Of a DNA stretch of 63,787 nt, positions 1-63,787 are shown in pieces. The DNA comes from Bacteroidota bacterium (GTDB lineage: Bacteria > Bacteroidota > Ignavibacteria > UBA10030 > UBA8401). The stretch covers positions 1 to 63,787 of the forward strand of contig SXSI01000013.1 of the NCBI GenBank assembly GCA_005792285.1. Direction: 5' to 3'. The translations under genes were made by a program, and so were the position numbers. Below the pieces are notes generated by a model that was not told where the DNA came from, made no database searches, and saw nothing but the letters and a program-made list of their open reading frames with translations. The first letter of the stretch is position 1. Each line of letters opens with the position of its first letter.

Positions 1-1219
1 GCCGTGAAATACACCAGTCGCGAATATTTCCCATCCAATGCTCGTAAACTTTTGTCCAATGTTCCGGATAAAATTTTATTTCTCCATTTTGAACAACTTT
101 CAATGCTTGTTCCGAAAGTGGTTTCATTTTTACAAACCATTGATCGGATAAATATGGTTCAATAATTGTTTCACATCTGTAACATTTTCCAATTGAATGT
201 TGATGAGCGTCGGCTTTAATTAGCAGTCCAAGATTTTCTAAATCAGTGACAATTTTTTTTCTGCAAACAATTCTATCTAATCCTTGATAAACAGTTGGAA
301 CATTTTCATTCATCATTGCAGAAGTATTCATCACAACAATATTTGGCAACGAATGTCTCTGCGCAATTTGAAAATCATTTATGTCGTGAGCTGGAGTAAT
401 TTTAACTGCGCCGGTTCCAAATTCCATTTCAACATAATCATCTGCAATAATTGGAATTTTACGATCCACAAGAGGGAGCAGAACATTTTTTCCAACTAAA
501 TGTTTATACCTTTTATCTTTTGGATTTACTGCGACAGCAGTGTCACCCAACATTGTTTCAGGACGAGTTGTTGCAATTGTAATTGTTTCGTCCGAATTCT
601 CAATTGGATATTTTATGTGCCACAAATTTGTTTGTTGTTCAGAAAAATTAACTTCATCATCACTTAATGCAGTATGATCTTTTGGACACCAATTGACAAT
701 ATATTTTCCTTTATAAATTAATTTCTTTTCGTAGAGATGAACAAATGCTTCAACTACAGCTTCAGATAATTTTGGATCGAGTGTAAATTTTTCCCTTTCC
801 CAATCACAAGCAGTCCCGAGTTTGCGAAGTTGTTTAATTATTGTTCCGCCGTATTCATCTTTCCATTTCCAAATTTCATTTACAAAATCTTCGCGCTTCA
901 TTTCTTTTCGCTTCAAACCTTTTTTAGCTAAAGATTTTTCAACAACATTTTGAGTTGCAATTCCAGCGTGATCAGTTCCCGGAACCCAGCAAGATTCATA
1001 ACCTTGCATTTTTCGCCATCTAATTAATAAATCCTGAATGGTATTATTTAAAACATGCCCCATTGTTAAAATGCCGGTAATATTTGGTGGGGGAATTACA
1101 ATTGTAAATGGTTTCTTTTTAGAAGAAGCCTCGCCGTGGAATAATTTATTTTCTTCCCAATAAGAATACCACCGATCTTCTACAATTAACGGATCGTATA
1201 TTTTAGACAACTCACTCAT
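1..1219 (-). CDS. valS: valyl-tRNA synthetase, N-terminal part (cut by window edge)
   Basis: Class I aminoacyl-tRNA synthetase that charges tRNA-Val. My reading of the minus strand from the ATG at 1217-1219 gives an uninterrupted frame to the left edge, about 406 residues, so the C-terminal half (KMSKS loop, anticodon-binding domain, coiled coil) lies outside. Visible family motifs are PPPNITG at 43-49, followed by the HIGH-type signature T52-M-G-H55, then GTDHAGIATQ, the editing-domain stretch TTRPETMLGDTAVAVNP, and RDWCISR right at the edge. The first position of the HIGH motif is Thr rather than His, which I regard as tolerated variation. The upstream gene (cNMP-binding protein) ends 21 bp before this start on the same strand, so co-transcription is likely. 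Identification is secure. Only completeness is unknown. Confidence 0.96.
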   Translation of the reverse strand, partial: MSELSKIYDPLIVEDRWYSYWEENKLFHGEASSKKKPFTIVIPPPNITGILTMGHVLNNTIQDLLIRWRKMQGYESCWVPGTDHAGIATQNVVEKSLAKKGLKRKEMKREDFVNEIWKWKDEYGGTIIKQLRKLGTACDWEREKFTLDPKLSEAVVEAFVHLYEKKLIYKGKYIVNWCPKDHTALSDDEVNFSEQQTNLWHIKYPIENSDETITIATTRPETMLGDTAVAVNPKDKRYKHLVGKNVLLPLVDRKIPIIADDYVEMEFGTGAVKITPAHDINDFQIAQRHSLPNIVVMNTSAMMNENVPTVYQGLDRIVCRKKIVTDLENLGLLIKADAHQHSIGKCYRCETIIEPYLSDQWFVKMKPLSEQALKVVQNGEIKFYPEHWTKVYEHWMGNIRDWCISR

Positions 1220-1240
1220 AAAAATTTTGGGGAAAGTATT

Positions 1241-1753
1241 TTATCGTTCTAAAGCAAGACTTAATGCTGTAGTAAGTTTCAAAACATCTTGAGAGGTTTT
1301 ATCTAAGCGACTACCTACAATTTTTACAAGATTTAATAAAACTTTATATCCGATAGTATGATTTGATTCGATTAAATTAAAAAAAGTTTCTTTTTTTAGA
1401 ATTGCAAGTGAAGATGCTTTTTTAGTCATAACTGAAGCACTTCGTTTACTATTTTCATCAAACAATCCGATCTCACCAAAAAATGGACGAGTTGAATCAT
1501 CTAATTGCAAAAATGATTTATCACTTTTATTTAAACTTTTATTTTGTTGCTTAATAATTAGCGAACGACTAATCTCAACAGATCCTTTAAGTAAAATAAA
1601 CATTTCATCTCCATGAGTTCCTTCTTGTATGAAAGTTGTATTTTCATCAATTTTTCGGAGCTCCATAATATTCACTAAATCTTTCAATTGAGTTTCATTC
1701 AAACCAAGAAAAAGTGGAATATTTTTTATATCTGAAATTAAGATTGAGTTCAT
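1241..1753 (-). CDS. stand-alone cyclic nucleotide-binding domain protein
   Basis: A 170-residue protein that is essentially one cNMP-binding beta-roll (Crp/PKA-R type) without a DNA-binding helix-turn-helix. Residues about 39-61 carry the glycine-containing turn before the first long strands (EGTHGDEMFILLKGSVEIS). After a charged insertion of about 25 residues, the phosphate-binding cassette reads FGEIGLFDENSKRSASV, keeping the Glu and Arg that contact the ribose and phosphate in cAMP/cGMP-binding members. A helical tail follows. Its ATG overlaps the TGA of the upstream K+ channel gene as ATGA, so the two are translationally coupled. I infer that it is a ligand-sensing partner of the channel or of another envelope protein. 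A transcription factor role is unlikely without an HTH. Confidence 0.85.
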   Translation of the reverse strand: MNSILISDIKNIPLFLGLNETQLKDLVNIMELRKIDENTTFIQEGTHGDEMFILLKGSVEISRSLIIKQQNKSLNKSDKSFLQLDDSTRPFFGEIGLFDENSKRSASVMTKKASSLAILKKETFFNLIESNHTIGYKVLLNLVKIVGSRLDKTSQDVLKLTTALSLALER

Positions 1754-2907
1754 ACTATTGTTCCGATTACAATTGCTAAATCTTTTTGTTGGATTATATA
1801 ATATGCAGAAGGATTAATATCAATTCTCATACTTGTTCGTTCGGAAACATTTACTCCAGCTTCCAGAAATTTTCTTTCGATGAATTGATCGATTGCGGAA
1901 GTGTCGTGAGAAATTAATTGTTGAAGTCCAACAACTTCTTCTTCCTTTACAATTCCAATTATTGTGATATTCTTTTCACGTTTGAAATAAATAAATAATT
2001 CTTCGAAAGATTTTCCAATAAAATTTTCAGGAATTGCAATTCGGTGAATATCATTTTCGCTATTTCCATTTAGTAAATCTAAAGTTAATTCGGCAGTTCC
2101 CGGATTAATAATATGATTAGCAAGAAAGAAGTCAATATGTTGATCGCTTATAATAACTTCATCAGCACTTGCCCGTTTCATTGGCTGAGAGTTTTCGCTA
2201 TCCATAATATTCACGAAAACTTTTGTTTTTGGTGAAATCCCTTTAATTGCAATCAATGAGAAAAGTGATTTATCGTCATTTGGAAATCCTGTTGAATTTA
2301 CTGAGTCAGGAAGAATTATTACAGCTCGTGCTTCTTTCACATTAGCACGTTCTAGAATTGCTTCTTTGGAATGATCGCCTCTTGTAAATTTTAATTCCAA
2401 ATTTGGGAAAGCTTCTAAAATACTTTCTATTTTTTCCGGAAGCATATCGTTTACTAAAACTACTGGTAAACTATTTTTCTTTTTGGAGCTTGAATTTAAT
2501 CTTGCAAGTAAATTATCAACTTTACTATTCCAGCCACAAATTAGAATATGATCTTTTAAAGTAATGTTTTGCAAACCTTGACTCTCCTTTAATTTTCTTG
2601 CTACAAAAAGTGATGAAATAGTTGCTGTAAAAAGTGAAACTAATACAACGCTACTAATAATTGTTAATGATGCAATAATTCGACCGATTCCTGTAATTGG
2701 AGCTTTGTCTCCATATCCAACTGTTGCAACTGTTACGATTGACCACCACAAAGAGTCGGCAATTGATTGAAATTGTGGATTCGAACTTTGCTCGATAAGA
2801 TATACAAAAAGTGCTGCAAAATAAATAAGAAGAAATATAATACAGCCAATTAATAAAAGCTGATTTTGAAATAATCTTTGGAAAAATTTAGAAATATCTT
2901 TCAGCAT
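1750..2907 (-). CDS. two-TM potassium channel with cytosolic RCK/TrkA-N domain
   Basis: A 385-residue inner-membrane ion channel. TM1 is at about 17-38, the pore helix begins near W54-W55, and the K+ selectivity filter is T62-V-G-Y-G-D67. TM2 is at about 80-103. The cytosolic part from about 120 starts with ILICGWNSKVDNLLARL, a degenerate Rossmann/RCK beginning (GxG...N is replaced by GWN), and continues with a CASTOR/POLLUX-like regulatory region. The architecture is that of MthK/Kch-type channels gated through the RCK ring. It overlaps the downstream cNMP-binding gene by 4 bp (ATGA). This is a natural TGA stop, which matters for judging the in-frame TGA at 14744. The M23 peptidase gene lies just upstream (8 bp). 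The ligand is unknown. Confidence 0.92.
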   Translation of the reverse strand: MLKDISKFFQRLFQNQLLLIGCIIFLLIYFAALFVYLIEQSSNPQFQSIADSLWWSIVTVATVGYGDKAPITGIGRIIASLTIISSVVLVSLFTATISSLFVARKLKESQGLQNITLKDHILICGWNSKVDNLLARLNSSSKKKNSLPVVLVNDMLPEKIESILEAFPNLELKFTRGDHSKEAILERANVKEARAVIILPDSVNSTGFPNDDKSLFSLIAIKGISPKTKVFVNIMDSENSQPMKRASADEVIISDQHIDFFLANHIINPGTAELTLDLLNGNSENDIHRIAIPENFIGKSFEELFIYFKREKNITIIGIVKEEEVVGLQQLISHDTSAIDQFIERKFLEAGVNVSERTSMRIDINPSAYYIIQQKDLAIVIGTIV

Positions 2908-2915
2908 TTTATTTA

Positions 2916-5180
2916 TTAATTAGTCCAAATAGTTTTAGTATAACCTACATAATTTCCAACTCTGTCCGTTATATCAATACTAACAATATGTTTTCCTTTT
3001 TCAATTTTACTTTCTGTATAGTTGTAAAATGAAACTGTCCTTTTTTCAGGATCATAAGCCGGAAAAATTCTTACATCATCAAGATACACAGCAATTTTGT
3101 TAGCATCAATACCGGATAAGTTATCGCTCACTTTAAAATTAAATAAATAACTTGTTTTGCTAAAAGATTTGTTGTTTCTCCAATTATTTATTTCAGGTGG
3201 TTTTTTATCGGAGAGAATTACATATTCGCCGAGCATTGTAGTTCGCTTCACAATAAAAGTTTTATTATTAATATTTTTATCATTTGATAAAAATATTGGA
3301 TTACTTCCTCTTAAAACATAAACTGCATAAGTGTTATCAATAATTTTTTCGTCAGGAAATTTTATTTGCATATTCATTCCATTGCGGAGAAAAATATTTT
3401 TTGCGTTAATTGAATAGTTGCCATTTTTTTGTTTTTCTATAAGCATTGAAACTGGTTTATAAACAGCTTCTTTTTCAAATGAAAAATAAAATTTATTATC
3501 GGGAGAACTTATTGTTAATCCCATTTCAGGTCTCAATAAATAATATTCAACTGAATCCAAAAGTTCCGTTGTATAATGACCAATCGAAACAAATGATTTC
3601 AAAAATATTTTTCTATCAGCTTGCGATGGAATTGTAAAAATCCCTTCATATTCAAAAGGGGAGCGCGGAATTAAAGTTACAGGAAATGTTTGTTGGTTAT
3701 CGTACGCAATTATCGATGGCGCTTTTGTAAATCCTTGTGTATTATTTAAAGTTATAAATAATTGATTTCCTTTAATTATTTTTTTTATTGTAGTGTGCGA
3801 GTAAGAATATTTTGGATTTACAATATGAAATTGTGGAAATGATTCTGTGCCATATTTATTTTTGGCGATAATTCTAATTAAATCTGTTTTTGCGGAATTA
3901 ACCGGAACTGAAATATTTGTTTGCGTTGGATTATAAGTTGTAATGCCGTATGAAATTATATCCCATTTTTTTTCGTTGAAAGTTTTTTCAGCTACTTCAA
4001 TTGATTGAACTTCATTTAAATTTGAGATATTAAGCGAAATTGATTTTGTAGAAATTTCTTTAACTTCCAAAGCTGGTGGATGATTCAAAACGAAAACGCC
4101 GTTACATTCACTAATAGTTCCATTATAATCAATTGCACGAATCGAATAATTATGAAACCCTTCACTTAAATTTTCGAGTGAAATTTTACCAGAATATTCA
4201 TTTTTTTTTCCAGCTAAAATTGAAAGTGGATAAAAGGAAAGTGAATTTGCAGCGTCAATATAAAGTGTGTGAAATCTTCCCATTTGCGATTGCAAAAGAT
4301 TCCAATCGAAGTACAAACTTACTTGTCCATATTGTGCGGTTAAAAAAGTATTTCTCTGAGAAATAAAATATGGTTTTCCGTCAACATATAACTCTAAACC
4401 ATAAATTGTAATTTTATCTCCACGTTCAGAAGTTCGGTCAAAAACATCAGTCGAAATTCCGATAGTTCCTGTAAAATACATTGTGTCTCGAATTAAATAT
4501 GATTTCGAATTTTTTAAAGTTGGTAAAAATATTTGTGGTGTAAGTTCATGATTTACAAATGAATTATCATTTAATGGAGTGAATGCTACTTTTTTAAAAA
4601 CCGGTGGATAGAGATCTACATAATTTCGCATGTTTGGAAAAAGTAAAGGATTCACCGGATTGAATAAATGATCTCGGATTTCAAAATGCAAATGAGGCGG
4701 ACCTGCACCACTTTCTCCACTAAATGCGATTAGCTCCCCCTTTTTTACAACAAATTCATCTGGCTGAAAAGATATTTCAACCGAATAAGATTTTTCACGT
4801 TGCTGTGCTTCTAAAACTTTTTTTTCAATATCAGTTCTAAAAGATTGTAGATGGGCATAAGTTGTATAAAAATTATCTTTGTGTTTTACTACAATATATC
4901 TACCATATCCACTTGGCGAGACGATAATATTTTTTACATATCCATCTCTTGCAGAATAAACTTCCAAACCAATTGCATGTTCTGTACTAATATCAATTCC
5001 CGCATGAAAATGTGTGGCGCGATATTCTGCGAATGAAGAAGTAATAAATGGTTTTGCTTTTATTGGCCAGTTGTAATCATAAATATCAGTATTAAATTTA
5101 GCTCGATCTTCCGAAAATAATTTGGAAACAAAAATAAATACAAAAATAATTACAGAAAATATTTTGTTAAACTTCTTCAT
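2916..5180 (-). CDS. secreted M23-family metallopeptidase with large C-terminal region
   Basis: A 754-residue exported protein with a signal peptide at about 1-23 (a run of I/V/F followed by a Ser-Glu-Asp start of the mature chain). The LytM/M23 domain occupies about 40-180: H59 and D63 in HFHAGIDIST and the later GPPHLHFEI supply the usual Zn ligands and catalytic His. M23 enzymes cut peptide cross-links of peptidoglycan or act as amidase activators. The remaining ~570 residues look like a series of beta-sandwich modules, one of which ends DITDRVGNYVGYTKTIW in the style of surface or periplasmic proteins. Its start overlaps the FAH gene stop (TAATG), and an operon with the FAH gene and the channel is likely. 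The substrate cannot be read from sequence. Confidence 0.9.
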   Translation of the reverse strand: MKKFNKIFSVIIFVFIFVSKLFSEDRAKFNTDIYDYNWPIKAKPFITSSFAEYRATHFHAGIDISTEHAIGLEVYSARDGYVKNIIVSPSGYGRYIVVKHKDNFYTTYAHLQSFRTDIEKKVLEAQQREKSYSVEISFQPDEFVVKKGELIAFSGESGAGPPHLHFEIRDHLFNPVNPLLFPNMRNYVDLYPPVFKKVAFTPLNDNSFVNHELTPQIFLPTLKNSKSYLIRDTMYFTGTIGISTDVFDRTSERGDKITIYGLELYVDGKPYFISQRNTFLTAQYGQVSLYFDWNLLQSQMGRFHTLYIDAANSLSFYPLSILAGKKNEYSGKISLENLSEGFHNYSIRAIDYNGTISECNGVFVLNHPPALEVKEISTKSISLNISNLNEVQSIEVAEKTFNEKKWDIISYGITTYNPTQTNISVPVNSAKTDLIRIIAKNKYGTESFPQFHIVNPKYSYSHTTIKKIIKGNQLFITLNNTQGFTKAPSIIAYDNQQTFPVTLIPRSPFEYEGIFTIPSQADRKIFLKSFVSIGHYTTELLDSVEYYLLRPEMGLTISSPDNKFYFSFEKEAVYKPVSMLIEKQKNGNYSINAKNIFLRNGMNMQIKFPDEKIIDNTYAVYVLRGSNPIFLSNDKNINNKTFIVKRTTMLGEYVILSDKKPPEINNWRNNKSFSKTSYLFNFKVSDNLSGIDANKIAVYLDDVRIFPAYDPEKRTVSFYNYTESKIEKGKHIVSIDITDRVGNYVGYTKTIWTN

Positions 5181-5845
5181 TATTTTACAAATGCTCGAAC
5201 TTCAGAAAGTCCGGAAATTGTTCCAACTAAAGAATCTCCCGATATAACTCTGCCAACTCCTTCTGGAGTTCCCATGAAAATTAAATCACCCGGCTCTAAA
5301 GTAAAAATTTTAGATAAAAATGAAATTGTATAATTGATTTTGAAAATCATAAAACTTGTATTTGATTTTTGTTTAACAATTCCATTTACAGTTAATTGAA
5401 TATCAAGATTTTCCGGATTACTAACTTTTTCTTTTTCGATAAAAGTTCCGAAAATAGCAGAAGTGTCAAATCCTTTTGCAATCGTCCAAGGGTTACCTTC
5501 TTTTTTAGCAATACTTTGTTGATCTCTCAAAGTCATGTCAAGACCAACACCATATCCGGAAATATAATTTTGCGAATCACTTTTAGAAATATTTTTTCCT
5601 TTTTTCCCAATCAATATTACTAATTCAACTTCATGATGAAGTTCATTTGAAATTGAGGGAATTTCGATTTTCCCATCTTTATCGGCAATTGCTGTTGAAG
5701 GTTTGAGGAATACAATTGGGCTTTTTGGAACATCGCCACCCATTTCTTTTGCGTGTTCAGAATAGTTTTTACCCAAACAAAGAATTTTCCCGACGGGAAT
5801 TTCTTCTATCTTTAAATCATTCTTTTTTAGAAATATACTTTTCAT
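5180..5845 (-). CDS. fumarylacetoacetate hydrolase (FAH) family protein
   Basis: A 221-residue cytosolic enzyme of the FAH/acylpyruvase (YcgM-like) family. These are divalent-metal enzymes that hydrolyse or decarboxylate acylpyruvates or oxaloacetate. Visible features are ILCLGKNYSEHAKEMGG (N-terminal family signature, usually ...GRNY..H..E), the metal-binding stretch LHHEVELVILIGKKGKNIS, GYGVGLDMTLRD with the metal Asp, and the terminal MGTPEGVG motif before GD. The length fits the single-domain form. It is the first gene of a minus-strand operon running through the M23, K+ channel and cNMP genes, and it is divergent from purM across a 210-bp gap that must hold both promoters. The exact substrate is not predictable; oxaloacetate decarboxylase/acylpyruvase is the commonest activity in this size class. 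Confidence 0.9.
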   Translation of the reverse strand: MKSIFLKKNDLKIEEIPVGKILCLGKNYSEHAKEMGGDVPKSPIVFLKPSTAIADKDGKIEIPSISNELHHEVELVILIGKKGKNISKSDSQNYISGYGVGLDMTLRDQQSIAKKEGNPWTIAKGFDTSAIFGTFIEKEKVSNPENLDIQLTVNGIVKQKSNTSFMIFKINYTISFLSKIFTLEPGDLIFMGTPEGVGRVISGDSLVGTISGLSEVRAFVK

Positions 5846-6055
5846 TAAATTAGTAAGTTATAATATTGAACTTAGCTCTCTCTTTTTAAGGAATATATTT
5901 AAGGGATTGCTTTAATTCAAGCTATTGTTACAATTAAAACAAATTAAGCATTTATAATGGTAATTGGAAAAATTTGATTTACTTAAATGTGATTAAAATC
6001 TACTTATTTTATTATCAACTTTACTTAAATTTATAAACAAAATAATGTAAATAAA

Positions 6056-7069
6056 ATGACAATAACGTATAAAAATGCAGGTGTTAACATATCGGAAGGT
6101 GAAAAGTTTGTTAATGAAATTAAAAAAAATGTGAAGGCAACTCACTCAAAATCAGTTCTCACCGATATTGGCCATTTTGGTGGTATTTACAATGCATCTT
6201 TTCCTGGAATGAAAGAACCATGTTTAGTTTCTAGTGTAGATGGAGTTGGAACGAAATTAAAAATTGCATTTATGATGAGACAATTTAATACAGTTGGACA
6301 AGATCTTGTAAATCACTGTGTTAATGATATTGCAGTTTGCGGTGCGAAGCCACTTTTTTTTATGGATTATTTTGCAACTGGAAAACTACAAAAAAATATT
6401 GCTGTAGAAGTTGTTAAAGGTTTTTCAAAAGCTTGTATCGAAAATAAATGTTCGATTATCGGTGGTGAAACTGCAGAGATGCCGGGATTTTATCAAGATG
6501 GCGAGTTTGATATTGCCGGAATGATTGTTGGAGTTGTCGAAAAGAAAAATATTATTGATGGCTCAAAAATTTCCAGCGGTGATTTACTTGTTGCATTGCC
6601 ATCAACCGGACTCCATACAAATGGTTATTCACTAGCGAGAAAAATATTATTTCCAAAATATTCAAAAGGAAAATATTTTAATAAATTAAATTCCACTTTA
6701 GGAAAATCTTTGATGGCAGTTCATCGATCATATTTAAATCCAATTGTTGAACTTCACAAAAAGAAAATAATAAATGGAGTTGCACATATAACTGGTGGTG
6801 GTATTTTGGGAAATACTTATCGAGTAGTTCCCAAAGGATATTCACTTGTAGTGGATTGGTTGCGTTGGAAGAGACCGTATATTTTTGATTTAATTCAACA
6901 AGAAGGCAATGTACCTGAAAGTGATATGAGGCGAACTTTCAATCTTGGAGTTGGATTAGTTTTTGTAATTAATGAGAAGAAAGTGGATTTAGTTTTTAAA
7001 TGCTTAAAACAAATAGGAGAGAAACCATTTATTATTGGTGGAGTGTACAAAACAAAATTATTCGCGTAA
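6056..7069 (+). CDS. purM: phosphoribosylformylglycinamidine cyclo-ligase (AIR synthetase)
   Basis: A 337-residue ATP-dependent enzyme of de novo purine synthesis (FGAM to AIR). Family hallmarks are TDIGHFGG near 40, SVDGVGTKLK at about 60-69, NDIAVCGAKPLFFMDY at about 90-105, the ATP-site loop GGETAEMPGFY at about 137-147, and LPSTGLHTNGYSLAR near 180. It is about ten residues shorter than E. coli PurM, as expected for this clade. It reads away from the FAH operon. Its stop codon overlaps by 12 bp the end of a convergent lipoprotein gene on the other strand. No other purine gene is nearby. Confidence 0.96.
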   Translation: MTITYKNAGVNISEGEKFVNEIKKNVKATHSKSVLTDIGHFGGIYNASFPGMKEPCLVSSVDGVGTKLKIAFMMRQFNTVGQDLVNHCVNDIAVCGAKPLFFMDYFATGKLQKNIAVEVVKGFSKACIENKCSIIGGETAEMPGFYQDGEFDIAGMIVGVVEKKNIIDGSKISSGDLLVALPSTGLHTNGYSLARKILFPKYSKGKYFNKLNSTLGKSLMAVHRSYLNPIVELHKKKIINGVAHITGGGILGNTYRVVPKGYSLVVDWLRWKRPYIFDLIQQEGNVPESDMRRTFNLGVGLVFVINEKKVDLVFKCLKQIGEKPFIIGGVYKTKLFA

Positions 7070-7378
7070 ACTATCGTAGTTTTCTAAACTTTTAGTAATA
7101 AATATTTTCCAAATAAAATTATCTTTCTCAAGCTCCAATATTCCTTCCTCGTATTTTAATTTTGAATACCCAAAACTTGAAAGGACTGAATCGCTTTTTA
7201 TTTGATAAAGTGAATCAGTTAAATTTCCATGGAGTTTATTTTTGTTATACAAAACCAGTAAATTTGAATGTATTTCCGCTAATTTCTCTTCTGTAGGATT
7301 TAATAAAGCCCGTTTTTGGCATCCAAAAGGGGATAATATTATAAATATAAATGTTAAAAAAATTGCTATTTTCTTCAT
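7058..7378 (-). CDS. small hypothetical lipoprotein
   Basis: A 106-residue protein with a lipoprotein signal: KK, then a hydrophobic run and the lipobox SPFGC, giving a lipid-anchored mature chain from about Cys20. The mature part is short, charged and mostly helical, with no catalytic motif I recognise. It resembles the short Bacteroidetes/Chlorobi lipoproteins of the DUF4296 type in size and in its repeated S-hydrophobic-hydrophobic pattern, but that is only a guess. It is convergent with purM, and the two coding ends overlap by 12 bp. It is divergent from efp across 93 bp. Confidence 0.7.
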   Translation of the reverse strand: MKKIAIFLTFIFIILSPFGCQKRALLNPTEEKLAEIHSNLLVLYNKNKLHGNLTDSLYQIKSDSVLSSFGYSKLKYEEGILELEKDNFIWKIFITKSLENYDSLRE

Positions 7379-7471
7379 TTTTTTGTACTTTTTAGCATAA
7401 AACTGTCAATTTTTACTATTTTTTTCATACTTTAATACTTAACTTTACCTTAGAAAGGATTTCATATTATC

Positions 7472-8032
7472 ATGGCAACAACCTCAGACTTGAAAATAGG
7501 AACTTATATTAAATTTAACAACGAATTACATATTGTTGAAGAATGTCAACACAGAACGCCGGGAAATTTACGAGCATTTTATCAAGTTAAAATGAGAAAT
7601 ATCCGAAATGGTCGCTTTTTAGAAAACCGTTTTAGATCGGGAGAGGAAGTAACTCTCGCTCGTGTTGAAAGAAGATCTTTTCAATATTTATTCTTCGATG
7701 GCAACCATTATAATTTTATGGATCAACAAACCTTTGATCAATTTCCAATTGAAAGTAAATTATTAGGTGATGGTGCAAAATATTTAAAAGAAACTGAAAT
7801 TGTTGAAATAATGTTTGATGGCAATGAAGCTGTTGGAACTATTTTACCTTTTAATGTTGAACTTAAAATAACTGAAACAATTCCCGGAGTAAAAGGTGAT
7901 ACAGCAACTGGTGCAACAAAACCGGCAACTACTGAAACTGGTGCAGTTGTAAATGTACCACTTTTTATAAATGAAGGAGATGTAATTCGAGTAGATACTA
8001 GAACTGGAAAATATTTAGAACGTGCAAAATAA
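7472..8032 (+). CDS. efp: translation elongation factor P, Asn-tip subtype
   Basis: A 186-residue EF-P, which relieves ribosome stalling at polyproline. The KOW-like domain I (1-65), OB domains II and III, and the terminal signature VIRVDTRTGKYLERAK are all present. The loop that reaches the peptidyl-transferase centre reads HRTPGNLRAFYQ. Aligned by eye with E. coli VKPGKGQAF, the modified Lys34 is replaced by Asn32. This Asn-bearing loop is what I recall from Chlorobium EF-P, so it is a lineage marker and implies no lysylation or rhamnosylation at this site. A purine-rich stretch (GAAAGGA) lies about 12 bp before the ATG. Its 3' end is 27 bp from accB, and this efp-accB-accC order is common in bacteria. 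Confidence 0.96.
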   Translation: MATTSDLKIGTYIKFNNELHIVEECQHRTPGNLRAFYQVKMRNIRNGRFLENRFRSGEEVTLARVERRSFQYLFFDGNHYNFMDQQTFDQFPIESKLLGDGAKYLKETEIVEIMFDGNEAVGTILPFNVELKITETIPGVKGDTATGATKPATTETGAVVNVPLFINEGDVIRVDTRTGKYLERAK

Positions 8033-8059
8033 TCATTCACTAATATACGAGGTGTAACG

Positions 8060-8551
8060 ATGAGTACTTCTGATAAATATAAATTAGATCTATCGCTTGT
8101 AAAGAAATTAATTAAAATAATTGAATCAAGTGATGTAAATGAAATTGAACTCGAAGAAGCTGGTGTAAAAATTCGTGTTGCAAGAAATCCGCAGACAACT
8201 GCTGTTATAACAACTCCGGTTCATCATTCGGCAAACATAACTCAACCGCAAATTAATTCTAACATTGGACAGAGTGATTCAAAAGTAGAAAAAACTTCCG
8301 AACAAAATGTAAAACTTCACGAAGTTAAATCACCAATTGTTGGAACTTTTTATAGATCTTCATCACCAGATTCACCATCATTTGTTGAAGTTGGTTCGAA
8401 AGTATCTACGGGTAATGTGTTATGCATAATAGAAGCAATGAAATTGATGAATGAAATTCAAAGTGAAGTTTCTGGTAAAATTGTAAAAATTTTAGTTGAA
8501 AATGGAAAAGCAGTTGAATACAACCAGCCACTATTTTTGATCGAGTTATAA
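8060..8551 (+). CDS. accB: biotin carboxyl carrier protein of acetyl-CoA carboxylase
   Basis: A 163-residue BCCP. The N-terminal ~45 residues form the helical AccC-interacting region ([26 protein letters not shown]...R). A Pro/Thr/Gln-rich flexible linker spans about 50-85, and the C-terminal biotinyl domain carries the biotin site EAMKLMNEI with K128, 36 residues from the end as in E. coli. The sequence [13 protein letters not shown] with the AccB-specific thumb is present, which separates it from BCCPs of pyruvate or methylmalonyl decarboxylases. A good Shine-Dalgarno (GAGGTG, 7 bp spacing) precedes ATG 8060. It forms an operon with accC, 30 bp downstream. Confidence 0.95.
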
Positions 8552-8581
8552 TTTACAATTTCAAAATTAAATTCAATTAAT

Positions 8582-9922
8582 ATGTCGTCAATAAAAAAAT
8601 TATTAATTTCCAACAGAGGTGAAATAGCATTAAGAATAATCCGTGCTTGCCGAGAATTGGAAATAAAAACAGTTGCAGTTTATTCCGAAGCCGACAAAGA
8701 ATCGCTCCATGTTAAATTTGCTGACGAGGCAATTTGCATTGGTCCTGCGCAATCAAAAGAGAGTTACTTAAATATGTCGCGCATTCTTTCTGCAGCAGAA
8801 GTAACAAATGCAGATGCAATTCACCCCGGTTATGGATTCCTATCTGAGAATGCAAAGTTTTCAGAAATTGTAACTTCGCACAATATGGTTTTCGTTGGTC
8901 CTTCTCCGGAAATGATAACTGCGATGGGAGATAAAGCTCTTGCAAAGGAGACAATGAAAAAAGCTGGAGTTCCAATTGTACCGGGAAGTGAAGGAATAAT
9001 TTCCAAAATAGATGATGCAAAAAAAATCGCTTCAGAAATTGGTTATCCGATAATTATTAAAGCAACTGCTGGTGGTGGTGGACGTGGAATGCGTGTTGTG
9101 ACGAAAGAAAGTGATTTAGAAAATGCATTTAATTCTGCAAGAGGAGAAGCGGAATCTTCATTTAATAATCCGGAAGTTTATATCGAAAAATTTATTGTTG
9201 AACCACGACATATTGAAATACAAGTTATGGGTGATCGTTTTGAAAATATAATTCATTTAGGTGAACGTGATTGTTCGGTGCAAAGACGACATCAAAAATT
9301 AATTGAAGAATCTCCTTCGCCGGCAGTTGATGACGAGCTTCGAGAAAAAATGGGACAAGCAGCAATCAAAGGTGCAAAGAGTGTAAATTATCTTGGTGCA
9401 GGTACAGTTGAATTTTTACTCGATAAAAATAAAAATTTTTATTTCATGGAAATGAATACTCGAATTCAAGTTGAACATCCTGTTACAGAATTTGTTACCG
9501 GACTTGATTTAATTAAAATGCAAATTCAAATAGCTGAAGGTGAAAAATTATCCAAGAAAAAAATTAAAACATTTGGGCATGCAATCGAAGTTAGAATAAA
9601 TGCAGAAGATCCAAAAAATAATTTTCGTCCATCTCCGGGAAAAATTACATCGGTTCATTTTGGTGGAGGTCCCGGCGTACGAGTGGATTCACATATTTAT
9701 TCAGGTTATAGTGTCCCGCCATATTATGATTCTTTGATTGCAAAAATAATTGTACACGATTTAGATCGCGAAGCTGCAATTAATAAAATGTGTCACACTT
9801 TGGAAGAATGTGTAATTGAAGGAATCGCAACTACAATTCCATTTCATAGAAGTGTAATGCAAAACGATATTTTTAAAAGTGGAAAATTTGACACAAATTT
9901 TATAGATTCATTAAAAATTTAA
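8582..9922 (+). CDS. accC: biotin carboxylase subunit of acetyl-CoA carboxylase
   Basis: A 446-residue ATP-grasp enzyme that carboxylates biotin on AccB using bicarbonate, the first half of malonyl-CoA synthesis. Motifs seen in order are [18 protein letters not shown] at the N-terminus, [11 protein letters not shown], the glycine-rich ATP lid [25 protein letters not shown] with the bicarbonate/biotin site, and [14 protein letters not shown] with the metal-binding Glu and catalytic Arg. The length is normal for AccC, so it is not a fused pyruvate or propionyl carboxylase. It follows accB in the same operon and precedes gcvH by 12 bp. Confidence 0.96.
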
Positions 9923-9934
9923 AAGGCAAAAATA

Positions 9935-10315
9935 ATGAACTTTCCAAATAATTTAAAATACACCAAAGAGCATGAATGGATTAAAATTGATGGAGAAATT
10001 GCAACTGTTGGAATTACCGAGTATGCACAAGGCGAACTTGGTGATATTGTTTATCTAGATCTTCCTAAAATTGGTCAAAAAGTAAATCACGGAAGTACGT
10101 TTGGTACAATTGAAGCTGTTAAAGCTGTTTCAGATTTGTATTCTCCGGTTGAAGGTGAAGTTGTTGAAGTAAATCTGAATTTGAATTCATCGCCAGAATT
10201 GGTAAATAAATTTCCATATGAAGATGGTTGGATGATTAAAATAAAAATATCTGCAACTTCAAATCTTGCCGATTTATTAGATTCTGATTCCTATAAATTA
10301 TTAACTGGAAAATAG
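9935..10315 (+). CDS. gcvH: glycine cleavage system H protein
   Basis: A 126-residue lipoyl carrier that shuttles the aminomethyl group from GcvP to GcvT and then to lipoamide dehydrogenase. The sequence opens with the family consensus YTKEHEWIKIDGEIATVGIT. The lipoyl-lysine is K63 in EAVKAVSDLYSPVEGEV, and the C-terminus keeps YEDGWMIKIK. A short AAGGC lies before the ATG. It is sandwiched between accC and gcvP and is very likely co-transcribed with both. gcvT is not in this window. Confidence 0.96.
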   Translation: MNFPNNLKYTKEHEWIKIDGEIATVGITEYAQGELGDIVYLDLPKIGQKVNHGSTFGTIEAVKAVSDLYSPVEGEVVEVNLNLNSSPELVNKFPYEDGWMIKIKISATSNLADLLDSDSYKLLTGK

Positions 10316-10348
10316 TAATTTAAAAATTTTTACAATTTAAATTTCAAA

Positions 10349-13216
10349 ATGAAAAAAGAATTATTTCAATCTCGGCATTTAGGAAACGATATTTCACAAG
10401 TTTCCGAAATGCTTACAGAAATTGGTGTCAACTCACTTGAACAATTAATTGATGAAACAATTCCTTCGAGTATTCGATTGAAGGAAAATTTAAAAATTCC
10501 AAAAGCAATAAGTGAATTTGAATTTCTAAATCATATAAAACAATTAGCAAAGAAAAATAAACCATTTCGTTCTTTTATCGGGATGGGATTTTATGAGTGT
10601 ATTACACCAACAGTAATTTTACGAAATGTTGTTGAAAATCCGGGATGGTACACACAGTATACTCCGTATCAAGCTGAAGTTGCACAGGGAAGATTAGAAT
10701 CGCTTTTAAATTTTCAAACAATGATTTGCGATTTAACAAAAATGGATGTTGCAAATGCTTCTCTGCTTGATGAAGGAACTGCTGCAGCCGAAGCAATGAG
10801 TATGCTTTATCATATTTCTGAAAAAGAAAAACCGAATGCACATAAATTTTTTGTTTCAGAAAAAACTTATTCATACACAATTGAACTTCTTCAAACAAGA
10901 GCAACGCCAATTGGAATTGAAATTGTAATTGGAAATTTGAATACAACAAAATTTGACGAAACTTATTTTGGAGCATTATTACAATATCCAGATGATGATG
11001 GGAACGCAGCTGACTACTCTACAATTATAAATGAACTTCATAAAAAAAATATTTTTATTTGTGTCGCCACCGATTTACTTTCGTTAGCATTGTTAACTCC
11101 TCCTGGAGAAATGGGTGCAGATATTGTCGTTGGAAACTCGCAAAGATTTGGTGTTCCAGTGGGTTATGGTGGACCGCACGCTGCATTTTTCTCAACCAAA
11201 AATGAATTTATAAGATTTATGCCGGGAAGAATTATCGGTGTCTCAGTTGATATGCAGGGCAATAAAGCTTATCGGATGACATTGCAAACTCGAGAGCAAC
11301 ATATTCGCCGTGAGAAAGCAACTTCAAATATTTGTACAGCGCAGGCGCTTTTAGCAAATGTAGCTGCAATGTTTGCTGTTTATCATGGATCAAAAGGAAT
11401 TAAAAGAATTGCAGAAAATATTCATGGCGCAACTTCATTACTCGCAAATAAACTTTCAGAACTTGGATTTCAACAATTAAATTCTAATTACTTTGATACT
11501 TTAAAAATAAAAACTTCGGATTATTCTAAAATTAAAAAAATTGCCGAAAGTAAATTTATTAATTTCAGATATTTTTCAGATAACTCAATTGGAATTTCAC
11601 TCGACGAAGCAATTACAGTTGAAGAATTAAATTTAATAATTTCAATTTTTTCAGAATCAGTAAATAAATCTCCAATTAAAATTTCAGAAGAAGAATTATC
11701 AAAATCTGGAATTTCTATTTCGGATTCCTTAATTCGTAAAAGCGATTATCTCTCTCATCCTGTTTTTAATACGCATCATTCCGAACATGAAATGTTGCGC
11801 TATTTAAAATTACTCGAAAATAGAGATCTTTCACTTGCTCATTCAATGATCTCACTTGGTTCATGCACAATGAAGTTAAATGCAACTTCAGAAATGATTC
11901 CAATTACGATGAAAGAATTTTCTTCGGTTCATCCATTTGCACCAATCGAACAAACTGAGGGTTATCAAATTATTTTTAAAGAATTGGAAAGCTATCTTTC
12001 CGAAATTTCCGGATTTTCAGCTTGTTCATTGCAACCAAATTCCGGTGCACAAGGTGAGTATGCAGGATTATTAGTAATTCGGGAATATCACAAAACTCGT
12101 GGAGATGAAAAAAGAAATATAGTTCTAATTCCTTCTTCTGCTCACGGAACAAATCCCGCTTCTGCAGTTATGGCTGGATATAAAGTTGTAATAATTCAGT
12201 GCGATGAAAATGGAAATATTGATTTTGAAGATTGTAAAAAGAAAGCTGAAGAAAATAGTAAAAATCTCGCAGCATTGATGGTTACATATCCTTCAACGCA
12301 CGGAGTTTTTGAAGAAGAAATTCGAGAAATTTGCGAATTAATTCATTTTCACGGTGGACAAGTTTATATGGATGGCGCAAATATGAATGCGCAAGTTGGA
12401 TTGACTCAAGCGGCATTAATTGGCGCAGATGTAAATCATATTAATCTTCATAAAACTTTTGCAATTCCACACGGCGGTGGTGGACCGGGAATGGGACCAA
12501 TTTGCGTTGCTGAACATTTAAAACAATTTCTTCCTGGACATTCAATAATTAAAACCGGTGGCACAAAAAATATTTCTGCAATTTCTTCAACTCCTTGGGG
12601 AAGTGCAAGTATTCTATTAATTTCTTACGGATATATTAGAATGCTCGGTGTTGAAGGAATTACGAATGCAACTAAGCACGCAATTTTAAATGCAAATTAT
12701 TTGAAATCAAAACTTGAAAAACATTTTAAAATATTATTTCAAGGGAAATTAAATAAATGTGCACACGAATTTATTTTGGACATGAGAGAGTTCAAGCAAT
12801 CCGCAGGAATTGAAGTTGAAGATATTGCTAAACGATTAATTGATTATGGATTTCACCCACCAACTGTTTCATTTCCAGTTGCAGGAACTTTAATGATTGA
12901 ACCGACTGAAAGTGAATCAAAAGAAGAACTCGATAGATTTGCTAAAGCATTAATTTCTATTAAAAATGAAATCACAGAAATTATTGAAGGTAAGTGTGAA
13001 AGCACTGATAATGTTTTAAAAAATTCGCCACACACTGCAAGCGAATCATTAAGTGACCCGTGGAATCATTCATATTCAAGATTCAAAGCAGTTTATCCTT
13101 TAAATTATCTTCGTTCAAATAAATTTTGGCCGAGTGTTGGAAGAGTTAATAATTTATTTGGTGATAGAAATTTAATTTGTTCTTGCCCTCCAACAGAATC
13201 CTATATTGAAAAATAA
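10349..13216 (+). CDS. gcvP: glycine dehydrogenase (decarboxylating), P protein
   Basis: A 955-residue PLP enzyme that decarboxylates glycine and transfers the aminomethyl group to lipoyl-GcvH. It is a single-chain P protein with the inactive N-terminal half (GFYECITPTVILRN, ENPGWYTQYTPYQAEVAQG) and the catalytic C-terminal half. Landmarks are ISLGSCTMKLNAT, SAHGTNPASAVMAGY, YPSTHGVFEEEI, and the PLP lysine K702 in INLHKTFAIPHGGGGPGMGP. The end (PTESESKEELDRF, then SRFKAVYPLNYLR.NKFWP) is typical. It directly follows gcvH (33 bp) and has normal length for the fused bacterial/eukaryotic-type form. No obvious glycine riboswitch precedes gcvH, so control is presumably shared with the acc operon. 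Confidence 0.96.
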   Translation: MKKELFQSRHLGNDISQVSEMLTEIGVNSLEQLIDETIPSSIRLKENLKIPKAISEFEFLNHIKQLAKKNKPFRSFIGMGFYECITPTVILRNVVENPGWYTQYTPYQAEVAQGRLESLLNFQTMICDLTKMDVANASLLDEGTAAAEAMSMLYHISEKEKPNAHKFFVSEKTYSYTIELLQTRATPIGIEIVIGNLNTTKFDETYFGALLQYPDDDGNAADYSTIINELHKKNIFICVATDLLSLALLTPPGEMGADIVVGNSQRFGVPVGYGGPHAAFFSTKNEFIRFMPGRIIGVSVDMQGNKAYRMTLQTREQHIRREKATSNICTAQALLANVAAMFAVYHGSKGIKRIAENIHGATSLLANKLSELGFQQLNSNYFDTLKIKTSDYSKIKKIAESKFINFRYFSDNSIGISLDEAITVEELNLIISIFSESVNKSPIKISEEELSKSGISISDSLIRKSDYLSHPVFNTHHSEHEMLRYLKLLENRDLSLAHSMISLGSCTMKLNATSEMIPITMKEFSSVHPFAPIEQTEGYQIIFKELESYLSEISGFSACSLQPNSGAQGEYAGLLVIREYHKTRGDEKRNIVLIPSSAHGTNPASAVMAGYKVVIIQCDENGNIDFEDCKKKAEENSKNLAALMVTYPSTHGVFEEEIREICELIHFHGGQVYMDGANMNAQVGLTQAALIGADVNHINLHKTFAIPHGGGGPGMGPICVAEHLKQFLPGHSIIKTGGTKNISAISSTPWGSASILLISYGYIRMLGVEGITNATKHAILNANYLKSKLEKHFKILFQGKLNKCAHEFILDMREFKQSAGIEVEDIAKRLIDYGFHPPTVSFPVAGTLMIEPTESESKEELDRFAKALISIKNEITEIIEGKCESTDNVLKNSPHTASESLSDPWNHSYSRFKAVYPLNYLRSNKFWPSVGRVNNLFGDRNLICSCPPTESYIEK

Positions 13217-13240
13217 TATTTGTGAATTATTTAAAGTTTA

Positions 13241-15187
13241 ATGAAGTCGTTTATTAAACGCCACATCCCTGTACATCTTTATTATGTAGCTTTAATTTAC
13301 GTTGTTGGAATATTATTCTTTACACAACTCGAGCAAGTTTTAATAATTCCCGAAGCCGGTAAAATATTTCTTAATTCTTTTATGATGGGATTGAGATTTG
13401 ATACTGTAATTTCAGCATATGTTCTGTTTTTTCCACTTTTATTACTTTCAATTTTAACATTCTTTAAAAAGGATTCCAATACAGTTTATAAAGTTTTAAC
13501 ATATTTAATTGTATTCTCATTTTGGATTTCATTTTTAATCTGTGCGATAGATATTCCATATTTCAATTATTTCTTTACAAGATTAACAACTGGAATTTTA
13601 CCAATTATGAATGACTTTGCATTTTCTTTTGAAATGATTTTGCGAGAGCCATCATTTTTAATTTATTTTTTTGTTCTAATTGGAGCTTTATATTTCTATC
13701 AAAAAATAATATTTAAAATTACGCAAAAAATAATATCAGATAGAAAAATAAATTTCTATATCCACGAAACAAATTATATTTTCTTTTTATCAGTTTTAAC
13801 TTGTTGCTTAACAATACTTAGTGCGAGAGGCAGGTTAGATGTAAAATCTCCAATTAGAATTGGAACTGCATATGAAAGCAATTTTCCACTTCCAAATATG
13901 TTAGGATTAAATCCCGTATTTACATTTTCGAGAAGTTTGTTAGATGATATGCAAAATATCAACCAAAATTATTCTTTGATGAATGATGATGAAGCTGTAG
14001 CAAATGTAAAAAGTTATTTTAATGGGAATGATACAATATTAGGTTCTCCAATTTCTCGTAAAATAAATTTTGAACAACCTCCAAAAAATTATAATATCGT
14101 TCTTGTTATTTTGGAAAGTATGTCTGCAGATAAAATGGGATATTTCAATAATCAAAGTCCATCTTTAACACCATTTCTTGATAAAATATCTAAAGAGGGA
14201 ATTGTGTTTAATAATTTTTACGGCGCAGGAATTCATACTTACAATGGTTTGTATTCAATTTTAACTTCATTCCCTTCGTTAATGAAGAAGCATACTTTAA
14301 AAGATGTTGTAATTAGAAATTACTCCGGATTGCCAAAAGTTCTTTTCGAAAATAATTATCAAACTATATTTTTAGTGAGTCATGATTCTGAATTTGACAA
14401 TATGGGGGGATTTATGCGTGCAAATAATTTTCAAAAAGTTTTCAGTGATGATAATTATACCTCTGAGGAAATATTAAGCAACTTGGGAGTGCTGGATCAT
14501 TATTTATTTAAATTTGGTTTGAACGAAATTAATTCACTTAATAAAAATAGCAAACCATTTTTAGCTGCATTTTTAACTGCAAGTGATCATTCGCCATATA
14601 TTATTCCAAAAAATATTTCATTCTCGACAAATCGAACAAAGGAAAAAGAAAAAGCTGTTGAATATGTCGATTGGTCAATTAAACAATTTATTGAATCGGC
14701 TTCGAAAGAAAGTTGGTTTGATAATACAATTTTTGTTTTTACTTGAGATCACGGCGTAAATTGGGGAGAGAAAAAACACGAACTTCCTTTATCTTATCAT
14801 CACATTCCGTTAATAATTTACGCGCCAAAAATAGTTACACCAGAAATAAACAATTCTTTTGGAAGTCAAATGGATATTTTTCCGACTTTAATGGGAATAT
14901 TAAAAATGCCGTATATTAATTCAACTATGGGAATTGATTTAAGAAGTGAGAAGAGAGAATTTATTTATTTTTCTGCTGATGATAAAATTGGCTGTATCGA
15001 CAATGATTATTATCATATAAATAATTTATCCGTTGGAGAAAGTATGTTTAAACTTACAGATGATAAATCAATAAATATTATTTCATCAAAAAAAGAAATT
15101 GCAGATAAAATGAAAAATTATTCTTTGTCATCAATTCAAGCAGCTCAGTGGTTGGTAAATAATAATAAAACAGGATATCAAAAATAA
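13241..15187 (+). pseudogene. LTA-synthase-like membrane sulfatase/phosphoglycerol transferase, interrupted by one in-frame TGA
   Basis: The full frame from ATG 13241 to TAA 15187 would be a 648-residue inner-membrane enzyme of the LtaS/MdoB alkaline-phosphatase superfamily: five N-terminal transmembrane helices (about 15-200), then an extracytoplasmic catalytic domain. Metal and catalytic residues are all present: E292 in VILESMSADK, nucleophile T333 in GIHTYNG, and D503-H504 in DHGVNWGEKKHELPLSYHHIP. Codon 502 at 14744-14746 is TGA, exactly before the metal-binding Asp-His. Relatives have Ala, Ser or Gly there, and TGA is one base from GGA (Gly). The frame on both sides is otherwise intact. 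Ending at TGA would remove the metal site and kill activity. TGA is used as a real stop elsewhere here (1750, 27085, 31613). It is either a recent nonsense mutation, a sequence error or recoding. The stop overlaps the era start (TAATG). Confidence 0.88.
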
Positions 15188-16104
15188 TGGATGAAATAAA
15201 AAAAGAATTTCGTTCCGGATTTGTTGCAATAATTGGTTCGCCAAATGTCGGAAAATCAACATTATTAAATTCTATTTTAAAACAAAGAATTTCAATTGTA
15301 ACTCCAAAAGCGCAAACTACTCGAGATAAAATTATTGGAATACTAACACAAGATAATTATCAAATTGTTTTTGTTGACACACCAGGAATTATTAAACCAA
15401 AATATTTATTGCAAGATGTGATGATGACTTATTCAACATCTGCTGCTCGCGATGCTGATATTACACTTTATATGGTTGATGCAAAAGATATTCAAAATGA
15501 AATAATTAATTCTGAAAAAATGTTTCCAATGAAAATGAGACCGGTTTCAAATCAGAAATTATTTTTAGTAATTAATAAAATTGATTTATTAAAAAAAGAA
15601 GATGTTTTATTATTAATTCAAAAATTAAAAGATGTTTTCAATTGGGATGAAATTATTCCTATTTCAGCAATTAAAAAATATAATCTTGATGAATTAATAA
15701 AAGGAATTGTTAAATATTTACCGATACATCCAGCATATTATGGAGAAGAACAAGTAAGTGATAAAAAAGAGAAATTTTTTGTAAGTGAGATTATCCGAGA
15801 AAACATTTTCCAGCTGTATTCGGATGAAATTCCATATTCAACAACAGTAGTTACTACTGATTTTAAAGAACGAAAATCCAAAAAATTTTATATAAGTGCA
15901 GAAATATCTGTAGAAAGAACATCGCAAAAGGGAATAATTATTGGAAAAAATGGAGCGAAACTAAAAATCCTTGGTGAAAGATCAAGAATACAAATTGAAG
16001 GATTTTTACAACATGCTGTATTTTTAGAATTATTTGTAAAAGTTAGAGAGCAATGGCGAGACAATAAAGATTGGCTCAATCGACTTGGATATTCCAGGGA
16101 ATAA
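15187..16104 (+). CDS. era: GTPase Era
   Basis: A 305-residue ribosome-assembly GTPase that binds 16S rRNA near the 3' end. G1 GSPNVGKST is at about 17-25, the switch with QTTRDKI follows, G3 DTPGI is at about 64-68, and G4 NKID is near 130. The SA.K motif (ISAIKKYNLDEL) follows. The C-terminal KH domain has the GIIIGKNGAKLK loop at about 249-260. The ATG shares one base with the TAA of the preceding sulfatase gene (TAATG), so its translation may depend on ribosomes finishing that gene. The in-frame TGA upstream could therefore reduce era translation unless it has independent initiation. Confidence 0.96.
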   Translation: MDEIKKEFRSGFVAIIGSPNVGKSTLLNSILKQRISIVTPKAQTTRDKIIGILTQDNYQIVFVDTPGIIKPKYLLQDVMMTYSTSAARDADITLYMVDAKDIQNEIINSEKMFPMKMRPVSNQKLFLVINKIDLLKKEDVLLLIQKLKDVFNWDEIIPISAIKKYNLDELIKGIVKYLPIHPAYYGEEQVSDKKEKFFVSEIIRENIFQLYSDEIPYSTTVVTTDFKERKSKKFYISAEISVERTSQKGIIIGKNGAKLKILGERSRIQIEGFLQHAVFLELFVKVREQWRDNKDWLNRLGYSRE

Positions 16105-16106
16105 AA

Positions 16107-17381
16107 TTGCCAAAAATTAAACCATTCAATGCGCTTCGTTTTAATCAAAAATTTGTTTCGTTAAAAAATGTAGTTGCCCCTCCATACGATGTAATTTCTG
16201 AAAATTACCAAACCGAATTATACAATCGAGATAAGTTTAATATTGTTCGTTTAATTCTTGGAAATGAAGTTGACAGATATTCTTCATCTGCAAATTATTT
16301 AAAAAATTGGAAGCAGGAAAAAATATTAATCAAAGATGAAAAAAAGGGATTTTATTTATTAGTTCAAACTTTTAAATCTCTTGATGGAAAATTAGTAAAG
16401 CGAAAAGGAATAATTGCACTTTGTAAAATTGAAGAGTTCGACAATAAAATAATTCTACCTCACGAGAAAACGCTTTCCAAACCAAAAGAAGACAGATTAA
16501 AATTATTATATTCTACCAGAACAAACCTCGATCAAATCTTTGGATTATATTCTGATGAAAGTTATTTGGCCGAAAAAATATATGAAAAATATTTATCGCA
16601 AAAACCAATTTTAGAAGTTAATTATGAAAATGTATTAAATCAAATTTGGAAAATAGAAAATGAAAATGATATAAATAGTTTAACTGAACTTCTAAAAAGC
16701 AAACAGGTTTTAATTGCAGATGGTCATCATCGATATGAAACTTCACTTGATTACAAAAATTTTCAAAGAGAGATTAATACAAATTACAATGGTGAAGAAA
16801 ATTATAATTATGTCGTGATGTTCTTTACGAATATGAATGATGAAGGATTAGTAATTTTCCCAACTCATCGAGTTGTTCATTCATTACCAGATTTTAATTG
16901 GCAGAAACTTCAAAATTCAATTGCACTTTATTTTGATATTATTGATTTCCCAAGTTTGCAGGAATTAGAAGTTAATCTTCAGAAAAATTTCAAACATACA
17001 TTTGGTATAATAGTAGGTAGTGGAAATCCATATAAATTATTAAAAATTAAGAATTTGGCATTGTTAAATTCATTTAATTCTTTAAATCTACCAAAGGAAT
17101 TATTTGAACTTGATGTTACAATTTTACACACTGTGATTTTGGATAAGTTAATGGGTATTTCAGTTGCAGCGCAGGAGAAGAAAATATATATTCGATATAT
17201 ACAAAAAATAGAAGAGTGCGAAAAAGAAGTTTCATCGAACGAAGCTCAAATTGCTTTTTTAATGAACTCAACAAAAATTGATGAGGTAAAAAACATTTCA
17301 CAAAAGGGATTTACAATGCCACAAAAATCAACTTACTTTTATCCAAAATTAATTTCCGGACTTTTATTACGCGAACATTAA
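16107..17381 (+). CDS. DUF1015 family protein (TTG start)
   Basis: A 424-residue cytosolic protein of the DUF1015 family (PF06245), of unknown biochemical function. I start it at TTG 16107: this gives the family-typical opening (M)PKIKPFNALRF...VVAPPYDVI, sits 2 bp after the era stop, and has AGGGA six bases upstream. An ATG at 16071 would be inside era and adds residues foreign to the family. Recognisable conserved blocks are VAPPYDVISENY, LLPHEKT-like LPHEKTLSKPKEDRL, and LIADGHHRYETSLDYKN in the middle. Its place between era and a transporter is consistent with a housekeeping role, but I cannot assign one. Confidence 0.87.
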   Translation: MPKIKPFNALRFNQKFVSLKNVVAPPYDVISENYQTELYNRDKFNIVRLILGNEVDRYSSSANYLKNWKQEKILIKDEKKGFYLLVQTFKSLDGKLVKRKGIIALCKIEEFDNKIILPHEKTLSKPKEDRLKLLYSTRTNLDQIFGLYSDESYLAEKIYEKYLSQKPILEVNYENVLNQIWKIENENDINSLTELLKSKQVLIADGHHRYETSLDYKNFQREINTNYNGEENYNYVVMFFTNMNDEGLVIFPTHRVVHSLPDFNWQKLQNSIALYFDIIDFPSLQELEVNLQKNFKHTFGIIVGSGNPYKLLKIKNLALLNSFNSLNLPKELFELDVTILHTVILDKLMGISVAAQEKKIYIRYIQKIEECEKEVSSNEAQIAFLMNSTKIDEVKNISQKGFTMPQKSTYFYPKLISGLLLREH

Positions 17382-17385
17382 GCCA

Positions 17386-18312
17386 ATGAGCGACAAACTA
17401 AAAATTATTCTACTTTACGTATTAGTTTGTTTCGTTTGGGGTTCATCTTGGCTTGCAATGAAATGGAATGTTGAAGATGTAACTCCGCTACTTGCTTCCG
17501 GGACAAGATTTATGGTTGCTTGTATTGGCTTGTTTATAATTATAAAATGGAAAAAAATTCAAATACCAAAAGATTCATCTCATAGGAAATTCTTTTTTAT
17601 CGTTTCATTAACTGCTTTTAGTGTTCCATTTGCATTAAATTATTATGCTGCTGAACGCATTCCATCCGGACTTTCCGCAATACTTTTTGCAACTTATCCA
17701 TTTTTAGTTGCGATACTTTCTTTCTTAATGATCCAAAATGAAAAAGTAACTGTAACTAAAATAATTGGAATGCTCGCAGGATTTGCTGGAGTTTATTTAT
17801 TATTTAAAGGAAATATTTTAGTTAAAAACTCAGACACAAATATGTTACTTGGAATGATTGCAATTCTTTTGAGTGCATTCATTCAAGCATACTCACTTTT
17901 ACTTGTAAAACTTCGTGGAAAAGATATTAGTCCATTTGTAATGTCATATCAACCAATGTTATATGCAGCAATAATTTCTTTAGTTATAAGTTATTTTGTG
18001 GAAGATTATTCAAAAGTACATTTTACAACGAAAGCAACCGTCTCACTTTTATATCTCGCAATTTTTGGATCGATAGTTACATTTGTTTCGTATTGGTGGT
18101 TAGTTAAAAAAATTGAAGCAGTACTTTTATCATTCACTGCTTTTATAACTCCGGTAGTTGCAATTTATTTAGGAATAACATTTGGTAATGAATCTGTATC
18201 AACAGAAATTTATTTGGGGACATCGCTTGTGCTTTTAGGAATGTTGATTGCTAATTTTCAAGATGTGCTTAAACTCTTTAAGCCAAAAAATGTTAATAAC
18301 TCAAATGTCTAA
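17386..18312 (+). CDS. EamA/DMT-family transporter
   Basis: A 308-residue inner-membrane protein with about ten predicted helices arranged as two EamA repeats, the drug/metabolite transporter fold (RhaT/YdcZ/PecM-like). The first repeat starts with VLVCFVWGSSWLAMKW and contains ASGTRFMVACIGLF and YYAAERIPSGLSAILFATYPFLVAIL. The second has LLVKLRGKDISPFVM and ends with FITPVVAIYLGITFGNES...GTSLVLLGMLIAN. Such proteins export metabolites or amino acids. The substrate cannot be inferred. It is 4 bp downstream of the DUF1015 gene, so probably in the same transcript. Confidence 0.9.
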   Translation: MSDKLKIILLYVLVCFVWGSSWLAMKWNVEDVTPLLASGTRFMVACIGLFIIIKWKKIQIPKDSSHRKFFFIVSLTAFSVPFALNYYAAERIPSGLSAILFATYPFLVAILSFLMIQNEKVTVTKIIGMLAGFAGVYLLFKGNILVKNSDTNMLLGMIAILLSAFIQAYSLLLVKLRGKDISPFVMSYQPMLYAAIISLVISYFVEDYSKVHFTTKATVSLLYLAIFGSIVTFVSYWWLVKKIEAVLLSFTAFITPVVAIYLGITFGNESVSTEIYLGTSLVLLGMLIANFQDVLKLFKPKNVNNSNV

Positions 18313-18350
18313 AATCCCTATCAATTAATATTTTCTAGTCGCTAAAATAA

Positions 18351-18752
18351 ATGATTTTACGAATTGCACATATTGGTATAGCAGTTAAAAATATTGAATC
18401 CTCAAAAGATGTTTTCTCAAAAATATTTGAAATTGAAAGTCCATATTCAGAACATGTTCCAACCGAAAAAGTAAATATATCATATTTGCCAGTTGGCGAC
18501 ACTTTGATAGAATTGTTGGAAGGAACTGATGCCGCTTCAACTTTAAATAAATTTATTGATAAAAAAGGGGAAGGCATTCACCACATTTCTCTTGAAGTTG
18601 ACGATATTAAATTTGAAGTCACTCGACTAAAAAAATTAGGATTTAAATTTGTAAATGAAGAACCATCAATTGGTGGCGATGGATTTATTGTTGTTTTTCT
18701 TCATCCAAAATCAACTAATGGAGTTTTGATAGAACTTTGTCAAAAAAAGTGA
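18351..18752 (+). CDS. mce: methylmalonyl-CoA epimerase
   Basis: A 133-residue VOC-fold (glyoxalase-like) metalloenzyme that interconverts (R)- and (S)-methylmalonyl-CoA in the propionyl-CoA/succinyl-CoA pathway. Paired beta-alpha-beta-beta-beta modules are visible. The N-terminal IAHIGIAVKNIESS supplies the first metal His, GIHHISLEVDDI the second, and the C-terminal VLIELCQ the metal Glu. PVGDTLIELLEGT and FLHPKSTNGVLIEL match this family better than other VOC enzymes. The mutase and carboxylase subunits are not in the window. It is followed 25 bp later by uvrC. Confidence 0.93.
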   Translation: MILRIAHIGIAVKNIESSKDVFSKIFEIESPYSEHVPTEKVNISYLPVGDTLIELLEGTDAASTLNKFIDKKGEGIHHISLEVDDIKFEVTRLKKLGFKFVNEEPSIGGDGFIVVFLHPKSTNGVLIELCQKK

Positions 18753-18776
18753 GTTCCATTTCGCACTGAGGAAGTA

Positions 18777-20639
18777 ATGACTTCCAAAAATCAAAAAGTA
18801 AAAGTCTCCGGTAAAAAAAATAATAGAAGTATTGAGGAGCAACTTTCAACTCTTCCAACAACTTCCGGCGTTTATCAATTTTTCGATATTGATGGAAAAT
18901 ATCTTTACATCGGGAAAGCTAAAAATTTACGAAATCGAGTTCGTCAATATTTTCAACAAAGTCGTTCGCGAGATGCTCGTATAGATGCGCTTGTTGGAAA
19001 AATTGATACAATCGAACTAATCGCAACGAATACCGAAATTGATGCGTTGATGCTTGAAGCAAATCTAATTAAATCAAAAAAACCTTATTACAATGTTTTA
19101 ATGAAAGATGGAAAAACTTATCCATATATAGTTATTACAAAAGAAAATTATCCGCGTGTTTTTGTAACTCGAAATATAATTCGTGACGGCTCACGATATT
19201 TTGGTCCTTACACAGATACTACTCGAATGAGAAATGCATTAAAAATTGCACGAGATATTTTTAAAATTAGAAGTTGTAATTATGCAATTAGTGATGAGTT
19301 TATCAGAAAAAAGAAAATTCGTGTTTGTCTCGATTACCACATTAAAAAATGTGAAGGTCCTTGCGAAGGATTAGTCTCAGAAAATAATTATAATCAAATG
19401 ATTGATAATGTTGCACAGTTGTTACATGGAAAAACTTCGAAATTATTAAAACAGATGAATGAACAAATGTTTGCTTTTGCGAATGAACAGAAATTTGAAG
19501 AGGCAACGCAAATGCGCAATCAAATTAGAACTTTAGATGTTTATGTGAATCAGCAAAAGATTGTTGATATAGAATTACACGATCGGGATTTTATTTCGAT
19601 TGCAATTGAAAAAGAAAATGCCTGCGGAGTTGTTATAATTATTCGGGAAGGAAAACTAATTGGTCGTCAGCATTTTTATTTAACGAACCTTCAAGATAAA
19701 ACTTACAACGAGCTACTCGAAATTTTTGTTGAAAGATATTACATGAACGATGTCGAAATTCCTCGGGAAATTATTTTGGAAGAAGAATTGCAAAATTCAA
19801 AATTTATTATTGAATGGTTGGAATCTAAAAGAAGAGATCAAGTTTCACTTCTAATTCCCAAAGGTGGAAAAATGAAAGAACTTCTTAAAATGAGTAAAAA
19901 AAATGGAGAATATTTGCTGAATGAATTTCTACTTCTTAAAATTAAACAAAAAGATTTTATTCCGAATTCTCTTAAATCAATTCAACGGGATTTGAGATTA
20001 ACTTCTCCTCCAAGAAGAATTGAATGTTTTGACATTTCACATATTCAGGGAAGTGAAACTGTTGCATCGATGGTTCAGTTTGTTGATGGAAAACCGAAGA
20101 AAGGCGAATATCGCCGTTTCAAAATTGAAACTTCCGAAGAAAATAAAATTGATGATTTCGCAAGTATGCGTGAAGTTGTATTCCGAAGATATAATAGAAT
20201 TAAAAACGAAGAATTACTTTTTCCAGATTTAATAATTATTGATGGTGGCAAAGGGCAACTTTCAAGCGCAATGGAATCTTTGGAAAAATTAGAATTAAAA
20301 ATTCCGATTATTAGTTTAGCCAAACGACTTGAAGAAGTATTTTTACCAAATGAAAGTGATCCATTCCAAATACCGAGAACTTCTTCATCGCTTCGTATAT
20401 TTCAACAAATACGGGATGAAGCACATAGATTTGCAGTAACTTATCACAGATTATTACGAGATAAGAGAACACTTCAAACTGAACTCGATTTAATAAATGG
20501 TGTCGGCAAGAAAAAAGCAAAAGAACTTCTTGAAACATTTGGTTCTGTGCAAGGTGTAAAATTTGCAACTACGGAACAAATTGAGGAAGTTGTTGGTGAA
20601 AAGATTGCAGAAAGAATTAAAGAATATTTTTTAAATTAA
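18777..20639 (+). CDS. uvrC: excinuclease ABC subunit C
   Basis: A 620-residue nucleotide-excision repair nuclease making both incisions around UvrB-marked damage. The GIY-YIG domain opens at about residue 32 (GVYQFFDIDGKYLYIGKAKNLRNRVRQYF split over the two motifs). A Cys-containing region follows (IRSCNYA, RVCLDYHIKKCEGPCEG). The UVR helix pair EEATQMRNQIRTLD comes next, then the RNase H-like C-terminal nuclease (ECFDISHIQGSETVASMVQF, IDGGKGQLSSA) and tandem helix-hairpin-helix motifs (LINGVGKKKAKELLETFGS). The length is standard. It ends the long plus-strand run that began at efp. Confidence 0.96.
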   Translation: MTSKNQKVKVSGKKNNRSIEEQLSTLPTTSGVYQFFDIDGKYLYIGKAKNLRNRVRQYFQQSRSRDARIDALVGKIDTIELIATNTEIDALMLEANLIKSKKPYYNVLMKDGKTYPYIVITKENYPRVFVTRNIIRDGSRYFGPYTDTTRMRNALKIARDIFKIRSCNYAISDEFIRKKKIRVCLDYHIKKCEGPCEGLVSENNYNQMIDNVAQLLHGKTSKLLKQMNEQMFAFANEQKFEEATQMRNQIRTLDVYVNQQKIVDIELHDRDFISIAIEKENACGVVIIIREGKLIGRQHFYLTNLQDKTYNELLEIFVERYYMNDVEIPREIILEEELQNSKFIIEWLESKRRDQVSLLIPKGGKMKELLKMSKKNGEYLLNEFLLLKIKQKDFIPNSLKSIQRDLRLTSPPRRIECFDISHIQGSETVASMVQFVDGKPKKGEYRRFKIETSEENKIDDFASMREVVFRRYNRIKNEELLFPDLIIIDGGKGQLSSAMESLEKLELKIPIISLAKRLEEVFLPNESDPFQIPRTSSSLRIFQQIRDEAHRFAVTYHRLLRDKRTLQTELDLINGVGKKKAKELLETFGSVQGVKFATTEQIEEVVGEKIAERIKEYFLN

Positions 20640-20651
20640 TTAAAGAAAGCA

Positions 20652-20682
20652 TTGAACCTTAAGTTATAGACTGCTATTTTCA
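20652..20682 (+). promoter_or_regulatory. candidate Bacteroidetes-style promoter before the PuuD-like gene
   Basis: TTG at 20652-20654 is separated by 20 bp from TATTTTCA at 20675-20682. The layout matches TTG-N20-TAnnTTTG of Bacteroidetes sigma factors, with the last two bases of the -7 box imperfect. It would start transcription about 20 bp before the strong AAAGGA and the ATG at 20708. Support is by spacing and sequence only. Confidence 0.3.
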
Positions 20683-20707
20683 GTTAAATAAAAGAAAGGA
20701 TTTATTT

Positions 20708-21502
20708 ATGGAAAGTGTAAACGAGTTGTTACAAGTTTTATATCGCTGGCTTCATGTTGTGTTTGGAATAATTTGGATTGGACATTTATATTTTTTCAAT
20801 TTTGTAAATGCACAATTTGTTACAACGTTGGATGCTGAAACAAAAAAGAAAGTTGTACCGGAACTTTTACCACGAGCATTATTTTGGTTTCGTTGGGGCG
20901 CAGCTTGGACTTGGGCAACAGGAATTTTAATGTTAGAATATGTTTATTATAGAGGCAAATCAGTTTTTGATGATCAGAATATGTCAATGGGTAAAGAAGC
21001 CGGGATTATGATTGCAATTACATTTTTAGCTTTTTTCCTTTACGATTATCTTGCAAAAAGTTCTATTGGTAAAGATGCTAAAAAATTTGGAGCTGTCGCA
21101 TTTCTAATTTTAGCTGGAATTATTTATTTGTATGTGAAATACGGAATGTTTGGTTACAGAGGTATGATGACGCATACAGGAGTTTTATTTGGAACAATTA
21201 TGGCAAGTAACGTTTGGTTTAGAATTTGGCCATCGCAACAAAAAATTATTACTGCTGTAAAAAATGGTGAAGCGCCAGATGCTTTACTTGTTTCACTTGC
21301 CGGACAAAGATCAAGACATAATACTTACATGTCGGTACCTTTAATTTTTACAATGATTACACAACACACAACTTTTTTTGCAGGTGGAAATTTAGGTTTA
21401 ACAGCAGAAAATTATTGGATTGCCTGGCTCGTAATAATATTATTTAGCTGGCATATTGTATATCAATTTTATAAAAAAGCTGGAAAAGTAAAAGGGTTTT
21501 AA
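20708..21502 (+). CDS. PuuD-like (urate hydroxylase N-terminal family) membrane protein
   Basis: A 264-residue inner-membrane protein with about seven to eight helices and many conserved histidines and tryptophans: LHVVFGIIWIGHLYFFNFVN at the start, RALFWFRWGAAWTWATG, MTHTGVLFGTIMASNVWFRIWPSQ, and the family signature RHNTYMSVPLIFTMI. This is the Urate_ox_N (PF06181) domain, which in PuuD is fused to a cytochrome c. Here it stands alone with no CxxCH. Stand-alone copies are common in environmental bacteria, and their reaction is not settled; the histidines suggest a haem or metal centre. The gene has its own SD (AAAGGA) and a strong terminator, so it looks monocistronic. Confidence 0.85.
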   Translation: MESVNELLQVLYRWLHVVFGIIWIGHLYFFNFVNAQFVTTLDAETKKKVVPELLPRALFWFRWGAAWTWATGILMLEYVYYRGKSVFDDQNMSMGKEAGIMIAITFLAFFLYDYLAKSSIGKDAKKFGAVAFLILAGIIYLYVKYGMFGYRGMMTHTGVLFGTIMASNVWFRIWPSQQKIITAVKNGEAPDALLVSLAGQRSRHNTYMSVPLIFTMITQHTTFFAGGNLGLTAENYWIAWLVIILFSWHIVYQFYKKAGKVKGF

Positions 21503-21520
21503 TTTTTTCTGATTTATTTT

Positions 21521-21557
21521 AAAAAAGGGAGTGGATTAATTTTCACTCCCTTTTTTT
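21521..21557 (+). terminator. intrinsic terminator after the PuuD-like gene
   Basis: A 13-bp perfect stem, AAAAAAGGGAGTG at 21521-21533 pairing with CACTCCCTTTTTT from 21544, has a 10-base loop. Because of the A-run on one side and the T-run on the other, it can terminate in both directions. It lies 18 bp after the PuuD-like stop. Confidence 0.88.
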
Positions 21558-21565
21558 ATTTACTC

Positions 21566-21756
21566 CTAAATATATTTCAATCCATATTTTTCCATAAACT
21601 CATTTACTTCTTCTTTAAAAGATTTTATTGAATGATGCAATTCTTGGTTATGTATGTAATCTCTAACAGATTGAAGATGATCTTCGCTTACTCCAACAGC
21701 CCAATAATCATCTTGCCAACATGAATATAAACTCTTACCCAACTCATAATTATAAT
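21566..21756 (-). pseudogene. C-terminal remnant of a REP-associated (Y1, IS200-like) transposase
   Basis: Reading the minus strand into the TAG at 21566-21568 gives about 62 residues including CWQDDYWAVGVSE and then LQSVRDYIHNQELHH, SFKEEVNEFMEKYGL. This is the well-conserved C-terminal tail of RAYT/Y1 transposases (usual form WQ.GYGAFSVS...V..YI.NQ..HH....F..E......K.G). The catalytic N-terminal part (HUH motif and Tyr) is absent, there is no in-frame start, and the frame degrades into AT-rich DNA near 21760. It is therefore a decayed fragment. Two REP-like hairpins lie just beyond its truncated 5' side (21798-21873), which fits a RAYT/REP association. Confidence 0.8.
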
Positions 21757-21797
21757 TTCTTTGATTTATTATTTAATCAATTTATTTCAATTCAATT

Positions 21798-21822
21798 CAG
21801 TTCACTAAAGTGAACTGCAATA
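21798..21822. repeat. REP-like hairpin unit 1
   Basis: CAGTTCACT (21798-21806), loop AA, AGTGAACTG (21809-21817): a perfect 9-bp stem followed by CAATA. The same architecture recurs 51 bp downstream with a different stem sequence. On the minus strand it reads TATTG followed by the hairpin, like the conserved foot and palindrome of REP elements. Confidence 0.7.
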
Positions 21823-21848
21823 GATATTTTATATTTTATTTCTCTTAT

Positions 21849-21873
21849 CAGTCAGTTAAAACTGACTGCAATA
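21849..21873. repeat. REP-like hairpin unit 2
   Basis: CAGTCAGTT (21849-21857), loop AA, AACTGACTG (21860-21868): a perfect 9-bp stem followed by CAATA. It shares the outer CAGT/ACTG, the AA loop and the CAATA tail with unit 1, but the inner stem bases differ in a compensated way, which indicates selection on structure or origin from a REP family. Confidence 0.7.
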
Positions 21874-21945
21874 ACTATCATTTTCAATTGTATTAAATGA
21901 CAAATATACTATAAAACGAAATTATTCTGCATTTCATATACAAAC

Positions 21946-21977
21946 AAAAAAAATGCCCTACAATTTGTAGGACATTT
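21946..21977 (-). terminator. intrinsic terminator of gdhA
   Basis: On the minus strand AAATGTCCTACAA pairs with TTGTAGGGCATTT (one T-G wobble) and is followed by a run of eight T. It begins 20 bp after the gdhA stop. This closes gdhA as a single-gene unit. Nothing else was seen in the 21760-21945 stretch apart from the REP-like hairpins. Confidence 0.85.
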
Positions 21978-21996
21978 AGAAATTTTATGGATAACT

Positions 21997-23340
21997 TTAT
22001 ACCACACCTTGAGCCAACATTGCGTCAGCTACTTTTACAAATCCAGCTATGTTTGCTCCTTTAACGTAGTCAACATATCCGTTTGCATCAGTACCATATT
22101 GCACACATGAAGCATGAATGGCAAGCATAATGTTTTTTAATCTTTCATCAACTTCTTCAGATGTCCAACTTAATCTCAATGAGTTTTGAGACATTTCTAA
22201 ACCTGAAGTTGCAACTCCACCTGCGTTTGATGCCTTTCCAGGTGCAAATAATATTTTTGCTTTTTGGAAAACAATTACAGCTTCTGGCGTTGTTGGCATA
22301 TTAGCTCCTTCAGAAACACAGATACAACCATTTATAATAAGTGTTTTTGCTTCGTCTTCGTTCAATTCATTTTGAGTTGCACAAGGTAAAGCCACATCAC
22401 ATTTTACTTCCCAAGGACGTTTCCCAGCTACAAATTTAGCATTTGGATATTTAGTCAAATAGTCGCTAATTCTTCCTCGAAGGTTATTTTTGATTTCCAT
22501 TATGAAAGCCAATTTTGTAGCATCAATTCCTTCAGCATCGTGAATATATCCTGATGAATCTGACATTGTAACCACTTTTCCTCCTAATTGAGTTGCTTTT
22601 TCAGCAGCATATTGGGCTACATTTCCAGAACCAGAAATCACTACTGTTTTACCTGTAAAACTTTCTCCTTTAGTTTTTAACATGCTCTGCGCAAAATAAA
22701 CATCGCCATATCCAGTTGCTTCGGGACGAATTAACGACCCTCCAAAAGAAATTCCTTTCCCAGTTAAAACTCCTGTAAACTCGTTTCTTAATCTTTTATA
22801 TTGCCCAAACATATAGCCAACTTCTCTTCCTCCAACTCCAATATCTCCTGCAGGAATATCTATATTTCCTCCGATATGTTTAGATAATTCAGTCATAAAT
22901 GCTTGACAAAAACGCATCACTTCATTGTCTGATTTTCCTTTTGGTTCAAAATCGGCACCCCCTTTTCCACCGCCCATTGGCAATGTAGTTAAACTGTTTT
23001 TAAATGTTTGCTCGAAAGCTAAAAACTTCAAAACACTTAAATTTACTGAAGGATGAAAACGAATTCCACCTTTGTAAGGACCAATAGCAGAATTCATTTG
23101 AATTCGATACCCTCTGTTCACTTGGATTTCACCTTTATCATTAGTCCAAACTACTCTAAAAGTAATGATACGCTCTGATTCCACCATTCTTTCCAAAAGC
23201 ATTTTGTTTTGGTATTTTTTATTTTCCTCAATAAACGGAATTACTGTTTCAGCAACTTCGTGTACTGCCTGCATAAATTCAGGTTCATTTGGATTTCTTT
23301 TAGCTACTGCTTCTACAAAAGATGTAATACTTTCTGACAT
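21997..23340 (-). CDS. gdhA: glutamate dehydrogenase (hexameric, NADP-type)
   Basis: A 447-residue enzyme for the reversible reductive amination of 2-oxoglutarate with ammonia. The small-subunit GdhA group is recognised from FRVVWTNDKGEIQVNRGYRIQ, GPYKGGIRFHPSVN, PMGGGKGGADFEPKGKSD (catalytic Lys), DIPAGDIGVGGREVGYMFGQYKR, the Rossmann GSGNVAQYAAEKA, and ANAGGVATSGLEMSQN near the end. By memory it resembles flavobacterial GdhA closely. The codons are a little less extreme in A than in neighbours. It has its own terminator, a Bacteroidetes-like -7 box and a palindrome in its leader, and it sits in an accessory patch, so transfer from Bacteroidetes is possible. Confidence 0.96.
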   Translation of the reverse strand: MSESITSFVEAVAKRNPNEPEFMQAVHEVAETVIPFIEENKKYQNKMLLERMVESERIITFRVVWTNDKGEIQVNRGYRIQMNSAIGPYKGGIRFHPSVNLSVLKFLAFEQTFKNSLTTLPMGGGKGGADFEPKGKSDNEVMRFCQAFMTELSKHIGGNIDIPAGDIGVGGREVGYMFGQYKRLRNEFTGVLTGKGISFGGSLIRPEATGYGDVYFAQSMLKTKGESFTGKTVVISGSGNVAQYAAEKATQLGGKVVTMSDSSGYIHDAEGIDATKLAFIMEIKNNLRGRISDYLTKYPNAKFVAGKRPWEVKCDVALPCATQNELNEDEAKTLIINGCICVSEGANMPTTPEAVIVFQKAKILFAPGKASNAGGVATSGLEMSQNSLRLSWTSEEVDERLKNIMLAIHASCVQYGTDANGYVDYVKGANIAGFVKVADAMLAQGVV

Positions 23341-23365
23341 ACTATTAATTTATTTAACGGTTTAA

Positions 23366-23377
23366 GAAAACGTTTTC
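23366..23377. promoter_or_regulatory. operator-like palindrome in the gdhA leader
   Basis: GAAAACGTTTTC is a perfect 12-bp palindrome with central CG, 25 bp upstream of the gdhA ATG. LacI/GalR-family operators have this A-rich, central-CG form. The regulator is unknown. Confidence 0.35.
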
Positions 23378-23389
23378 GTATTTATCTTG

Positions 23390-23397
23390 CAAATATA
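23390..23397 (-). promoter_or_regulatory. candidate -7 box of the gdhA promoter
   Basis: The minus strand reads TATATTTG, an exact TAnnTTTG as used by Bacteroidetes sigma factors, about 50 bp upstream of the gdhA start and just upstream of the palindrome. No convincing -33 TTG at the usual distance was found, so this is tentative. Confidence 0.35.
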
Positions 23398-23600
23398 CAT
23401 TATAAACAATAATGAGCGTATTTTATTTTTATTTATCGATAGAATTATCTATTTATTAAGATATATTGAAAATACGTGCGTTTAATTTAATTTTTTCAAC
23501 AATACACTTGTTTTATTCATGAGCTAATTAGCATTTTTATGACATATTGTATATTGCGTGTTATATAAATAGCACAAATTTCAATCATAAAATTTAACAG
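23398..23600. other. non-coding stretch between gdhA promoter and gene fragment
   Basis: AT-rich DNA with no coding potential that I can support. The only structure is a 10-bp palindrome GCTAATTAGC at 23523-23532 followed by five T, too weak to call a terminator. It forms part of the roughly 360-bp gene-free stretch from 23341 to 23700. Confidence 0.5.
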
Positions 23601-23699
23601 CTATGCTAATGCTTGTTTTAAATCTTTAATAAGGTCTTCAATATCTTCAATTCCGACACTTAATCGAACTAAATCATCTGTAATTCCAACTTCTTTTCG
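23601..23699 (-). pseudogene. last 32 codons of a Cys/Met-metabolism PLP enzyme (MetB/MetY-like)
   Basis: Minus-strand codons ending at TAG 23601-23603 translate as KEVGITDDLVRLSVGIED, then IEDLIKDLKQALA. This is the extreme C-terminus of cystathionine gamma-synthase/O-acetylhomoserine sulfhydrylase proteins (usual GIT..L.RLSVGIED.EDLI.DL.QAL). Nothing upstream encodes the rest: the sequence breaks exactly at the 3' end of the tRNA-Val gene (discriminator base at 23700). It has no start and is a truncated fragment, probably left by recombination at the tRNA end. Confidence 0.85.
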
Positions 23700-23774
23700 T
23701 GGGCATTGCGGGGATCGAACCTGCGACCTTACGCGTGTGAGGCGTACGCTCTGAACCAGCTGAGCTAAATGCCC
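23700..23774 (-). tRNA. tRNA-Val (anticodon CAC)
   Basis: The minus strand folds as a 75-nt cloverleaf: acceptor GGGCATT/AATGCCC (perfect), D-arm GCTC-loop-GAGC, anticodon stem TACGC/GCGTA with loop CTCACAC, T-loop TTCGATC, and discriminator A. Anticodon CAC reads GUG. The CCA end is not encoded. The T-stem GCAGG/CCCGC has one A-C mismatch, which is unusual but does not prevent folding. The tRNA starts 5 bp after the stop of the TPR lipoprotein gene on the same strand, and its 3' end abuts a truncated gene fragment. Confidence 0.93.
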
Positions 23775-23779
23775 AATTT

Positions 23780-24166
23780 TTAATTCGGTATTTCTCTTCC
23801 CATTGATTTGTAAATACTTGTTATCATTTGTATGTTTTCATTTGCCTCACTATTTGTCGGATCAATTTCTAATGCTGAGCGATATTGTTTTAGCGCTCCA
23901 GGATATTTTTCTTTTGGTGGTAATGGCGAATCGAACATTAAATAATTTCCATACAAAATTAAAGTTCGAACTTGTGTTGCCTTCAGGTTTTCATCATTTG
24001 GAAAATCATTTGAAAGTGGAGTTAATAAAGTAAGTGCTTCTTCATATTTTCCATTTTCAACTAATTGATTAACTTTCGATAGTGAATTGGCATCAACTTT
24101 TTTTTCGGAGCAGCTCATTAATATCAATAAACTGCAACAGATAATAGATTTAATTATTTTATTCAT
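23780..24166 (-). CDS. TPR-containing lipoprotein
   Basis: A 128-residue lipoprotein with lipobox LILMSC and mature Cys near 19. The mature part carries tetratricopeptide-like helices: residues about 30-60 (VNQLVENGKYEEALTLLTPL) and about 88-108 (YPGALKQYRSALEIDPTNSEA). These suggest an envelope protein-interaction role. It is divergent from moxR across a short gap and lies directly upstream of tRNA-Val. No specific function can be assigned. Confidence 0.75.
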   Translation of the reverse strand: MNKIIKSIICCSLLILMSCSEKKVDANSLSKVNQLVENGKYEEALTLLTPLSNDFPNDENLKATQVRTLILYGNYLMFDSPLPPKEKYPGALKQYRSALEIDPTNSEANENIQMITSIYKSMGREIPN

Positions 24167-24180
24167 AACGAAATATACAT

Positions 24181-24188
24181 TACTTTTG
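24181..24188 (+). promoter_or_regulatory. candidate -7 box of the moxR-bat operon promoter
   Basis: TACTTTTG fits TAnnTTTG and lies 65 bp upstream of the preferred moxR start. A -33 TTG at 19-21 bp is not evident. It is noted because the same motif occurs before gdhA and sdhC. Confidence 0.25.
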
Positions 24189-24253
24189 TGAATTATAGTA
24201 GAGGAAGATTTTTAGAAAAATTTTGTAATTATAAAATAAATAACAGGACTTTT

Positions 24254-25243
24254 ATGAATATAGATATTAAACAACTGAACGAAAAAGTACAATTAGAAAG
24301 TAGTTTTGTTGATTTGCTTTTAATGGAAACTAACAAAGTTATTGTTGGCCAAAAACAAATGATGGAAAGATTGTTAATTGGGCTTCTTTCAAACGGTCAT
24401 ATTTTACTTGAAGGTGTTCCCGGTTTGGCAAAAACACTCGCAGTGAAATCTCTTGCGAAATCTATTACTGCAAAATTTCAGCGAATACAATTTACGCCCG
24501 ATCTTTTGCCGGCAGATTTAATTGGAACTTTAGTTTACGATCCAAAGAAATCTGACTTCGAAACAAAAAAAGGGCCGATCTTCGCAAACTTTATTCTTGC
24601 TGATGAAATAAACAGAGCACCTGCAAAAGTTCAAAGTGCATTATTGGAAGCGATGCAGGAAAGACAAGTTACAATCGGTCAAACAACTTTTCCACTTGAA
24701 GAACCATTTTTAGTTTTAGCAACTCAAAATCCATTGGAACAAGAAGGAACATATCCTTTACCGGAAGCGCAATTGGATCGATTTATGTTGAAAGTAAAAA
24801 TTGGTTATCCAACTAAAGATGAAGAGAAAGAAATTCTACGAAGAAATATTCCAACTGAATCTTATTCCACGCAAGCGGTAGTTAATGCAAAAGATATTCT
24901 TAAAGCTAGAAAAACTGTTCATGAAATTTATATGGACGAAAAAATTGAAAAATATATTTTGGATATTGTTTTCGCAACTCGTTACCCAAAAGAATATGGA
25001 TTGGAAAATCTAAAAGGATTAATTCAATATGGCGCATCTCCGCGAGCAACAATTAATTTAGCACTTGGAGCAAAAGCATTTGCATTTATAAAACGACGAG
25101 GATATGTAATTCCGGAAGACATTCGTGAAATTTGTAAAGATGTAATGCGACATAGAATTGGTTTGACTTACGAAGCCGAAGCTGAAGAAATGACAACCGA
25201 AAATATTATTGATACAATTTTAAATAAAATAGAAGTTCCATAA
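24254..25243 (+). CDS. MoxR-family AAA ATPase
   Basis: A 329-residue AAA+ chaperone of the MoxR/RavA class, which typically works with von Willebrand A proteins to mature or remodel complexes. I prefer ATG 24254 (opening MNIDIKQLNEKV), which has AGGA five bases upstream; an earlier start at 24188 adds an unrelated leader. Walker A GVPGLAKT is at about 53-60, Walker B/MoxR signature LADEINRAPAKVQSALLEAM near 115, sensor ATQNPLEQEGTYPLPEAQLDRF follows, then the C-terminal lid with ASPRATI. It is the first gene of the bat cluster. Confidence 0.94.
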   Translation: MNIDIKQLNEKVQLESSFVDLLLMETNKVIVGQKQMMERLLIGLLSNGHILLEGVPGLAKTLAVKSLAKSITAKFQRIQFTPDLLPADLIGTLVYDPKKSDFETKKGPIFANFILADEINRAPAKVQSALLEAMQERQVTIGQTTFPLEEPFLVLATQNPLEQEGTYPLPEAQLDRFMLKVKIGYPTKDEEKEILRRNIPTESYSTQAVVNAKDILKARKTVHEIYMDEKIEKYILDIVFATRYPKEYGLENLKGLIQYGASPRATINLALGAKAFAFIKRRGYVIPEDIREICKDVMRHRIGLTYEAEAEEMTTENIIDTILNKIEVP

Positions 25244-25251
25244 ACTTTTTT

Positions 25252-26151
25252 ATGAACACGCAGGAATTACTTAAAAAAGTACGATTAGTTGAAATCCATA
25301 CAAGAAAATTAGTTAATCAACTTTTTTCCGGAGAATATCATTCAGTTTTTAAAGGAAGGGGAATGGCATTTTCGGAAGTCCGGGAATATCAATACGGCGA
25401 CGATATTCGATCGATCGATTGGAATGTGAGCGCGAGATATGATTTCAGCAAAAGATTTGAAAAACTTTTTGTGAAAGTTTTTGAAGAAGAAAGAGAATTG
25501 TCTGTTTTGCTTCTTGTTGATATGAGTAAATCGGGAGAGTTCGGAACAAATATTCAATTTAAAAATGAATTGGCTGCCGAAATTAGTGCAGTATTATCAT
25601 TTTCTGCAATTAAAAATAATGATAAAGTTGGTCTTGTAATGTTCACTAATCAAATTGAAAAAGTAATTCTTCCTAAAAAAGGGAGAGCGCATATCATGAG
25701 AATTATTCGTGACATTCTTGGTTTCGAGCCAAAAAATAATGGTACAAATCTTTCATCCGCGTTAGAATTTGTGAACTCGATGATTAAGAAAAAAACTATT
25801 TTATTTATTCTTTCAGATTTTATTGATGAAGGATTTGAAAAACCACTTCGTATTGCAAGAAACAAACATGATGTAATTGCAATTCGGTTGGTTGATAAAT
25901 TGGAGCAATCAATACCAAAAGTTGGTTTGTTGCAATTAAGAGATGCAGAAACTGGAAAAGTTAGATTGGTAGATACTTCGCAAAAATATTTTCAAATGAG
26001 TTTTACAAAAGAGATGCAAAAACGTGAAGAGAAACTTTCTAAAATATTTTCACAAAATAGTATTGATGTAATTACAGTTCGAACAGGGGAATCATACTTC
26101 AAACCGTTACAGCAATTTTTTAAGAATCGGGAAAAACGACTTGCAGTTTAA
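25252..26151 (+). CDS. DUF58-domain protein of the bat operon
   Basis: A 299-residue cytosolic or peripheral protein of the MoxR-partner DUF58 family. The diagnostic block is SEVREYQYGDDIRSIDWNVS at about 43-62, followed by the degenerate VWA fold (LLVDMSKSGEFGT, VGLVMFTN, SALEFVNSMIKKKTILFILSDFID). It has only a partial MIDAS motif (DMSKS). It follows moxR by 8 bp and precedes the BatD/DUF4381-like gene by 3 bp, the usual gene order in Bacteroidetes and Chlorobi bat clusters. Confidence 0.9.
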   Translation: MNTQELLKKVRLVEIHTRKLVNQLFSGEYHSVFKGRGMAFSEVREYQYGDDIRSIDWNVSARYDFSKRFEKLFVKVFEEERELSVLLLVDMSKSGEFGTNIQFKNELAAEISAVLSFSAIKNNDKVGLVMFTNQIEKVILPKKGRAHIMRIIRDILGFEPKNNGTNLSSALEFVNSMIKKKTILFILSDFIDEGFEKPLRIARNKHDVIAIRLVDKLEQSIPKVGLLQLRDAETGKVRLVDTSQKYFQMSFTKEMQKREEKLSKIFSQNSIDVITVRTGESYFKPLQQFFKNREKRLAV

Positions 26152-26154
26152 TTT

Positions 26155-27087
26155 ATGATGTTCCGATTTGCATTAGTTTTATTTTTGTTGACGAGTAATA
26201 TTTATTCGCAGGAAGTTATTTTCAAAGTTAAAATTGATTCACAAAAAGTTGCAGTTGCAACTCCATTTGAAATTACTCTCGAAGCGGTTACAAGTGAAAG
26301 CATCTCTGTACAATTTCCGAAGTACGAACAACTCTCAAATGAATTTGAAATTCTAAATCAGGGAAAAGTTTTAATTACCGAAGAGAATAGAAAAATTAAA
26401 TTCACAAAAAAGTTAACTTTAATAAATTTCAAATTAGATTCGTTAACAGTTCCGCCATTCAGAATTAACTACTCAAAAAGTGGAGACAGCACAAAATATT
26501 TTACAGTTACTGATTCGCTGAAGTTAATTGTAATTCCTCCAACCTTAGATTCTGCAGCAACTTACAGGGATATAAAACCACCAATCGAAGTTCCCTTAAA
26601 ATGGAAAGATATAGCCGAATATAGTTTGTACGTTTTGGTTGCAATTATTTTGTGTTTGTTAGTTTATTATTTATTTAACAGAAAGAAAAAAATATTAATT
26701 GTTGAAGAAGAAAAAATAATACTTCCACCGGAAGTTATTGCGCTTCAGCAATTGGAAGAATTGGAAAAGGAAAAATTGATAGAAAAGGGTGAAGTAAAAT
26801 TATTTTATTCACGCATTTCGGATTTACTCAAAATATATTTTGAATCTCGATTTAGTTTTCTGGCAGTTGAACAAACTACAAATGAAATATTGTACGAACT
26901 GAAAGTAAAAATTCCTGATAAAGAATTATTTTCTGCAATTAAAGAACTTCTGCAAACTTCAGATTTAGTAAAATTTGCAAAATTAATTCCGGCAAATTAT
27001 GAGAGCGATACAATTATTCCAAAAACAAGATTGATTATTAATAAGACAGCACCAAAAATATCTGAGGAAGTTAAAAATGTGGAATGA
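26155..27087 (+). CDS. BatD/DUF4381-like membrane protein of the bat operon
   Basis: A 310-residue protein with an N-terminal signal peptide (cut near YSQ), a beta-rich extracytoplasmic part to about 155 with spacing like the BatD oxygen-tolerance repeat, one transmembrane helix at about 162-183 (YSLYVLVAIILCLLVYYLF), and a cytosolic helical tail. It occupies the place where Bacteroidetes bat operons carry a small uncharacterised membrane gene. Its TGA stop overlaps the batA start by 11 bp, so the two are coupled. Confidence 0.7.
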   Translation: MMFRFALVLFLLTSNIYSQEVIFKVKIDSQKVAVATPFEITLEAVTSESISVQFPKYEQLSNEFEILNQGKVLITEENRKIKFTKKLTLINFKLDSLTVPPFRINYSKSGDSTKYFTVTDSLKLIVIPPTLDSAATYRDIKPPIEVPLKWKDIAEYSLYVLVAIILCLLVYYLFNRKKKILIVEEEKIILPPEVIALQQLEELEKEKLIEKGEVKLFYSRISDLLKIYFESRFSFLAVEQTTNEILYELKVKIPDKELFSAIKELLQTSDLVKFAKLIPANYESDTIIPKTRLIINKTAPKISEEVKNVE

Positions 27088-28072
27088 TATTTATTTTGCA
27101 AATAAGTATTTTCTCTTATTGTTATTAATTATTCCAATTTTGGTTTACTGGCATTTTGTTTACAAAAAGAAAAGTATAAATGTAATTCAATATCCAACCT
27201 TACAAACGATACAAAATATTAAAGTTTCAATAAGAGAAAAGTTGCAAGATTTGCCATTTATACTTCGAACACTTTCAATTCTGTTTGTAATATTTGCACT
27301 CGCAAGACCGCAATCTACATTCAAAAGTGAAGTTGTTAAAACTGAAGGGATTGATATAATTCTTGCGATTGATATTTCGTCGAGTATGTTGGCAGAAGAT
27401 TTAAAACCAAACAGAATTGAGTCGGCAAAAAAAGTTCTTCAACAATTTATTTCACAAAGAAAAAATGACAGAATTGGACTTGTAGTTTTTAGTGGAGTAA
27501 GTTTTACACAATGTCCGCTGACTATTGATTATAGCATTTTACTAAATGCAATTCAAAATTTAAAAAATGGAATTATTGAAGATGGGACTGCAATTGGTTT
27601 GGGAATTGCAAATAGTGTAAACCGATTAAAAGAAAGTAAAGCAAAAAGTAAAGTAATAATTTTATTGACTGACGGTGTAAATAACAGAGGGGAAATCGAT
27701 CCTTTGACAGCAGCGGAAATTTCGCTCGAATATGGAATTAAAATTTATACAATCGCAACCGGAACTTATGGAACTGCTCCATATCCATTTGAAACACCTT
27801 TTGGCAGACAATATCAAATGGTGCCAGTTGAAATAGATGAAAAAACTTTACAACAAGTTTCAAAACGAACTGGTGGAAAATATTATCGGGCAACTGATAA
27901 TTCATCACTTAGAAAAATTTATTCTGAAATTGATAAGTTGGAAAAAAGTAAAATTGACATTCGTTCATATCGTCGTCATAAAGAATTATTTTATATTCCA
28001 CTTGCGATTGGATTAATATTATTATTTATAGAAGTAGCACTTTCGCAAACTTGGTTTAGGAGAATTCCTTAA
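27077..28072 (+). CDS. batA: BatA-like VWA-domain membrane protein
   Basis: A 331-residue inner-membrane protein: two N-terminal helices (about 10-25 and 60-78), an extracytoplasmic von Willebrand A domain with complete MIDAS (DIILAIDISSSM, with D-I-S-S-S near 98; the Thr in DGTAIG; LLTDGVNNRG), and a C-terminal helix before TWFRRIP. BatA and BatB are thought to form a complex with MoxR, originally linked to aerotolerance in Bacteroides. The batB start follows 2 bp after the stop. Confidence 0.9.
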   Translation: MWNDIYFANKYFLLLLLIIPILVYWHFVYKKKSINVIQYPTLQTIQNIKVSIREKLQDLPFILRTLSILFVIFALARPQSTFKSEVVKTEGIDIILAIDISSSMLAEDLKPNRIESAKKVLQQFISQRKNDRIGLVVFSGVSFTQCPLTIDYSILLNAIQNLKNGIIEDGTAIGLGIANSVNRLKESKAKSKVIILLTDGVNNRGEIDPLTAAEISLEYGIKIYTIATGTYGTAPYPFETPFGRQYQMVPVEIDEKTLQQVSKRTGGKYYRATDNSSLRKIYSEIDKLEKSKIDIRSYRRHKELFYIPLAIGLILLFIEVALSQTWFRRIP

Positions 28073-28073
28073 A

Positions 28074-29108
28074 ATGTTACAGTTTGAAAATAATATTGTT
28101 TTATGGCTGGGAATTATAATTCCAATATTAATTATTATTTACATTTTAACTTTAAGAAGAAGAAAATTATTTTCTGAAAAAATTTCAAAAACCTTATGGA
28201 ATAAACTTGAAGGGGATTTAAGTAAGTTTAAAAAACATTTGAAGTTTTTATTTTTAATTTTAGCTCTGTTACTTTTTATACTTGCACTTGCAAATCCATT
28301 AAGAGGAACCAAACTTGAAGAAGTGAAACAAGAAGGAATGGATATTTTTATTGCACTCGATGTTTCGCTTTCAATGACAGCAGAAGATGTTGCGCCGAAT
28401 AGAATTGAGAAAGCAAAATTCGAAATAAATAAATTAATTGGAAAATTAAGTGGCGACAAAATCGGATTAATTATTTTTTCAGGAATGAGTTATATTCAAC
28501 TTCCTTTAACAATAGATTATAGCGCGGCTTCGATGTTTGTAGATGTTATCAGAATTGATGCTGTTCCAACTCCCGGTTCGATAATTGAAGACGCAATTAG
28601 ATTGGCGATGAAATCATTTTATCAGGAAAAGCCAGCACAAAAAGTTTTAATAATTATTACTGATGGCGAAAGTACTGAAGGTGATTCCTATAAAGCTGCC
28701 GAAGATGCTGCAAAAGATGGAGTTATGATTTATACAATTGGAATTGGAACGCAGGATGGAACGCCTATGCCTATATTTGATCAATATGGAAAAAAAGATT
28801 TTAAACGCGATCGATCAGGCAATATTGTTTTAACAAAATTGGATGAAACTGGATTAATCCAAATTGCAAATTTAGGTGGTGGTAAATATATTAATTCCAA
28901 AACAAATGTTGATGGTTTAGATGAAATATTTAAAGATTTGAATAAATTACAGAAAAGAGAATTTGGCCAAAAAATGTTCACAGAATATGAAACTGAGTTT
29001 CAGTATTTTGGATTTGTTGGATTATTATTTTTGCTCATTGAGTTCTTTATGAATGAGAAAAAATCAAGTTGGATTCGGAAGTTAACTTTTAAAAAGAACA
29101 CAGATTAA
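28074..29108 (+). CDS. batB: BatB-like VWA-domain membrane protein
   Basis: A 344-residue paralogue of BatA with the same plan: N-terminal helices, a VWA domain with MIDAS DVSLSM (DIFIALDVSLSMTAEDVAPN), IITDGESTEGDSYKAAEDA, and a C-terminal helix (FVGLLFLLIEFFMN). The two VWA proteins share EDxxPNRIExAK after the MIDAS Ser, consistent with ancient duplication. It lies in the middle of the bat operon, with batC starting 5 bp later. Confidence 0.9.
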   Translation: MLQFENNIVLWLGIIIPILIIIYILTLRRRKLFSEKISKTLWNKLEGDLSKFKKHLKFLFLILALLLFILALANPLRGTKLEEVKQEGMDIFIALDVSLSMTAEDVAPNRIEKAKFEINKLIGKLSGDKIGLIIFSGMSYIQLPLTIDYSAASMFVDVIRIDAVPTPGSIIEDAIRLAMKSFYQEKPAQKVLIIITDGESTEGDSYKAAEDAAKDGVMIYTIGIGTQDGTPMPIFDQYGKKDFKRDRSGNIVLTKLDETGLIQIANLGGGKYINSKTNVDGLDEIFKDLNKLQKREFGQKMFTEYETEFQYFGFVGLLFLLIEFFMNEKKSSWIRKLTFKKNTD

Positions 29109-29112
29109 TTAA

Positions 29113-29808
29113 GTGAAAAAATTATTTTTAATAATATTGAATATTTCGGCATTTAGTTTTACAGATGCTCAATCACTTCGATCTATTATTTCAAATGGAA
29201 ATGATATTTACAAAAACGAAAAATATTCTGATGCTGAAGTTGAATATTTAAAAGGAATTGAGAAAGGGAAGGATGAAGTTTATGGTTACTTTAATCGTGG
29301 AAATACTTTACTAAAACAAAATAAAGATTCAGTTGCCGAAAAAGAATATTTAACTGCCTTAACAAAAACTGAAAATAAAAATTTCAAAAGTCAAATTAAT
29401 TATAACATCGGTAATGTAGAGATGAAAAATAATAATTATGAAAAAGCAGTTGAACATTACAAGCAATCACTTCGACTTAATCCAAATGATGAAGATGCAA
29501 GGTATAATTTAGGTTATGCATTGAAACAAATTCAAATAGTAAAAAAAGATTCTTCAGAAAAGAAGAATGATAAAAAAGAGAACAAAGAAAATAAAAAAGA
29601 AAAACAAGATCAAAAAAATCAACAACAAGATCAGCAAAAACAGAATCAATCTGAACAACGAAAAGAACAACCTCAAGCAAAAAAATCGAACATTACAAAA
29701 GAGAGTGCTGAAAGAATTTTACAAGCGATAAACGAAAATGAAAAAGATGTTCAGAAGAAATTAAAAAAGCGAACTGCTGTTAGAATTGACGTTGAAAAAG
29801 ATTGGTAA
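29113..29808 (+). CDS. batC: BatC-like TPR protein (GTG start)
   Basis: A 231-residue exported TPR protein. It has GTG as initiator at 29113 and a signal peptide ending near DAQS. At least three TPR helix pairs lie between about 25 and 140 (IYKNEKYSDAEVEYLKGIE, FNRGNTLLKQNKDSVAEKEY, HYKQSLRLNPNDEDARYNLG). A very Lys/Gln/Glu-rich low-complexity stretch follows at about 145-195, then a conserved basic tail (ERILQAINENEKDVQKKLKK). This is the usual BatC layout. It is presumably a periplasmic scaffold for BatA/B. Confidence 0.86.
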   Translation: MKKLFLIILNISAFSFTDAQSLRSIISNGNDIYKNEKYSDAEVEYLKGIEKGKDEVYGYFNRGNTLLKQNKDSVAEKEYLTALTKTENKNFKSQINYNIGNVEMKNNNYEKAVEHYKQSLRLNPNDEDARYNLGYALKQIQIVKKDSSEKKNDKKENKENKKEKQDQKNQQQDQQKQNQSEQRKEQPQAKKSNITKESAERILQAINENEKDVQKKLKKRTAVRIDVEKDW

Positions 29809-29815
29809 TATTTAA

Positions 29816-31615
29816 ATGAAAATTAACAGATTAATTATTTTAAATATTTTATTTAGTTTCATTCTCTTTTCACAGGATGCAACGTTTGTAGCTTCTGTTG
29901 ATAATAATTCGCCACAAGTTGGTGAACAAATGACTTTAACATTTACATTTAGTGGAAGTGGTGGTAAAAATTTTCATCAACCTGATTTAAATAATTTTTT
30001 TGTTTTAGGTGGACCAAACCAATCTACAAATATGCAATTTGTAAATGGAGTTGTTTCATCTTCATTCACAATTACTTATCAAATTCAAGCACGTTCTGAA
30101 GGAAAATTTACAATCGGAAGTGCGACAATTGAAGCTGGTGGAAAACAATATTCGTCTAATAATATTGAAATTGAAGTTCGAAAATCAATACAAAAACCAG
30201 CTTCGCCTCAAACAGGTTCGACTACTTTAAGCAGTGAAAATTTATTTCTTCGTGCAACAATTGATAAATCAAAAGTTTATGTTGGCGAGCAGATTACAAT
30301 TGTTTATAAAATTTATACACGACTTCGAATTTCAAATTATTCGATTAAAGCTTTTCCGGCAACATCTGGATTTTGGGTTGAAGAAATTCCGCAAACTCAA
30401 CAAATTCAATTAATAAATGAAGTTGTAAATGGCGTTCAATATCAAGTTGGTGAATTAAAACGGATTGCATTATTTCCAACACAATCTGGAATTTTAGAAG
30501 TAAAACCATTTGAAATAACCTGCCAAGTTCAAGTACAATCAAGACGCAAAACAAATGATCCGTTTGATATTTTTAATGATCCATTTTTCAATACAATGCA
30601 AACGCAAAATGTTCAAATAAAAAGTAATTCAGTAAAAATAAATTCAATCTCATTGCCGTTAGTTAATGTTCCAAAAAGTTTTTCAGGAGCAGTTGGTAAT
30701 TATCAAATGAATATTATAACTTCAAAAACAAAAACTGAAACAAATGAAGCAATAACACTTCGAATGAAAATTAATGGAACTGGAAATGTAAAATTAATTG
30801 AAACTCCGGAATTAAAATTGTCGAATGAGTTTGAATTGTATGCTCCGAAAGTTAATGACAATATTAATACCCAATCCAATCCGATAACAGGAACGAAGAT
30901 GGTTGAATGGTTATTGATTCCAAGATTTCCCGGAGATAAAAAAATTCCAGCTTATGCGTGGAGTTATTTTAATCCGTCGCAAAATAAATATGTAACAATT
31001 TCAAGTTCTGAAATTTCTTTAACAATTAAACAGGGGAGTAAAAGTGGTGCGCAAATTGGTAATGGTATTTCTAAAGAAGAAATTGAAATATTAAATCAGG
31101 ATATTCGGTTTATTATAATTTCAAATACATCTTTCACGGATATTGGTGAAAGTGGAAAATCATTTACAACGCGAATGTTGTTATATTTTATTCCAGTTTT
31201 AGTTGCAGGAGGACTTGTTTATTTCAGAATAAAAAATGAAAAATCAAAATTTTATATTATTGATTATAAATCCAGAATAGCATCGAGAGTAGCAAAAAAT
31301 AAATTGAAAATTATTGAAAGTTATTTGAAGAGTGATGAACAAAATAAATTTTTTACTGAACTTTCAAACACGTTGACTTTGTATATTTGTGATAAGTTAA
31401 ATATTCCATTTTCTCAATTATCGGAAGTAGAAATTATAAAACAATTAAAAGAAAAAAATATAAATATCGAGTTAATAGATTCTTTTACAGCACTTCAAAA
31501 AAATTGTGAGTTTGCAAGATTTGCTCCTTCCGCAGAAATTAGTTCAACAAAAAATGAATTATATAATGAGTCAGAAAAAGTAATTTTCAAATTGGAAGAG
31601 GAATTAAATAAATGA
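29816..31615 (+). CDS. batD: BatD oxygen-tolerance family protein
   Basis: A 599-residue envelope protein: signal peptide (to about 20, LFSQ), repeated beta-sandwich modules beginning ATFVASVDNNSPQVGEQMTLTFTFSG (the BatD signature, with a second VYVGEQITIVYKIYTRL), a transmembrane helix near 455-472 (MLLYFIPVLVAGGLVYF), and a cytosolic helical C-terminal part. Its TGA stop overlaps the batE ATG (ATGA), so the pair is translationally coupled. This is another regular use of TGA as stop in this genome. Confidence 0.92.
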   Translation: MKINRLIILNILFSFILFSQDATFVASVDNNSPQVGEQMTLTFTFSGSGGKNFHQPDLNNFFVLGGPNQSTNMQFVNGVVSSSFTITYQIQARSEGKFTIGSATIEAGGKQYSSNNIEIEVRKSIQKPASPQTGSTTLSSENLFLRATIDKSKVYVGEQITIVYKIYTRLRISNYSIKAFPATSGFWVEEIPQTQQIQLINEVVNGVQYQVGELKRIALFPTQSGILEVKPFEITCQVQVQSRRKTNDPFDIFNDPFFNTMQTQNVQIKSNSVKINSISLPLVNVPKSFSGAVGNYQMNIITSKTKTETNEAITLRMKINGTGNVKLIETPELKLSNEFELYAPKVNDNINTQSNPITGTKMVEWLLIPRFPGDKKIPAYAWSYFNPSQNKYVTISSSEISLTIKQGSKSGAQIGNGISKEEIEILNQDIRFIIISNTSFTDIGESGKSFTTRMLLYFIPVLVAGGLVYFRIKNEKSKFYIIDYKSRIASRVAKNKLKIIESYLKSDEQNKFFTELSNTLTLYICDKLNIPFSQLSEVEIIKQLKEKNINIELIDSFTALQKNCEFARFAPSAEISSTKNELYNESEKVIFKLEEELNK

Positions 31616-32352
31616 AAAATCTAATTTTATTTTTCATTTTATTTTCAATTTTAGATGCGAAAGAAACTAATCTTAATTTCCAGAATGGGAATAAGTTTTA
31701 TATCGAAAAAAAATATAGTGATGCAATTAAAGAATATGAAGCAATTCTATCATTGGGAATTGAAAGTCCGGAAGTTCATTTTAATATTGCCAATTCTTAT
31801 TTTAAAAATAACAATTTAGGAAAGGCGATTCTTCATTTTGAGAAAGCAAATAAATTAGATAGGGATAATGAAGATATACTTTTTAATTTACAATATGCTC
31901 AAGCTAAAAGAATTGATAAAATCGATTTGATTCCTGAATTTTTTTTAAAAACTTGGTTACTGAAGATCAACAACATATTTTCTTCAGGAATCGGATTCAT
32001 AATAATGTATCTTGGTTTTCTATTTGGATTAATATTTTTAACGGTTGTTTATTATTATTCATCATTAAATAGAAAAGTATTTTTTGTTGGAATAATTTTA
32101 TCTCTACTTTCTTTTTGTACAATATTAATTTATGAATATGGTGAATCAGAAAAATCATCAAAAGTTGAAGGAATAATTACAACTTCGATTGTAAATATTA
32201 AACTATCACCAGTTCGAGATTCGGAAGATGCATTTTTATTACACGAAGGAACAAAATTTATTTTACTCGATAATGTTGGCGATTGGTTTAAAATACAATT
32301 ATCCGACGGAAAAATTGGTTGGATTGAATCTACAAACTTTGGAAAAATATAA
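31612..32352 (+). CDS. batE: BatE-like TPR/SH3 membrane protein
   Basis: A 246-residue protein: signal peptide, two TPR repeats at about 25-90 (FYIEKKYSDAIKEYEAILSLG, SYFKNNNLGKAILHFEKANKLD), two transmembrane helices (about 118-142 and 150-170), and a C-terminal bacterial SH3 domain (about 185-245) ending DGKIGWIESTNFGKI. This matches BatE. It closes the bat operon, and transketolase follows 3 bp later and may share the transcript. Confidence 0.86.
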   Translation: MKNLILFFILFSILDAKETNLNFQNGNKFYIEKKYSDAIKEYEAILSLGIESPEVHFNIANSYFKNNNLGKAILHFEKANKLDRDNEDILFNLQYAQAKRIDKIDLIPEFFLKTWLLKINNIFSSGIGFIIMYLGFLFGLIFLTVVYYYSSLNRKVFFVGIILSLLSFCTILIYEYGESEKSSKVEGIITTSIVNIKLSPVRDSEDAFLLHEGTKFILLDNVGDWFKIQLSDGKIGWIESTNFGKI

Positions 32353-32355
32353 TTT

Positions 32356-34362
32356 ATGACAACTGCAGAATTAGATCAACTTTGTATCAGAACCATCCGA
32401 ACACTTTCAATTGATGGCGTACAGAAAGCAAAATCGGGACATCCTGGAATGCCAATGGGCTGCGCGCCGATGGCGTATGTTTTGTGGTCGAGATTTCTTT
32501 CGCACAATCCACCAAATTCGGAATGGATAAATCGCGACAGATTTGTACTTTCTGCGGGACATGGTTCGATGTTGCTTTACAGTTTGTTGCATTTATTTGG
32601 ATATGGTTTAACAATCGATGATTTAAAATCTTTCCGACAATTTGGAAGTAAAACAGCTGGTCATCCGGAAAGACATTTAACAAATGGTGTCGAAACTACA
32701 ACTGGACCTCTCGGACAGGGATTTGCAAATGGTGTTGGAATGGCAATTGCACAAAAATTTCTTTCAGTAAAATATAATAAAAATAATTTTCCAATTTTTG
32801 ATTACAATATTTATGGAATTGTAAGTGATGGCGATTTAATGGAAGGTGTTTCATCCGAAGCAGCTTCACTTGGCGGTCATTTAAAATTGGGAAATATAAT
32901 TTATTTATATGATGATAACCACATTAGTATCGATGGAGATACAAATCTTTCATTTTCTGAAAATGTTGCAGCAAGATTTACATCGTATGGTTGGCACACA
33001 CAAAGAGTTGATGATGGCAATGATATTGATAAAATTAGTTTAGCAATTGAAAATGCAAAAAATGTAAAAGATCGCCCTTCAATAATTCAAATTCGCACAC
33101 ACATTGGATTTGGCAGTCCAAATAAACAAGATTCTGCAGATGCACATGGCTCGCCACTTGGTGAAGATGAAATCAAATTGACAAAACAATTTTATGGCAG
33201 TAACCCTGAAAAATATTTTGATGTCCCAAATGAAGTTTATGATATTTTTAATAAATTATCTTCAGAAGGAAAAATAAAAAAAGAAAGCTGGAAAATACTT
33301 CTTCAAAATTATTCTGAAAAATATCCAACTGAATATTCTGAATTAAAACAAATTTTGAATCCAACAAAAAATAACGAATGGGAAAAATCACTTCCAATTT
33401 TTACTGCTGAAAATGGAAATATTGCAACTCGTGAAGCGTCCGGAAAAGTATTGGATGCAATTTATTCGCACTTCCCAACGTTAATTGGTGGTTCCGCAGA
33501 TTTAACTCCGTCGAATAATACGAAACCAAAAAGTTCTGAAAATTTTCAATCGAATAATTATGGAGGAAGATATTTAAGATTCGGTGTGCGTGAACATGCA
33601 ATGGGTTCAATTTGTAATGGTATCGCTTTAACAAATGGTATGATTCCATATTGTGGTACATTTTTAATTTTTTCAGATTATATGCGTCCTGCAATTCGGT
33701 TGGCAGCTTTAATGGGATTAAAAGTAATTTATATTTTTACTCACGATAGTTTTGCACTCGGAGAAGATGGTCCGACTCATCAACCAGTTGAACAGTTAAC
33801 AAGTTTGCGTGCAATTCCAAATCTCAAAGTTTTGAGACCCTCTGATGCAAATGAAACTGTTGAAGCGTGGAGTTTCGCATTGAATTATAAAAATGGTCCA
33901 GTCGCATTAATTCTTACTCGACAAAAAACTAATTTTATTGATAGAACAAAATATTTCTCACAAAAAAATTTATATCGTGGTGGATATATTCTTGCTGAAA
34001 ATAATTCTCAACCGGAATTAATTTTAATTGCAACTGGCTCTGAAGTTGGAATTACAATAAAAGCATTTGAAGTATTGTCGAATGAGAATTATAAAATCCG
34101 AGTTGTCGCAATGCCATCGATTGAATTATTTGAAGAGCAAGATGAAGTTTATCGTGAATCTGTTTTACCTTCAAATATTAAAAAGAGAATTGTAATCGAA
34201 GCGGGATCGTCGCAATGTTGGTATAAATATGTTTCTTCAAAAGAACAAATGATAACATTAGATCATTTTGGAGCTTCAGCGCCGGGAGAAATTATAATGA
34301 AAGAATTTGGATTTACTGCTGAAAATATAATCATCAAATCGAAAAAATTATTATCAACTTAA
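32356..34362 (+). CDS. tkt: transketolase
   Basis: A 668-residue thiamine-diphosphate enzyme of the pentose-phosphate/Calvin pathways. Motifs: [58 protein letters not shown]-binding [20 protein letters not shown] with the downstream Asn/His ([11 protein letters not shown]), [14 protein letters not shown] in the Pyr domain, and the transketolase-specific C-terminal domain. The length is full. It is followed by a terminator, which marks the end of the bat-tkt transcription unit. Confidence 0.96.
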
Positions 34363-34419
34363 CTTAGTCAAGTCAGAAAAAAAATAAATCTTTTTAAAAT
34401 TCTAAATATTTGAATTAAA

Positions 34420-34450
34420 GGTAACAATATTGTAATTGTTGCCTTTTTTT
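34420..34450 (+). terminator. intrinsic terminator after transketolase
   Basis: GGTAACAAT (34420-34428) pairs with ATTGTTGCC (34435-34443) with one T-G pair, followed by seven T. It lies 58 bp after the tkt stop and isolates the next cluster transcriptionally. Confidence 0.8.
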
Positions 34451-34474
34451 ATTTAAGTACTTACGATTTTTATC

Positions 34475-34490
34475 TGTGATATAGATTACA
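34475..34490. promoter_or_regulatory. CRP/FNR-like palindrome upstream of the CsgG-cyclase cluster
   Basis: TGTGA-TATAGA-TTACA matches TGTGA-N6-TCACA at 9 of the 10 defined bases. It lies 57 bp upstream of the preferred start at 34548. TATACA at 34515-34520 could be a -10 box, which would place the site near -44, close to a class II activator position. This is motif evidence only. Confidence 0.45.
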
Positions 34491-34547
34491 TGAATAAGAA
34501 CGTACCTTGATTTGTATACAAAAATTGAGCAATATGCACATGTAAAA

Positions 34548-35903
34548 ATGAGCAAAAAGTTAAATATAAGCTGGCAAATAATTCTAATTTCTACTTCATT
34601 ATTTATTGCAGGATGTGCTCCTACAATTTATGATGTTCTTTCACAAAAACTTGATGAAGGAAAGAACGATGAAGTTATCAGCGAATTGCGAGAATCTCTC
34701 ATAAAAAATTCCGGAGATCCGCAGATTGTAAAGTTTATGGGAGTTGCACTTTATAACAAAAAATATTACTCCACAGCTCTCCCTTACTTTGAACGAGTTT
34801 ATAAAATGGATCCTGAAGATGATCAGAATATTTATTATCTCGCTGCTAGTTATGAAGCAGTAATTGAATATCCGCAAGCAATACAATTTTACAGACGTTA
34901 TAATGAGATGACAATTTTTGGAGAATATCGTGAACATGTTGAGGCACGAATGAAACTTCTCCACAAAAGCCAGATGGAAATGGATGCTAAAAAAGCATTA
35001 CTCGAAGAATCGATGCTTGATGTAGATAGAATTCCACTTAACACAATTGCAGTGTTAAATTTTGAAAATAAAAGTGGAAAGAAAGAATTAGATCCACTTC
35101 AAAAAGGTCTCGCCGAAATGACAATTACAGATCTTTCAAAAGTAAAAGCATTAAAAGTAGTTGAACGAGTTCGACTACAAAAATTAGTTGAAGAAATGAA
35201 TTTTGGAGAAACAGGTTTAGTTGATGACGCAACTGCTCCGAGAATTGGTAAATTACTCGGCGCTTCTAAATTAGTGAAAGGATCTTATTTTGATTTATCA
35301 AATGATGAAGTTAGAATTGATGCACTAATTGCGCAAACTCGAACCGGAAGTTTAATTGGAACTACAGACATCTCAGGAAAGACAACCGGATTTTTCCGTT
35401 TACAAAAAGAACTTGTCTTTAAAATAATTGAAGAATTAAATATTAAAATTTCCGATTCTGAAAGAGAAGCAATACTTACAATCCCAACTGAAAATATGTT
35501 TGCATTTTTACAATTCTCACAAGGAATTGATTTCGAAGATAAAGGAATGTATAACCAAGCGATTGTATCTTATACTGCTGCTGTTCAAGCTGATCCAAAA
35601 TTTTCTCAAGCAGGTGCAAATTTATCTTCTGCGAAACAAACTTCAAATATTATTTCAACTTCAAGTTCATCAACTACATCAACTCGATCTTCCAGTGGAA
35701 GAGGTTCAGGAATTTCTACAACAACTCCACCACCACCACCAAATAGTGCTTCAACAAAAGATGTGTTGAATAGTGTAAGTGATCGTGCAAATACTTCACA
35801 AGGAAATGCTTCAAGTGGATTTACATCAACTCCTGGTTCAACTCAAGGCCCACCATCGGTTTTAACAAATCCGTTACCAGCACCACCAAGACCGCCACTA
35901 TAA
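34548..35903 (+). CDS. CsgG/TPR lipoprotein
   Basis: A 451-residue lipoprotein. ATG 34548 is chosen because it puts a proper signal before the lipobox LFIAGC; an in-frame TTG at 34512 adds 12 residues. Residues about 28-130 are TPR-like (FMGVALYNKKYYSTALPYFERVYKMDPEDDQ). Residues about 165-320 form a CsgG-type domain (NTIAVLNFENKSGKKELDPLQKGLAEM, KVVERVRLQKLVEEMNF, IGKLLGASKLVKGSYF, GTTDISGKTTGFF), then another TPR, and a Ser/Thr/Pro-rich tail ending in polyproline. CsgG forms outer-membrane channels for curli. Here the domain may build a related ring. The gene overlaps the next gene by one base (TAATG). Confidence 0.83.
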   Translation: MSKKLNISWQIILISTSLFIAGCAPTIYDVLSQKLDEGKNDEVISELRESLIKNSGDPQIVKFMGVALYNKKYYSTALPYFERVYKMDPEDDQNIYYLAASYEAVIEYPQAIQFYRRYNEMTIFGEYREHVEARMKLLHKSQMEMDAKKALLEESMLDVDRIPLNTIAVLNFENKSGKKELDPLQKGLAEMTITDLSKVKALKVVERVRLQKLVEEMNFGETGLVDDATAPRIGKLLGASKLVKGSYFDLSNDEVRIDALIAQTRTGSLIGTTDISGKTTGFFRLQKELVFKIIEELNIKISDSEREAILTIPTENMFAFLQFSQGIDFEDKGMYNQAIVSYTAAVQADPKFSQAGANLSSAKQTSNIISTSSSSTTSTRSSSGRGSGISTTTPPPPPNSASTKDVLNSVSDRANTSQGNASSGFTSTPGSTQGPPSVLTNPLPAPPRPPL

Positions 35904-38900
35904 TGAAATTATTGAAATTAAATATTCTATTTATTTTTGTAATTTCAATTTCACTATTTGCACAACAAGGCACACTTCAATTTATCGGTCCATCTGGTGG
36001 AAATATTACAGCGATCAATGGAACTTCAAACGCAGATAATATTTTAATTGGTGTAAAAGATAAAGGAATATTTTATTCTTCAACAAGTGGGAATCTTTGG
36101 ACGCAATCCGATTTGAAAGATGGATTTATTCATAGTTTTGCATTTAATCCTACAAATTCGAAAATAGTTTTTGCTGCAACTAATACTGGATTATGGAAAA
36201 GTATTAATGGTGGAAAAAATTGGATTTCGACAAGACTTATCGGCAAAATAAATTCAATTGCCATTTCATCTAAAAATGCAAATATAATTTTTGCTGGAGC
36301 TAATCGATTAGATACTTCAGGATTTGCTCGTTCTTTTGATGGTGGAGAAAATTGGCAGTTTAGTAACACTGGACTTTCCATCGAAGCTAAAAATGTTACT
36401 TCAATCGCAATTGATCCTGTGAATGATTCTTTAGTTTATATTGGAACTTTTGGATCAGGGGTTTTTCAATCTAACAATAAAGGAACAAGTTGGATTGAGA
36501 TGAATAGTAACCATTCACATTTGCCAAATTTTCATTCCAGAAAAAGAATTAACAGTTTATTATTATCTCAAGATGCAAACTTTCCAAATTCTGTAATTAT
36601 TGGAACTGATGATGGCGCATATTTTTCTTTAGCTCGTGGTGGAAGTTGGCTTCCTCTAAAACATGGATTGGAACAAAGTGATAGTGTTGTAAAACAACTT
36701 TTAATTATTTCTGATGATCCAACTGACCTTCGAGGTCCGAATAGTATGTTTATGGTTACTATTCCTTCTTCAAATTTGTTGAACACATATCCAAGCTCAA
36801 GTGGATTTCACAGTGCAGCTATTTCAAAAGAAAATTTTTCTCAATCTTGGGAAGCTAAATTTCAACGAGTAATTTATAATCAATGTTTTTTCATTCCACA
36901 AAATATTCCGACAACAGTTTTTTTGGGAACTTCAGATGGAATTTATTACAGTGCAAATAAAGGAAGTAGTTGGGAAAGAAAAAACTTTAATTTGAAGTTT
37001 GTTGAAACTTCTAAAATAGCTTCTTCAAAATATGGAGATACATTATTTATTTCTTCAATGGGAGGAGGGATGTATCGCTCGATTGATTTTGGAGTTTCGT
37101 GGAGTAGTATAAATAATGGAATTGAAGATCCATTTGTAAATAATTTTGAAATCGATCCAACAAACTCATCTCTACTTTATTCTGTTAATAGATTAAATTT
37201 TTATAAATCTACAAATGCCGGAGAAAAATGGAATAAAATTTCGATTTCATCTGTTAATAGTGAAAATACAAATAATGATTTCAATGGACAGTTATCTCTT
37301 TCTAAAAGAAATTCAAAAAATATAATTGTTCATAGTTCGAGAACTGAAACGCAATATTCACTTGATTATGGAGTGAGTTGGCAACGACTTAATATGCCAA
37401 GTACAGCTTCAACAAAATTATTAAATGGCACTGTAGTATTCCATTCAAAATTAGATAATACAATTTTGCTCAGTAGTAATGGTATTTGGCGAACTTCTGA
37501 TTTAGGAACGAACTGGAAAAATATTACAGGTACTTTACCATTAACAAATAATTCCGGAAATAATGTTTATGCTTTTAGAATTTTCACTCATCCCGCTTTA
37601 GATTCGTTAATTTATGTTGCGCGTAAAACAGATGGTGACAAACCAGAGTTTATGTATAAAACTGCAGATTTACAAAATTGGGTTTCTGTGGATCTGGATA
37701 TTAACTCACTTCTTTTACACAAAACAAAACCAAATAATTTATTTGCTTCAAGCTATAACAAAACATATTTCAGCGATAATGCAGGACTAAGTTGGATACC
37801 GACAACTTCAGACTCAACGCATTCATTAGTAAGTAGAGTTAGTGCTTCATTAGTTGATAAATTTTTATTTTATTTAGCAACAAAGGGTGGAGTTTATACA
37901 GAATATTATTCGAAAGATCCTGCTATTCTAATTCCAAACAAAAATATTGATGTCGGTTCATTGTCGGTTGGTGAATCTAAAAATATTAGTCTCACATTTA
38001 AAAATGTCGGTTCACAAGATTTAACAGTTAGAATTGATTCATTGGATAATGCAAAAGATTATTTTGGAAAGAAGAATCAACTATTAACTATTAAACCAAA
38101 CACAACGGGAGTTCAATCAATTATATATCAACCATTAACTTCAGGAATTTTATCTTCGAATATTTATTTTACAACCAACGATCCTGAGAATAGTTCAATT
38201 CAACTTTTATTAAATGGAAAAGGAATTGCTAAAACAATTATTCCTAAAAAAATACTTATCGACTCTTTGCATGGATTAAGTTTTTCTGATACCGGATTAA
38301 CAGTTCCAAAATATTTTAATGGCTTAATTAAATCTCTCGGCGAAAGTGGAATGTCTGTAACTTCAAACCAAAGTAGTTTTGATACAACAGGATTTGATGC
38401 AATTATTTTACCTTCTCCAAAATCGAAATATGATCAACGTGAAATTCTCTCAATTATAAGATATGTGATGGGAGGTGGATTTCTTATTTTACTTGCCGAT
38501 CAATCTTCAAATGAAGGGAATAAATATTTAAATGAAATTCTTACAAATTTCAGATGGAAAGAAGATTACAAAGATAGCACCGGGCTTTTAATTCAAACGG
38601 ATAGATATATTGTTGATTCGGTTTTAGCATTTCAGGGAAATCCATTAAATATAGTTGCAAGACAATTTGCAAATAAAGCTCATCCGTTTCTTAACAATGT
38701 TGACACTTTAGTTTTATTTGGAAGTACAAATATTTTAGCTCAAGAAGGAAAAGCAAATATTTTTCTGAGAGGTGAAGCTTCAACATTTTCAATTAATTCT
38801 GTGACAAACAAACCCGATTCGTTGCGACCAACTTTAATTGCTATTTCACAAGTTGGTAAAGGAACAATATTGGTTTTAGGCGATATGGATATTTGGAGTG

Positions 38901-40309
38901 AAAAGAAATTAAATAATGTAACAACTACTGGAAATATTATGAGTGGTTTGTTTGCAAAATCTAATCTTACTTTTGCGTTAAATATTTTTTCTTCAAAACA
39001 GAACTACGAAGTCAAACTTCCGCAACAAACTTTAAGTGAACGATATTTACTTTTAACAATTCCATTTGACTTGAATAGTTTTAATATCACTCAAGTTTTA
39101 AAAGATCTCGGTTCTATAAATCCAATTAATTGGAGATTGTGGAAGTGGGAATCTGAAAAACAAGTTTTTGTAGAATTCCCAAATCCGGCATTTACAACTT
39201 TTAAAAGAGGCGAAGGATATTGGCTAATTACAAAAGGGGATAAATCTTTGAATCTTGGAAATGCAACTTTAACTTCTTCAACAGGTTATCACGAAATAAA
39301 ACTTTATCCAGGTTATAATTTAATTGGAAATCCATTCCCATATACAGTTAGTTGGGAAAACTCAAAACGGGATTCAGGAATTGAAAATAAACTTTGGCGA
39401 TGGAATAAAACAAGATACGAAGCTGTTACAACTAACTTACTTCCATTTGAAGGATATTGGGTAAAAAATACTTCAACTCGAATATTAACAGTTTTAATTA
39501 ATCCCGCAAAAATTAGTGGAACAGGAAAAATGGATCCGGGTAATTCTATCTCAAGTTCTAAATGGAGTTTAAAATTGCGTGCACTTTCATTAGTTGCAAC
39601 TGATGAAGATAATTTTATTGGGATGCATCCCGAAGCAAAAATTGCAAAAGATGAATTTGATTTTTCAGAACCACCGATTGCTCCAACAAATTATCTGCAA
39701 TTAGCTTTCCGAAAAAATAATTGGAAAGAAAATCCGGGACTTTATTCTTCCGACTTCAGACCAATTTCCGAAGAGGGTGATTATTGGGATTTTGAAGTTT
39801 CAAGTAATTTGCATTCGCTCGAAACAAAATTAGTTTACGAAATTGAGAAAGAACTTCCCGATGGTTTTAAAGTTATGCTTTTGGATAAAACCGAAGAACG
39901 TATTTATAATATTTCAAATTCAACTTATAACTTTATTTTTAGAAAAAATCAGCTAACAAGAAATTTCAGAATATTAATTGGAAGAGAATCTTTTATAAGC
40001 CAAAATTCTGAAGGTGTTCCTTTGATTCCTCCAGATTATACTTTAAAACAAAATTATCCAAATCCATTCAATCCGCAAACTTCAATTCAATATTCACTTT
40101 CGTATAGTGGTGATGTTGAAATTGTAATTTATAACACTCTTGGACAAAAAGTAAAAGGATTAGTTAGTCAACATCAGAAAATTGGAACTTACAGTATTAA
40201 TTGGAATGGAAAAGATGAATTCGGATTAAATGTAAGTGCCGGGATCTATTTTTATCGAATAAAAACAGGCAATTATCTTGCAACTAAGAAAATGTTGTTA
40301 ATAAAGTAA
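35903..40309 (+). CDS. giant type IX-secreted beta-propeller protein
   Basis: A 1468-residue exported protein. The signal peptide ends near LFAQQ. About ten BNR/YCF48-like propeller blades span 20-650 with recurring Asp-box patterns (INGGKNWIS, FDGGENWQFS, NKGTSWIEM, NKGSSWERK, DFGVSWSSI, NAGEKWNKI, DLGTNWKNI). Next is an ASH/choice-of-anchor-like domain (NKNIDVGSLSVGESKNISLTF, about 675-775), then an alpha/beta domain with YVMGGGFLILLAD (about 785-990), further beta modules, and the T9SS type A sorting domain at the end (LKQNYPNPFNPQTSIQYSL ... AGIYFYRIKTG). It probably works at the cell surface. It is co-translated with the CsgG lipoprotein upstream. Confidence 0.87.
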   Translation: MKLLKLNILFIFVISISLFAQQGTLQFIGPSGGNITAINGTSNADNILIGVKDKGIFYSSTSGNLWTQSDLKDGFIHSFAFNPTNSKIVFAATNTGLWKSINGGKNWISTRLIGKINSIAISSKNANIIFAGANRLDTSGFARSFDGGENWQFSNTGLSIEAKNVTSIAIDPVNDSLVYIGTFGSGVFQSNNKGTSWIEMNSNHSHLPNFHSRKRINSLLLSQDANFPNSVIIGTDDGAYFSLARGGSWLPLKHGLEQSDSVVKQLLIISDDPTDLRGPNSMFMVTIPSSNLLNTYPSSSGFHSAAISKENFSQSWEAKFQRVIYNQCFFIPQNIPTTVFLGTSDGIYYSANKGSSWERKNFNLKFVETSKIASSKYGDTLFISSMGGGMYRSIDFGVSWSSINNGIEDPFVNNFEIDPTNSSLLYSVNRLNFYKSTNAGEKWNKISISSVNSENTNNDFNGQLSLSKRNSKNIIVHSSRTETQYSLDYGVSWQRLNMPSTASTKLLNGTVVFHSKLDNTILLSSNGIWRTSDLGTNWKNITGTLPLTNNSGNNVYAFRIFTHPALDSLIYVARKTDGDKPEFMYKTADLQNWVSVDLDINSLLLHKTKPNNLFASSYNKTYFSDNAGLSWIPTTSDSTHSLVSRVSASLVDKFLFYLATKGGVYTEYYSKDPAILIPNKNIDVGSLSVGESKNISLTFKNVGSQDLTVRIDSLDNAKDYFGKKNQLLTIKPNTTGVQSIIYQPLTSGILSSNIYFTTNDPENSSIQLLLNGKGIAKTIIPKKILIDSLHGLSFSDTGLTVPKYFNGLIKSLGESGMSVTSNQSSFDTTGFDAIILPSPKSKYDQREILSIIRYVMGGGFLILLADQSSNEGNKYLNEILTNFRWKEDYKDSTGLLIQTDRYIVDSVLAFQGNPLNIVARQFANKAHPFLNNVDTLVLFGSTNILAQEGKANIFLRGEASTFSINSVTNKPDSLRPTLIAISQVGKGTILVLGDMDIWSEKKLNNVTTTGNIMSGLFAKSNLTFALNIFSSKQNYEVKLPQQTLSERYLLLTIPFDLNSFNITQVLKDLGSINPINWRLWKWESEKQVFVEFPNPAFTTFKRGEGYWLITKGDKSLNLGNATLTSSTGYHEIKLYPGYNLIGNPFPYTVSWENSKRDSGIENKLWRWNKTRYEAVTTNLLPFEGYWVKNTSTRILTVLINPAKISGTGKMDPGNSISSSKWSLKLRALSLVATDEDNFIGMHPEAKIAKDEFDFSEPPIAPTNYLQLAFRKNNWKENPGLYSSDFRPISEEGDYWDFEVSSNLHSLETKLVYEIEKELPDGFKVMLLDKTEERIYNISNSTYNFIFRKNQLTRNFRILIGRESFISQNSEGVPLIPPDYTLKQNYPNPFNPQTSIQYSLSYSGDVEIVIYNTLGQKVKGLVSQHQKIGTYSINWNGKDEFGLNVSAGIYFYRIKTGNYLATKKMLLIK

Positions 40310-40313
40310 AATT

Positions 40314-41582
40314 GTGGCGATGATAACACTAAAAAATTTCAAATCATTTTATATTATTCTTGTATTAGCAAGCATGAATATAAATATGGTTGAATCACAA
40401 TTAAAAGGGCCCAAATACGACGAACGTTTGTTATTTAAAAATGTTCGTGGAATTAATTTATCTTTTGTCTCACAAGAATGGAACTTAGCAGATTCAGCAA
40501 GTACAAAAATAACTGTAGCGCAAACTTCAACTCCATTCTCAACATCAATTCCAATTACAACTAGAATGTTATTAACAATTACCGGTTCTGTAGCATCTTC
40601 TTCAAATGATGTTCCGCAAGTTGTTACTGATACTTCTGGAAATATTACAACTTTGGAAAATGATAAATATGAAATGAAAGGGTTGTCGGATACAAAATTA
40701 GCAATGTCGTATGTTGTTCCGGGAGATAAATTATGGATTAATGGCGGTTTAAGTTTCCCAACTGGACAAAAAAAATTAACATCAGATCAATTTAAAGTTT
40801 CACGAATGATTTCTCAAGCGGGATTAAATTTTCGAGTTCCAATTGCTGGACAAGGATTCAACGCAAATTTGGGATTAGCTTATGCATATTCATATTCACG
40901 AAGAATAGTTTTAGGATTTGGAATGTCCGGAACTTATAAAGGAATTTTTGAACCGATTGCAATTGAGAATATAGAAGGAAGTAATACTACTTTTCCGAAT
41001 GTTGAATATAATCCGGGCGAAGATTTTTCGATGAATAGTGGAATTGATTATACTTCAGCAAATAAAGAACAGAGATTTTCTAGCGATCTTACATTTTCAT
41101 ATTATTTGCCCGATCAAATTAATAATCAAAAAACATTTCAAGTTGGTCCAAGATTTAATGCACTCATTTTACTTTCTCAAAAATTTGGTCCAACAACAAA
41201 TGTTGCACTTTTAAGAGGAAGATATAGATTAAAGAACACAATTTTTTCTTCAGATTCGTTAAGCACGCCAAATAAATATCCAAGCGCCAAACAATTTGAA
41301 TTTCAATATGTGTTAACAGTTCCTGTTTTAAATTGGTTTACCTTAAATGGAAATTTTGAATATAAATATCATACAGCCGATCAATTTCCACTTGGAGATA
41401 AAATTATGGAAACAGGCAATGTAGATATGGCGTCATTTGGTGTTGATGTAAATGCGCCAATAACAGATTGGCTTGTGCTTATGTTGGCAACTAAAAAAGG
41501 AAGTGGTAAATTAGTTATCGAAGGAAAAGAATATGATGCAGATGGATTCGAATTTGGACTAGGAGTAAAAATTTCACTTTAA
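40314..41582 (+). CDS. predicted outer-membrane beta-barrel protein
   Basis: A 422-residue exported protein with a signal peptide ending near VESQ. The start is either GTG 40314 or ATG 40320, two codons later; I cannot separate them. The mature part consists of alternating hydrophobic/polar strands with aromatic belts (LAYAYSYSRRIVLGFGMSGTYKG, DLTFSYYLPDQ, VALLRGRYRLKN, FTLNGNFEYKYH), consistent with a 12-16-strand transporter or porin-like barrel, and ends GFEFGLGVKISL, a typical terminal strand. It is sandwiched between the T9SS protein and a CsgG protein, so it is probably the outer-membrane component of this cluster. Confidence 0.75.
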   Translation: MAMITLKNFKSFYIILVLASMNINMVESQLKGPKYDERLLFKNVRGINLSFVSQEWNLADSASTKITVAQTSTPFSTSIPITTRMLLTITGSVASSSNDVPQVVTDTSGNITTLENDKYEMKGLSDTKLAMSYVVPGDKLWINGGLSFPTGQKKLTSDQFKVSRMISQAGLNFRVPIAGQGFNANLGLAYAYSYSRRIVLGFGMSGTYKGIFEPIAIENIEGSNTTFPNVEYNPGEDFSMNSGIDYTSANKEQRFSSDLTFSYYLPDQINNQKTFQVGPRFNALILLSQKFGPTTNVALLRGRYRLKNTIFSSDSLSTPNKYPSAKQFEFQYVLTVPVLNWFTLNGNFEYKYHTADQFPLGDKIMETGNVDMASFGVDVNAPITDWLVLMLATKKGSGKLVIEGKEYDADGFEFGLGVKISL

Positions 41583-41608
41583 TTTATTTTGAAAACTAAA
41601 TAATAAAT

Positions 41609-42361
41609 ATGAAAAACATTTTAAGACGGACTTGTAAAATTTTTGTAACGTTACTTTTTACAGTAATTCTATTTGCACAAGATAAACAACCACAGACAAT
41701 GGCAATTTTATATTTTGAAAATAATTGCCTGCTCGATCGTGAAAAAATGCAACCTCTAAGTAAAGGTCTTGCAGATATGATGTATTCCGAAATGGTAAAA
41801 ATAAAAGGTCTCAAACTTGTTGAGCGAAATAGAATTAAAAGTATTATAGACGAAATGAATTTACAAGAAACAGGAATACTTGAAGAATCCTCAACACAAA
41901 AAATTGGGAAATTACTTGGCGCAAAAGTTATGATGTTCGGTGCATTTACAAAATCGGATGATGATGAAATTAGAATTGATGTTCGAATAGTTCGTACCGA
42001 AACTGGAGAAACTTTAAATGCTGAAGAAGCAACTGGTGAACTTAGCCAGTTTGTAACTTTACTGCGTTCGATCGCAAAAAATGTAGCTGAAAACTTAAAA
42101 GTAAAATTAACTTCTGAAGAAGAAGATTATCTTGAAACTGAACTCGAAGGAAATTTTGATGGTTATATTGCATTTGCAGAAGCAATCGCTTTAGAAGATG
42201 ATTCTCGTTATAAAGAAAAATCAGGCAACGCTGCAAAAGCAAAAGATGGATACCAAAAATCATTAAAACTTTATCAGGAAGCATTATCAAAATCACCAAA
42301 TTATTTACCGGCAAAAGAAAAAGTACAACAATTGAAAACAATAATCTCAAAATTAAAATAA
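41609..42361 (+). CDS. CsgG-family periplasmic protein
   Basis: A 250-residue protein with a signal peptide ending ILFAQ and no lipobox. The CsgG-type domain spans about 30-170: MAILYFENNCLLDREKMQPLSKGLADMM, LKLVERNRIKSIIDEMNLQETG, IGKLLGAKVMMFGAFTKS. It parallels the CsgG domain of the lipoprotein at 34548 so closely (order of blocks, the VERxRxxxxxxEMN..ETG motif) that the two are paralogues. A TPR-like tail (YQKSLKLYQEALSKSPNYLPAKEKV) follows. The next gene begins 13 bp later. Confidence 0.82.
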   Translation: MKNILRRTCKIFVTLLFTVILFAQDKQPQTMAILYFENNCLLDREKMQPLSKGLADMMYSEMVKIKGLKLVERNRIKSIIDEMNLQETGILEESSTQKIGKLLGAKVMMFGAFTKSDDDEIRIDVRIVRTETGETLNAEEATGELSQFVTLLRSIAKNVAENLKVKLTSEEEDYLETELEGNFDGYIAFAEAIALEDDSRYKEKSGNAAKAKDGYQKSLKLYQEALSKSPNYLPAKEKVQQLKTIISKLK

Positions 42362-42374
42362 GAAGGAGTAAATC

Positions 42375-44870
42375 ATGAAAAAAATTATTTTACATGCAAT
42401 AATATTTTTCTTTTCGTTCATTACAATACTTTTTGGTCAAGATATTGAATTGCCTCGAGTTATGGTTGTAGTAGACGAAAAGATTGATGACCAATCAACT
42501 TCGGCAAAGAAGGTTGTTGGTAAAATCGAAGAGGCTTTGCTCGAAAGGGGATTTCGATTAGTCGATAAGGCCCAGTTCGGTGAAATTTTAGCGAGAGACC
42601 TTTCACTCGATCTTACAAATCCTGCAAAAGCAAAAGCTCTTGGAAAAAGATTTGGCGCAGAAATAATTATTACCGGTGGTGTACAAGCAAACTTTGGTGG
42701 AGATATTGAAGTTTACGGAACTAAATATGCAGATTATACGGCAGATGGTTCTGTTAAAATAATTCTCACTGATGTTGGAGAAATTCTTGCAGTTTCAAGT
42801 GCTGATGCAAAAGCTAAAGATCAATCTAAATCTCGTTCCGCTTCTAAATCTTTAGAAGACCTCGGAAAAAAATTAGCAACTGATGTTGTTACTAAAATTG
42901 ATAAGAAGCTGAAAGATATGCGTGATAAACCAATCGTTATTCAATTGGCATTGCTCGGCGTAAATGATGCTTCACTTCTTGAAGAAGAGAAAAAATTACC
43001 AACTAAAATTCCAATGATTCAAAAATTAAAAGTTCGATACATCGAAGGAGATATTGCAATGCTCGATTTAACCGTAAAGGGAACGATTGATGATTTACGA
43101 GCTCAATTCACTTCTTTAGGAGAATATAAAGTTGTTGGATTTACCGGCAGTAGATTGGATGTTTCAACAGATACAAAAGGTGTAAAAAAAGTTTCTGCAT
43201 ATATTCCAAGTGAACTTGAAATTTTGGAATTCAAAGTAGAAAATATTTTTCCTGCACAATTTAATTATTATGCATTTAATCCAATTGGAAATATGATAAT
43301 TGAAAATACCGGCAAGAACGATATTAAGAATGTAAAAGTTTCTGTGATGGTTCCAAAATATATGCAACTTGCTTCCGAAGAAGTTATTCCACTTTTAAAA
43401 GCGAAAGAGAAAAAAGAAATTCCTGTTAAAGCAACATTGGATAATACAGTTTTGCAAGATGTAAAAGATAATATTGCTGCACAAGTTCTAGGAAAAATTA
43501 CATTTGTTGTTGATGGTCAGGAAAAAAGTCGCAGCATAACAAAGACAACTACAATTTATAGTCGCAATTCGGTTTCATGGAACAGACCAGATGCAATTGG
43601 CGCATTCATCACACCGAATGACGAAGCAGTAAAAAATTTCTCACGTTTTGTTATCGGAAATGTTAAACCAGATAAAACAGCATATCCTGACGCACCGCGT
43701 AATATTATGAATGCAATGGCAGTTTGGGATGCAATTCGTGCATTTCAAATAAATTATGTAGTTGATCCATGGAGAGTTGCCGAAGGTGATGTTTTAGATG
43801 ATATTCAATTTCCAAGAGAAACATTGGCGAACAAAGCTGGTGATTGTGATGATAGTTCTGTTCTGCTTGCTTCATGTTTAGAAAATATTGGAATCAGAAC
43901 TTTTTTAATTGGAACATCAGACCACGTTTTTATAATGTTTGATACAGGAGTAAATGCTAAAAATGCATCGCGTGTAAGTTTAAATGAAAGAGAATATATC
44001 GTAAAAGATAATACTGTTTGGATTCCACTTGAGACAACTATTATTGGAAAACCATTTACACAAGCATGGTCGATGGGAGCTGAAGGATATTATAAAACTG
44101 TTGATGCAAATGGAAAGTTAGATATGATTGATGTCAGAAAATCATGGGAAAAATTTCCACCTTCAAATTTAGCATCGAATGTAAAAACAAGTGAACCTCC
44201 ATCTGCAGAAAAAATTGCTTCACTTTTGAATGAAGAATTAATAAATGTAATTACTAATTACAAAGAACAAGTTGAAGCAAGAGTTGCTGCATATAAAGTT
44301 GATGGAACTGAAAAATCCGCACAAAAAGCTTCACAACTTTTAGCAAATGCCGGACGATTCGATGAAGCTCTTGAAGTTATCAAGAAATATAGTTCCGCAA
44401 CTTCAACAAATAATCGTGCCAATATTTATTTATTGAAAGGTGATTCTGCAAACGCATATAATAATTATACCGCAGCATTGAAATCGGATACAAAAGATGG
44501 TGGAATAAATTTAAATTTCGGATTGTTACAATTTTTAGGTGGTAATCCTGCAGAAACTGTTGAATCATTTGCAACAGCTGTGAAAAAATTTCCATCTAAA
44601 GAAGAAGCATTTACAAAATTAGGAATTGATAATATTGTGGCTGAAATGGGACAAACACGTGCTGCTGAAAAAACTCAAGCTGTGGATAAAGGAGAATTAA
44701 AAAACCTATTATCTTCAGCGCTTCAAGATGTAAATGCAAAGAAAGATTCAAAAGCAAACGGAAAAGCAATTAGAAAAGGTGAAAATAAGTTTATTTTTGG
44801 AGGTCGTCGAGGAATCGATCCAACTGCATTAGGTAATATAAAAGATTTTCTATATTGGAAGGAAATATAA
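42375..44870 (+). CDS. CsgG-like / transglutaminase-like / TPR fusion protein
   Basis: An 831-residue exported protein with signal peptide (FGQ) and the strongest SD in the region (AAGGAG, 8 bp before ATG). Residues about 23-185 resemble CsgG/FlgT-like domains (VVGKIEEALLERGFRLVDKAQFG, LGKRFGAEIIITGGVQA). A beta region with a CARDB-like module (NMIIENTGKNDIKNVKVSVMVP) follows. A transglutaminase/cysteine-protease fold comes next with C491 in AGDCDDSSVLLASCL and H517 in TSDHVFIMF; the third residue looks like Glu (VWIPLETT) instead of Asp. TPR repeats end the chain (about 640-740). It could process or cross-link a substrate handled by the CsgG-like proteins. Confidence 0.8.
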   Translation: MKKIILHAIIFFFSFITILFGQDIELPRVMVVVDEKIDDQSTSAKKVVGKIEEALLERGFRLVDKAQFGEILARDLSLDLTNPAKAKALGKRFGAEIIITGGVQANFGGDIEVYGTKYADYTADGSVKIILTDVGEILAVSSADAKAKDQSKSRSASKSLEDLGKKLATDVVTKIDKKLKDMRDKPIVIQLALLGVNDASLLEEEKKLPTKIPMIQKLKVRYIEGDIAMLDLTVKGTIDDLRAQFTSLGEYKVVGFTGSRLDVSTDTKGVKKVSAYIPSELEILEFKVENIFPAQFNYYAFNPIGNMIIENTGKNDIKNVKVSVMVPKYMQLASEEVIPLLKAKEKKEIPVKATLDNTVLQDVKDNIAAQVLGKITFVVDGQEKSRSITKTTTIYSRNSVSWNRPDAIGAFITPNDEAVKNFSRFVIGNVKPDKTAYPDAPRNIMNAMAVWDAIRAFQINYVVDPWRVAEGDVLDDIQFPRETLANKAGDCDDSSVLLASCLENIGIRTFLIGTSDHVFIMFDTGVNAKNASRVSLNEREYIVKDNTVWIPLETTIIGKPFTQAWSMGAEGYYKTVDANGKLDMIDVRKSWEKFPPSNLASNVKTSEPPSAEKIASLLNEELINVITNYKEQVEARVAAYKVDGTEKSAQKASQLLANAGRFDEALEVIKKYSSATSTNNRANIYLLKGDSANAYNNYTAALKSDTKDGGINLNFGLLQFLGGNPAETVESFATAVKKFPSKEEAFTKLGIDNIVAEMGQTRAAEKTQAVDKGELKNLLSSALQDVNAKKDSKANGKAIRKGENKFIFGGRRGIDPTALGNIKDFLYWKEI

Positions 44871-44898
44871 AAATTTATATTATTCAATAAAGGATTGA

Positions 44899-47091
44899 AT
44901 GACATCGCGCACTAAGAAGAAGATAGTAAAAATTTTAGTTGGTGTAGTAATTGCGTCAGTTTGTGTTGGAGCAACATTCTCGCTCTTTCACACAAGCGCA
45001 ATGGATAAGTTATTTGGTTCAAATATTTTTCTTACGCTTGATAGAAAAGCCTACGACACTTATTTAAATGTTCGTGGAGTACGTGAGCATACCGACAATT
45101 TAGTTGTTGTTATAATTGATGAAGCAACTCTTAATGAACTACTCTATCCAATTCCGAGAGATAAATTTGGTGCGCTATTTGCAATCATGCAAAGTTATGG
45201 CGCAAGAGTAATTGGTGTAGATTATTTTTTCCCTCGTGTAAGATCGAATGAAGCATCAGATTACGAACAGGAACAATTTCTCAAATTCTCAAATATGGCT
45301 AACAATGTTATTCATGCAATTGGTCCATTCATTCCATCTGATGATACCGAATTGGACTCAACAGAAATAATTTGGGAAGCGTATCCATTTTTACATCCAC
45401 ATGGAATTCCGAAAGGAGATAATTTTCATTATTTCCCGCAAAGTTCTTTTGTTGATGAAAGACCATTTGATTCTTTGGCAAGACTTTCTGCTGGAGTTGC
45501 ACACGTTGCAATGGCGCCGGATTCAATTGATGGAATAACTCGTAAAGTTCCATTCTTTATAGAATATGGTGGAGATTATTATCCATCATTAGGAGCAGCG
45601 ATAGCTTTGTATTCATTAAATGTTGATAGTAAAAAACTTATTGTTAAGGAAACTGATAATGGTTTAATGGTAAAAGGAATTGGAATTGAAATTCCATTAG
45701 ATAAACATGGAATGCTTTCAATTGATTATGTTGGAGAAACAAAATTTTTCAAAGAAATTTCGATGTATGATGTACTCGATGCTTTCGCAAGAGGAGATAC
45801 AACTACACTTTCAATATTCCAAAATGCATCAGTAATAGTTGGTCCAACAGCTCGTTCAATTGGGGATCTCGGTCCAACTCCGATTTCTGAAAAATCGCCA
45901 AATTGCTATATTCATGCTAATGTTTATGATCAAATTGTAACAAAGCATTTTATAACATTTCCAAAATTACAATCTGAGCTTTGGTTAACGCTAAATTTAG
46001 CATTATCAATTGGAGTATTATCATTGCTCGTTTCACTTCGTTGGAGCAGTTTATATTTTGTACTTCTAATAACTTCATATTTCTTTGTAGTAAATGAAAT
46101 ATTTCAAATTACTGGATTAATAATTAGTTTTCCTCAGGCAATAATTTCTTTCTTTTTAACTTACGCAACTGCTGTCGGATATATTTCTATTACAGAAGGA
46201 AAACAGAAATCCGAAATTAAAAACATGTTCACAAAATATGTTGACGCATCAGTTGTAGAAAAATTAATTAACAATCCTGAAATGTTGAAACTTGGTGGTG
46301 AAGAAAAAGAAGTTACAGTTCTATTTTCTGACATTGAAGGTTCAACAACAATTGCCGAAAAATTGGGACCGCAGAATACAGTTACTTTGATTAATGAATA
46401 TTTAACTGACATGACGAATATTATTTTGGAAAAAGGTGGAACTTTAGATAAATATATTGGTGATGCAATTATGGCATTTTGGGGCGCGCCGTTAAACGAT
46501 CCAGATCATGCATATAATGCTTGCGAAACAACTTTGTTAATGCAGCGCAAACTTAAAACACTTCATCCATATTGGACTGAAAAAGGTTGGCCATTAATTT
46601 TACAACGTGTTGGTTTAAATACCGGAAAAGTTATTGTTGGAAATGTTGGTTCAACAAATAAATTTAATTATACAGTTATGGGTGATGCAATAAATCTTGG
46701 TTCGCGAGTTGAAGGAGTAAATAAAGAATACGGAACTTATATTTGCATTACAGAATTTACGCATGCAAGAGTTGCTGAACGTGTTATTACGCGTGAGCTC
46801 GATCTTGTTGTTGTAGTCGGAAAGACAGAACCCGTTCGTATTTACGAATTGATGGCGCTCACTTCTGATCCAACAGATGATAAAATTATGAAATTCAGAG
46901 AAGTATATTCAAATGCATTAGCTCAGTATAAAAAACGAGAATGGAAAAGTGCGATTTCAATTTGGGAAGATGCTTTACAATTAAGAGAGGATGAAAAAGC
47001 CTCAAAAATGTATATCAAGCGTGCAAAAGATTATATAGAAAATCCTCCCGGCGATGATTGGAGAGGTGTTTATATCTCCACCAAAAAATAA
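44899..47091 (+). CDS. CHASE2-domain class III adenylate cyclase
   Basis: A 730-residue membrane cyclase: an N-terminal TM helix, an extracytoplasmic CHASE2 sensor (about 45-345, including DEATLNELLYPIPRDKFG and VIGVDYFFP), three TM helices (about 360-435), and a class III catalytic domain (about 465-650). Metal Asp residues are D478 (LFSDIEGST) and D522 (YIGDAIMAFWG). Purine specificity is indicated by K518 and D596 (MGDAINLGSR), favouring ATP over GTP. N599 and R603 stabilise the transition state. A TPR-like helical tail ends the protein. It senses envelope state and makes cAMP. It comes 28 bp after the transglutaminase gene, with AAGGA before ATG. Confidence 0.93.
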   Translation: MTSRTKKKIVKILVGVVIASVCVGATFSLFHTSAMDKLFGSNIFLTLDRKAYDTYLNVRGVREHTDNLVVVIIDEATLNELLYPIPRDKFGALFAIMQSYGARVIGVDYFFPRVRSNEASDYEQEQFLKFSNMANNVIHAIGPFIPSDDTELDSTEIIWEAYPFLHPHGIPKGDNFHYFPQSSFVDERPFDSLARLSAGVAHVAMAPDSIDGITRKVPFFIEYGGDYYPSLGAAIALYSLNVDSKKLIVKETDNGLMVKGIGIEIPLDKHGMLSIDYVGETKFFKEISMYDVLDAFARGDTTTLSIFQNASVIVGPTARSIGDLGPTPISEKSPNCYIHANVYDQIVTKHFITFPKLQSELWLTLNLALSIGVLSLLVSLRWSSLYFVLLITSYFFVVNEIFQITGLIISFPQAIISFFLTYATAVGYISITEGKQKSEIKNMFTKYVDASVVEKLINNPEMLKLGGEEKEVTVLFSDIEGSTTIAEKLGPQNTVTLINEYLTDMTNIILEKGGTLDKYIGDAIMAFWGAPLNDPDHAYNACETTLLMQRKLKTLHPYWTEKGWPLILQRVGLNTGKVIVGNVGSTNKFNYTVMGDAINLGSRVEGVNKEYGTYICITEFTHARVAERVITRELDLVVVVGKTEPVRIYELMALTSDPTDDKIMKFREVYSNALAQYKKREWKSAISIWEDALQLREDEKASKMYIKRAKDYIENPPGDDWRGVYISTKK

Positions 47092-47108
47092 TATTAATAC
47101 TAATAATC

Positions 47109-47139
47109 TTGTAACAGCAAAGATTTTCAGTTATTTTTG
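47109..47139 (+). promoter_or_regulatory. candidate Bacteroidetes-type promoter of sdhCAB
   Basis: TTG at 47109-47111, 20-bp spacer, then TATTTTTG at 47132-47139. It fits TTG-N19/20-TAnnTTTG exactly and ends 19 bp before the sdhC ATG. The gap contains no terminator, so read-through from the cyclase cluster is also possible. Confidence 0.45.
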
Positions 47140-47158
47140 TAATGATAAAATTTCTGAA

Positions 47159-47809
47159 ATGAATATTTTTAATTCCTATTTAACATCATCAGTTGGTAAA
47201 AAAATATTGATGAGCTTAACTGGCTTATTTTTATGTTCATTTTTGGTTGTTCATGTGGCGGGAAATTTATTACTTTTTAAGAACGATAATGGGGAAGCGT
47301 TCGAATTATATTCGCAGTTAATGTCGACCAATATATTTATTCGCTCAATAGAAATAGGGCTTTTCTTCGGTTTCGCTTTACACATTTATCTCGGACTTCA
47401 TCTTTGGAATCAAAATAGAAAATTGAGACCAATTGGATATAAAAAATATAAACTCTCAGAAAATGCAAATTTTGAATCTCGAATTATTCGACTTACAGCT
47501 GTATTCGTTTTAATATTTTTAGTAGTTCACTTAAGAACATTTTGGTTTGAAGGTCGTTTTTTAGGTGCACCTTCTATATTCGAATTAGTAAAAGTTTCTT
47601 TCCAAAATAATTATTACAGTTGGTTCTATGTCTTATCGATGTTACTTCTTTCATATCATTTGAAACATGGATTTCAATCTGCATTTCAAACTCTCGGCTT
47701 AAGAAATAAAAAATATTTATTAATATTAAATTTAGTTTCATTTATTTTCTGGTTTATCATTCCACTTCTATTTGCATCAATGCCAATTTATTTTCTTTTT
47801 AGAAAATGA
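47159..47809 (+). CDS. sdhC: succinate dehydrogenase cytochrome b subunit (SdhC, Bacteroidetes type)
   Basis: A 216-residue di-haem membrane anchor of succinate:quinone oxidoreductase. ATG 47159 gives the family opening [22 protein letters not shown]; an earlier in-frame start at 47054 lies inside the cyclase gene. Five TM helices carry the histidines expected as haem ligands: [34 protein letters not shown], and [17 protein letters not shown]. It overlaps sdhA by 4 bp (ATGA), the standard arrangement. Confidence 0.93.
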
Positions 47810-49719
47810 TTAATCTAAATTCAAATATTCCGGAAGGACCGTTAGAAAAAAAATGGACGAACCACAAATTTAATCTTAAACTTGTTATTCCAGCTAACAG
47901 AAGAAAATATAATATTATTGTAGTTGGAACAGGATTAGCCGGAGCTTCTGCAGCAGCATCACTTGCTGAACTTGGATACAATGTACATTCTTTCAGTTAT
48001 CACGAATCACCACGAAGAGCGCATAGTATTGCTGCGCAAGGTGGAATTAATGCACCAAAAAATTACGCAAATGACGGTGATAGTATTCGAAGATTATTTT
48101 ACGATACAATTAAAGGGGGAGATTATCGCGCACGAGAATCAAATGTTTATCGTTTAGCGGAAGTCAGTGGTTCGATAATTGATCAATGTGTTGCGCAAGG
48201 AGTTCCTTTTGCAAGAGATTACGCAGGTTATCTCGATAACAGATCTTTCGGTGGCGCACAAGTTTCGAGAACATTTTATGCTCGTGGACAAACTGGACAA
48301 CAATTATTATTGGGATCTTACCAGGCGTTACTACGACAAATTGATGAAAAGAAAGTTACATTTTATCAACGTAGAGAAATGCTTGATCTTGTTTTGCATA
48401 ATGGAAAAGCGCGGGGAATAATTGCGAGGAATCTTGTAACTGGTAAATTGGAAAAATATATTGCTGATGCAGTTGTACTTGCAACCGGTGGATATGGAAA
48501 TGTTTATCATCTTTCAACAAATGCAAAAGCGAGTAACGCAACTGCAATTTGGCGCGCACATAAACGTGGTGCCTTATTTGCGAATCCTTGTTACACACAG
48601 ATACATCCAACTTGCATTCCTGTTAGTGGAGATTATCAATCGAAGTTAACTTTAATGAGCGAAAGTTTGCGTAACGATGGCAGAATTTGGGTTCCAAAAA
48701 AGAAAGATGATAATCGAAAGCCAAATGAAATTCCGGAAAGTGAAAGAGATTATTATCTCGAAAGATTATATCCTTCATTCGGAAATTTAGTTCCGCGTGA
48801 TATTGCTTCGCGACGTGCAAAAGAAATTTGCGACAATGGATTTGGTGTTGGCACTTCAAAAATGTCTGTCTATTTAGATTTCGAAAATGCAATTAATCGG
48901 CTTGGAAAAGATGCAATTGCTGAAAAATATGGCAACCTTTTCGATATGTACAAACAAATTACTTCCGAAAATCCTTACAAAGTTCCAATGCGAATTTATC
49001 CTGCAGTGCATTATACAATGGGCGGATTATGGGTTGATTATAATTTAATGGGCACAATTCCTGGATTATTTGTACTTGGTGAAGCAAATTTTTCTGATCA
49101 CGGTGCAAATAGATTAGGTGCAAGTGCTTTAATGCAAGGATTAGCGGACGGATATTTTATCGCACCTTACACAATTAGTAATTATCTGGCTACTGAAAAA
49201 TTTGATAAACTTTCTATCGATAATACTTCAGTTACAAAAGTTGAAAAAGAAGTTGAGCAAACAATTTCGAAATTACTTTCAATAAATGGAAAAATAACTG
49301 TTTATGAATTCCACGAAACATTAGGAAAAATTATGTGGAATAATGTTGGAATGGCAAGAAATAAAAAAGGATTACAAGAAGCAATTAATAAAATTTCAGA
49401 ATTAAGAGAAGAATTTTGGAATAATGTTAAAGTTGTTGGAAGAGGAGATAATATAAACATGCAACTTGAAAAAGCTCAACGTGTTGCAGATTTTATTGAA
49501 CTTGGAAAATTAATTGCTACTGATGCACTTAATAGAGAAGAATCTTGTGGCGGACATTTTAGAGAAGAACATCAATTTAATGGTGAAGCAAAACGAGATG
49601 ATAAAAAATTTATTTATTCTGCTGCTTGGGAATATCAAGGAACAAATAAAAAAGAAAAATTGCATAAAGAAAAATTAGAATTTGAAAGTGTATCATTAAC
49701 ACAAAGAAGTTATAAATAA
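47806..49719 (+). CDS. sdhA: succinate dehydrogenase/fumarate reductase flavoprotein subunit
   Basis: A 637-residue FAD subunit. Landmarks: Rossmann [18 protein letters not shown]; the covalent FAD histidine H73 in [46 protein letters not shown]; substrate-binding [15 protein letters not shown]; active-site [11 protein letters not shown]; and [20 protein letters not shown]. Its ends overlap both neighbours (sdhC by 4 bp, sdhB by one base as TAATG). It works in the TCA cycle or fumarate respiration with quinone via SdhC. Confidence 0.96.
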
Positions 49720-50456
49720 TGAAACTTCATTTAAAAATTTGGCGACAAGTAAATAATAATTCAAAAGGTAAATTTATCAATTATGACGTTGATAATGTGA
49801 GCGAGCACATGTCGTTTTTGGAAATGCTCGATGTGTTGAATGAAAAACTTGTTCACAAAGGAGAAGATACAATTTCGTTTGATCACGATTGCAGAGAAGG
49901 AATTTGCGGAAGTTGTGGAATGATGATAAATGGATTTGCTCACGGTCCCGGTGCTGGAGTTGCAACTTGTCAACTTCATATGCGATCATTTAAAGATGGA
50001 GATAAAATTGTAATTGAACCTTTCAGAGCGAAGGCATTTCCGGTATTAAAAGATTTAGTTGTTGATCGTTCTGCGTTTGACAGAATTCTTCAAAAGGGTG
50101 GATATATTTCAGCCAAAACTGGTGGAATTCCTGATGGAAATGCAATTCCTGTTAAAAAGGAAGATTCGGAAACGGCAATGGATGCAGCTGCTTGTATTGG
50201 TTGCGGTGCTTGTGTCGCTGCTTGTCCGAATAGTTCTGCAATGTTGTTTGTCTCCGCAAAAGTTTCGCATCTCGGTTTACTTCCTCAAGGGAAAATAGAA
50301 AATAAAGAGCGTGTAAAAAAATTAGTTGCTGCAATGGATGAAGAAATGTTTGGCTCTTGCACAAATACTTATGCATGCGAAGCTGAATGCCCGAAAGAAA
50401 TATCGATTACAAATATTGCCAGATTAAATAAATATTTTATTAAAGCTACTTTATAA
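49719..50456 (+). CDS. sdhB: succinate dehydrogenase/fumarate reductase iron-sulfur subunit
   Basis: A 245-residue Fe-S protein that carries electrons from FAD to the quinone site. The [2Fe-2S] ligands are in [15 protein letters not shown] plus a later Cys (VATCQLHM). The C-terminal ferredoxin-like domain has [17 protein letters not shown] and [17 protein letters not shown] for the [4Fe-4S] and [3Fe-4S] clusters. It is the last gene of sdhCAB, and its stop lies 5 bp from the stop of the convergent ftsX gene. No terminator hairpin is visible in that small gap. Confidence 0.96.
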
Positions 50457-50461
50457 AATAT

Positions 50462-51319
50462 TTATTTTAGAAATCGACGAACCCCAAAGTAACTTCCAAA
50501 CCAACCGAGGAAAATTCCCAATCCAAGAATAAGTGTTACAAAAGTTGTTGGCAGAAAAATAATATTACTTATTTCGCTGCTTATAAACTTTGAAAAAATA
50601 TAAAAGCATAGAATAATAATTCCGAGAGCAACTGTACTGCCAATAATTCCTTGAAATATTCCTTCAATAATAAATGGGAGTCGAATAAAAGAATTTGTTG
50701 CACCAACGAGTCTCATAGTTTCAATTGCTTTACGTTTACCGGCAATAGCAAGTCGGATTGTATTTACAACGAAACCAAAACTAACAAGTAATAACATTCC
50801 ACCAACTCCCAAGCTTACAGAAGTTAAAAATTTTGAACGACTGTCAATAAATTCGAGAAGTTTTTTTCTGTAAACAACATCATCAACTCCTGGAATTAAT
50901 TTTATTTTAGAAGCTATTATAGCTGTCTTATTGGATTCTTTGAATTCTCTTTCTAGTGTCACTCTGAATGATGCCGGCAAAGGATTAAATTCTAAAACAG
51001 TATTTATATCTTCACCAAATTCCTTTTTAAAAATATCAGCAGCTTCTTTCTTAGAAATAAAAATTGCAGAACTAACTCCATCTATATTTATAATAGATGT
51101 TTTAATTAATTTATATTCCGTTTCCGAATTATTTAAAAAAACTTCTAATTCAACTTTGTTTCGTAATGTTGAAACAAGATTATTTAAATTAGTTTGTGCA
51201 ATAATATATCCACCAATTAAAACCAAAGCCAAAGCTATGCTGAAAATAGAAGCAACAACAGATAATTGTGCTTTTTGAAAACCGTTTAAACTTTCTTTTA
51301 ATAGATATTTTAAATTCAT
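50462..51319 (-). CDS. ftsX: cell-division permease FtsX
   Basis: A 285-residue inner-membrane protein with four TM helices (about 20-42, 165-187, 215-240, 255-278) and a periplasmic loop between TM1 and TM2 (about 45-160), as in FtsX, which with FtsE activates peptidoglycan hydrolases at the septum. Signature blocks: VASIFSIALALVLIGGYII, GKRKAIETMRLVGATNSFIRLPFIIEGIFQGIIGS, and a C-terminal GIFLGWFGSYFGVRRFL. FtsE is not adjacent here, and the gene ends a minus-strand operon beginning at clpS. It sits 6 bp after a lipoprotein gene. Confidence 0.92.
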   Translation of the reverse strand: MNLKYLLKESLNGFQKAQLSVVASIFSIALALVLIGGYIIAQTNLNNLVSTLRNKVELEVFLNNSETEYKLIKTSIINIDGVSSAIFISKKEAADIFKKEFGEDINTVLEFNPLPASFRVTLEREFKESNKTAIIASKIKLIPGVDDVVYRKKLLEFIDSRSKFLTSVSLGVGGMLLLVSFGFVVNTIRLAIAGKRKAIETMRLVGATNSFIRLPFIIEGIFQGIIGSTVALGIIILCFYIFSKFISSEISNIIFLPTTFVTLILGLGIFLGWFGSYFGVRRFLK

Positions 51320-51325
51320 TTTATT

Positions 51326-51826
51326 TTAAAAATTAGACTCATCTCTCCAACGCAAAATATGCCATTCGCCATCCATCGAATTCCGAGCTAAAGTAAAATT
51401 TGCATAACCATTAATTCTTATAACATCACTTGGATTAAAAGTTACAGTCAAATTAAAGCTTTTTGTTAATTGCATTAAAAGAGAATCCTCGTGAGAAGAA
51501 ATTGTTTGATTCCAAGTTAGATCAAATCGTTGTGAGTTTTGAAATAATCCATAAGTTGTTCTCATCTCTTCATCGCGAGACCAAAATACATCTGTGTTTT
51601 TTTCATAATCACGGAATATGAATATAAAATCGGGGGAGAACAACTTTCCGTAAACAGTTGTATCTTTGAATAAATATGATTGCCGGAAATTATGTAACAA
51701 TCCTTCAACAGTTTTCTGATCACTTAAAATTGAAGAACTTCCGAAATCATTTAAATCTAATCGCGGAGCAAATGGATTAACGCAGGATAGAAATACTGTG
51801 CAAATAAAAATTATTTGGATTTTCAT
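51326..51826 (-). CDS. NTF2-like lipoprotein, copy 2
   Basis: A 166-residue lipoprotein from ATG 51824-51826, whose start shares one base with the upstream gene stop (TAATG) and gives the signal [15 protein letters not shown]; an earlier ATG (51850) would overlap further. The mature part has a NTF2/SnoaL-like layout: VEGLLHNFRQSYLFKDTTVYGKLFSPDF at about 45-70, then beta strands ending GEWHILRWRDES. It resembles the next gene upstream in its helix pair and spacing, suggesting tandem duplication. There is no catalytic motif. It could bind a small ligand or a protein. Confidence 0.7.
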   Translation of the reverse strand: MKIQIIFICTVFLSCVNPFAPRLDLNDFGSSSILSDQKTVEGLLHNFRQSYLFKDTTVYGKLFSPDFIFIFRDYEKNTDVFWSRDEEMRTTYGLFQNSQRFDLTWNQTISSHEDSLLMQLTKSFNLTVTFNPSDVIRINGYANFTLARNSMDGEWHILRWRDESNF

Positions 51827-52413
51827 TAATTTATGAAAGCTCCTTTGCAATCACTAAAACTTGAATCCTTGCTGGTTTCAAAATCTTCACAAAGTGAAAT
51901 GCTCCAAATATTAACATTATTTTTGTTCAATGTTAAATAAAATTTTCCTTTGAACTGTGTCGGTATAGAAGTTATCAAATGTTCAACATTTATTTGATAG
52001 TTGGAAGAATAGAGAGCCGAATCAGCATAAATGTATTCGTATCTTGAATTTGAAAGTGTTAACGATGGAGAACTTGATGATTTTAAAGAAGTAAATAATT
52101 TTGTAATAAATTGCTTTTCTGAAATTTTATTCCATTGTTGAAATAAAGTTGAATATCTCATTTTTGCAGCTGTTGTTGGATTGAATTTATATAATCTTCC
52201 ATTTTGCGTTGTATCTGAAATTAATTTTTCATATTCAAGGATATTTTTATTTTGAAATGCTGCAATAAAATTTGAAATGACAAGTTGTGGCGTAGTTGCC
52301 GGAGGATTAGAATTTGTATCAATAATTGGTTCTTCGGGATTACGAGTAGATAATATATCGCAAGAGAATAAAAAAAGGGAACTGAGAATAACTTTAACAA
52401 TATTATATCGCAA
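51826..52413 (-). CDS. NTF2-like lipoprotein, copy 1 (probable TTG start)
   Basis: A 195-residue lipoprotein. I start at TTG 52413 (or GTG 52416), because this gives the short signal [18 protein letters not shown] with a lipobox and has AAGG about five bases upstream. ATG 52449 would add an unrelated leader inside recR. The mature part has [25 protein letters not shown] followed by beta strands ([41 protein letters not shown]), which matches the layout of the gene downstream. It overlaps the recR end by a few bases. Confidence 0.7.
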
Positions 52414-53002
52414 CACGCCCTTCCAATGCTCGTGATAAAGTTGCATCATCAGTAAATTCTAAACTCGCACCAATTGGAATTCCTCGCGCAATGCGTGATA
52501 GTTTCATTCCTAGTGGCTTCAATAGTCGAGATAAATATAACGATGTGGTTTCTCCTTCAACAGTAGGATTTAATGCAAGAATAATTTCTTCAACATCATT
52601 TTTTTCTAAACGTAAAAGAAGTTCTTTAATTTTTAAATTTTCCGGAGTAATATTATCGAGAGGAGACAATGCTCCGCCGAGAACGTGATACAATCCGTGA
52701 TATTCATTTGTCCTTTCAAGTGCGAGAACATCATTTGGTTCTTCGACAACACAAATTAAACTTGAGTCGCGTTTTGAGTTTTTACAAATCGGACATGGAT
52801 TTTGTTCTGTTATATTGCAACAAGTTATACAATATCTAATTTTATTTTTTACATTAATCAATGATGAAGCGAATTGAGAAACGCTTTCATGTGGCATTTT
52901 TAAAATATAAAGTGCTAATCGTTGGGCAGTTTTTTTCCCAATTCCCGGAAGTTGGGCGAAATGTTCAACAAGTTGTTCGAAAGATTCTGAAGTGTAAATC
53001 AT
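52403..53002 (-). CDS. recR: recombination protein RecR
   Basis: A 199-residue DNA-gap repair protein that loads RecA with RecO/RecF. The helix-hairpin-helix [17 protein letters not shown] is near 18-34. The Zn finger is C..C..C..C in [17 protein letters not shown] at about 57-73. The Toprim domain starts [17 protein letters not shown] and contains [19 protein letters not shown]. The C-terminal Walker-B-like part ends TLSRALEGR. The size is standard. It lies 5 bp after the gmhA-like gene in the same operon. Confidence 0.96.
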
Positions 53003-53007
53003 TTATC

Positions 53008-53613
53008 TCAACCGTAAATTTCTTGTTCAACTTCTTGAAAAATAATATGACCAATTGTTATGTGTCCTTCTTGGATTCTTTGTGTGTCGTTTGAAGGAAC
53101 AATTATCGCAACATCACATAAATTTTTCGATTCACCACCATCTTTTCCTAAAAAGCCAATTGTAACCATTTTTTTCTCACGAGCAATTTTAAATGCATTA
53201 TTTACACTCGCAGAATTTCCACTGGTTGTAATTCCAATTAAAATATCACCCTCATTTCCAAGACCTTCAATAGAACGAGCAAAAACATTGTCGTAACCAA
53301 TATCATTTGCACCAGCAGTCAAATTTGATGAATCAGTTGAAAGTGCAATTGCAGGAAGTGCGGGGCGTTTTATTTTTGGATTTAAGCGAATTATAAATTC
53401 AGTTGCTAAATGTTGTGCGTCTGCAGCGCTGCCGCCATTTCCGCAAAGAAGAATTTTTTTCTTATTATTTAATGCAAAAATAATTTTGTCGATTGCTTTT
53501 GAAATATCTCCGGTGCAAGTTTCTCCGATTTTAGTTTTCAATTCAGAACTCTCTTTTAATGAATTCAGAATAAAGTTTTGTCTGTAAACAATTGTTAAAG
53601 GTAAGTGTGCCAT
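53008..53613 (-). CDS. gmhA: GmhA-like SIS-domain sugar-phosphate isomerase
   Basis: A 201-residue SIS-domain protein of the phosphoheptose isomerase/DiaA family. Features: KILLCGNGGSAADAQHLATEF at about 53-73 (phosphate-binding loop and His), ALSTDSSNLTAGANDIGYDNVFARS, GDILIGITTSGNSASVNNAF at about 125-144, and the C-terminal QEGHITIGHIIFQEVEQE with the catalytic His/Glu pair. GmhA makes D-glycero-D-manno-heptose-7-phosphate for LPS core. Other heptose genes are not seen here, so a DiaA-like role cannot be excluded, but the active-site residues favour the isomerase. Confidence 0.88.
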   Translation of the reverse strand: MAHLPLTIVYRQNFILNSLKESSELKTKIGETCTGDISKAIDKIIFALNNKKKILLCGNGGSAADAQHLATEFIIRLNPKIKRPALPAIALSTDSSNLTAGANDIGYDNVFARSIEGLGNEGDILIGITTSGNSASVNNAFKIAREKKMVTIGFLGKDGGESKNLCDVAIIVPSNDTQRIQEGHITIGHIIFQEVEQEIYG

Positions 53614-53622
53614 AAATTATTT

Positions 53623-54360
53623 TTAATTGTGAATTGCGTTTGCAAATTCTTTAAATAGTGTTGATGAATGATTAGTTTCGTAAATATTTCCTGTAACTAC
53701 AAAATTTGCTCCAGCTTCAATTTTTTTACGGGCATCTTGCGGAGTTTTAATCCCACCCCCAACAATAATTGGAATTGAAATTTCTTTTCGAACTTCAGTA
53801 ATTATTTTATCGGGAATTGATTCATTAGCGCCACTTCCTGCTTCAAGATAAAGAAATTGGAATCCTAAAATTTCGGATGCAATTGCATAATTTATAATTT
53901 GAACATTATCATTTCGGGGAAGTGGTTTTACTTTTGTAACTCTTTCTGCTGAACTAATATTTCCTGATTCAATTAAAATATAAGCTGTGGAAATTGTTTC
54001 AAGTTGAATTTTGCGAATATACGATGCAGCTTCAGCTTGTGCGCCAATTATATAATATGGATCGTGACTTTGTAAAAATGAAAGATAAAGTATCGCATCT
54101 GCATATTGTGAAACTTGATGGACTCCTGCCGGAAAAATAATTACAGGAATTGTCGTTTCCTTTTTTATATTTCGAATAATTAAATCAATATCAAATTGTT
54201 TTAATGTACTTCCGCCAATTAGAAATGCATCTATATTTGCATCATTTACTTTTGATAAAAAAGAGGGAAGATCAGTTGGAAGTTTTTCAGGATCGAGTAA
54301 AATAAAATAGCCACCTCGTTTACTTGCAATATTTAACAACTTTTTATAAACAGTGATCAT
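53623..54360 (-). CDS. geranylgeranylglyceryl phosphate synthase-like protein (PcrB/GGGPS, group II)
   Basis: A 245-residue TIM-barrel prenyltransferase of the GGGPS/PcrB family, which joins a polyprenyl diphosphate to sn-glycerol-1-phosphate to form an ether lipid. Family blocks: YFILLDPEKLP at about 18-28 (metal/diphosphate Asp), AFLIGGSTL, VIIFPAGVHQVSQYADAILYLSFL, LYLEAGSGA near 170, IIVGGGIKTPQDA, and ANFVVTGNIYE with the G1P phosphate loop. The length and YLEAGSGA form resemble the archaeal and Bacteroidetes group II enzymes rather than Bacillus PcrB. It overlaps the alaS stop (TAATG). The product is inferred. Confidence 0.88.
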   Translation of the reverse strand: MITVYKKLLNIASKRGGYFILLDPEKLPTDLPSFLSKVNDANIDAFLIGGSTLKQFDIDLIIRNIKKETTIPVIIFPAGVHQVSQYADAILYLSFLQSHDPYYIIGAQAEAASYIRKIQLETISTAYILIESGNISSAERVTKVKPLPRNDNVQIINYAIASEILGFQFLYLEAGSGANESIPDKIITEVRKEISIPIIVGGGIKTPQDARKKIEAGANFVVTGNIYETNHSSTLFKEFANAIHN

Positions 54361-57185
54361 TATAACATTGTACCAATAAGTGATGGAAATTGCGAGATTA
54401 ATTCAGGAAGTTTTTCAGAATCTTTTCCGCCGGCAGTTGCAATATGAGCTCTTCCGCCACCGCTTCCATTAACTATTTGTGCAGCTTTATTAACAATTAT
54501 TCCAGCGGAAAGGTTTTTAGTTTTTATTAAATCATCGGATACAACACAAACTAATGAAACTTTATTTTCAATTACAGATGCCAATAAAGCAACTCCCGAT
54601 TTAATTTTATTTCGGAGTTCATCCGCAAGTGATTTCAATATTTCAATATCATTTATTGGAAGTTGTGTTACAATTATTTTTACATCTTTAATTATAGCTG
54701 CATTTGAAATTAATTTATCGATTGAAGCAAGTTGTTCGTTTATTATTTTAGATTGATTTTGTTTTTCAAAAGTTTTAACAGCCAAACTAAGGTGTAAAAT
54801 AAAATCTTCTAATTTTTTTGATAACATACTCTGTGTTGTAAAATGGCTTAAAATATTTTCATTAAGTTTTAATGATCCACTTGTCGTAATATCTTCCAAT
54901 TTTCTTAATTCAAGATCAAGTTTAAAAACTTCTTCGTCATTACTTTTTAATGAATGTAAATTATCGAGCAGAGAATATGCAAACTCGATTCTCTCTTTAT
55001 AAGATTTTTGTTGAATTAAAAGTAATTGCTTTGCAGCATCTCCGCAAACAGCTTCAATTCTCCGAATTCCACTTGCACTACTTCCTTCAGTTTGAATTTT
55101 AAAAGAACCAATATCTTTTGTATTTGCAACGTGAGTTCCACCACAAAATTCTTTACTGAAATCACCAAACTGAACTACATTAACTTTTTCCCCATACTTA
55201 TCTCCGAAGAACATTAAAGCTCCCATATTTTTTGCTTCATCAAATGCAATGTTTCTGTGATGTTGTAATTGAGTTCCATCGCTGATAATATTATTTACAA
55301 TTTCCTCTACCTTTTCCAATTCAGATAATTTCATTCCAGAAAAATGAGCAAAGTCAAAACGAAGATGATTATCCGAAACTAACGAACCAGATTGATGAAC
55401 GTGAGTTCCAAGTGTCATTCTCAAAGCTGAATGCAATAAATGTGTAGCTGTATGATGACTCATAATTGCTTTTCTTCTTTCAACATCGATTAATGCAGTT
55501 GCATCTTTATTAATAAATTCCGCAGGAATATTCCCCTCGACAATGTGAAGAATGCTCGATTTAATTTTTTTTGAATCTAAAACTTTCTTTTTGGAATTAT
55601 CAATTGTAATCCATCCTGTGTCACTAACTTGTCCGCCAGATTCTGCATAAAGTGGAGTTTTATCGAGAACGATATAACTATTATTTTTATCTGATTGAGA
55701 AAATAAAACTTTACTTTTTGTTTCGACAATATTTCCGTAGCCAACAAATTCTGTTTCTGTATTATCAATCGATAATTTATTGAGAACTGAATCGCTTAAT
55801 TTTACTTGAAATTTATCTCCACTTGCTGAACGAGCTTTTTCACGTTGCTTCTGCATTTCTTCGTTAAACTTGTTTAAATCAACATTTAAGCCACGCTCAG
55901 AGCATAAAAGTTCAGTTAGGTCAATTGGGAAACCAAATGTGTCATAAAGCTTAAATGCCTCATCTCCCGGAAATAAACCAGCCACTTTTAAATTATTTGT
56001 AATCTTTTCAAAAATTTCTAATCCTCGATCCAAAGTTAAATTAAATGATTCTTCTTCCGATTTAATTACCTTTTCAACGTGTGCAAGTTGCGAATTTAGT
56101 TCCGGAAAAGTTTTTCCCATTTTGTCGGATAACGACTTAGTCAACTTAAATAGAAATGGAGTTTGAAATCCAAGAATTCTTCCAAATCTTGCAGCTCGTC
56201 GCAAAATTCTGCGTAAAACATATCCGCGTCCTTCGTTTGAAGGAGTTGCACCATCAGAAATTGCAAATGTTAATGCACGAATATGGTCAGCAATAACACG
56301 CATTGCAATATTTACTTCTTCTTGTTGCTTTGGTTTTTCATTTTTTGGACGGTTCCAATTATCTTCTTTAGAATAATATTTCATTCCGGACATTATTTCG
56401 AGTTGTGAAATTATTTCCTGAAATAAATCGGTATCATAATTCGATGGAAAAACTTTAAAATTATTTTTAATAGAATTAAAAACTGCACAAACTCTTTCAA
56501 ATCCCATTCCTGTATCAACGTGTTTTGCAGGAAGTTCATTCAACTTTCCACCTTGTTCTCTGTTATATTGAATAAAAACTAGATTCCAAATTTCAATCAT
56601 CAATGGCGAACCGGAATTAACAGTTTCAGAAGTGAGATTTCCAGCTTCACTTAAATCGATATGAATCTCTGAACAAGGACCGCACGGACCAGTTTCACCC
56701 ATTTCCCAAAAATTATCTTTTTCAGGAAATCTTAAAATATGTTCCGGGTTTATATCCGTTTCACTTTTCCAATAATTAAATGCTTCGTCATCAGTTGTAT
56801 AAACGGTTGCCCAAATTCTTTCTTTTGGAAATTTCCAAACTGTGGTTAATAATTCCCATCCCAATTTTATTGCTTCTTTTTTGTAATAATCTCCAAACGA
56901 CCAATTGCCGAGCATTTCAAAAAAAGTATGATGATATGTATCGCGACCAACTTCTTCAAGGTCGTTATGTTTTCCACTTACACGAATACATTTTTGAGTA
57001 TCGACAACACGTTTAAAATTGCGGGAATTATTTCCAAGAAAAATTTCTTTAAACTGATTCATTCCTGCGTTTGTAAAAAGTAAAGTATTATCGCCGTACG
57101 GAATTACAGGAGCACTCGAAATAATTTGGTGAGAATGTTCCTTAAAAAAATTTAAAAATGAATTGCGGATTTCGTTTGAGTTCAT
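54360..57185 (-). CDS. alaS: alanyl-tRNA synthetase
   Basis: A 941-residue class II synthetase that charges and proofreads tRNA-Ala. From the N-terminus: class II motif 1 region with LLFTNAGMNQFKEIFLG, motif 2 TYHHTFFEMLGNWSFGDYYK, GPCGPCSEIHID, motif 3 GRGYVLRRILRRAARFGR, the editing domain with zinc ligands HTATHLLH and FCGGTHVANT, and a C-terminal oligomerisation/C-Ala domain containing GGRAHIATAGGKD near the end. The length is normal for this clade, slightly longer than E. coli. Its upstream neighbour is clpS, 13 bp away. Confidence 0.96.
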   Translation of the reverse strand: MNSNEIRNSFLNFFKEHSHQIISSAPVIPYGDNTLLFTNAGMNQFKEIFLGNNSRNFKRVVDTQKCIRVSGKHNDLEEVGRDTYHHTFFEMLGNWSFGDYYKKEAIKLGWELLTTVWKFPKERIWATVYTTDDEAFNYWKSETDINPEHILRFPEKDNFWEMGETGPCGPCSEIHIDLSEAGNLTSETVNSGSPLMIEIWNLVFIQYNREQGGKLNELPAKHVDTGMGFERVCAVFNSIKNNFKVFPSNYDTDLFQEIISQLEIMSGMKYYSKEDNWNRPKNEKPKQQEEVNIAMRVIADHIRALTFAISDGATPSNEGRGYVLRRILRRAARFGRILGFQTPFLFKLTKSLSDKMGKTFPELNSQLAHVEKVIKSEEESFNLTLDRGLEIFEKITNNLKVAGLFPGDEAFKLYDTFGFPIDLTELLCSERGLNVDLNKFNEEMQKQREKARSASGDKFQVKLSDSVLNKLSIDNTETEFVGYGNIVETKSKVLFSQSDKNNSYIVLDKTPLYAESGGQVSDTGWITIDNSKKKVLDSKKIKSSILHIVEGNIPAEFINKDATALIDVERRKAIMSHHTATHLLHSALRMTLGTHVHQSGSLVSDNHLRFDFAHFSGMKLSELEKVEEIVNNIISDGTQLQHHRNIAFDEAKNMGALMFFGDKYGEKVNVVQFGDFSKEFCGGTHVANTKDIGSFKIQTEGSSASGIRRIEAVCGDAAKQLLLIQQKSYKERIEFAYSLLDNLHSLKSNDEEVFKLDLELRKLEDITTSGSLKLNENILSHFTTQSMLSKKLEDFILHLSLAVKTFEKQNQSKIINEQLASIDKLISNAAIIKDVKIIVTQLPINDIEILKSLADELRNKIKSGVALLASVIENKVSLVCVVSDDLIKTKNLSAGIIVNKAAQIVNGSGGGRAHIATAGGKDSEKLPELISQFPSLIGTML

Positions 57186-57198
57186 ATTTATTTTAAAA

Positions 57199-57507
57199 TT
57201 ATATTTGAACTTCAGTCATAAGTTGAATCTCTTCAAGCACAGCAGTAATTTGTAAACATTTTATTAATTCACCTGTGAAAACACAACTCTTGCCGAGATT
57301 ATGAACTTCCCAAGTAAGCGATTCAGCTTTATTTCTGTTACATTTTATTGCTTTGATGATTTGATTTATAACTTCATCAAAAGAATGAATTTCATCATTA
57401 AATAAAATTGCACGAGCTGGTTTCCCAACTGAAATTTCTTTTGATGTATCCGGAATTACTTGTTCGATAACTTCAGGATCGCCTGTTGATTGAAGATTAA
57501 TTGTCAT
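57199..57507 (-). CDS. clpS: ClpS-like adaptor of the Clp protease
   Basis: A 102-residue protein of the ClpS family, which delivers N-degron substrates to ClpA/ClpC. The conserved core is ARAILFNDEIHSFDEVINQI at about 33-52 (Asn-Asp of the N-end-rule pocket), then a helix with ESLTWEVHNLGKSCVFTG, in which VH..G....G.  corresponds to the usual C-terminal half, and a final ...LEEIQLMTEVQI. The N-terminal ~30 residues are a flexible extension. It heads the minus-strand operon clpS-alaS-GGGPS-gmhA-recR-lipoproteins-ftsX and is divergent from aconitase across 115 bp. Confidence 0.88.
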   Translation of the reverse strand: MTINLQSTGDPEVIEQVIPDTSKEISVGKPARAILFNDEIHSFDEVINQIIKAIKCNRNKAESLTWEVHNLGKSCVFTGELIKCLQITAVLEEIQLMTEVQI

Positions 57508-57622
57508 TAGTTAGTACGATATTACTCAAAATTTGAAAGTCATTCAAGACCATTGATTGCAGAAATTTCGATTAAGTTGTATATTCAATAGAATTTATAA
57601 CTAACAAACTTACAACCAACCT

Positions 57623-59887
57623 ATGATATTCGATTTAGGTATAATTAAAAAACGGTACCAGCAGATTGAATCTTTAATTGAAAAGGGAAGAAAAGTTATT
57701 GGACGTCCATTGACTTATTCTGAAAAAATTCTCTTTTCACATTATTTTGACGAAATAACAAATGCGCCGATTCGCGGAAAAAGTTATATCGATTTTGCTC
57801 CCGATAGAGTTGCGATGCAAGATGCAACTGCGCAAATGGCGTTACTACAATTTATGTCTGCAGGTATTTCAAAAGTTGCAGTTCCCTCAACAGTTCACTG
57901 CGATCATTTAATTCAAGCTGAAGTTGGTTCGAAGGACGATTTATTACGTGCGAACGAAGACAATAAAGAAGTTTTTGGATTTCTTGCGAGCGTTTCAAAT
58001 AAATATGGAATTGGATTTTGGAAACCGGGTGCCGGAATTATTCATCAAGTTGTTTTAGAAAATTATGCTTTTCCCGGTGGAATGATGATTGGAACTGATT
58101 CGCACACTCCAAATGCCGGCGGACTTGGAATGTTAGCAATTGGTGTTGGCGGCGCAGATGCAGTTGATGTTATGGCGGGAATGGCTTGGGAATTAAAATT
58201 TCCAAAAATTATTGGGATTCATTTAAAAGGAAAATTAAATGGTTGGACTTCTGCAAAAGATGTGATTTTAAAAGTTGCAGGAATTTTAACTGTTAAAGGT
58301 GGAACCGGTGCAATTGTAGAATATTTTGGTGAAGGAACTCAATCAATTTCTGCAACCGGTAAAGGAACCATTTGTAATATGGGAGCAGAAATTGGAGCGA
58401 CTACTTCTGTTTTTCCGTATGACTCAAGAATGTCGGATTATTTACGTGCAACAAATCGTGAAGAGATTGCAAAACTTGCAGATGAAATAAAATCTCATTT
58501 ACAACCAGATCCTAAAATTTTAATTTCACCGGAAAAATATTATGATCAAGTTATTGAAATTAATTTGGACGAACTTGAACCACATATCAATGGACCATTT
58601 ACACCAGATCTTGCGTGGCCACTTTCAAAATTTGCAAATGCAGTTCGAGAGAATAATTATCCCGAAGAAATAAAAGTTGCATTAATTGGCAGTTGTACAA
58701 ATTCTTCTTACGAAGATATTGAAAGAGCGACTTCAGTTGCAAAACAAGCGTTGGCAAAAAAATTGAAAGCAAAATCAGAATTAATAATTACCCCGGGAAG
58801 TGAACAAATTCGCGCAACAATTGAGAGAGATGGACAGCTCGATATTTTAACAGAAGTTGGTGGAGTTGTAATGGCAAATGCGTGCGGTCCTTGTATTGGG
58901 CAGTGGAAACGACACGATGTTTCAATGGGCGAAAAAAATTCCATCATAACTTCTTTTAACAGAAATTTTACTGGACGCAACGATGCAAATCCGGCAACAC
59001 ATGCTTTTGTTGCATCGCCCGAAATTGTTACAGCCTTTGCAATTGCAGGACGATTAACTTTTAATCCTTTAACTGATGAACTTTTAAATGAAGATGGTGA
59101 AAAAGTAAAATTAAATTCTCCAACTGGAAATGAACTTCCAAAAAATGGATTTAAACCTGATGAAACAGGATTTATTTCTCCAGTAATTGATGGATCGAAA
59201 ATTGAAGTGAATATAAATTTGACAAGTAACAGATTGGAAAAACTTGCTCCATTTGAAAAATGGATTGGAAAAGATTTAAATAATTTGCGATTACTTTTGA
59301 AAGTGAAAGGAAAGTGTACAACAGACCATATTTCGCCAGCCGGTAAATGGTTGAAATTTCGCGGACACTTGAATAATATTTCTGACAATATGTTTATCGG
59401 CGCAGTGAATTCATTTTCAGGAGAAGTTGGAAAAGTAAAAAATATTATAAGCGGAGAAATTCAGCAAACTTCCGATGCCGCAAGAAATTATAAATCTGCA
59501 GGAATAAAATGGATTGTTGTTGGAGATGAGAATTACGGTGAAGGATCTTCGCGCGAACATGCTGCAATGGAACCACGATATCTCGGCGGAGTTGCAATTA
59601 TTGTTAAAAGTTTTGCAAGAATTCACGAAACTAATTTAAAAAAACAGGGAATGTTACCTCTCACTTTTAAAAATCCGGAAGATTATAATTTAATTTGTGA
59701 AGATGATTTATTTGAAATATCAGGATTAACAACATTTGCTCCATCGAACTCATTATTTTTAATTGCCAAACATAATGACGGAAAAAAAAATAAAATTGAG
59801 TTGAATCATACTTATAATCAAGCTCAGATAAACTGGTTTATAGCTGGAAGTGCATTAAATCTAATTGCTGAACAAAATAAAAAGTAA
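57623..59887 (+). CDS. acn: aconitate hydratase
   Basis: A 754-residue [4Fe-4S] enzyme of the TCA cycle converting citrate to isocitrate. It is of the mitochondrial/Bacteroidetes type: [16 protein letters not shown] and [13 protein letters not shown] near the N-terminus, [26 protein letters not shown], cluster cysteines in [11 protein letters not shown] and [14 protein letters not shown], then [21 protein letters not shown]. The swivelling C-terminal domain has DHISPAGKW and [19 protein letters not shown]. It is not the AcnB type. The next ORF starts immediately after its stop. Confidence 0.96.
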
Positions 59888-60586
59888 ATGTTAAGAAATC
59901 TAAAAGCTGATTTAAAAAAAATAGCAACTCCTAAAAAAGCAAAGGCATCACTTTGGTTTTTTAAAACAGGAAAAGGAGAGTATGGAGATGGTGATAAGTT
60001 TATTGGTGTATCAGTTCCTGAGCAAAGAAAAATTGCTTCTAAATATAAAAATTTAAGTTTAGTTGACATATCCCAATTATTAAAATCTAAAATTCATGAA
60101 GAAAGATCAGTTGCACTTTTTATTTTAGTTAAAAATTTTCAGACTAATGAAAGTAATCGTTCTGATATCTTCGCATTTTATTTAAAGCACAGAAAATTTG
60201 TTAATAATTGGGACTTAGTTGACTCGAGTGCAGATAAAATTGTTGGTGCTTATCTTATAGAAAAAGATAAGTTTGTATTGAATAAACTGGCAGTTTCCAA
60301 AAATATCTGGGATAGACGAATTGCAATTGTTTCAACTTTTTATTTTATCAAGAATAATAAGTTTGAAGAAACATTTAGAATATCTAAAATTTTAATAAAT
60401 GACCATCATGATTTAATCCATAAAGCAGTTGGATGGATGTTGAAAGAAGTTGGGAAAAGAGATGAAGGTAAGTTGGAAAATTATTTAAAAGTTAATTACA
60501 AATTAATGCCAAGAGCAATGCTTCGCTTTACAATTGAGAAACTTAGTGATTCAAAAAGAAAAAAATATTTATCAGGTAATATTTAA
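59888..60586 (+). CDS. AlkD-like DNA alkylation repair protein
   Basis: A 232-residue all-helical HEAT-like repeat protein of the AlkD (DNA glycosylase for N3/N7-alkylpurines) family. Conserved features include FKTGKGEYGDGDKFIGVSVPEQRKIA near 28-53, EERSVALFILVKNF, the catalytic-site region NNWDLVDSSADKIVGAYL with Trp and Asp near 115, KNIWDRRIAIVSTFYFI with the DNA-binding Arg, and HKAVGWMLKEVGKRD. The ATG immediately follows the aconitase TAA, indicating one transcript. AlkD releases cationic alkylated bases. Substrates here are inferred from family membership. Confidence 0.9.
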   Translation: MLRNLKADLKKIATPKKAKASLWFFKTGKGEYGDGDKFIGVSVPEQRKIASKYKNLSLVDISQLLKSKIHEERSVALFILVKNFQTNESNRSDIFAFYLKHRKFVNNWDLVDSSADKIVGAYLIEKDKFVLNKLAVSKNIWDRRIAIVSTFYFIKNNKFEETFRISKILINDHHDLIHKAVGWMLKEVGKRDEGKLENYLKVNYKLMPRAMLRFTIEKLSDSKRKKYLSGNI

Positions 60587-60613
60587 GTAAATTAAAAAAA
60601 AAGGAAAAATAAA

Positions 60614-61069
60614 ATGCCATACGATCCAGTTTTAGTACAACCATTCAGAGATGAATTAATATCAGCAGGTGTTCGTGAATTAAGAATCGGATCTGAAGTT
60701 GACGAAGTTATGAATGACAAATCGGGAACACTTCTTATTGTTGTAAATTCAGTTTGTGGTTGCGCTGCAGGTGCAGCACGACCTGCAATTAGAAAAGCTT
60801 TATTGAATCAAAATAAACCGGAAAAAATTACCTCTGTATTTGCTGGTCAAGACCTTGAAGCAACTGCACGTGCTAGAGAATATTTCGTTGGACTTCCGCC
60901 ATCATCGCCGGCAATTGCATTATATAAATCAGGAGAGATGGTTCACTTCATTCCACGACATAGAATTGAAGGAAGATCCGGAGATGATATTGCAAATGAG
61001 TTAGTAATGATATTTAATAAATTTTGCACAAAAAAAAATAACTTTGCCTCAGATAAAAAAAGTTATTAA
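60614..61069 (+). CDS. bacilliredoxin (BrxA/BrxB, YphP/YqiW family) with an unusual C-terminal tail
   Basis: A 151-residue thioredoxin-fold de-bacillithiolation protein (DUF1094) that removes bacillithiol from protein thiols. The redox motif is C48-G-C50 in NSVCGCAAGAARPAIRKAL, followed by VFAGQDLEATARAREYF, PPSSPAIALYKSGEMVHFIPRHRIEGR and ELVMIFNKFC, where the family normally ends. The last 12 or so residues (after FNKFC) are encoded beyond a run of nine A (61030-61038) and look frameshifted. One base fewer in the run would join this frame to the HMA-like remnant downstream. A clear AAGGA precedes the ATG. Confidence 0.92.
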   Translation: MPYDPVLVQPFRDELISAGVRELRIGSEVDEVMNDKSGTLLIVVNSVCGCAAGAARPAIRKALLNQNKPEKITSVFAGQDLEATARAREYFVGLPPSSPAIALYKSGEMVHFIPRHRIEGRSGDDIANELVMIFNKFCTKKNNFASDKKSY

Positions 61070-61172
61070 TGAGTTAGGATATGATGCAGATGAAAGCAAA
61101 GCTAAAAAAGAAGATGCAGAGAAGCTTCCAAAATGCTGTCAACCTGGTGGAATGGAAAATATAAAAAATTAA
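61038..61172 (+). pseudogene. heavy-metal-associated (HMA) domain C-terminal remnant
   Basis: Out of frame with the bacilliredoxin gene, codons ending at TAA 61170-61172 read ITLPQIKKVINELGYDADE, then SKAKKEDAEKLPKCCQPGG. This is the last part of an HMA (copper-chaperone-like) domain plus the KLP-CC tail that I associate with Bacteroidetes HMA proteins. The metal site CxxC and the first half are missing and no proper start is seen. It may be a deletion remnant or a C-terminal extension of bacilliredoxin separated by an A-run frameshift (see findings). Confidence 0.65.
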
Positions 61173-61179
61173 TTTTTTT

Positions 61180-61211
61180 CCTGATTCTTTTATAATTAAA
61201 ATCAGGTTTTT
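61180..61211 (+). terminator. intrinsic terminator after the HMA remnant
   Basis: CCTGATT (61180-61186) pairs with AATCAGG (61200-61206) and is followed by five T. It is a short stem with a 13-base loop. It separates the acn-brx unit from the recombinase gene. Confidence 0.65.
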
Positions 61212-61239
61212 GACTATATTAAAGTGATAATAGACTTTT

Positions 61240-62367
61240 ATGCTCCCACTTATTCTATTAAATCGCCAAAAAATAGGCTTAAAAAATTATTGTTTTGCAA
61301 GTTTTTCTTTCGACAGAAGCACTTATATTCATTTCAGCAAACTCAATTATGTAGAATGGAAAAGCGCAGAAAAAGCGTGGTTATTTAATGAAGAAGAACT
61401 TTCTTTCGATTTTCTATATGCTCACTTTAAAGATAAAGCAACCTTTAAATTTATTGAAAAGGAAATTGAAAGTGTTGAGATTAAAAAAGCAAAATTGAGG
61501 CCTTGTCATTTTTTAGAATTGGCAAGTGAAAACCAAGATAAAGAAATTGCGCGTTTCAAAAATTATTTACAATCGAAGCGTTATAGCGGAAATACACTAA
61601 AAGTTTATGCAGACACGTTGAGTATTTTTATGCGTTACTTTTCTACTAAAGCAATGGAGGCGATTACCAACGAGGATCTCATTACCTTCAACAACGACTA
61701 TATTTTAAAGAATAAGTTTTCTGCATCCTATCAAAATCAGATTGTAAATGCAGTGAAATTGTATTTCTCAGCCATTCAGCATAAGCGTCTTGATGTGGAA
61801 TTAATTCATCGCCCGAGGAGAGAAAAAGTATTACCCAATGTGTTAAGCAAAGAGGAGGTGAAAGCAATATTGAATGTGCATGTCAATATAAAGCATAAAA
61901 TGATGCTAAGTTTAATGTATAGTTGTGGCCTTCGTTCTGGGGAATTGTTAGCACTTAAACCAATGCACATTGATTCCAAAAGAAACATTGTATTACTGAA
62001 GCATGCGAAAGGGAAAAAAGATAGAATTGTTCCATTAAGTCCTCAAATATTAAAAATGTTGCGGGAGTACTACCAAATATATAAGCCAAAGATATATTTG
62101 TTTGAAGGACAAACAGTAGGAATACCGTATGACCAAAGAAGCTTACAACTTATACTCAAGCAAGCACTTAAGAAAACAGAAATTTCAAAACCAGTGACTT
62201 TACATTGGTTGCGACACAGTTATGCTACTCATCTTTTGGAAAATGGAACAGATTTACGTTATATTCAAGAATTATTGGGGCATAGCAGTAGCAAAACGAC
62301 CGAGATATACACGCATGTAAGCACAAAAAGTATTCAGCAAATTAAAAGCCCTTTTGATGATTTATAA
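61240..62367 (+). CDS. tyrosine recombinase/integrase next to attC-like sites
   Basis: A 375-residue site-specific recombinase. Residues 1-105 form an extra N-terminal domain seen in Bacteroidetes integrases; about 107-190 is the SAM-like core-binding domain (FKNYLQSKRYSGNTLKVYADTL); the rest is catalytic: R232 in CGLRSGELL, a Lys in HAKGKKDRIVPLS, H322-x-x-R325 in HWLRHSYATHLL, H348 in LLGHSSSKTTEIYTHV, and nucleophile Y357. It ends IKSPFDDL, which recalls IntI endings (VRSPLD), but I see no extra helical insert between the Lys region and HxxR, so it is not a canonical integron integrase. It reads toward the adjacent site and cassette. Confidence 0.92.
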   Translation: MLPLILLNRQKIGLKNYCFASFSFDRSTYIHFSKLNYVEWKSAEKAWLFNEEELSFDFLYAHFKDKATFKFIEKEIESVEIKKAKLRPCHFLELASENQDKEIARFKNYLQSKRYSGNTLKVYADTLSIFMRYFSTKAMEAITNEDLITFNNDYILKNKFSASYQNQIVNAVKLYFSAIQHKRLDVELIHRPRREKVLPNVLSKEEVKAILNVHVNIKHKMMLSLMYSCGLRSGELLALKPMHIDSKRNIVLLKHAKGKKDRIVPLSPQILKMLREYYQIYKPKIYLFEGQTVGIPYDQRSLQLILKQALKKTEISKPVTLHWLRHSYATHLLENGTDLRYIQELLGHSSSKTTEIYTHVSTKSIQQIKSPFDDL

Positions 62368-62398
62368 AAATATTTCAGTACTTTTATTCAAGAATAAA

Positions 62399-62475
62399 CG
62401 AAACAAACCTTCGCTAATCTACCTATTTTTGGGTGTATATACGAAAGTTTGTTTCGCATATATACAAGTTAGCGG
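62399..62475 (+). other. structured recombination site (attI- or attC-like) ending in GTTAGCGG
   Basis: Between the recombinase stop and the hydrolase: CGCTAAT (62412-62418, R''-like) and GTTAGCGG (62468-62475, R'-like, crossover expected after the first G). Between them GTATATACGAAA (62435-62446) pairs with TTTCG-CA-TATATAC (62452-62465). CGAAACAAAC (62399-62408) is also the inverted repeat of GTTTGTTTCG (62447-62456). The terminal motifs match integron site ends RYYYAAC/GTTRRRY. It could be attI or a first attC. Confidence 0.7.
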
Positions 62476-62531
62476 TCATTGTACCGCAGACTCAGTCAAA
62501 CAACCCTAACAACTTAAAAAACAATCATTGA

Positions 62532-63629
62532 ATGGAAATCATAAATATTTTAAAATCCTCTACACTTCGGATGAAAATCATTATCCTTTTTCTTTCGTTT
62601 TCAATCTCAACAGCTGTAAATGGAAAGACAGATATTAACCATAAAGATTCAACTTTAAATACCAAAATTTCTGAAGAAAATTTTATTCTAATTAATGGTA
62701 TAGAACAATGGGTAACAATCAAAGGAGAAAGCTCAAAACCAGTCATTCTTTTTCTTCACGGAGGTCCAGGCAGTCCGTTAAGCCCATATTCAGATAACCT
62801 CTACAAAGATTTGGAAAAGGATTTCATTATTGTTCAATGGGATCAACGTGGCACAGGAAAAACCTTTGGTAAATATGCACCAGAAGAATTGACACCTGAA
62901 TATTTAAAAGAAAATCCATTATCACTCGATCTTATGACAAACGATGGAATAGAGTTGTCCGAATATCTTTTAAAACACTTAGACAAACAAAAAATCATTC
63001 TATTCGGTACTTCTTGGGGTTCAGCACTTGGAGTAAAAATGGCATCAAAGCGACCAGAACTTTATCACGCATACGTTGGACACTCTCAAATTGTCAATCC
63101 AACAATTGATTTAGATTTTTACAATAGAATTTATAAAATGGCTGAGAGCAAAAATGATCAAGATGCTTTAGACATATTAAACACAATCGGCAAACCTCCT
63201 TATGACAGGGCAAAAAAAGTAGGTCAGTTATTTAGGATTTTAAAAAAATATGAAGGTATTAATTCAAATCCAGCTCCCGATAATTGGTTTGTGCTTTCTC
63301 CTAAATATGATAACGGAAAAGATAATCAGAATCGAAGTGATGGAGATGACTATTCATTTGTAAATTATACAGGAGACACTAAATTGGGTGTGCAACCAAT
63401 GAGTGCAGGCATTAACTTAATGCAAGACAATTTAAATTTTGAAATTCCTGTTTATTTAATACAAGGTAAAGAGGATATCTTAACTCCAAATGAAAAAACT
63501 AAAGAATATTACAATAAAATTAAAGCCCCTAAAAAGAGATATTATTTATTGCCCAATACTGCACACGGATTTAATTTGTTAGTTTTAGAAACACAATACA
63601 AAATATTTAAGAGTATAAAAACTTTGTGA
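62532..63629 (+). CDS. exported alpha/beta hydrolase (proline iminopeptidase-like), cassette gene
   Basis: A 365-residue hydrolase of the S33/alpha-beta family. Either ATG 62532 or ATG 62571 (residue 14) gives an N-terminal signal peptide (MKIIILFLSFSISTAVNG), so it is probably exported. Oxyanion loop FLHGGPGSPLSPYS and VQWDQRGTGKTFG are typical of prolyl aminopeptidases. The triad is S161 (GTSWGSALG), D315 (GKEDILTP) and H345 (TAHGFN). It lies between two integron-type sites with short flanks, exactly like a single-gene cassette. The substrate is unknown. Its weak relation to neighbours supports mobility. Confidence 0.9.
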   Translation: MEIINILKSSTLRMKIIILFLSFSISTAVNGKTDINHKDSTLNTKISEENFILINGIEQWVTIKGESSKPVILFLHGGPGSPLSPYSDNLYKDLEKDFIIVQWDQRGTGKTFGKYAPEELTPEYLKENPLSLDLMTNDGIELSEYLLKHLDKQKIILFGTSWGSALGVKMASKRPELYHAYVGHSQIVNPTIDLDFYNRIYKMAESKNDQDALDILNTIGKPPYDRAKKVGQLFRILKKYEGINSNPAPDNWFVLSPKYDNGKDNQNRSDGDDYSFVNYTGDTKLGVQPMSAGINLMQDNLNFEIPVYLIQGKEDILTPNEKTKEYYNKIKAPKKRYYLLPNTAHGFNLLVLETQYKIFKSIKTL

Positions 63630-63655
63630 CAAAATAACGTAAGACGAAAACAACG

Positions 63656-63787
63656 AACCGCTAACATTGGTTTGGCAATATGGCGACTGACGTGCTTCTA
63701 TGAAACATATGTACTAGGTCCAACAACTGGAATTCTATTGAACTTTTGTGCTGAAAATCCGCCACATCGCCAAGCCGAAAACCGTTA
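63656..63787 (+). other. attC-like recombination site, cut at the right edge
   Basis: CGCTAAC (63659-63665, R'') opens the site; GGTTTGGCAATATGGCG (63669-63685) is an imperfect inverted repeat of CGCCACATCGCCAAGCC (63760-63776), 14 of 17 positions pairing; and GTTA (63784-63787) starts the R' core, which would continue GTTAGCG past the window. Size (~130 bp) and layout match attC sites of integron cassettes. The mismatched positions become T-G pairs mostly on the bottom strand. Confidence 0.82.

Follow-up and report, generated by a model that had tools for sequence, protein, structure and literature searches.

Organization and predicted products of the six-gene unit

The stretch of DNA analyzed here (63,787 nt, hereafter referred to as the window) carries six genes, designated A to F, on the forward strand between positions 34545 and 47091. 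The initial annotation had described them as closely spaced genes on one strand, which agrees with intergenic gaps of 0, 4, 26, 13 and 28 nt, but had begun the cluster at position 34475; gene A starts at ATG 34545, with TTG 34512 as a possible alternative. A hairpin resembling an intrinsic terminator is the likely upstream boundary of the unit, and the sdhCAB genes are located downstream of F. The hairpin and the six genes are listed below.

34417..34446 (+): intrinsic-terminator-like hairpin, 12 pairs followed by a T-run, between the transketolase gene and A
34545..35903 (+): A, 452 aa, outer-membrane lipoprotein with TPR, CsgG core and a proline-rich C-terminal tail (LPxPPxPP-like)
35903..40309 (+): B, 1468 aa, T9SS-secreted protein with Vps10/BNR propellers, choice-of-anchor-D and a type A sorting tail
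40314..41582 (+): C, 422 aa, predicted 16-strand outer-membrane beta-barrel
41609..42361 (+): D, 250 aa, signal peptide, CsgG core without pore hairpins and a short TPR-like tail
42375..44870 (+): E, 831 aa, signal peptide, weakly CsgG-like N-domain, second alpha/beta domain, Ig, transglutaminase-like domain and TPR
44899..47091 (+): F, 730 aa, membrane class III adenylate cyclase with periplasmic CHASE2

The CsgG core (PF03783) is matched by A with 38.2 bits and by D with 49.8 bits, above the curated cut-off of 20.8, and is flanked in A by an IAGC lipobox and TPR on one side and by further TPR and the proline-rich tail on the other. The two proteins are paralogs sharing a VERxR / E(M/L)N..ET block (hhalign E-value 2.7e-37), as the initial annotation had proposed, and fall into separate tree groups (support 100/99). 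Its extension of the CsgG-like label to the N-terminus of E fared less well, the likeness there being weak (hhalign probability 41%), and PDB sequence searches with D and E returned mostly designed TPR proteins and weak CsgG matches.

The description of these domains as export-pore-like had to be abandoned. The PF03783 match covers positions 14-99 and then 119-154 for D, and positions 11-97 only for A, and the alignment to E. coli CsgG (low hhalign probability) is gapped at the first membrane hairpin and ends before the second, at positions that we take to be those of the hairpins in the CsgG structure. By match range and alignment, both transmembrane beta-hairpin insertions of CsgG are absent from A and D. 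Searches for CsgE and CsgF (PF10614, PF10627) gave no match in seven genomes, with a positive E. coli control, in line with the earlier observation that no curli subunit, CsgE or CsgF is recognizable. Because both hairpin insertions and CsgE/CsgF are missing, a curli-type pore was ruled out: relative to the curli channel, the cluster retains the CsgG core in A and D, but lacks the membrane hairpins, CsgE and CsgF, and adds TPR.

B proved to be the T9SS propeller giant that had been annotated, with a Sortilin/Vps10 match of 82 bits, several Vps10/BNR propeller stretches, a choice-of-anchor-D domain and a type A C-terminal sorting domain (TIGR04183, 43.3 bits, cut-off 23); more than 30 other T9SS-tailed proteins are encoded in the window's genome. 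C has no Pfam match. Its AlphaFold2 model (pLDDT 79) forms a barrel of 16 long strands, and its Foldseek matches in the PDB are porins and channels (OmpG, FadL, MOMP, CymA, PelBC, BcsC) with TM-scores of 0.3-0.6, which support the annotated outer-membrane barrel and place it in no family.

The transglutaminase-like domain of E contains a Cys-His-Glu triad in a TGc motif context (GDCDD, DH, WIPLETT), with the previously noted C491 and H517, together with E553, invariant in 14/14 homologs; the Pfam match to DUF553 is weak (E-value 0.13). The AlphaFold2 model of E, computed from 12 sequences, is poor (pLDDT 52.6, pTM 0.27) and was therefore used for rough secondary structure only, and a plasmid search with E recovered distant DUF3320 proteins only.

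F matches CHASE2 (140.9 bits) and the cyclase domain (76 bits), as annotated, with a predicted topology of one transmembrane segment at 12-30, CHASE2, three transmembrane segments at 361-422 and then the class III cyclase. Residues D478, K518, D522, D596, N599 and R603, which cover the two metal Asp, the adenine-specifying Lys/Asp and the transition-state Asn/Arg, are invariant over 14 sequences, and among solved structures a profile comparison places CyaB (3r5g, E-value 5e-54) nearest to F. The putative product of F is cAMP. No other clear class III cyclase is encoded in the window's reduced genome, which also contains five cNMP-binding genes; no Pkinase match was found in this genome (G000) or in that of its congener.

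Conservation and modularity of the cluster

Gene maps were compiled from one contig scan with E and two genome searches, counting once the loci that represent the same contig (L034/L044) or the same genome (L040/G299), and families were labeled f1 (the window's family), f2 and so on. The complete A-B-C-D-E-F order, on one strand, is present in nine f1 loci (the window, L035, L040, L041, L042, L045, L047, L049 and L133), whereas L044 has all genes but B, and the incomplete contigs (L043, L046, L048, L050-L053) agree with the same order as far as they extend. The genes are thus not scattered in relatives, and the chance adjacency that the initial annotation had named as its refutation is itself refuted. 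The sdhCAB genes are also syntenic in f1, but do not adjoin the cluster in L035 and L048.

Co-occurrence of all six genes, which the initial annotation had proposed to check across Ignavibacteriota/Chlorobi, holds in f1 but not beyond it, where the cluster is found as two separable modules: A-D (module 1) and E with F (module 2). A profile of A run over 396 genomes identified 16 full-length A loci outside f1. In 13 of these, from eight families (f3, f27, f38, f22, f46, f36, f54 and f5), a receptor Ser/Thr kinase gene adjoins a D-like gene, followed by A and then by B and/or C, the usual order being kinase-D-A-B-C (L099, L123, L100, L101, L102, L124, L125, L126, L128, L131, L132, L134 and L135). 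Kinase and D genes are separated by 2-174 nt, with one gap of 853 nt, and FHA genes lie nearby in several cases. All 13 kinases contain HRD and DFG motifs and exactly one predicted transmembrane segment, making them bitopic. In most of them PEGA repeats are present on the C-terminal side; profile matching found none in the f22 kinases. The three other loci (L127, L129 and L130; G219 C42, G255 C106 and G255 C21) have no adjoining transducer.

Kinase and cyclase alternate at these loci: no f1 locus has the kinase and none of the 16 loci outside f1 has the cyclase. A mere relocation of the kinase in f1 is not evident, as the PEGA kinases of f1 genomes (506-533 aa) give far lower scores when compared with the cluster kinases and are encoded among different neighbors. 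The presence of A-D beside a receptor kinase in other families suggests that the inner-membrane output has been exchanged.

E-like and F genes are adjacent in 10 of the 11 genomes with Ig-transglutaminase-TPR homologs, spanning five families, and occur as module 2 alone in four: f15 (L037-L039), f5 (L094), f25 (L095, L096) and f18 (L097). In f15 the order is cyclase, small lipoprotein, E; at two of the three loci the intervening product is identified by profile as a CsgG-domain lipoprotein, and at the third it is a small lipoprotein. In L094-L097 the E-like protein is much longer, and a TPR protein is encoded between it and the cyclase. The one genome without the pair is G078, in which E-like and cyclase genes lie on different contigs and the cyclase adjoins two CsgG-core genes. 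Shorter transglutaminase proteins (~670-750 aa) are not encoded beside CHASE2 cyclase matches, and other CHASE2 cyclases adjoin SH3-M48 peptidase or FecR genes.

In phylogenetic trees a branch supported at 100/99 separates the kinase-linked A proteins from the others, and the D proteins divide likewise, as expected if A and D were co-inherited. Support for the cyclase-linked A proteins as a single group is lower (61/68) because of L133. The cyclase/kinase split is old, and there was probably a single exchange, on the line to f1; being one lineage event, it leaves the f1 loci without independence from each other. The tree favors no direction for this exchange, although the kinase version occurs in many families and the cyclase version in one.

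A putative envelope signaling device and competing explanations

The same outer parts are encoded beside a kinase or a cyclase, two proteins alike only as membrane transducers, and signaling is therefore the most economical reading of the cluster. We consider it reasonably probable, on evidence that is comparative throughout, that A-F form an envelope-spanning device transmitting signals from the outer membrane to the cytoplasm, with an output exchanged between receptor kinase and cAMP. The T9SS-displayed propeller B and the barrel C, both facing outward, would make up the outer sensing part together with the TPR/CsgG-core lipoprotein A; D and E would convey the state of this assembly across the periplasm to CHASE2 of F, and F would synthesize cAMP for CRP-type receptors, with the five cNMP-binding proteins as possible targets. 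Elsewhere, A-D would serve as the outer module of a bitopic receptor Ser/Thr kinase, E accompanying the cyclase. Whether the order is kinase-D-A... or ...C-D-E-F, D adjoins the transducer side and is therefore the candidate for contact with it. Gene content, order, catalytic residues and the kinase/cyclase alternation are established by the comparisons; the physical contacts, the signal direction, the ligand, cAMP as the product, its target and the action of D and E as relays are all putative in this scheme. The signaling from envelope state to cAMP suggested by the initial annotation is the best-supported reading, strengthened by the position of the outer parts beside receptor kinases in other families, and is conjectural as regards function.

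We regard as evenly balanced the more specific proposal of a modular platform, in which one envelope set is plugged into a kinase in most lineages and into a transglutaminase-partnered CHASE2 cyclase in f1, and in which CsgG-core proteins devoid of the hairpins serve as relays in the periplasm and not as pores. The route by which a surface event is signaled across both membranes to the cytoplasm has been worked out in few systems, and A, C, D and E are partner proteins without a described function. If the proposal is correct, CsgG-core proteins would in part be signal relays and not secretion pores alone, T9SS-displayed propellers might be sensors, and one outer sensor could be rewired between phosphorylation and cAMP, opening the testable question of which parts of envelope signaling devices are fixed and which exchangeable. 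Against signaling stand the lack of B in L044, the three A loci without an adjoining transducer, the mutual dependence of the f1 loci and the poor model of E, and the five cNMP receptors of the genome do not single out a target.

Several features of the cluster also invite other explanations. An export or assembly machine of the CsgG or Pel type that transports B or a polysaccharide and is regulated by the cyclase or kinase would account for a secreted cargo encoded beside a barrel gene and for the resemblance of TPR, lipoprotein and 16-strand barrel to PelB/PelC, PelBC being among the Foldseek matches of C (PMC12141448). We judge it unlikely, given the missing hairpins of A and D, the absence of CsgE/CsgF against a positive control, the T9SS signal that B itself carries in a genome with many other T9SS-tailed proteins, the B-less locus L044 and the lack of a polysaccharide synthase among the six genes. 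The comparison with PelB/PelC breaks down further in that TPR is here on the lipoprotein and not on the barrel, no Pel genes are present in the unit, and a kinase or cyclase is.

A role in envelope maintenance, in which peptidoglycan or cell-wall proteins would be the targets of the LpoB-like CsgG-core proteins and of the transglutaminase-like enzyme while F monitors the wall, draws on the LpoB score of D (21.4 bits, just below the cut-off of 22.3), on the invariant Cys-His-Glu of E and on the peptidase and FecR neighbors of other CHASE2 cyclases. Yet the unit contains no peptidoglycan synthase, the surface propeller and barrel are left unexplained, and the kinase/cyclase exchange is accounted for no better than by signaling, and we judge this role unlikely as well.

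We find it quite improbable that the genes are functionally separate neighbors held together by lineage history. All six do occur together in one family only, where sdhCAB is syntenic too, but each module is also found in other families, in different orders and among different flanking genes, the intergenic gaps are tiny, and sdh does not adjoin the cluster in L035 and L048. An anti-phage cyclase system of the Pycsar type is highly improbable: the PADLOC PycC matches of F are confined to the catalytic domain common to class III cyclases, with CHASE2 outside the matched part, no adjacent cNMP-activated effector is present among the six genes, and the resemblance of the Ig-transglutaminase part of E to the start of the NCBIfam 'anti-phage ProA' spans ~300 of 1903 positions (score 76.8, cut-off 1500), so that both matches were set aside as domain-level only.

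Relation to known signaling systems

Neither CHASE2 with CsgG nor PEGA with CsgG was found in the literature searched, which left out most subscription journals. Within that literature the cluster is undescribed, its novelty lying in an inner-membrane output that is exchanged in modular fashion. The signaling reading has partial parallels among systems that combine transmembrane Ser/Thr kinases (PknB-like) with FHA proteins, such as the T6SS-linked PpkA/Fha pathway with lipoprotein TagQ. The kinase-linked loci likewise have a receptor kinase, an FHA gene and envelope lipoproteins, but differ in having PEGA rather than PASTA repeats and CsgG-core, T9SS and barrel partners, and the window's version has a cyclase instead.

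In Sinorhizobium meliloti, cAMP produced by the CHASE2 cyclases CyaD1/CyaD2/CyaK rises when a plant protein is sensed via the barrel NsrA, with Clr as regulator (PMC13001267). The likeness lies in an outer-membrane barrel upstream of CHASE2 cyclases that pass cAMP to a CRP-type regulator, here represented by co-localization of genes alone; a TPR/CsgG-core pair, a T9SS propeller and a transglutaminase-like partner are not known to belong to that pathway (PMC13001267). In magnetotactic bacteria, mtxA, whose deletion had no visible phenotype, encodes a periplasmic protein of ~313 aa and is followed by a CHASE2 cyclase gene (PMC4439547). No transglutaminase-like domain is described for MtxA, unlike E, but the pair resembles E-F in that a gene for a periplasmic Ig and TPR protein precedes one for a CHASE2 adenylate cyclase (PMC4439547).

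Tail of A and a partial anti-phage model match in E

The TPR/CsgG-core lipoprotein A ends in a proline-rich C-terminal tail (LPxPPxPP-like; window 35840-35903) that is present in 19 of 24 A homologues, spanning both the receptor Ser/Thr kinase-linked and the CHASE2 cyclase-linked types, and that is possibly a docking peptide. At one locus in another genome (L127:6146-17000), a stand-alone A homologue adjoins a tandem array of at least four secreted proteins, each about 803-812 aa long.

Residues 303-597 of the Ig/transglutaminase-like/TPR protein E (window 42375-44870), corresponding to its Ig-transglutaminase stretch, match the first 300 positions of the NCBIfam model NF058533 'anti-phage protein ProA' (E 7e-22), with a score far under the model cut-off.

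Ser/Thr kinases and CsgG-like cores

Across whole genomes, one to nine Pkinase-family Ser/Thr kinases are encoded in other members of the window's family, and none in the window's own reduced genome (1.68 Mb) or in that of its congener G299. Single-protein fusions, in which a Ser/Thr kinase domain precedes a CsgG-like core and TPR, were observed at three loci of other genomes, with a transmembrane segment between the kinase and CsgG-like/TPR parts predicted only at L138:

L136:1668-3776, kinase-CsgG-like-TPR protein
L138:2115-4451, kinase-CsgG-like-TPR protein, predicted transmembrane segment
L139:1643-4141, kinase-CsgG-like-TPR protein

Another locus, L137:1-14153, is a tandem array of six paralogous genes, whose products (about 710-764 aa) all combine a CsgG-like stretch with a hydrophobic N-terminal region.

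CHASE2 cyclases elsewhere and other window genes

A secreted protein of roughly 400-450 aa adjoins other CHASE2 cyclases of the phylum (L103, L108, L109 and L110), and comprises SH3 and M48 peptidase domains at two of these loci:

L103:8805-12337, CHASE2 cyclase with SH3 + M48 peptidase neighbour
L108:9345-12740, CHASE2 cyclase with SH3 + M48 peptidase neighbour

The cyclase-containing gene run at L112 also includes a FecR protein. Further genes in the window are:

1241-1753, minus strand, small cNMP-binding-domain protein, 43 kb from the CHASE2 class III adenylate cyclase F
25252-32352, plus strand, Bat-type aerotolerance operon (DUF58, VWA/BatA, BatD, TPR + SH3-like protein), with transketolase immediately downstream
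61240-62364, plus strand, tyrosine recombinase of the phage-integrase family
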